Of a DNA stretch of 20,400 nt, positions 1-20,400 are shown in pieces (position 1 is the first letter of the stretch; each line of letters opens with the position of its first letter). Both the position numbers and the translations under genes were made by a program. Below the pieces are notes generated by a model. It did not search any database. It was not told where the DNA came from and saw nothing but the letters and a program-made list of their open reading frames with translations. Origin of the DNA: Clostridia bacterium. Its GTDB lineage: Bacteria > Bacillota > DSM-521 > Neomoorellales > Neomoorellaceae. The DNA lies in NCBI GenBank assembly GCA_030445875.1, contig JASUSX010000007.1:1-20400 (forward strand), in the 5' to 3' direction.

Positions 1-1
1 C

Positions 2-52
2 CTGGGGCAGGAGGTTATCGAGGCAGCGATCTGTGAGGTACGTTCCAGGTGA
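2..52 (+). CDS. C-terminal end of a probable antitoxin (partial)
   Basis: An open frame enters from the left edge and ends at TGA 50-52, giving the tail LGQEVIEAAICEVRSR. The stop overlaps the GTG start of the next gene (GTGA), a translational-coupling arrangement typical of toxin-antitoxin pairs. PIN-family toxins of the following type usually have a small antitoxin gene directly upstream, so I infer that role from position. Only 16 residues are visible, so the family cannot be named. Confidence 0.4.
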   Translation: MGQEVIEAAICEVRSR

Positions 53-462
53 AAAAGATTGTTTTGGATACTAATGTTCTGGTATCAGCCATCGGCTGGG
101 GGGGTCCCCCCGGAAGAATTTTAGAAGCCTGCCTGTACGGCAAGTTAAAATTATATATCAGCCCTGCCTTGCTGGATGAATTGAGTGAAGTGTTAGCCAG
201 GCCTAAACTTAAAGTTATTGCCGGGCATCCCGACTTGCCAGTCATCCTTACATGGTTAGCTTCACCAGAGCATCTAGTCATCCCCGATTTTGAACCATGC
301 GTAATAGCCAGAGACCCCGATGATAATAAAGTACTGGCCTGTGCTTTAGCAGCTAAAGCCGATGCCGTTATTTCAGGAGACGAGCATTTATTAGCTCTTC
401 GGGTTTATGAGGGGATAAGGATTTTAAGGGCAGCAGAGGCGGTTAAGATATGGAATATTTAA
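49..462 (+). CDS. PIN-domain ribonuclease toxin (COG1569/TIGR00305-like)
   Basis: The 137-residue product matches the small PIN-domain family annotated as toxin components of toxin-antitoxin systems, which are Mg-dependent single-strand RNases. It opens with the hallmark IVLDTNVLVSA (Asp7). The other expected acidic residues are visible: Glu44 in LLDELSEVL, Asp91/Asp92 in DPDDNKVLACA and Asp111 in ISGDEHLL. The length is normal for the family and nothing looks broken. The start is GTG, overlapping the stop of the upstream partial gene, so the two are probably co-transcribed and coupled. The family call is firm from the motif set; the toxin role and RNA target are inferred from family knowledge. 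Confidence 0.85.
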   Translation: MKKIVLDTNVLVSAIGWGGPPGRILEACLYGKLKLYISPALLDELSEVLARPKLKVIAGHPDLPVILTWLASPEHLVIPDFEPCVIARDPDDNKVLACALAAKADAVISGDEHLLALRVYEGIRILRAAEAVKIWNI

Positions 463-495
463 GCCCCTTCAGACTTTAAACAGGGCGAGATCTGG

Positions 496-514
496 CCGGT
501 TTTACCGGTATTTT
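496..514 (+). terminator. Weak hairpin after the PIN gene
   Basis: CCGGT, a TTT loop, then ACCGG (496-508), followed by TATTTT. It lies 34 nt after the PIN stop codon. The stem is only 5 bp, so this is a weak terminator candidate. Confidence 0.3.
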
Positions 515-587
515 GAGGCGATAGGGTTGCAGACGCAAGAATTTCAACGGCTGCAGAGATTGCTTGAACAGAAACAGGCCCCAGGCA

Positions 588-2159
588 TTACCCTCTCTCG
601 CCCCGCAGGTAGTCCACGAACTGCCGGGCGGTGCGGCCGGAGGCGCCGTTCTGGTACATGGCCCACTGCAGGGCGCGGCGGCGCAGCTCCGCGGGTTCCA
701 TCTCCAGCCCGGCCTGGCGGGCCAGCTCGCTGACTATAGCCAGGTATTGCTCCTGGTCGGGGCTGGGGAAGATGACGGTCAGGCCAAATCTCTCCGCCAG
801 GGAGAGTTTCTCCTGGACGGTGTCCTGGAGGCGCACCTCGCCCCCGGCGGGATTGAAGGTGCGGTCGGCGAAGGACTCCTTGACCAGGTGGCGGCGGTTG
901 GAGGTGGCGTAGACCAGGACGTTGGCGGGCCTTACCTGAAGGCTGCCTTACAGCAAACCCTTCAGCTCCTTATACTCCACCTCGTCCTCTTCAAAAGAAA
1001 GGTCGTCGATGAAGATGATAAACTTCTGCGGCCGGGGGGCGAGGATTTTTATTATCTCCTGGTAGTCGCTTAAATAACGCTTGGGCAGCTCGATGAGCCG
1101 CAGACCCTGGTTGCCGTAGGCGGGCAGCAGGGCCTTGACCGTCGAGGACTTGCCCGTGCCGCGGGCGCCGTAAAGGAGGATGTTGACGGCCGGCAGGCCG
1201 CGCAGGAATTTTTCTGTGTTGCGGATAACCTCCTGACGCTCCGCCTCGTAACCAATAAGGTTAGCGAAGGTGATGGGGTCGGGGTCGGCGATGCCGGTAA
1301 GCCGGCCGCCGGCGGGGCCGTGCTCCCAGCGGAGGGCCCAGTAGGAGCCGAAAATACTGGTACCGCAGGCGTGGTAGTAGTTGGCAAGAAGCTCCAATCC
1401 TTCCTCGCCCCAGTCGGAAGTAGCAAGGAGCCGCGTTTTGAGTTCCCGGCGGGCCAGTGCCGGCGGCAGGGGACGGCCGGGTTCGAGAGGCCGGAGCCGG
1501 GTCCAGTCGGGGATGGTGCCGTTACTGCCCGGGTTTTCGCCGGGGGCAGGGGGGACATAACTGGAGCGAGCGCTGCCGGCGCGGGCCGCGTTCCCTGCAA
1601 AAGAGGGCGCCGGGCCGGGGGCAGATTTCTCTTCTGAGTTCCCCGATGCCCCTCTTCCGGCCGGCCCGGGGGCGGCCAGGCCGGAGCCGCAGACCGGTGC
1701 GGGCAGGATCCCCATGGTGGTGGCGTTTGCGGCAGCGACCGGCGGGTGATCCAGCAGGTCCAGGGCGGCTTTGTAAGCTACGGGAGCCAGCCCGGCCAGG
1801 GCATGCAGGGCGCGCAGGTCCTGCCGGGCGGCTTCCTCCAGGCCGGCGCCCATTTTCCGGCGGCCACCCTGTTCGGCTTTGCGGGTGAAGGTGTTTTCCG
1901 CTGCGATCAGTCTATCCAGCAGGTAGTTCTGCCAGGGGTCGCCGGCTAAGGGCTCCCGGTAAAGCTCGGTATATTCCGCCAGCAGGCTAAAAAAATGGCG
2001 GCAGGCGGAGGCCAGGGCTGCGCTGTCTACTTCCGGGCCGCCCAACTGGCGGCAGATCTCCAGAAAGGTAGCTATGGTCTTATCGCGGGTCAGATCCTGG
2101 TAGATAAGCATTCCGGTGTTTTGCTGGTAAATTTGCTGGAAGGCGAAGGGATTAAGCAT
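588..2159 (-). pseudogene. DUF815-type AAA ATPase, interrupted by an in-frame TAA
   Basis: Read on the minus strand from the ATG at 2159 (RBS AGGAGGT at 2167-2173, 7 nt spacing), this is a DUF815-family P-loop ATPase of about 523 codons. The family's cellular role is not known to me. Walker A is GARGTGKSS (about residues 331-339) and Walker B is IIFIDD (about 381-386). An Ala/Pro/Gly/Ser-rich linker of roughly 60 residues separates the helical N-terminal part from the ATPase part. Codon 404 (948-950 on the plus strand) is TAA, where the family motif KELKGLLxGSL leads me to expect Glu. The frame then continues without a shift through NVLVYATSNRRHL, RTFNPAGGEV and the C-terminal lid to a second TAA at 588. 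One G-to-T change would explain it. Truncation would remove the sensor-like ATSNRRH segment, so loss of function is likely unless this is a sequencing error. Confidence 0.8.
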
Positions 2160-2223
2160 GGCTAAGACCTCCTGCAACGTTTGCTGCTTAAAAAAGCCGG
2201 TTAACAGGCGCCGGTTACTATCA

Positions 2224-2252
2224 ATTAGACTACATTTACCGCGTTAGATCAA
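2224..2252 (-). promoter_or_regulatory. Putative sigma-A promoter of the DUF815 gene
   Basis: On the minus strand TTGATC (2247-2252) and TCTAAT (2224-2229) are separated by 17 nt, giving 4/6 and 5/6 matches to the -35 and -10 consensus. It lies about 65 bp upstream of the DUF815 start. Between promoter and start, the octamer GCCGGTTA occurs twice in direct orientation on the plus strand (2196-2203 and 2210-2217). Confidence 0.45.
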
Positions 2253-2318
2253 GATTTTTACCTGCCGGTTTTTTGGTGATCATTGTTGCCGGCCAGTGGT
2301 AATTCCAGTAAAATAAAA

Positions 2319-2411
2319 GTGGCAGTATCCTATTTTGACCTGCAGCCGTTGCTGGAGAGGCGCAATAAGAAAATGATCGCCAGGATACTGGAGGGTGGTC
2401 AGGGTGGTTGA
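2319..2411 (+). pseudogene. Possible C-terminal remnant of a nucleotidyltransferase (MntA-like) gene
   Basis: A short open frame from GTG 2319 to TGA 2409-2411 encodes SYFDLQPLLERRNKKMIARILEGG near its end. That resembles the C-terminal tail of minimal nucleotidyltransferase antitoxins. No catalytic GSxxxG motif is present, so at most a fragment remains. Its stop lies just inside the start of the next short frame. The resemblance is weak and could be chance. Confidence 0.25.
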
Positions 2412-2466
2412 TAAGGAAGTCGTTCGTAACCGGCTGGCCTTGCTGGGTGAGTTGGGAATTAGCTGA
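2404..2466 (+). pseudogene. Possible truncated HepT-like N-terminus, or leader peptide
   Basis: GTG 2404, preceded by GGAGGG at 2390-2395, begins a 20-codon frame (VVDKEVVRNRLALLGELGIS). Its TGA (2464-2466) overlaps the ATG of the FAD oxidoreductase as TGATG. The opening residues resemble the usual start of HepT/DUF86 toxins (MVDKxxVxxRLAxLxE), which normally follow MntA-type genes. The match is short. It could equally be a translated leader that couples ribosomes to the downstream gene. Confidence 0.3.
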
Positions 2467-4244
2467 TGGGCAAACGGGTGCTGTTACTTTTTATCACTTT
2501 GTGTTTTATGTTAACTTTGGCCGGTGCGGGGGGTAGGCCGGCGGGCTGGCCTATAGTAGCGCCGGTAGTACGGGCGGACGTGGTGGTCTATGGCGGCGGG
2601 CTGGCCGCGTGCGCGGCGGCCTGGAAGGCGGCGGCCACGGCGCCGGACAAGCAGGTGGCCCTGGTGGTCCCCTACCCCGGGGGCGAGTACGGCGGCCTGG
2701 CTACGGTGGGGGGCCAGAATTTCTGGGACCTGCGCTACTGGAGCCGGGATGGCCGGCTGGCACAAGGCGGTTCTTTCGCCCACTGGCTGCAGGCGGTGGG
2801 GCCTTTTTATCGCCCGGCCGATCTGGCGGCGCAGATTGCCGCCGACCTGGGCGGGATGGGCAACCTGCGCACCTACCAGGCCATGGACATCACCGCCGTG
2901 CAGAGGGACCGGCGCGGCCGGCTCAGGGCTGTTTTCTTACGGAGCCTGCAAAGGGATGTTAGCGGTTCTATAGTATGGGGTAGCGGGCGGGCCATACTGG
3001 CCGCCCCTATCTTTGTCGACGCTTCGGAGGACGGGAGACTCTGCCGTTTGAGCGCAGCCGGGGTGACGGTGGGCCGGGCGGACTGGCCGGCTGAGTTTTT
3101 GACCGCGGACTATAACCGGGAGGATAGTGCGGCCTTACTGCCGGTGGCCGGCGGGGCTGCTGGGGTTGCTCCGGGGGCAGCATCGATCCGGGTAAAAAGG
3201 CCCCTTGCCTTACCTCCCCGCCAGCAGGCGGCCACCCTGATGTTCAAGGTGCGCGGGGTGCAGCCCGGCCGTTACCGGGATATGGTTTTCCGCCAGGAGC
3301 GGGGCACCTGGGGTGCTTACGGCGGCCGGGAAGTTTACATAAATGACCCGGTGGTTACCGGGTTTAACGATAGATATGGCCCCCGGGGCTTCGCCTTAAA
3401 ACCCCTCAACGCCGCCCAGGACGGGCCGGGCAGCCCGGAGTGGTGGGTCAACGCCCTGCTCATTTTCAACGTCGACGGCCGCGCTAACGGCCGTGACAGG
3501 GGGAGCCCTGCCTACCCCCTGGACCTGGCCCCCGGGGCTCTGGATACGGACACGGCCTGGCTGCAGGCGCGGGCGATGCTGCTGAACCCGGATTTCATCC
3601 AGGCCCTGCGCCGTTTTGAGGGTTTTAGCGGGGTGGAACTGGTGCGGGATGGGCAGGGCCAGCCAGTGACCGGCGGGATGCTCTACCTGCGGGAGACGGT
3701 GCATACGGTGGTCGAACCGCGCAGGGCAGGGCCGGGGACGGAGGATAACAATTATGCCCTGACCACCGCGGCCACCCACGGGGCCGGCCCCGGGCCGGCA
3801 GGGGGCAACGATCTTGGGAATTATGTAAACCGCATTGGCCTGGGCTTCTACTGGCAGGATATCAATGCCTACCATTTTGAGGATCTGAAAGGCGACGACG
3901 GCCGCTACCGCTGGCCGGTTACGCCCTTTTTGCGGCCCGACTACCCCCCGACGGTACCGGGGGCGCAGGCCTGGCCGCAAAACCCGGTCTACATCCCCTT
4001 TAACACCCTCCTTAGCCGCCCGGTGCCCAACCTGTTGATCCCTGGTTATGCCGCCAGCATCTCCTCCCTGGCCTGGGCCGAGCTACGGGTGCTGCCCAAC
4101 CAGTGCGTGCTGGGGGATGCCGCCGGGGTAACGGCGGCCTATGCCGTCCTCCAGGGCCGCGATCCCGGTACCTTCACCGACGCCGACGTGGCCGCCGTGC
4201 GGGCGATCCTGGAGCAACGCTTCGGCGCCCGGGTGGAGAAGTGA
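2466..4244 (+). CDS. Exported FAD-dependent oxidoreductase
   Basis: The 592-residue protein starts with a Sec-type signal: a basic MGKR, then a hydrophobic stretch to about residue 22. A Rossmann FAD-binding strand follows, ADVVVYGGGLAACAAAW (about residues 37-53), then FVDASEDGRLCRLAG-like text (FVDASEDGRLCRLSAAGV). These are features of the FAD_oxidored (PF12831) family, in which a flavin-binding fold carries large substrate-domain insertions. The C-terminal part ends in LPNQCVLGDAAGVTAAYA, the second FAD-contacting motif of such proteins. The substrate is unknown. ATG 2466 is the only start that retains a signal peptide; its ribosome binding site is weak and it overlaps the preceding short frame as TGATG. 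An S41 protease gene, also exported, follows after 155 bp. The family call is good; the reaction cannot be assigned. Confidence 0.8.
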   Translation: MGKRVLLLFITLCFMLTLAGAGGRPAGWPIVAPVVRADVVVYGGGLAACAAAWKAAATAPDKQVALVVPYPGGEYGGLATVGGQNFWDLRYWSRDGRLAQGGSFAHWLQAVGPFYRPADLAAQIAADLGGMGNLRTYQAMDITAVQRDRRGRLRAVFLRSLQRDVSGSIVWGSGRAILAAPIFVDASEDGRLCRLSAAGVTVGRADWPAEFLTADYNREDSAALLPVAGGAAGVAPGAASIRVKRPLALPPRQQAATLMFKVRGVQPGRYRDMVFRQERGTWGAYGGREVYINDPVVTGFNDRYGPRGFALKPLNAAQDGPGSPEWWVNALLIFNVDGRANGRDRGSPAYPLDLAPGALDTDTAWLQARAMLLNPDFIQALRRFEGFSGVELVRDGQGQPVTGGMLYLRETVHTVVEPRRAGPGTEDNNYALTTAATHGAGPGPAGGNDLGNYVNRIGLGFYWQDINAYHFEDLKGDDGRYRWPVTPFLRPDYPPTVPGAQAWPQNPVYIPFNTLLSRPVPNLLIPGYAASISSLAWAELRVLPNQCVLGDAAGVTAAYAVLQGRDPGTFTDADVAAVRAILEQRFGARVEK

Positions 4245-4399
4245 CTTATTAAGCGTCTCTGTTCCCGGGACAGGGGCCCCGTTTCCACTTAACTAGCATT
4301 TCCTGGAAAAAAATCAATGCCCGCGGGATTGGCAGCAGGAAATAGAGGTCAGGGCACAGAATAGATCTAACTATCAAGCGGGGAGAGGGGAATGGTGGG

Positions 4400-5737
4400 A
4401 TGAAGGGAAAGACTTGGCCCGGGGTCTGCTGGCTGGCGGCATTTTTTATTTTTTGCCTGGTTAACACGGCTACGGCATGGGCGACCGCGGCGGCCGCACC
4501 GGGATGGGATGGCCATACCGGCCTGGATTCCAACCCGGGGGTTGTGTCCTGGGAAAAAAGCAGGTTGGCAGCCGCCCGGGAATGGCCCCTCCTGGATGAG
4601 GTGCGTTCCCTGGTCGAGCAGAATTATACCGGCGCTGTGGAGCCGGGGCTTTGGGAAGAAGGGGCGGCGCGGGGCCTGGTAGAGTCCCTGGGCGACCCTT
4701 ACAGCGAATACATAGCGCCGGATGATATGCCCGCTTTCGCCGCTTCCCTGGATGATGAATACGTTGGTGTAGGCATTGTTTTACAGGACATTGACGGCAG
4801 GGCGGTTATTACCAGTATTATCCCCGGCTCGCCGGCGGCCCGGCAGGGGCTTAAGTCCGGGGCGGTGCTGGTGGAGGTTGACGGCCGGGCTGTAGAGGGC
4901 CGTCCTCTGGAAGAGATAGGGCAAATGCTGGAGGGTAAACCCGGGACCAACCTGGGGCTGACGGTGACCCTGCCTGGCAGTGATAACCACAAGAGTTATT
5001 CCCTGCGCCGGGAGCTGATCCGCCCGCCGGTTGTGAGCAGCCGCCTGTTGCCGGGCCGGTTAGGTTATCTATACCTCCGGGCTTTCCCCTACTGGGCACC
5101 GGCGGAGGTGGAACAAGCCCTGACAGAATTACAACGCCAGGGCGCCCGCGGCCTGGTCTTGGACCTGCGGGGTAACCCGGGCGGCTACCTGGACGCCGCT
5201 TTAGAGGTGGCTTCCCTCTTCCTGCTGCGGGATAAACCCGTAGTGCAGGTGGTGGGCCGGGACAAAAGGGTTACCCTCCTGCGCTCCCGCGGGCCAGGCC
5301 AGGACCTGCCCCTCATCGTCCTGGTGGACCGGGGCACGGCCAGCGCGGCGGAGATCCTGGCCGGCGCCCTGCAGGCCGACAAGGCCGCCCTGCTCCTGGG
5401 GACGCAGACCTTTGGCAAGGGCGCGGTGCAGACTGTTTTTTCCTTAAGCAACGGTGGGGCGCTAAAGATTACGACCGCCCATTACCTTACCCCTGCGGGG
5501 GAGGCTATTGATGGTAAAGGGCTAAAGCCCGATATCGAGGTGCCTGAAGGCCAGGAGCAACTGGAACGCGCATTGACGATATTGCAGGGACAAACCACCA
5601 GGCCCCGGGTGGCCCGCACTGGCGCCGCCAAGCCTGCGCCGGCCGGTTCTGTCGGGGTTTGGCCGGCCGTAGCTGTCGCCGGGTTTGATGGAACAAGGGT
5701 GGACAGGCTTTACCACTATGCGTTTTGCCGGCGGTAG
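4400..5737 (+). CDS. S41-family C-terminal processing peptidase
   Basis: A 445-residue protease of the CtpA/Prc group, which cleaves proteins near their C termini outside the cytoplasmic membrane. A signal or anchor segment spans about residues 8-30 (WLAAFFIFCLVNTATAWA). The PDZ domain lies at about 118-195 (GVGIVLQDIDGRAVITSI, PAARQGLKSG). The protease core follows with LDLRGNPGGYLDAAL (about 254-268). The Ser-Lys dyad is visible as Ser315 in RGTASAAEIL and Lys340 in QTFGKGAVQT. The tail beyond about residue 395 is Ala/Pro/Gly-rich and family-atypical. The start is ATG 4400, preceded by GGGAGAGGGG at 4381-4390. It follows an exported flavoprotein gene on the same strand, so both may act at the cell surface, but no substrate is indicated. 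Confidence 0.92.
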   Translation: MKGKTWPGVCWLAAFFIFCLVNTATAWATAAAAPGWDGHTGLDSNPGVVSWEKSRLAAAREWPLLDEVRSLVEQNYTGAVEPGLWEEGAARGLVESLGDPYSEYIAPDDMPAFAASLDDEYVGVGIVLQDIDGRAVITSIIPGSPAARQGLKSGAVLVEVDGRAVEGRPLEEIGQMLEGKPGTNLGLTVTLPGSDNHKSYSLRRELIRPPVVSSRLLPGRLGYLYLRAFPYWAPAEVEQALTELQRQGARGLVLDLRGNPGGYLDAALEVASLFLLRDKPVVQVVGRDKRVTLLRSRGPGQDLPLIVLVDRGTASAAEILAGALQADKAALLLGTQTFGKGAVQTVFSLSNGGALKITTAHYLTPAGEAIDGKGLKPDIEVPEGQEQLERALTILQGQTTRPRVARTGAAKPAPAGSVGVWPAVAVAGFDGTRVDRLYHYAFCRR

Positions 5738-5784
5738 GCCGTAGCTGGGTAAGCTTAAAACCGATCGTAAAGGGGGAACCACTG

Positions 5785-6813
5785 ATGCCGGCTACTCTTA
5801 CCTCTATCCGCGAGCGGGCCAGGGTGCTCCTGCAGGGCATCTGTCACGTTTGCCCGGTGTGCGACGGCCGGCGCTGCCCTACCGGGGTGCCGGGCATGGG
5901 CGGCATTGGCACCGGCGCGTCCTTCCGCAACAATGTTGCCGCCCTGGCAGCCTGGCAGGTTAATTTGCGCGTCCTCCACGACCGCAAGGACCAGGACCTG
6001 GGCTTAAAGCTCTTCGGCCAGAAGCTGGCCTTTCCCATCCTGGGGGCGGCCGTGGCCGGGGCCAGGGTAAATTTCCAGGGCCGCTTGACGGAAGCAGAAT
6101 TGGCCCGGGCCTTTGTCCTGGGGGCGGCCGAGGCCGGGAGCCTCTCCTTGACCGGGGATGGCCCGGTACCGGAACTCATGGAGGCGGGCCTCAGCGCTAT
6201 CAAGGCGGCCGGCGGGCGGGGTATTCCGGTTATTAAACCACGGGAAGACGCGGAGATAGTGGGCCTCATCCGTCGCGCCGAAGAAGCCGGCGCCGTGGCC
6301 GTGGCTATCGACGTTGACGCCGCCGGTCTGGTGAATATGACCCGCGCCGGCCAGGTGGTGGAACCCAAGACGGCGGAGCAGGTTGCCGGCCTGGCGGCTA
6401 TGACCCCTCTACCCCTTATCCTGAAGGGTATCATGACCGTAGCCGACGCCCGCACCGCCGTGGAGGGCGGGGCGGCGGCCATTGTGGTCTCCAACCACGG
6501 CGGCCGCGCCCTGGACCATATGCCGGGAACGGCGGCGGTCTTGCCGGAGATCGCCGCGGCGGTGGGGGACAAAATAATCGTGCTGGTCGACGGCGGTGTG
6601 CGCTCCGGGGTGGACGTCCTGAAGATGCTGGCCCTGGGTGCCCGGGCGGTCCTGGTAGGCCGGCCCCTGGCCATTGCCGCCGTTGGCGGGGGCGCTACCG
6701 GCGTACAGGGGCAACTGGAGGCCCTGGCCGACGATTTGGCCACCGCCATGCGCCTCACTGCTTGCGGTGACCTGAGGGATATAGGGCCGCGGATATTACG
6801 GAAGAGTTGGTAA
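5785..6813 (+). CDS. FMN-dependent alpha-hydroxy-acid oxidizing protein
   Basis: A 342-residue TIM-barrel flavoenzyme of the lactate/glycolate oxidase and type 2 isopentenyl-diphosphate isomerase superfamily. FMN and active-site motifs are clear: VVSNHGGRALDHMPGT (with the catalytic-type His), LVDGGVRSGVDVLKMLALGA and VLVGRPL. The N terminus carries four cysteines (20, 23, 26, 31) in CHVCPVCDGRRC, followed by GVPGMGGIGTGASFRNN. I recall this Cys-rich start from anaerobe homologues of unknown substrate; it could bind metal or an Fe-S cluster. ATG 5785 is chosen because AGGGGG lies at 5771-5776; an in-frame upstream start at 5725 would overlap the protease gene end. The substrate is unknown, and oxygen as acceptor is unlikely in an anaerobe. 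Confidence 0.85.
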   Translation: MPATLTSIRERARVLLQGICHVCPVCDGRRCPTGVPGMGGIGTGASFRNNVAALAAWQVNLRVLHDRKDQDLGLKLFGQKLAFPILGAAVAGARVNFQGRLTEAELARAFVLGAAEAGSLSLTGDGPVPELMEAGLSAIKAAGGRGIPVIKPREDAEIVGLIRRAEEAGAVAVAIDVDAAGLVNMTRAGQVVEPKTAEQVAGLAAMTPLPLILKGIMTVADARTAVEGGAAAIVVSNHGGRALDHMPGTAAVLPEIAAAVGDKIIVLVDGGVRSGVDVLKMLALGARAVLVGRPLAIAAVGGGATGVQGQLEALADDLATAMRLTACGDLRDIGPRILRKSW

Positions 6814-6836
6814 TTAGTACGGACCAGGGTTATAAT
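6807..6836 (+). promoter_or_regulatory. Putative sigma-A promoter 1 upstream of the fdh cluster
   Basis: TTGGTA (6807-6812), 18 nt, TATAAT (6831-6836). The -35 overlaps the stop codon of the hydroxy-acid oxidase gene. The -10 lies inside an inverted repeat, ACCAGG (6823-6828) with CCTGGT (6845-6850). Confidence 0.35.
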
Positions 6837-6900
6837 AGATTTAACCTGGTAGGAAAAGGTGGTGCCTTAAGTAATTATTGAGTTTCTGGATTTGGTCCGT
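6819..6900 (+). promoter_or_regulatory. Nested inverted repeats before the formate dehydrogenase cluster
   Basis: ACGGACCA (6819-6826) is exactly complementary to TGGTCCGT (6893-6900). Inside lie ACCAGG...CCTGGT (6823-6850) and a short AAGG/CCTT hairpin near 6856-6869. The arrangement could be a compact RNA element or a DNA operator set. Not assigned to any known class. Confidence 0.35.
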
Positions 6901-6947
6901 TCTAAATTGTGTACGTAAAGTAGCAAACTTTAATTATGAAAAAGTTA

Positions 6948-6977
6948 CTGACTGGTACCAGGATTTAATGTTATAAT
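6948..6977 (+). promoter_or_regulatory. Putative sigma-A promoter 2 of the formate dehydrogenase cluster
   Basis: CTGACT (6948-6953), 18 nt, TATAAT (6972-6977), about 45 bp upstream of the NuoE-like start. A perfect palindrome CTGGTACCAG (6952-6961) sits across the -35 and spacer and is a plausible operator; its half site ACCAG recurs at 6823-6827. Confidence 0.5.
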
Positions 6978-7022
6978 TACACTAAATTGGGGAGAAATCG
7001 TCGACAGGAGGGTTGGCCGGAG

Positions 7023-7532
7023 TTGATAGATAAGGACAGCACCAATAGGGCGAACATTAAGGAAGCAGCCCTGGCGGAGGCCCTGCAACGTTATGCCGGG
7101 GCGAGGGGAGCCCTGATCCCCCTGCTCCAGGAGGCCCAGGAGATTTATGGCTATTTGCCGCAGGAAGTAATGCAAACCATTGCTACAGCGCTAAAGATAC
7201 CCTTCAGCAAGGTCTACGGGGTAGCTACTTTCTATACCCAGTTTCACTTAAAGCCCCGGGGCCGCAACATCATCCGCGTCTGCCAGGGTACGGCCTGCCA
7301 TGTGCGGGGTGGCGCCCGGCTACTGGAAGCCATTTCCGCTGCCCTGGGGGTAGGGAAGAACGAGACGACCCCCGACGGCCTCTTTACCCTGGAAACGGTG
7401 GCCTGCCTGGGTTCCTGCGGCCTGGCCCCGGTGATGATGGTCAACGAGGAAACCTACGGGCGGCTGACGCCGGAGAAGATACCGGCGATTTTAGAAATGT
7501 ACCGGGGAGAGGCTGTTATAGCAGCGGGGTAA
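7023..7532 (+). CDS. NuoE-like [2Fe-2S] subunit of formate dehydrogenase complex
   Basis: A 169-residue thioredoxin-like ferredoxin of the NuoE/HydC family, an electron-transfer partner of the NuoF-like subunit. The four [2Fe-2S] ligands are present: Cys87 and Cys92 in CQGTAC, Cys128 and Cys132 in CLGSC. The N-terminal helical part (LIPLLQEAQEIYGYLPQEVM) and VYGVATFYTQF are typical. TTG 7023 is chosen as start because AGGAGGG lies at 7006-7012 with 10 nt spacing; an in-frame TTG at 6987 has no such site. It leads a block with the NuoF-like gene 45 bp downstream and the catalytic FdhA gene after it. The role is inferred to be part of an NAD(P)-linked formate dehydrogenase rather than complex I, because no membrane subunits are present. 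Confidence 0.9.
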   Translation: MIDKDSTNRANIKEAALAEALQRYAGARGALIPLLQEAQEIYGYLPQEVMQTIATALKIPFSKVYGVATFYTQFHLKPRGRNIIRVCQGTACHVRGGARLLEAISAALGVGKNETTPDGLFTLETVACLGSCGLAPVMMVNEETYGRLTPEKIPAILEMYRGEAVIAAG

Positions 7533-7577
7533 TAAAGGGTAATCTCTCATAATCTTTGTTCGAGAGGTGAAACCGAA

Positions 7578-9431
7578 TTGCGGGATTTGAAGGAATGGCG
7601 GCAAACTTTGCAACAGCAGGATCGCCCTGCGGACAGGCCCTCCCTTACCGTGGGCATGAGCACCTGCGGCCAGGCAGCCGGTGGCGCCAGGGTCATGGCC
7701 GCCCTGGAGGCCGAGGTAAAGCGGCTGGGTTTGCAGGTAGACATCAGCCAGACGAGCTGCATCGGCATGTGTTACGCCGAACCCATCGTGGAAGTGGCCC
7801 TGCCGGGGAAACCGCGGGTCTTTTACGGCGACATGACCCCGGAACGGGGAGGCCGGCTGGTAGCCAGCCATGTCGTCCAGGGGGTACCGGTGCGGGAATG
7901 GGCCCTCATCCAGTTGCCCGGAAACGCGTCTCCCTATGAGGGCATACCAGTTATGCCGGCCAGCCCTTACTACGGGCGCCAGGTGCGGGTGGTGACCTCC
8001 CGCCTGGGCCTTACTGACCCGGAAAGCCTGGCGGAATATATCGCCACCGGTGGTTATGCAGCCCTGGAAAAGTGCTTGCGCCAGATGACCCCGGAACAGG
8101 TGGTGGAAGAGATCAAGACTTCGGGCCTGCGCGGTCGCGGCGGCGCCGGCTTTCCCACCGGCCTGAAATGGGGTTTTACCCGCAGCGCGCCGGGGGAGAA
8201 AAAGTACGTGGTCTGCAACGCCGACGAGGGCGATCCCGGCGCCTTTATGGACCGCAGCGTCCTGGAGGGGGACCCCTTTGCCGTCATCGAAGGCATGACC
8301 ATCGCCGCTTACGCCATTGGTGCCGACGAAGGTTATATCTACTGCCGCGCCGAGTACCCCCTGGCCATCAAGCGCCTGAAGATGGCCATTGCCGCAGCGG
8401 AGGCAAAGGGTTTGCTGGGTTCCAATATTCTCGGTTCTGGTTTTAACTTTGAACTGCATATCAAAGCCGGCGCCGGTGCCTTCGTCTGCGGCGAGGAAAC
8501 GGCCCTCCTCGCCTCCATCGAGGGCCGGCGGGGTATGCCCCGGGTGCGGCCGCCCTTTCCTGCCCAGCAGGGGCTCTGGGGCAAGCCGACCAATATCAAT
8601 AACGTGGAGACCTACGCCAACGTCCCCTATATTATCCAGAACGGCGGCCGGTGGTTCGCCGCCATGGGTACGGAAAAGAGCAAGGGGACCAAGGTCTTCT
8701 GCCTGACGGGCAAGGTAAAGAAAACCGGGCTCATCGAGGTGCCCATGGGCATCACCCTGCGGGAGATTATCTTTGACATTGCCGGCGGCATCCAGGATGA
8801 CAGGCGGTTCAAGGCCGTCCAGATCGGCGGCCCGTCGGGGGGCTGCCTGCCCGCCGACAAACTCGATTTGCCGGTGGACTATGACTCCCTCACCCGCGCC
8901 GGGGCCATTATGGGGTCCGGCGGCATGGTGGTCATGGACGAGAACACCTGTATGGTGGACGTGGCCCGCTTTTTCCTGAATTTCACCCAGGTGGAGTCCT
9001 GCGGCAAGTGTACCCCCTGCCGGGAGGGCACCAAACGGATGCTGGAGATCCTCACCCGTATCTGCGCGGGCGAGGGCCGCATGGAGGACCTGGACACCCT
9101 GGAAGGCCTGGCGCGGGTGGTCAAGAATACGGCCCTTTGCGGATTGGGCCAGACCTGCCCCAACCCCATCCTCTCCACCCTGCAGAACTTCCGCCACGAG
9201 TACGAGGCCCACATTAAAGACAAGCGCTGCCCGGCCCATGTCTGCCAGGCCTTACTGGTCTACACCATTGACCCGGAAAAGTGCACCGGCTGCGGCGCCT
9301 GTACCCGCGCCTGCCCGGCCGGGGCCATCAGCGGGGAGAAGAAGCAGCCCCACCGCATTGACCCGGCCCTGTGCATCAAGTGCGGCAGCTGTATGGAGAA
9401 ATGCAAGTTCGGAGCCATCTCGAGGTTGTAA
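7578..9431 (+). CDS. NuoF/HydB-like NAD(P)- and FMN-binding subunit of formate dehydrogenase
   Basis: A 617-residue flavoprotein. An N-terminal thioredoxin-like domain keeps Cys30, Cys61 and Cys65. The NuoF core follows, with the NADH-site segment GLRGRGGAGFPTGLKW (about 183-198), FMN-site text CNADEGDPGAFMDR (213-226) and GAGAFVCGEETALL (298-311). An SLBB-type segment comes next, then the N3-type [4Fe-4S] ligands Cys475, Cys478, Cys481 and Cys521. A C-terminal bacterial ferredoxin domain has two CxxCxxCxxxC motifs (569-579 and 599-609). This is the HydB/HndC layout rather than plain complex I NuoF, which lacks the extra ferredoxin domains. Start TTG 7578 follows GAGAGGTGA at 7561-7569. It should move electrons between NAD(P)H and the FdhA iron-sulfur chain; electron bifurcation with ferredoxin is possible but unproven. 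Confidence 0.92.
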   Translation: MRDLKEWRQTLQQQDRPADRPSLTVGMSTCGQAAGGARVMAALEAEVKRLGLQVDISQTSCIGMCYAEPIVEVALPGKPRVFYGDMTPERGGRLVASHVVQGVPVREWALIQLPGNASPYEGIPVMPASPYYGRQVRVVTSRLGLTDPESLAEYIATGGYAALEKCLRQMTPEQVVEEIKTSGLRGRGGAGFPTGLKWGFTRSAPGEKKYVVCNADEGDPGAFMDRSVLEGDPFAVIEGMTIAAYAIGADEGYIYCRAEYPLAIKRLKMAIAAAEAKGLLGSNILGSGFNFELHIKAGAGAFVCGEETALLASIEGRRGMPRVRPPFPAQQGLWGKPTNINNVETYANVPYIIQNGGRWFAAMGTEKSKGTKVFCLTGKVKKTGLIEVPMGITLREIIFDIAGGIQDDRRFKAVQIGGPSGGCLPADKLDLPVDYDSLTRAGAIMGSGGMVVMDENTCMVDVARFFLNFTQVESCGKCTPCREGTKRMLEILTRICAGEGRMEDLDTLEGLARVVKNTALCGLGQTCPNPILSTLQNFRHEYEAHIKDKRCPAHVCQALLVYTIDPEKCTGCGACTRACPAGAISGEKKQPHRIDPALCIKCGSCMEKCKFGAISRL

Positions 9432-9655
9432 GCAGGTGCGAAAGAGGCCATCGATGTCTGCCGTAATATGGGTTCGTGGCTATCTCCGGCGGGTAAAATG
9501 CGGGCGGGGGACACCCGCAGTGGTTTATAAGCTCAAATCAAACGGGAGAAAAAGAGACGGAGGGGGAGACTTTAATCTGAAACTGGCGGAGCCAGTTTCT
9601 CCAGGGCTCCGACTTCCCACCTCCCACTTCCCACATCTATTTAGGGGGGAAATAC
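9432..9655 (+). other. Spacer between the NuoF-like gene and fdhA with a perfect hairpin
   Basis: This 224-bp spacer interrupts an otherwise compact cluster. It holds a perfect 9-bp inverted repeat, GAAACTGGC (9579-9587), GGA loop, GCCAGTTTC (9591-9599), without a following T tract. Immediately after comes a pyrimidine-rich triplicate of TCCCAC (9613-9634). A 69-codon frame from ATG 9454 to TGA 9661-9663 overlaps the fdhA start. Its composition is not protein-like and I do not call it a gene. The hairpin may stabilise or process the mRNA. Confidence 0.6.
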
Positions 9656-12352
9656 ATGGCTGACGTAACCCTGACTATAGACGGCAAGAAAATTACAGTA
9701 CCGGCCGGCACCACGGTACTGCAGGCCGCCCGGGAGAAGGGCATCTTTATCCCCACCCTTTGCCACGACCCGAAGCTTTCGCCCTGGGGCGGTTGCCGGC
9801 TGTGCGTGGTGGAGATTGAAGGTATGCGCGGTCTGCCGGCTTCCTGCGTTACCACCGCCACCGAAGGCATGGTGGTGCAGACGGCGTCGCCGGCGGTCCT
9901 GGAAGCTCGCCGGATGCTGCTGGAATTGCTCCTGGCCAACCATCCCCAGGACTGCCTCACCTGCAGTAAGAACGGCGCCTGCAGCCTGCAGGACTACGCC
10001 TACTACTACGGCGTGCGGGGGGACCAGTTCCAGGGGGAAAAACACGCCTATCCTGTTGAGGCGGACAACCCTTTTATCGTGCGGGACCTGAACAAGTGCG
10101 TCCTGTGTGGCAAGTGCATCCGCGTCTGCGACGAGGTCCAGGTCAACAACGCTATTGACTTCGCCCACCGTGGCTTTAACACCCGGGTCACCCCGGCCAT
10201 GGACCTGAGCTTAAAGGAATCGGAGGCCTGTGTCTTCTGCGGCAACTGCGTCCAGGTCTGCCCGGTGGGGGCCCTGGTGGAAAAGGCCAGCCTGTGGCAG
10301 GGCCGCCAGTGGGAGCTCACTAAAGTAAGGACCACCTGCACCTTCTGCGGCGTGGGCTGCAACCTGGAGGTCAGTGTCAAGGATGACCGGGTGGTACGCG
10401 TGCGCGGCTACGACAACCCCTTGGTGAACAACGGCTGGCTCTGTGTCAAGGGCCGCTTCGGCGCCGACTTTGCCGACAGCCCCGAGCGGGTCGCCCGGCC
10501 CCTCATCCGCACAGGCGCGCGGGGAGAAGGCCGCTTCCGGGAGGCTACCTGGGACGAGGCCCTGGATTACACCGCCCGGCGGCTAACTGAGATCAAGGAA
10601 CAGTACGGCAGCCGGGCCATCGCCGCCCTGAGCTCGGCCCGCTGCACCAACGAAGAGAACTACCTCATGCAGAAATTCATGCGCGCGGTGATCGGCAGCA
10701 ACAACGTCGACCACTGCGCCCGGACCTGACACGCCCCTACCGTGGCCGGTCTGGCCATTGCATTTGGTAGCGGCGCCATGACCAATTCCATAGCCGAGAT
10801 TGAGCATAACGACGTGTTGCTCATTATCGGCTCCAACACCACCGAGGCCCACCCGGTCATCGGCCAGAAGATGAAGCAGGCCGCCCGGCGGGGGGCGAAG
10901 CTCATCGTCGTCGACCCGCGCCGCATCGAGCTGGTGGATTATGCCTGCCTGTGGTTACCCATCAGGCCGGGGACCAACGTGGCCCTGATCAACGCCCTGA
11001 TGTACGTCATCATCACTGAAGGCTTGGTGGATAAGGAGTTTATCGCCGAGCGAACGGAGGGTTACGATAACCTCTGGTCCGTGGTGCAGAACTACCCGCC
11101 GGAGCGGGTAGCGGGGATTACCGGCGTGCCGGCGGAGGATATCCGGGCTGCAGCACGGTTGTATGCCACGACGGACAGGGCGGGGATTTTCTATACCCTG
11201 GGCATCACCGAGCACACCAGCGGCACCAACAACGTCATGAACCTGGCGAATCTCGCCATGATCACCGGCCATGTGGGTAAAGAGTTCAGCGGCGTTAACC
11301 CCTTGCGCGGCCAGAACAACGTCCAGGGGGCCTGTGACATGGGCGCCCTGCCCGACGTCTTCCCCGGCTACCAGAAGGTGGCCAACCCGGAGGTGCGGGA
11401 GCGCTTCGCCGCCGCCTGGAACTGCCGGCTGGACGGCACGTCGGGCCTCAGGATCCCGGAGATGATCGACCTGGCGGCCGAGGGCTATATCCGCGCCATG
11501 TACATCATGGGCGAGGACCCGGCCCTGACGGACCCGGACATCACCCATGTGCGTAAAGCCCTGGCCAACCTGGACTTCCTGGTGGTGCAGGACCTCTTCA
11601 TCTCCGAGACGGCGAAGTTCGCCGACGTCGTCCTGCCGGGCGCCAGTTTCCTGGAGAAGGACGGCACCTTTACCAGCACCGAGCGCCGGGTGCAGCGGGT
11701 ACGGCAGGCCATCAGTCCCCGGGGCGAGTCCCGGCCTGACTGGCAGATTATCGGCGACCTGGCGACCCGGATGGGCTACCCCATGGAGTATAATTCCCCG
11801 GAGCAAATTTTTGCCGAGATGGCCGGCCTCACACCCAGCTACGCCGGTATGAGCTACGAGCGCCTCGCGGGCGACGGCCTGCAGTGGCCCTGCCCGGCGC
11901 CGGATCACCCGGGGACGAAGTTCCTCCATGCCGGCAAGTTCCCGCGGGGTAAAGGCCTGCTCCAGGGCATCGAGTACCAGCCGCCGGCGGAGGTGACGGA
12001 TGAGGAATACCCCATCCTGTTGACCACCGGCCGGATGCTCTACCACTACGGCGTCACCACCCGCCGCTCGGCCGCCCTGGAGAGCTACCGGCCGGAGGAA
12101 TACGCGGAGATTAACCCGGCCCAGGCAGCGGAACTGGGGGTTAAGACGGGGGATAAGGTAACAGTAGTCTCCCGCCGCGGCCGCCTGGTGACCAGGGTGC
12201 AGGTGACGGACAGGGTGCCGCCGGGGATCATGTTTATGACCTATCACTACAAGGAATCCCCGGTGAACATCCTCACTAACGCCGCCTTTGACCCCGTAGC
12301 CAAGACGGCGGAGTATAAGGTGGCGGCGGTACGTCTGGAACCGGCGGGCTGA
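9656..12352 (+). CDS. fdhA: Selenocysteine-containing formate dehydrogenase catalytic subunit
   Basis: One 898-residue protein read through TGA 10727-10729 as selenocysteine (residue 358) in CART-Sec-HAPTVAGLA, the formate dehydrogenase active-site motif. It catalyses formate oxidation or CO2 reduction at a Mo/W-bis-pterin. The N-terminal NuoG-like region has a [2Fe-2S] site (Cys36, 47, 50, 64) and a His-Cys3 cluster (His96, Cys100, 103, 109). Two [4Fe-4S] sites follow (Cys148-158 and Cys192-202). The catalytic part begins with Cys228, 231, 235 and 263, then GSNTTEAHPVI, NPLRGQNNVQGACDMG and a C-terminal molybdopterin-dinucleotide domain (TTGRMLYHYGV). The frame is the same on both sides of the TGA, and a SECIS hairpin follows it. 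Start ATG 9656 has an AGGGGGGA site. Length is close to the Moorella FdhA I recall (about 890). Metal choice (tungsten in Moorella) cannot be read from sequence. Confidence 0.96.
10727..10757 (+). promoter_or_regulatory. Selenocysteine UGA codon and bacterial SECIS hairpin
   Basis: The UGA at 10727-10729 is followed 13 nt later by a hairpin: UGGCC (10743-10747), loop GGUCU (10748-10752), GGCCA (10753-10757), extendable by a G-U pair. The GGUCU apical loop is the known SelB contact in E. coli fdhF and Moorella fdhA SECIS elements. The codon-to-hairpin distance fits the bacterial type, where the element is inside the coding region. Confidence 0.93.
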
Positions 12353-12383
12353 TTAATATCAGCGCGCTGGAGACGTCCAAATA

Positions 12384-12422
12384 AAAAAAGGGAGATCATC
12401 AACCGGGTGATCCCCCTTTTTT
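12384..12422. terminator. Bidirectional rho-independent terminator
   Basis: AAAAAAGGG-A-GATCA (12384-12398) pairs with TGATC-C-CCCTTTTTT (12408-12422), with one A-C mismatch and a 9-nt loop. The A tract and T tract make it work on both strands. It separates fdhA (plus) from the RelE-like gene (minus), whose TAA at 12421-12423 overlaps the end of the stem. Confidence 0.9.
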
Positions 12423-12696
12423 AGTAGCCAAAGTCGCCTCTGGGTCCAAACTCAAGTATATGGACTTCCCGCCTCTCGTTATTGACTATGAATTTAAGCC
12501 GGTAACCCCCAATCCTGCGCCGGTAATATCCGGGTTTACCCTTAATGGTTTCAATGTCACCGGTGAAAGGGTTAACAGTCATATCTTCCAGGATGGCAAG
12601 CATTCTTACCTGCCATTTCCGGTTTAGTCTTTCAATATACCGAGCAGGCTGTTTGGCAAGGATGATCCTAAATCTCGAGCCTTTTCCTGAATTCAC
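12421..12696 (-). CDS. RelE/ParE-family toxin
   Basis: A 91-residue basic protein of the RelE/ParE fold. It shows the family layout: an N-terminal helical pair (AKQPARYIERLNRKWQVRMLAILEDM), then NPFTGDIETIKGKPGYYRRRIGGYRLKFIV and a C-terminal VHILEFGPRGDFGY. RelE members cleave mRNA on the ribosome and ParE members poison gyrase; the sequence does not decide between them. The annotated start overlaps the preceding antitoxin gene by 29 bp, so a later start is possible. It is convergent with fdhA and shares its terminator. Confidence 0.85.
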   Translation of the reverse strand: MNSGKGSRFRIILAKQPARYIERLNRKWQVRMLAILEDMTVNPFTGDIETIKGKPGYYRRRIGGYRLKFIVNNERREVHILEFGPRGDFGY

Positions 12697-12919
12697 TAAG
12701 CGCTACTCCCTGTCCGGTTTCTATTTCCAGTCGCGACTTTTTGAATGTCTCCTCTTCCTCTTCGGTTGCCGGGGAACCTTCGGGAATAAAATAAAGTTTA
12801 CCGTCCAGATCTATCCACTCCCCGGGTGGGCCAGCTATTACTTTCTTCAGGAAGTCGATTTTCTCCTGCGTAGTTAAAGTTATAAATTCATCAGCGAGTT
12901 TTTCTATCGCCAAAGTCAT
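12668..12919 (-). CDS. Antitoxin partner of the RelE-like toxin
   Basis: An 83-residue acidic protein directly upstream of and overlapping the RelE-like gene, the usual antitoxin position. It begins MTLAIEKLADEFITLTTQEKIDFLKKVI, a helical start. A charged central part (EGSPATEEEEETFKKSRLE) and a short C-terminal helix follow; the latter probably binds the toxin. I do not recognise a named DNA-binding fold. A G-rich ribosome binding site (AAGGGGG on the minus strand) precedes the ATG at 12919. Confidence 0.75.
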   Translation of the reverse strand: MTLAIEKLADEFITLTTQEKIDFLKKVIAGPPGEWIDLDGKLYFIPEGSPATEEEEETFKKSRLEIETGQGVALSEFRKRLEI

Positions 12920-12969
12920 TTTGGCACCCCCTTATTTCCCCTTAATAACTACCCCCATCTCCTATAAAT

Positions 12970-12999
12970 ATTTTAGACTATTTAACCGGACGCGGTCAA
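12970..12999 (-). promoter_or_regulatory. Sigma-A promoter of the toxin-antitoxin pair
   Basis: On the minus strand TTGACC (12994-12999), 18 nt, TAAAAT (12970-12975): 5/6 matches at both -35 and -10. It lies about 50 bp upstream of the antitoxin start, in the spacer after the sigma-54 regulator stop, so the pair need not depend on read-through. Confidence 0.6.
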
Positions 13000-13012
13000 T
13001 ACTTAGGCGCCT

Positions 13013-14998
13013 TTATTCCTCCACCTTCAACTTGCGCCACAGGGTGGTGCGGCTGATCCCTAAACGGCGGGCGGCCTCGGCTTTGTTACCCCCCACTTCC
13101 GCCAGGAGGCGTTTGATGAGTCCCCGCTCCAGGGTGCTCACCTGGCCGGTGAGGGTTACCGGGTTTTCCCCGGTTTCCCCGCCTTTCCCATCGCCAACGC
13201 TCGTTGCCCCTCCGGCGCCGGGATAATTTACACCCCGCGGGTCATTTTCCCTGCCGCCGTTACCAGGTGCCCTGCCGGCCGATGATGCTGTCAGCCCCAG
13301 GACCAGGGCCACTTCGGCGGCGCTGATCGTCGGGGTGTGGCAGCGTAAGGAAAGGCGTTCCATACAGTTGCGCAACTCGCGGATATTTCCCGGCCAGCCA
13401 TACTGCAGGAGTACTCCCTGGGCCGCTGCTGTAAACCTGGCTTCCGGCCGCTGCAACTGGCGGCAGAACTCCTGGAGGAAGTGCTCGGCCAGGAGGAGGA
13501 CGTCGGCCCCCCGTTCCCGCAGGGGTGGCACTTCCAGGTTGAGGACGTTAATGCGGTAGTAGAGGTCTTCCCGGAAGGCCTGCTCCCTGACCATTTGCGC
13601 GAGATTCCGGTGGGTGGCGGCGATGACGCGGACGTTCACAGGGATGAGGCGGTCGTCCCCCAGGCGCATGATCTCCCCTTCTTCCAGGACCCGCAATACC
13701 CGGGCCTGGAGGCGGGGCGACATCTCTCCGATTTCATCCAGGAAGATCGTCCCTTCATGGGCGAGTTCAAAGAGGCCGGGTTTGCCCCCTTTACGGGCAC
13801 CGGTAAAAGCCCCTTCGGCATAGCCAAAGAGCTCGCTCTCCAGGAGGTTCTCCGGCAGGGCGGCGCAGTTAACGGCTACGAAGGGCCTGTTCCGCCGGGG
13901 TCCGGCCAGGTGGATGGCGTGGGCGAACATCTCCTTACCCGAGCCTGTTTCACCGTGGATGAGTACCGTTGACTGGACGGTGGCGTACTCCCGCGCCAGG
14001 CGTACCGCTTCCTGTAAAGGGGGGCTTTCCCCCAGGATATCGGCAAAGGTATACCGGGCCACGAGGCCGCGGCCGGCCAGGCTGCGCCGGACTTTGTGTT
14101 CCAGGTGTTGTAGGCTGGCGATATTCTGGAAGGTAGTCACCACCCCAACGGGCCGGCCGTCGACGATAATAGGCACCCGATTGGCTACTACCCGGGTGTT
14201 GCCTATATCCAGCAGTTCACCAAGCTCGGGCTTACCTGTTTGCAATAGAATATGGCACTGGGCGGCGGGGATCACCTCTGTCACCGGCCGGCCGATAGCA
14301 TCCGCGGCGCGCCAGCCGGAGTATTTCTCGGCCACCGGGTTAAAGACGGTGATCCGGCCTTCCTCGTCCAGGGCAATGATGCCGTCGTAGGCAAAGTCCA
14401 GGATGGCCTTTAGCTGCTCGGCCCTGCGTTTCTCCTGGTGACGGACCTGTAGCACCCGCTGGGCTTCCTTGAGGGCCTGGTAGACGGTCTCCTTGCCCGA
14501 GGTGATAATAACGCTGTTCAGGCCGTAGTGGCGGGCCTCGCGGGCCATGGCGATTTTGCCAATGACGACCTCGGCCCCGGCCTCCTTCAGGGCCAGGATG
14601 CCGCGCCGGATGTCATCCTCCTGGTTCTTCAGGGTGTATTTCAGGAAGGTGTCTCCCAGGATGGTCTCCAGGCTCTCCAGGCCCTGGATGACATCGGGGA
14701 CGTCGGCGATGCCGATGGGGCCGCCGAACTGTTTGGCCTGGTAATAGGCGCGCAGGATATCGTAGCCACCGATGGGCACGTCGACCACCGGCAGATCGAT
14801 GGCCTGCTGGATAAGCCAGGCCGTCACGCCGCGGCTGACGATTACCTGGCAGCCATCGCGGGCCAGGTTGCGGGCCAGGTTGACCCCTTCCTCCATCCGG
14901 GCGACGTGGATGTCGAGTTCCATTTCCAGCTCCTGGCTAACCTGGCGGGCGATATGGGCCAGCTCCTCGTAGGGGGCGATAAAGGCGATTTCAACCAT
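13013..14998 (-). CDS. Sigma-54 enhancer-binding regulator, PrpR_N-PAS-AAA-Fis
   Basis: A 661-residue activator of sigma-54 RNA polymerase. The N-terminal sensor, about residues 1-180, matches PrpR_N (MVEIAFIAPYEELAHIA, CQVIVSRGVTAWLI, VPIGGYDILRA); in PrpR this domain senses 2-methylcitrate. A PAS domain follows at about 193-300 (AILDFAYDGIIALDEEGRI). The AAA+ domain has Walker A GETGSGKE (349-356), the sigma-54 contact GAFTGA (396-401) and Walker B GTIFLDE (416-422). A Fis-type helix-turn-helix closes the protein (NKAEAARRLGISRTTLWRKL). ATG 14998 is chosen because GGAGGT lies at 15006-15011 with 7 nt spacing; an upstream in-frame start at 15208 adds residues unlike the family. It is divergent from an operon with a perfect sigma-54 promoter, which it very probably activates. 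The ligand is unknown. Confidence 0.95.
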   Translation of the reverse strand: MVEIAFIAPYEELAHIARQVSQELEMELDIHVARMEEGVNLARNLARDGCQVIVSRGVTAWLIQQAIDLPVVDVPIGGYDILRAYYQAKQFGGPIGIADVPDVIQGLESLETILGDTFLKYTLKNQEDDIRRGILALKEAGAEVVIGKIAMAREARHYGLNSVIITSGKETVYQALKEAQRVLQVRHQEKRRAEQLKAILDFAYDGIIALDEEGRITVFNPVAEKYSGWRAADAIGRPVTEVIPAAQCHILLQTGKPELGELLDIGNTRVVANRVPIIVDGRPVGVVTTFQNIASLQHLEHKVRRSLAGRGLVARYTFADILGESPPLQEAVRLAREYATVQSTVLIHGETGSGKEMFAHAIHLAGPRRNRPFVAVNCAALPENLLESELFGYAEGAFTGARKGGKPGLFELAHEGTIFLDEIGEMSPRLQARVLRVLEEGEIMRLGDDRLIPVNVRVIAATHRNLAQMVREQAFREDLYYRINVLNLEVPPLRERGADVLLLAEHFLQEFCRQLQRPEARFTAAAQGVLLQYGWPGNIRELRNCMERLSLRCHTPTISAAEVALVLGLTASSAGRAPGNGGRENDPRGVNYPGAGGATSVGDGKGGETGENPVTLTGQVSTLERGLIKRLLAEVGGNKAEAARRLGISRTTLWRKLKVEE

Positions 14999-15254
14999 GG
15001 GCCTGACCTCCATTCCAAAAATGCAACATAAAGACCCTTGATGTAACAATTCGCCGTTAAGGATCTTTTTCCTGCCAGGGGGGTGGCGGGGGCCTAAAAC
15101 TTGTTTCCCGGGGTTATTTGAACAAAAAAGGCACAGGCACTGGTGGAAGCGGGCGACGGTAACCTGCCTGGCAGCAGGGCGGATAGCCATTTTTTTATAA
15201 TTGAACACAGTAAAACGTTACGCTCGGTGTCGAAAGTAGCATAGATGAAACATT

Positions 15255-15291
15255 AAGCCCCCTCGGTTCTCTGGCCAGGGGCTTTTATTTT
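15255..15291 (+). terminator. Orphan rho-independent terminator in the divergent spacer
   Basis: AAGCCCC (15255-15261) pairs with GGGGCTT (15278-15284), followed by TTATTTTT. No coding gene precedes it on this strand, so it may end a small RNA or protect the downstream promoter from read-through. Confidence 0.7.
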
Positions 15292-15300
15292 TCCCCTGAA

Positions 15301-15346
15301 CCCTGTTATAGGGTCGGTTTTTAACCCCACCTTAACAGGGCGTTAA
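15301..15346. promoter_or_regulatory. Candidate upstream activating sequence for the sigma-54 regulator
   Basis: CCCTGTTA (15301-15308) and TAACAGGG (15333-15340) form a perfect 8-bp inverted repeat with a 24-bp spacer. A second repeat, TTAAC-AGGGC-GTTAA (15332-15346), overlaps its right arm, and GGTT-TTT-AACC (15316-15326) lies inside. The position just upstream of the sigma-54 promoter is closer than many enhancers, but dyads here are the natural candidates for regulator binding. Confidence 0.5.
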
Positions 15347-15351
15347 ACTGC

Positions 15352-15367
15352 TGGCACGAAACTTGCA
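15352..15367 (+). promoter_or_regulatory. Sigma-54 (-24/-12) promoter of the por-type operon
   Basis: TGGCACG-AAAC-TTGCA matches the sigma-54 consensus TGGCACG-N4-TTGC(A/T) at every fixed position. The invariant GG is at 15353-15354 and GC at 15365-15366 with correct spacing. Transcription should begin near 15378, leaving a leader of about 100 nt before the first gene. The divergent sigma-54 activator gene supports the call. Confidence 0.95.
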
Positions 15368-15380
15368 TTAAATGATTCAT

Positions 15381-15407
15381 AGTTCAGGTTTTTAGTTCGG
15401 GTTTTTT
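15381..15407 (+). repeat. Tandem repeat in the operon leader
   Basis: AGTTCAGGTTTTT (15381-15393) is followed directly by AGTTCGGGTTTTT(T) (15394-15407), two copies differing at one base. It begins within a few bases of the predicted sigma-54 transcription start. Function unknown. Confidence 0.7.
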
Positions 15408-15477
15408 ACAGGCCGAGCTTTTCAGCCAGTTTCTTAGCCTCAATCAACCCATGCATCCTGAAGCAGGAGGAAGAATT

Positions 15478-15774
15478 ATGGCAGCAAAGGATTTACCGCT
15501 GGTACCAGGGGCCCGGCCAGGGAGCATGGCCGCGGCGGCGGCCATGGAGCGCATCCGCGAACAGCGGCCGGCCATCGATAAAGAAAAGTGCAACCTCTGC
15601 CGCGAGTGCCTGCTTTATTGCCCGGACGCGGCCCTGGCGATAGCCGGGGGGGAGGTCAGGCTAGAGCTGCGGTTTTGTAAAGGGTGCGGCATCTGCGCCC
15701 GCGAGTGTCCCGCCCGGGCGATTACCATGGTGCCGGAGTACGCCGGCGACCGAGGATTGGTAGGAGAGGAGTGA
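15478..15774 (+). CDS. 2-oxoacid:ferredoxin oxidoreductase delta subunit (2x[4Fe-4S])
   Basis: A 98-residue ferredoxin-type subunit of four-subunit 2-oxoacid oxidoreductases. It passes electrons from the catalytic subunits to external ferredoxin. Two clusters are visible: Cys38, 41, 44, 48 and Cys67, 70, 73, 77 (CxxCxxCxxxC each). The 30-residue N-terminal extension is common in delta subunits. ATG 15478 has AGGAGG at 15465-15470 with 7 nt spacing. It is the first gene of the sigma-54 operon; the alpha subunit starts 6 bp after its stop. Confidence 0.93.
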   Translation: MAAKDLPLVPGARPGSMAAAAAMERIREQRPAIDKEKCNLCRECLLYCPDAALAIAGGEVRLELRFCKGCGICARECPARAITMVPEYAGDRGLVGEE

Positions 15775-15780
15775 AGGATT

Positions 15781-16941
15781 TTGCGCCAGTTGTTGAACGG
15801 TAACGAGGCTGCCGCCCATGCCGCCCGCCTGGCCCGGGTGGAGGTCCTGGCCTCCTACCCCATCACCCCGGCGGCGCCGGCCATGGAAAAGATAACCCAA
15901 TTTATAGCTGAGGGGAGCCTGAAGGCTAGATTTATCCGGGTAGAATCCGACCACAGCGCCATGGCGGCCGCCCTGGGGGCGTCCCTGGCCGGGGCGCGCC
16001 CTTTCCTGATTACCAATTCCCAGGGTCTGGCCTATATGAGCGAGGTCCTCTACCACACCTCCGGCCTGCGCCAGCCGGTGGTCATGGCCGTCGTCAACCG
16101 CGCCCTGGCCGCACCCCACAGCCGCTTCCCGGAACAAGGCGACGCGGTGGCCCAGGAGGCGGCCGGATGGATCCAGCTTTTCTGCGAGAACAACCAGGAG
16201 GTCCTGGACAGCCTTTTGCAGGCCTTTCGCCTGGGGGAAGACGAGGGGGTGCGCCTGCCGGTGATGGTCAATTATGAGGGTTATATCCAGTCCCACACCA
16301 GGGAGACGGTGGACCTGCCGCAACAGGAAGAGATCGACGGCTTCCTCCCCCTGATGCGGCGGCCGGCCCTGGATGTGGCGAACCCCATGGCTGTCAACAC
16401 GGTGGCCGGCCCGGAGCTGTATATGGACTTTAAGTACCACCAGGACGCCGCCCTGCAGCAGGCTGCCGCCGTCCTGGAGGAAGTGAGCGCGGCCTATGCC
16501 CGGCTGACCGGCCGCGATTGGGGTGGCCCGGTGGCAGGCTACCGCCTGGAGGATGCCGAGGTGGTGCTGGTAGCCATGGGCTCCCTGGTGAGCACGGCGC
16601 GGATTGCCGTGGACGCGTTAAGGGAAGAAGGGGAAAAGGCCGGTTTGCTCAAAATCCGCCTCTTCCGGCCCTTCCCGGCAGTGGCGGTGCGGCAGGGTTT
16701 GCCGGCCGCCAGGGCCATAGTGGCCCTGGACAAAAACATCGTCTACGGGGTGGGCGGCGCCCTGGGGCGGGAGCTACGGGCCAGCCTGTACGGACACGCA
16801 AGCGTCCCCGTATTCAGTTACATCCTGGGCCTGGGGGGCCGCGACGCAGGCGTGGCCGACCTGGCCCAGATTTACCGGCAGGTCCGGGAAAATATGGTGG
16901 CCGGCTTAACTCCAGCAGCCTATCAATGGTACGGCCTGTAG
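15781..16941 (+). CDS. 2-oxoacid:ferredoxin oxidoreductase alpha subunit (PorA-like)
   Basis: A 386-residue alpha subunit, closest by my reading to pyruvate-type PorA. It starts with LLNGNEAAAHAARLARVEVLASYPITPAAP, the standard opening, and continues with VESDHSAMAAALGASLAGARPFLITNSQGLAYM. Then come NRALAAPHSRFPEQGDAVAQEAAGWIQLFCENNQEVLD and LPVMVNYEGYIQSHT, all PorA landmarks. The C-terminal transketolase-like domain contains VVLVAMGSLVSTARIAVDALREEG and ALDKNIVYGVGGALGREL. With the beta subunit it forms the thiamine-diphosphate active site that decarboxylates a 2-oxoacid to acyl-CoA. The start is TTG 15781 after GGAGAGGAG. The true substrate need not be pyruvate. Confidence 0.93.
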   Translation: MRQLLNGNEAAAHAARLARVEVLASYPITPAAPAMEKITQFIAEGSLKARFIRVESDHSAMAAALGASLAGARPFLITNSQGLAYMSEVLYHTSGLRQPVVMAVVNRALAAPHSRFPEQGDAVAQEAAGWIQLFCENNQEVLDSLLQAFRLGEDEGVRLPVMVNYEGYIQSHTRETVDLPQQEEIDGFLPLMRRPALDVANPMAVNTVAGPELYMDFKYHQDAALQQAAAVLEEVSAAYARLTGRDWGGPVAGYRLEDAEVVLVAMGSLVSTARIAVDALREEGEKAGLLKIRLFRPFPAVAVRQGLPAARAIVALDKNIVYGVGGALGRELRASLYGHASVPVFSYILGLGGRDAGVADLAQIYRQVRENMVAGLTPAAYQWYGL

Positions 16942-16958
16942 GGCGGAGGTGAGAAGAT

Positions 16959-17831
16959 ATGGAACTTATTAACTCCTTAGCCGCAGTACCGGACACCGAG
17001 CTTTTCACCGGCGGCCACGGGGGCTGCCGGGGTTGCGGGGCCGCCCTGGCAGCACGCCAGGCCATGAAGGCCCTTGGCCCCCGCACCATCATTACCATAC
17101 CCGCTTCCTGTATGGCTACCATCGGCGGTTCGGGTTTGACCACCGCCTGGGAAATACCTTTTTACCATTCCCTGTTTGAATGTGCCCCGGCTGTCGCTTC
17201 CGGCATCCGCGCCGCCCTGGACATCCAGGGGATAGAGGACGTCAACGTGGTTTCCTGGGCCGGGGACGCCGGCACGGCGGACATCGGCTTTCAGTCCCTG
17301 ACGGGTGCGGCCGAACGCCAGGAGAATATCATCCATGTTTGTTACGACAATGAGACCTACATGAATACCGGCGGTCAAGCCGGCAGCGCCACTCCGTACC
17401 TGGCGGCCACGCCGGACACGCCGGCCGGGAAACCGACCCCCCGCAAGGATATGCTGGCCATCATGGCCGCCCATCGCCCGGCCTACCTGGCCACTGCTTC
17501 CGTCGCCTACCCCCTGGACCTGATTCAGAAATTCCAGCGGGCCAGGGAGATAGAGGGCTTCCGCTACATCCACATCCTGGCCCCCTGTTTCAAGGGGTGG
17601 GGCATCAAGGAGGACCAGACGGTACAGCTCGCCCGGATAGCCGTGGAGTGCGGCCTGTGGCAGCTTTACGAAGAGGTCGACGGCCGGCGCCGGGTGACTG
17701 TTATCCCGGAGCGGCGGCTGCCGGTGCGGGAGTACCTGCGGCTGCAGGGGCGTTTCCAGACCATGGATGAAGCAACCATCGCGGCATTGCAGGCCGCAGT
17801 CGACCGCCGCTGGCAGGAGGTGCCATCATGA
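16959..17831 (+). CDS. 2-oxoacid:ferredoxin oxidoreductase beta subunit (PorB-like)
   Basis: A 290-residue thiamine-diphosphate subunit. The cofactor motif is GDAGTADIG (102-110), where most relatives have GDGG, continuing to YDNETYMNTGGQ (129-140). The [4Fe-4S] ligands expected for PorB are present: Cys23 and Cys26 in CRGC, Cys51 in PASCMAT and Cys210 in LAPCFKGW. Length is normal for the family. ATG 16959 is preceded by GGAGGT (about 16945-16950), and its stop overlaps the gamma subunit start as ATGA, so translation is coupled. It shares the alpha subunit's role; the Gly-to-Ala change in the cofactor motif is mild. Confidence 0.93.
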   Translation: MELINSLAAVPDTELFTGGHGGCRGCGAALAARQAMKALGPRTIITIPASCMATIGGSGLTTAWEIPFYHSLFECAPAVASGIRAALDIQGIEDVNVVSWAGDAGTADIGFQSLTGAAERQENIIHVCYDNETYMNTGGQAGSATPYLAATPDTPAGKPTPRKDMLAIMAAHRPAYLATASVAYPLDLIQKFQRAREIEGFRYIHILAPCFKGWGIKEDQTVQLARIAVECGLWQLYEEVDGRRRVTVIPERRLPVREYLRLQGRFQTMDEATIAALQAAVDRRWQEVPS

Positions 17832-18232
17832 TTGAGATTCGCTTCCACGGCCGCTATGGCCAGCCTGTGGCCGCCCTGGCGGGAAAAGTAGCGCAGGCTG
17901 CCCTGGCGGCGGGGAAATACGTGCAGGTCTTTGACAGCTTCGGTGCCTACCGGCCCGGAGCCCCGCTGCAGACTACCGTCCGGGTGGACGGCGGTTTTAT
18001 CCGCGTCCGTGCGGCCAATGCCAGCCAGCCCGACGTGGTGGTGGTGCTGGACAACAGCCTGCTGGCCGTGACGGATGTTACCAGAGGATTAAAGGTAGGT
18101 GGCGCGGTGCTGGCCGCCGGCATCGGGCCGGAAGCCCTGGGGGAAAAGGGCAAGAGGTTCAGCTTTGTGGCGGTGGACACAGCCGGGGATAGGCAGGAGG
18201 CTGTTCTTAAGGCCCTGGAGGAGTTCCTATGA
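17828..18232 (+). CDS. Short, divergent gamma subunit of the 2-oxoacid oxidoreductase
   Basis: A 134-residue protein of the PorG/KorC family, which contacts CoA in the complex. It begins IEIRFHGRYGQPVAALAGKVAQAAL, where relatives have HGRGGQG; the glycine-rich loop is altered. AQVFDSFGAYRPGAP-type text follows (YVQVFDSFGAYRPGAPLQTTVRV), then PDVVVVLDNSLL. Family members are usually about 170-190 residues; this one lacks most of the C-terminal helical segment that normally includes a conserved NxxxLG stretch. No frameshift is evident: the stop overlaps the next start as ATGA, so the short form seems real. It may give a complex with altered CoA binding or acceptor use; this is inference. Confidence 0.85.
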   Translation: MIEIRFHGRYGQPVAALAGKVAQAALAAGKYVQVFDSFGAYRPGAPLQTTVRVDGGFIRVRAANASQPDVVVVLDNSLLAVTDVTRGLKVGGAVLAAGIGPEALGEKGKRFSFVAVDTAGDRQEAVLKALEEFL

Positions 18233-19401
18233 ATTTTCTGATGCAATCCCTGGCCCTGGCGGCCGGTAAGGAGCAGGTGGTGCCGGGGGAAGAGATAACC
18301 ATCAACGTTGACCTCATCCTGGGCCATGACGGTAGCGCTGGCAAGGTTCTGGCTGCCTGGCCGGACGGCGGGAAGGTAGCCTTTCCCGAACGGGTTGTTT
18401 TTACCTTGGACCACGCCCTGCCAGCGCCCACGGTGGCCAGCCGGCAGCTCCACCGGGAAATGCAGGCCTTCGCCCGGCGGCAGGGTATCCACCTCTTCGC
18501 CCGGGGCGATGGGGTACTGCACCAGGTGGTGGCGGAAAGGTTTGCCCCCCGGGCCGGGATGGTCATCGCCGGTGCTGACGGCCATGTGGCTACGGCCGGG
18601 GCCTTCGGGGCTATCGCCTTCTCCTTAACCCCCGCCGACCTGGTACCGGTGCTCCTTACCGGGCGGCTCTCCTTAAAGGTGCCGGAAACGGTAACTGTAG
18701 CGATCCAGGGACGTTTGCCAGCCGGGGTGACGCCCCGGGACCTGGGCCTGGAACTCTTGCGCCGGCTGGGCAATGGCCTCCTGCAGGGCAAAGCCCTTTT
18801 GCTCCAGGGTGAAGGCGTCTGGCAGCTTTCGCCGGCCGGCCGCATGGGCGTCTGCAACTTCATAGGCGAGATGGGCGGCGTCACCGGCCTGATTGTGTCG
18901 CCGGGGCAAGAAGCTGGGGCTGATTTAAGCCTTGACGCTACTACCCTGGAACCCCTGGTGGCCTGCCCGCCGGCACCGGCCAACGTCCATCCTTTATTTG
19001 CAGTGGCAGGCCTGCCCCTGACCCAGGTCCTGGTCGGGGGCTGCGGCAGCGGTCGCCTGGAGGACATGGAAGCCCTGGCGGAAGGGCTGGCCGGGAGGCC
19101 GGTCCATAGGGATGTAACCCTGCTGGTAGTACCGGCCTCCCGGGCTGTGCTGGAGGAGATGGAAGCCCGGGGCCTGGGGAAAGACCTGCGGCAGCAGGGG
19201 GCCATTATCCTGCCTCCTGGCTGTGGCCCCTGCCCGGGCCAGCACGCCGGCCTGCTGGCTCCCGGCGACCGGGCCCTGGCGGCTACCGTTCGCAATACCC
19301 CCGGCCGTATGGGTTCGGCGGAGGCGGAGATTTACCTGGCCTCCCCCCGGACGGCAGGCCTGGCAGCAGCCGCGGGGGCTATAGTTGCAGGGAACGCTTA
19401 A
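18229..19401 (+). CDS. Aconitase/LeuC-superfamily dehydratase large subunit, divergent
   Basis: A 390-residue protein recognisably of the isopropylmalate/homoaconitate isomerase large-subunit family. The three [4Fe-4S] ligands are kept: Cys272 in GGCGSGRLEDM, Cys332 and Cys335 in PGCGPC. The DH pair (Asp61-His62) and the arginine loop RNTPGRMGSAEAEIYLASP are also kept. Other active-site text differs: GADGHVATAG replaces the usual GxDSHT, and GGCGSGR replaces GSCTNGR. The family reaction is stereospecific hydro-lyase isomerisation of a tri- or dicarboxylic acid. No small subunit (LeuD-like swivel domain) is in the window; it may lie beyond the right edge. ATG 18229 overlaps the gamma subunit stop (ATGA), tying it to the oxidoreductase. 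Substrate unknown; leucine synthesis is unlikely given the context. Confidence 0.88.
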   Translation: MNFLMQSLALAAGKEQVVPGEEITINVDLILGHDGSAGKVLAAWPDGGKVAFPERVVFTLDHALPAPTVASRQLHREMQAFARRQGIHLFARGDGVLHQVVAERFAPRAGMVIAGADGHVATAGAFGAIAFSLTPADLVPVLLTGRLSLKVPETVTVAIQGRLPAGVTPRDLGLELLRRLGNGLLQGKALLLQGEGVWQLSPAGRMGVCNFIGEMGGVTGLIVSPGQEAGADLSLDATTLEPLVACPPAPANVHPLFAVAGLPLTQVLVGGCGSGRLEDMEALAEGLAGRPVHRDVTLLVVPASRAVLEEMEARGLGKDLRQQGAIILPPGCGPCPGQHAGLLAPGDRALAATVRNTPGRMGSAEAEIYLASPRTAGLAAAAGAIVAGNA

Positions 19402-19605
19402 AAGCGAACCGCTGGGATTAAATGCAGGGAGCGGTCCGGGCTGCCGTGCTTTACCCAGGCCTGCGGAATCTGATCGCTGCCCGGCAGCAAATGGTAGCCA
19501 AGAAAAGGAGGTGGTCGCCGGAATTTAGCCAATTTAATATATCATCCCGAGAACGTGGTTAATTTTGAAAGCGGGTACAGAATACAGCTACGAGGAGGGT
19601 TATAA
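19402..19605 (+). other. Spacer before the carrier gene
   Basis: This 204-bp spacer holds a near-perfect palindrome GCTGCC-C-GGCAGC (19476-19488) and an AGGAGGTGG (19505-19513) that resembles a ribosome binding site but leads to no usable frame. I see no T-tract terminator, so the carrier may still be co-transcribed. Confidence 0.5.
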
Positions 19606-20400
19606 ATGGAGGGCCTTGTTCCGGTAATATCCCTGATAGCCCTGATAATAGCCATCATCATCAGTGTTACCACCTCCCTGAATATCGGCACCCTGGCCAT
19701 GGGCTTATCCCTGTTAGTGGGCTATTATATCGGCGGGCAAAAAATCGATGCTATCCTCAAAGGCTATCCCACCAGCCTCTTTATCATGCTGGCCGGGGTG
19801 ACTTACCTCTTTGCCATCGCCCAGGTGAATGGCACCCTGGAGAAGATCACCAAATACGCCGTCAAAGCCGTCCGCGGTAATGTCGCCCTGCTACCCATCG
19901 TCTTTTTCTTCGTTGCCTTTGGCCTGTCGGCCATGGGACCCGGCCAGATCACCATCTCCGCCCTGATGGCCGCGCCGGCCATGCTCCTGGCGGAGGAAGT
20001 GGGCATCTCGCCGCTCCTTATGGCCCTGGTGGTCGGTAACGGCGCCCAGGCCGGGGCCATGTCGCCCATAGCGCCGCCGGGGATCATTACCGCCGGCTTA
20101 ACCCAGAAGATGGGCCTGACAGGGGTCAGCGGCGTCCTCTGGCTGAACATGTTTATCGGCCATGTGGCTGTTGCCATTATCGCCTACGTCCTCTTCGGCG
20201 GCCTTAAACTCCTGCGGGTCAAGGATTCCGGCCAGCGCCAGACCCTGATGAACATGCAGGTGGAACCCTTTACCCAGCAGCAGATTACGACCATTATCGG
20301 CATCGCCGTCCTGATTATCGGCGCCCTTTTCTTCAAGTTGGATATCGGCTTTGGCGCCTTCCTCATCGGTGCTGTCCTTTCCTTGCTGAAGGTTGCCGAC
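19606..20400 (+). CDS. MatC-type dicarboxylate carrier, N-terminal 265 residues (partial)
   Basis: The open frame from ATG 19606 (GGAGGG at 19594-19599, 6 nt spacing) runs off the right edge. It encodes a very hydrophobic protein with about seven membrane segments in the visible part, starting VISLIALIIAIIISVTTSLNIGTLAMGLSLLVGYYIGG. The text GPGQITISALMAAPAMLLAEEVGISPLLMALVVGNGAQAGAMSPIAPPGII fits the MatC_N (malonate/dicarboxylate carrier) family within the ion-transporter superfamily. It probably imports a di- or tricarboxylate for the preceding enzymes; the exact substrate cannot be read. A 204-bp gap separates it from the dehydratase gene on the same strand. Confidence 0.88.
   Translation, partial: MEGLVPVISLIALIIAIIISVTTSLNIGTLAMGLSLLVGYYIGGQKIDAILKGYPTSLFIMLAGVTYLFAIAQVNGTLEKITKYAVKAVRGNVALLPIVFFFVAFGLSAMGPGQITISALMAAPAMLLAEEVGISPLLMALVVGNGAQAGAMSPIAPPGIITAGLTQKMGLTGVSGVLWLNMFIGHVAVAIIAYVLFGGLKLLRVKDSGQRQTLMNMQVEPFTQQQITTIIGIAVLIIGALFFKLDIGFGAFLIGAVLSLLKVAD

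Follow-up and report, generated by a model that had tools for sequence, protein, structure and literature searches.

The window analysed here, a whole Moorella contig of exactly 20,400 nt and therefore without sequence further to the right in this genome, holds a prpR-type gene divergent from a sigma-54 promoter site, followed by porD-porA-porB-porG, a LeuC/aconitase-like gene and a gene for a MatC-type carrier (Table 1). We give roughly an even chance to the reading that these genes form a putative organic-acid catabolic operon, controlled by sigma-54 and the PrpR-type activator and centred on a distinct 2-oxoacid:ferredoxin oxidoreductase together with an orphan aconitase-fold protein. Domain searches recovered every gene named in the original prediction with its expected domains, and the two 4-base overlaps described there, beta/gamma and gamma/aconitase-like, are real.

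Table 1. Features of the por/aconitase-like locus, in window coordinates
Feature	Position	Strand	Remarks
PrpR-type sigma-54 activator	13013..14998	-	PrpR_N, PAS, AAA+, Fis-type HTH; ORF open to 15208
Sigma-54 -24/-12 site TGGCACGAAACTTGCA	15352..15367	+	Perfect match to pattern
porD, delta subunit, 2 x [4Fe-4S] ferredoxin	15451..15774	+	TIGR02179 above cut-off, 77 vs 60 bits
porA, alpha subunit, TTG start, APHSRFP motif	15781..16941	+	POR_N, PFOR_II
PorA His113-Ser114-Arg115 codons	16117..16125	+	Loop with pyruvate methyl-pocket Leu121 in the D. africanus PFOR
porB, beta subunit, TPP binding	16959..17831	+	TPP_enzyme_C
porG, shortened gamma subunit, 134 aa, GRYGQP replacing GRGGQG	17828..18232	+	POR gamma domain
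Orphan large subunit of aconitase/LeuC type, 390 aa, limited to domains 1-3	18229..19401	+	Aconitase PF00330
Aconitase-like Asp117-Gly118-His119 codons; DGH replaces family DSH	18577..18585	+	
MatC-type dicarboxylate carrier, cut by contig end	19606..20400	+	MatC_N, PF07158

The divergent gene encodes an activator with PrpR_N, PAS, Sigma54_activat and HTH_8 domains (ORF 13013-15208, minus strand). On the basis of a comparison with homologues, its start most likely lies at 14998 (M-V-E-I-A-F) and not at 15208; porD may start at 15478 instead of 15451. The proposed sigma-54 promoter is supported by a single, perfect match to the pattern TGGCACGNNNNTTGCW, with 0.02 matches expected from shuffled sequences. 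Among the 13 fetched loci of the subfamily, 12 have a sigma-54 site near porD with a score of 10 or more out of 12, and 12 have a PrpR-type neighbour; the cluster at L071 has neither. The activator satisfies the PrpR_N-PAS-AAA-HTH architecture and scores under the equivalog cut-off for the PrpR propionate regulator (TIGR02329; 411.5 versus 499.2 bits), and no prp genes occur among the annotated subset of neighbouring ORFs in L037, L040, L042, L043, L044, L047 and L070. This genome encodes three PrpR_N regulators, one of which adjoins a different oxidoreductase set (L006). Because of these multiple copies, the other oxidoreductase at L006 and the missing PrpR neighbour at L071, the sensor does not imply the methylcitrate- or citrate-like ligand that had been suggested for it.

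Together with the promoter and the carrier, the porDABG genes and the aconitase-like gene make up a conserved unit. The original prediction staked their grouping on whether they are neighbours in relatives, and they are neighbours in all 13 loci, which come from three family-level groups. The beta/gamma overlap is kept in eight of these loci, and that between gamma and the aconitase-like gene in only two. A MatC homologue lies within the unit in 11 loci and GntP takes its place in two, and the class of acid is therefore uncertain. Among 398 genomes of the phylum, the same 12 carry the aconitase-like subfamily along with a porB and a short gamma of the present type, such that the three subfamilies co-occur without exception within the sample. 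Members score at least 582 bits for the aconitase-like protein (next 459), at least 501 for porB (next 323) and at least 175 for gamma (next 92), values that come from a few first-look candidates per genome, with models A2 and A3 derived from the very cluster loci and with nine of the 12 sampled member genomes belonging to one family. A scan of viral contigs returned no relative, and among the open-licence PMC papers listed, none describes this gene set as judged by titles and abstract openings.

Together, the four por genes encode the alpha, beta, gamma and delta domains of a POR-type 2-oxoacid:ferredoxin oxidoreductase. Broad subfamily cut-offs are passed by delta (Table 1) and by gamma (TIGR02175; 85.1 versus 81.1), whereas those of the PorA, PorB and PorC equivalogs are missed (422.9 versus 550, 332.6 versus 405 and 93.2 versus 270 bits). 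The Thr and Arg responsible for binding the carboxylate of the substrate are kept, as YPITP and NR aligned to Thr31 and Arg114 of D. africanus PFOR. In the latter enzyme, Leu121 is described as lining the methyl pocket for pyruvate (PMC5020499). The hydrophobic methyl-pocket loop of pyruvate:ferredoxin oxidoreductase is absent here and is replaced by His-x-Arg in all 13 loci (APH[ST]R in each PorA), where Arg115 is placed by alignment rather than by a solved structure of this enzyme and HMMER puts a gap at Leu121. PHxR recurs in all 120 of the best database matches listed, own protein included; the seven readable nearest outgroup PorA proteins all have Leu, Ile or Phe at the place of the Arg, and none has Arg.

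Two known oxidoreductases serve for comparison. The four-subunit PFOR of M. acetivorans (PDB 9bt4) shares the alpha/beta/gamma/delta set, the TPP-binding beta subunit and, by alignment, the carboxylate Thr and Arg, but the operon differs from it in the His-x-Arg of the side-chain pocket loop, in a gamma subunit of 134-146 residues rather than 182 (with GRYGQP in 11 of 13 loci) and in having an aconitase-like gene as companion. Oxalate oxidoreductase of Moorella thermoacetica (5c4i, 5exd, 5exe), from the same clan and the same genus, is described as an OFOR that acts on a charged acid independently of CoA (PMC5020499). Its alpha sequence is YPIRP where ours is YPITP, and its fused domain III-V subunit contrasts with our separate porG and porD. 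Identity with oxalate oxidoreductase is ruled out by YPITP and by the cut-offs (alpha 248 versus 500; beta 248 versus 590). We read PorDABG as a distinct 2-oxoacid:ferredoxin oxidoreductase, perhaps for glyoxylate or a charged 2-oxo acid and presumably fed by the orphan aconitase-fold enzyme.

The aconitase-like protein has the PF00330 fold and retains three cluster cysteines as well as several His, Asp, Glu and Arg positions. Across its subfamily, the canonical DSH, SCTN and NRNF motifs are changed to DGH, GGCxxGR and x[RK]NxxGR; DGHV is present in all 120 of the best database matches listed (own protein included), and CTNG or NRNF in none of them. The model spans domains 1-3 alone, and domain 4 with its serine base is absent. 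In those aconitase-superfamily enzymes that have a mechanism described in PMC8184944, a serine on domain 4 serves as the base. Compared with homoaconitase and IPMI large subunits (4kp2, 4nqy), the protein has these altered motifs, lacks approximately 30 residues after residue 225 and has no small-subunit gene of its own; it also misses the cut-offs for such subunits (TIGR02086, 343.4 versus 410.15; NF001614, 324.9 versus 385). A search for the LeuD-like partner proposed earlier found no unpaired PF00694 gene in the 13 cluster genomes (G000 being 58.8% complete), every match being either part of a fused aconitase reading frame or adjacent to a gene of LeuC type. Therefore none belongs to the aconitase-like gene, and the protein is without a small subunit of its own. 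The absence of its own LeuD and the subfamily-wide changes at the substrate site weaken the reading of this gene as a conventional dehydratase or isomerase. This portion of the original working model was not supported, whereas its single sigma-54-controlled unit, carrier included, was. Aconitase X offers a parallel, as a divergent branch of the superfamily with new chemistry (PMC8184944).

A more distant relative of the aconitase-like protein (40% identical) occurs at L073 in genome G389. It likewise has DGHV, no LeuD-type motif downstream, and a PrpR_N regulator and a carrier (GntP) alongside, and G389 has no unpaired PF00694 gene. Unlike the protein of the operon, it carries GGCTNGR and NRNF, an intermediate motif set closer to the canonical one, and has no por homologue within 20 kb; its other neighbours are a threonine-aldolase-type lyase and a BhcA-like aspartate-glyoxylate aminotransferase that scores under the BhcA cut-off (427 versus 650). 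No second case of this type was found in the order of G389 (1 of 13 genomes). The existence of this orphan DGH relative without por genes makes a separate enzyme the more likely role of the aconitase-like protein, ahead of that of a fixed oxidoreductase subunit.

The phylum sample contains nine second-tier relatives, of which eight are full-length DmdA-type proteins of similar size and the ninth is the orphan at L073. From the gene set, we take DmdA to be the dimethylmalate dehydratase large subunit of nicotinate-fermentation clusters. All eight have a LeuD-type motif downstream and keep DSHT, SCTNGR and NRNF, whereas the aconitase-like protein has neither the partner nor the motifs. At L075, the DmdA-type gene sits with DmdB-, PrpF-, GlmL- and PrpB-like genes plus a hydroxyacid dehydrogenase. 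A methylcitrate or dimethylmalate pathway was ruled out because canonical motifs go with the DmdA type, to which eight of the nine second-tier relatives belong.

Several other explanations for the aconitase-like protein were weighed. The conserved cluster cysteines and polar residues, together with a LeuC-LeuD pair in each of the 13 cluster genomes, would suit a normal hydratase or dehydratase that borrows LeuD from the leucine pathway and supplies the oxidoreductase with its substrate, for example by a maleate- or citraconate-type hydration before oxidation. Plants are reported to have one large subunit that serves several small ones (PMC7308503). We consider such borrowing unlikely, since the DmdA-type proteins that a LeuD-type motif does accompany (n=8) keep the motifs that this subfamily has changed. 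Membership of the protein in the oxidoreductase complex as a fixed subunit, with delivery or gating of the substrate as its task, is quite improbable. The por subfamilies accompany the aconitase-like subfamily throughout the sample and the shortened gamma might leave room for a partner, but the L073 branch does without por genes, a GntP gene (two loci) or a MatC gene (two loci) intervenes between porG and the aconitase-like gene, and no match to a joined gamma/aconitase-like query covered more than 75% among the best 120 of 208 matches (7998 candidates scored).

A non-catalytic protein that senses iron or redox state within the unit would agree with the loss of the general-base domain, given the described role of Ser642 (PMC8184944), and with the changed substrate-site motifs. 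However, approximately 50% divergence has left the cluster ligands and many positions of the active site intact, which argues for ligand binding or chemistry and makes this role quite doubtful. We regard as very unlikely an ordinary pyruvate/lactate operon, in which PorABGD would serve growth on lactate as a variant pyruvate:ferredoxin oxidoreductase, with an incidental aconitase-like gene. The top NCBIfam matches are indeed pyruvate/ketoisovalerate por models, gamma and delta pass the broad cut-offs, several relatives have LdhH-type lactate dehydrogenase genes or a lactate permease at a greater distance downstream, and lactate oxidation has been reported for Moorella sp. Hama-1 (PMC6003730), which carries this PorA. 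This explanation is opposed by the failure of alpha, beta and gamma to reach any equivalog cut-off, by the His-x-Arg loop and the shortened gamma, and by the presence of the aconitase-like gene in every one of the 13 loci.

In the catabolic operon that we favour, an acid would be imported by the MatC- or GntP-type carrier. The aconitase-like protein would act on this acid at its [4Fe-4S] cluster, without a general-base domain and upstream of the oxidoreductase, and a GlcD/GlcF 2-hydroxyacid dehydrogenase may participate in some genomes. PorABGD would then oxidatively decarboxylate the resulting 2-oxo acid with TPP, reducing ferredoxin. The His-x-Arg loop could hold a second negative charge, as in a 2-oxo-dicarboxylate, or could occupy the methyl pocket and leave space for glyoxylate alone; these two readings contradict each other on the substrate. 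The shortened gamma may mean that CoA dependence is altered or lost, and with glyoxylate as substrate, formate would be among the products. The chemistry of the aconitase-like protein, and CoA dependence and formate, are the least certain of these steps. A hint of glyoxylate comes from the BhcA-like aminotransferase at L073, from GlcD/GlcF genes that adjoin only 3 of the 13 loci, L047 among them, and from a formate dehydrogenase gene on the far side of prpR in all six other Moorella loci.

We tentatively propose that the aconitase-like protein may represent a new [4Fe-4S] branch of the aconitase fold without the swivel domain, present in at least two acid-catabolic operons and here feeding a new CoA-independent oxidoreductase for glyoxylate or a charged acid, perhaps by hand-over in a complex. 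If this is true, a subfamily that keeps the Fe-S site, lacks domain 4 and is encoded next to a TPP-dependent oxidoreductase would put the fold to a new use. Database entries named homoaconitase, isopropylmalate dehydratase or pyruvate synthase would need correcting, and acetogens as well as Desulfitobacterium- and Desulfosporosinus-type bacteria would gain a catabolic route that has a dedicated regulator and carrier.

The window is exactly the 20,400 bases of its contig (C157), and its genome of 1.57 Mb is 58.8% complete. It is from a Moorella; its aconitase-like protein is 83% identical in Moorella stamsii and 75% identical in Moorella sulfitireducens, the two named loci found with it. The genes named in the original prediction were all found, with the domains as stated, and the sigma-54 promoter described there is indeed a perfect -24/-12 sequence, of a kind that occurs a mean of 0.02 times in shuffled windows. 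Four-base overlaps join porB to porG and porG to the aconitase-like gene.

Ten of the 61 genomes searched near the window (its own included) carry an aconitase-like gene that is at least 62% identical; these, with three loci from further families in the phylum (L070, L071 and L072), give the 13 loci compared. The proposed neighborhood of this gene with porD-porA-porB-porG recurs in every one of them, always on one strand. A MatC homologue belongs to the unit in 11 loci. In L070 and L071 its gene separates porG from the aconitase-like gene; in L040 a GntP-type permease gene does so, and in L041 its 96% identical homologue. A PrpR-type gene adjoins the unit in all loci except L071 (seven divergent, five on the same strand). 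Sigma-54 sites matching at least 10 of 12 positions were found upstream of porD, or at porD in L070 and L072, where its start is uncertain, in 12 of the 13 loci scanned, with none near porD in L071. Because only 29 such sites, including the 12 at porD, occur in 523,056 positions (all 13 loci, both strands), chance alone is unlikely to place one within about 530 bases. Two relatives (L037 and L040) have, farther downstream, genes for an FAD protein, purA and lactate dehydrogenase-type enzymes, also EamA or lactate permease, with homologues in several other loci; LeuD was not found there. In L043, an IS110-family transposase gene sits inside the unit, between the aconitase-like gene and matC. 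Both loci of one family (L070 and L071) have a small protein of 133-140 residues after the unit, in L071 encoded by a reverse-strand ORF following the aconitase-like gene. The two are 45% identical, and that of L070 has no Pfam match at 1e-5.

Profiles of the aconitase-like, PorB and gamma proteins, built partly from these same loci, were scored in 398 sampled genomes of the phylum (with no more than 4, 6 or 10 first-look candidates taken from each genome). Each set apart 12 genomes, at least 582 bits and then nine at 415-459 (aconitase-like), at least 501 and then 323 and below (PorB), and at least 175 and then 92 and below (gamma). The 12 are the same for all three: G000, G001, G004, G008, G009, G010, G014, G016, G017, G142, G187 and G393, nine of them from one family.

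Eight of the nine second-tier genomes keep DSHT, SCTNGR and NRNF and have a LeuD-type motif no more than 900 bases downstream. In one, L075, family models identify as neighbors a LeuD/DmdB-type small subunit, a PrpF/oxalomesaconate-tautomerase-like protein, a GlmL-like protein, a PrpB-like lyase and a hydroxyacid dehydrogenase, which we take to be the nicotinate-fermentation set. By ORF sizes, with family-model annotation for L075 only, L074-L081 look like nicotinate-fermentation clusters; these eight sets, from other families of the phylum, pair a DmdA-type large subunit with the downstream LeuD-type motif.

The ninth, L073 in G389, differs from these eight; its aconitase-like gene has DGHV, GGCTNGR and NRNF. 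No LeuD motif lies downstream of it, all PF00694 genes of its genome are paired, and the 20 kb of the locus contain no por homologue; the orphan aconitase-like branch is therefore not bound to por genes. Its threonine-aldolase-type PLP lyase scores 360 bits with NF041359 (cut-off 230), and the closest match of its aminotransferase is BhcA, an aspartate-glyoxylate aminotransferase (427 of 650 bits, below cut-off). The best sigma-54-like site ahead of the aconitase-like gene matches 9 of 12 positions. This set, found in just one of 13 genomes from its order, is possibly an unrecognized glyoxylate/glycine route. It adjoins trimethylamine methyltransferase-type and corrinoid genes. L048, from a Moorella that does not have the unit, contains a different LeuC-like gene (about 37-39% identical) next to a gene for a PF00694 small subunit, as well as several large genes without annotation.

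Features of the window and of related loci
Feature	Location	Coordinates	Strand	Remarks
Formate dehydrogenase alpha, N-terminal NuoG-like part	window	9656-12352	+	NuoE- and NuoF-like genes precede
In-frame TGA	window	10727-10729		HCART-TGA-HAP
Two small genes	window	12421-12919	-	resemble, by eye, a RelE/ParE-type toxin and its antitoxin
PrpR-type regulator, probable start	window	14998
Sigma-54 -24/-12 sequence	window	15352-15367
L073 orphan set	G389:C3:43501-63500	2964-12778	-	aconitase-like, PrpR_N activator, threonine-aldolase-type lyase, GntP, BhcA-like aminotransferase
Another PrpR_N locus, L006	G000:C15:5000-12744	784-6853
Other LeuC-like region, L048	G003	5742-17212
Small protein after unit	L070	13237-13659

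PorA and PorB are closest, among solved structures, to M. acetivorans PFOR, and PorA keeps the carboxylate-binding Thr and Arg. Aligned with D. africanus PFOR (published residue taken as chain index plus one), PorA Arg115 lies opposite Ile123, which presumably lines the methyl pocket, and Leu121 is opposite a gap or His113. Leu121 is part of this pocket (PMC5020499), and the corresponding PorA loop reads APH-S-R. APH[ST]R is present in all 13 loci, and PHxR in 120 of 120 among the matches listed (118 PH[ST]R, two PHCR). The seven readable PorA proteins of the eight next-best porB loci, close relatives among them, have Leu, Leu, Phe, Leu, Ile, Leu and Ile at the Arg place and never Arg (this position is not covered in L098, the eighth); in the distant PorA of L006 it is Val. 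The His-x-Arg loop may point to a pocket that accepts an anionic side chain, or to one filled up so as to suit glyoxylate. The gamma subunit has 134-146 residues in all 13 loci; the alignment of its model (pLDDT 80.9) with the 9bt4 gamma runs over 130 residues and covers positions 1-144 of 182, which makes it a trimmed domain III. GRYGQP replaces GRGGQG in 11 loci, with GRFGQP in L070 and GRYDQD in L072.

GlcD and GlcF of the 2-hydroxyacid dehydrogenase type (under equivalog cut-offs) adjoin the unit in three of 13 loci (L070, L044 and L047), with a 4-base overlap between glcD and the aconitase-like gene in L044 and a sigma-54-like site (10 of 12) ahead of glcD in L047. Each of the six other Moorella loci carries a formate dehydrogenase gene beyond prpR, on the side away from the unit; this would fit formate as product but may be no more than synteny. 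The in-frame TGA of the window's alpha gene almost certainly encodes selenocysteine.

The unit with its promoter, the co-occurrence, the orphan state, the changed motifs and the second setting, which lacks por genes, are observed; the substrate, the role of the aconitase-like enzyme and CoA status are inferred. Glyoxylate would fit the GlcDF type, the BhcA-like neighbor in L073 and the formate dehydrogenase; a charged 2-oxo acid (oxaloacetate, mesoxalate, 2-oxoglutarate or sulfopyruvate) would fit His-x-Arg and MatC_N. We consider the two about equally probable. The predicted outline of import followed by ferredoxin-linked oxidative decarboxylation is retained, and its conventional dehydratase step and citrate-like ligand are not. 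Another PrpR_N regulator of the window's genome (L006) stands beside a different por-like set (alpha 28% identical); PrpR_N in this genome is thus not tied to methylcitrate.

Among the open-license PMC papers listed, titles and abstract openings yielded no description of this gene set, whose parts are of known kinds, combined in a variant without description in the literature searched. In both of its settings, the orphan branch is accompanied by a PrpR-type activator, a carrier and enzymes of small 2-oxo acids.
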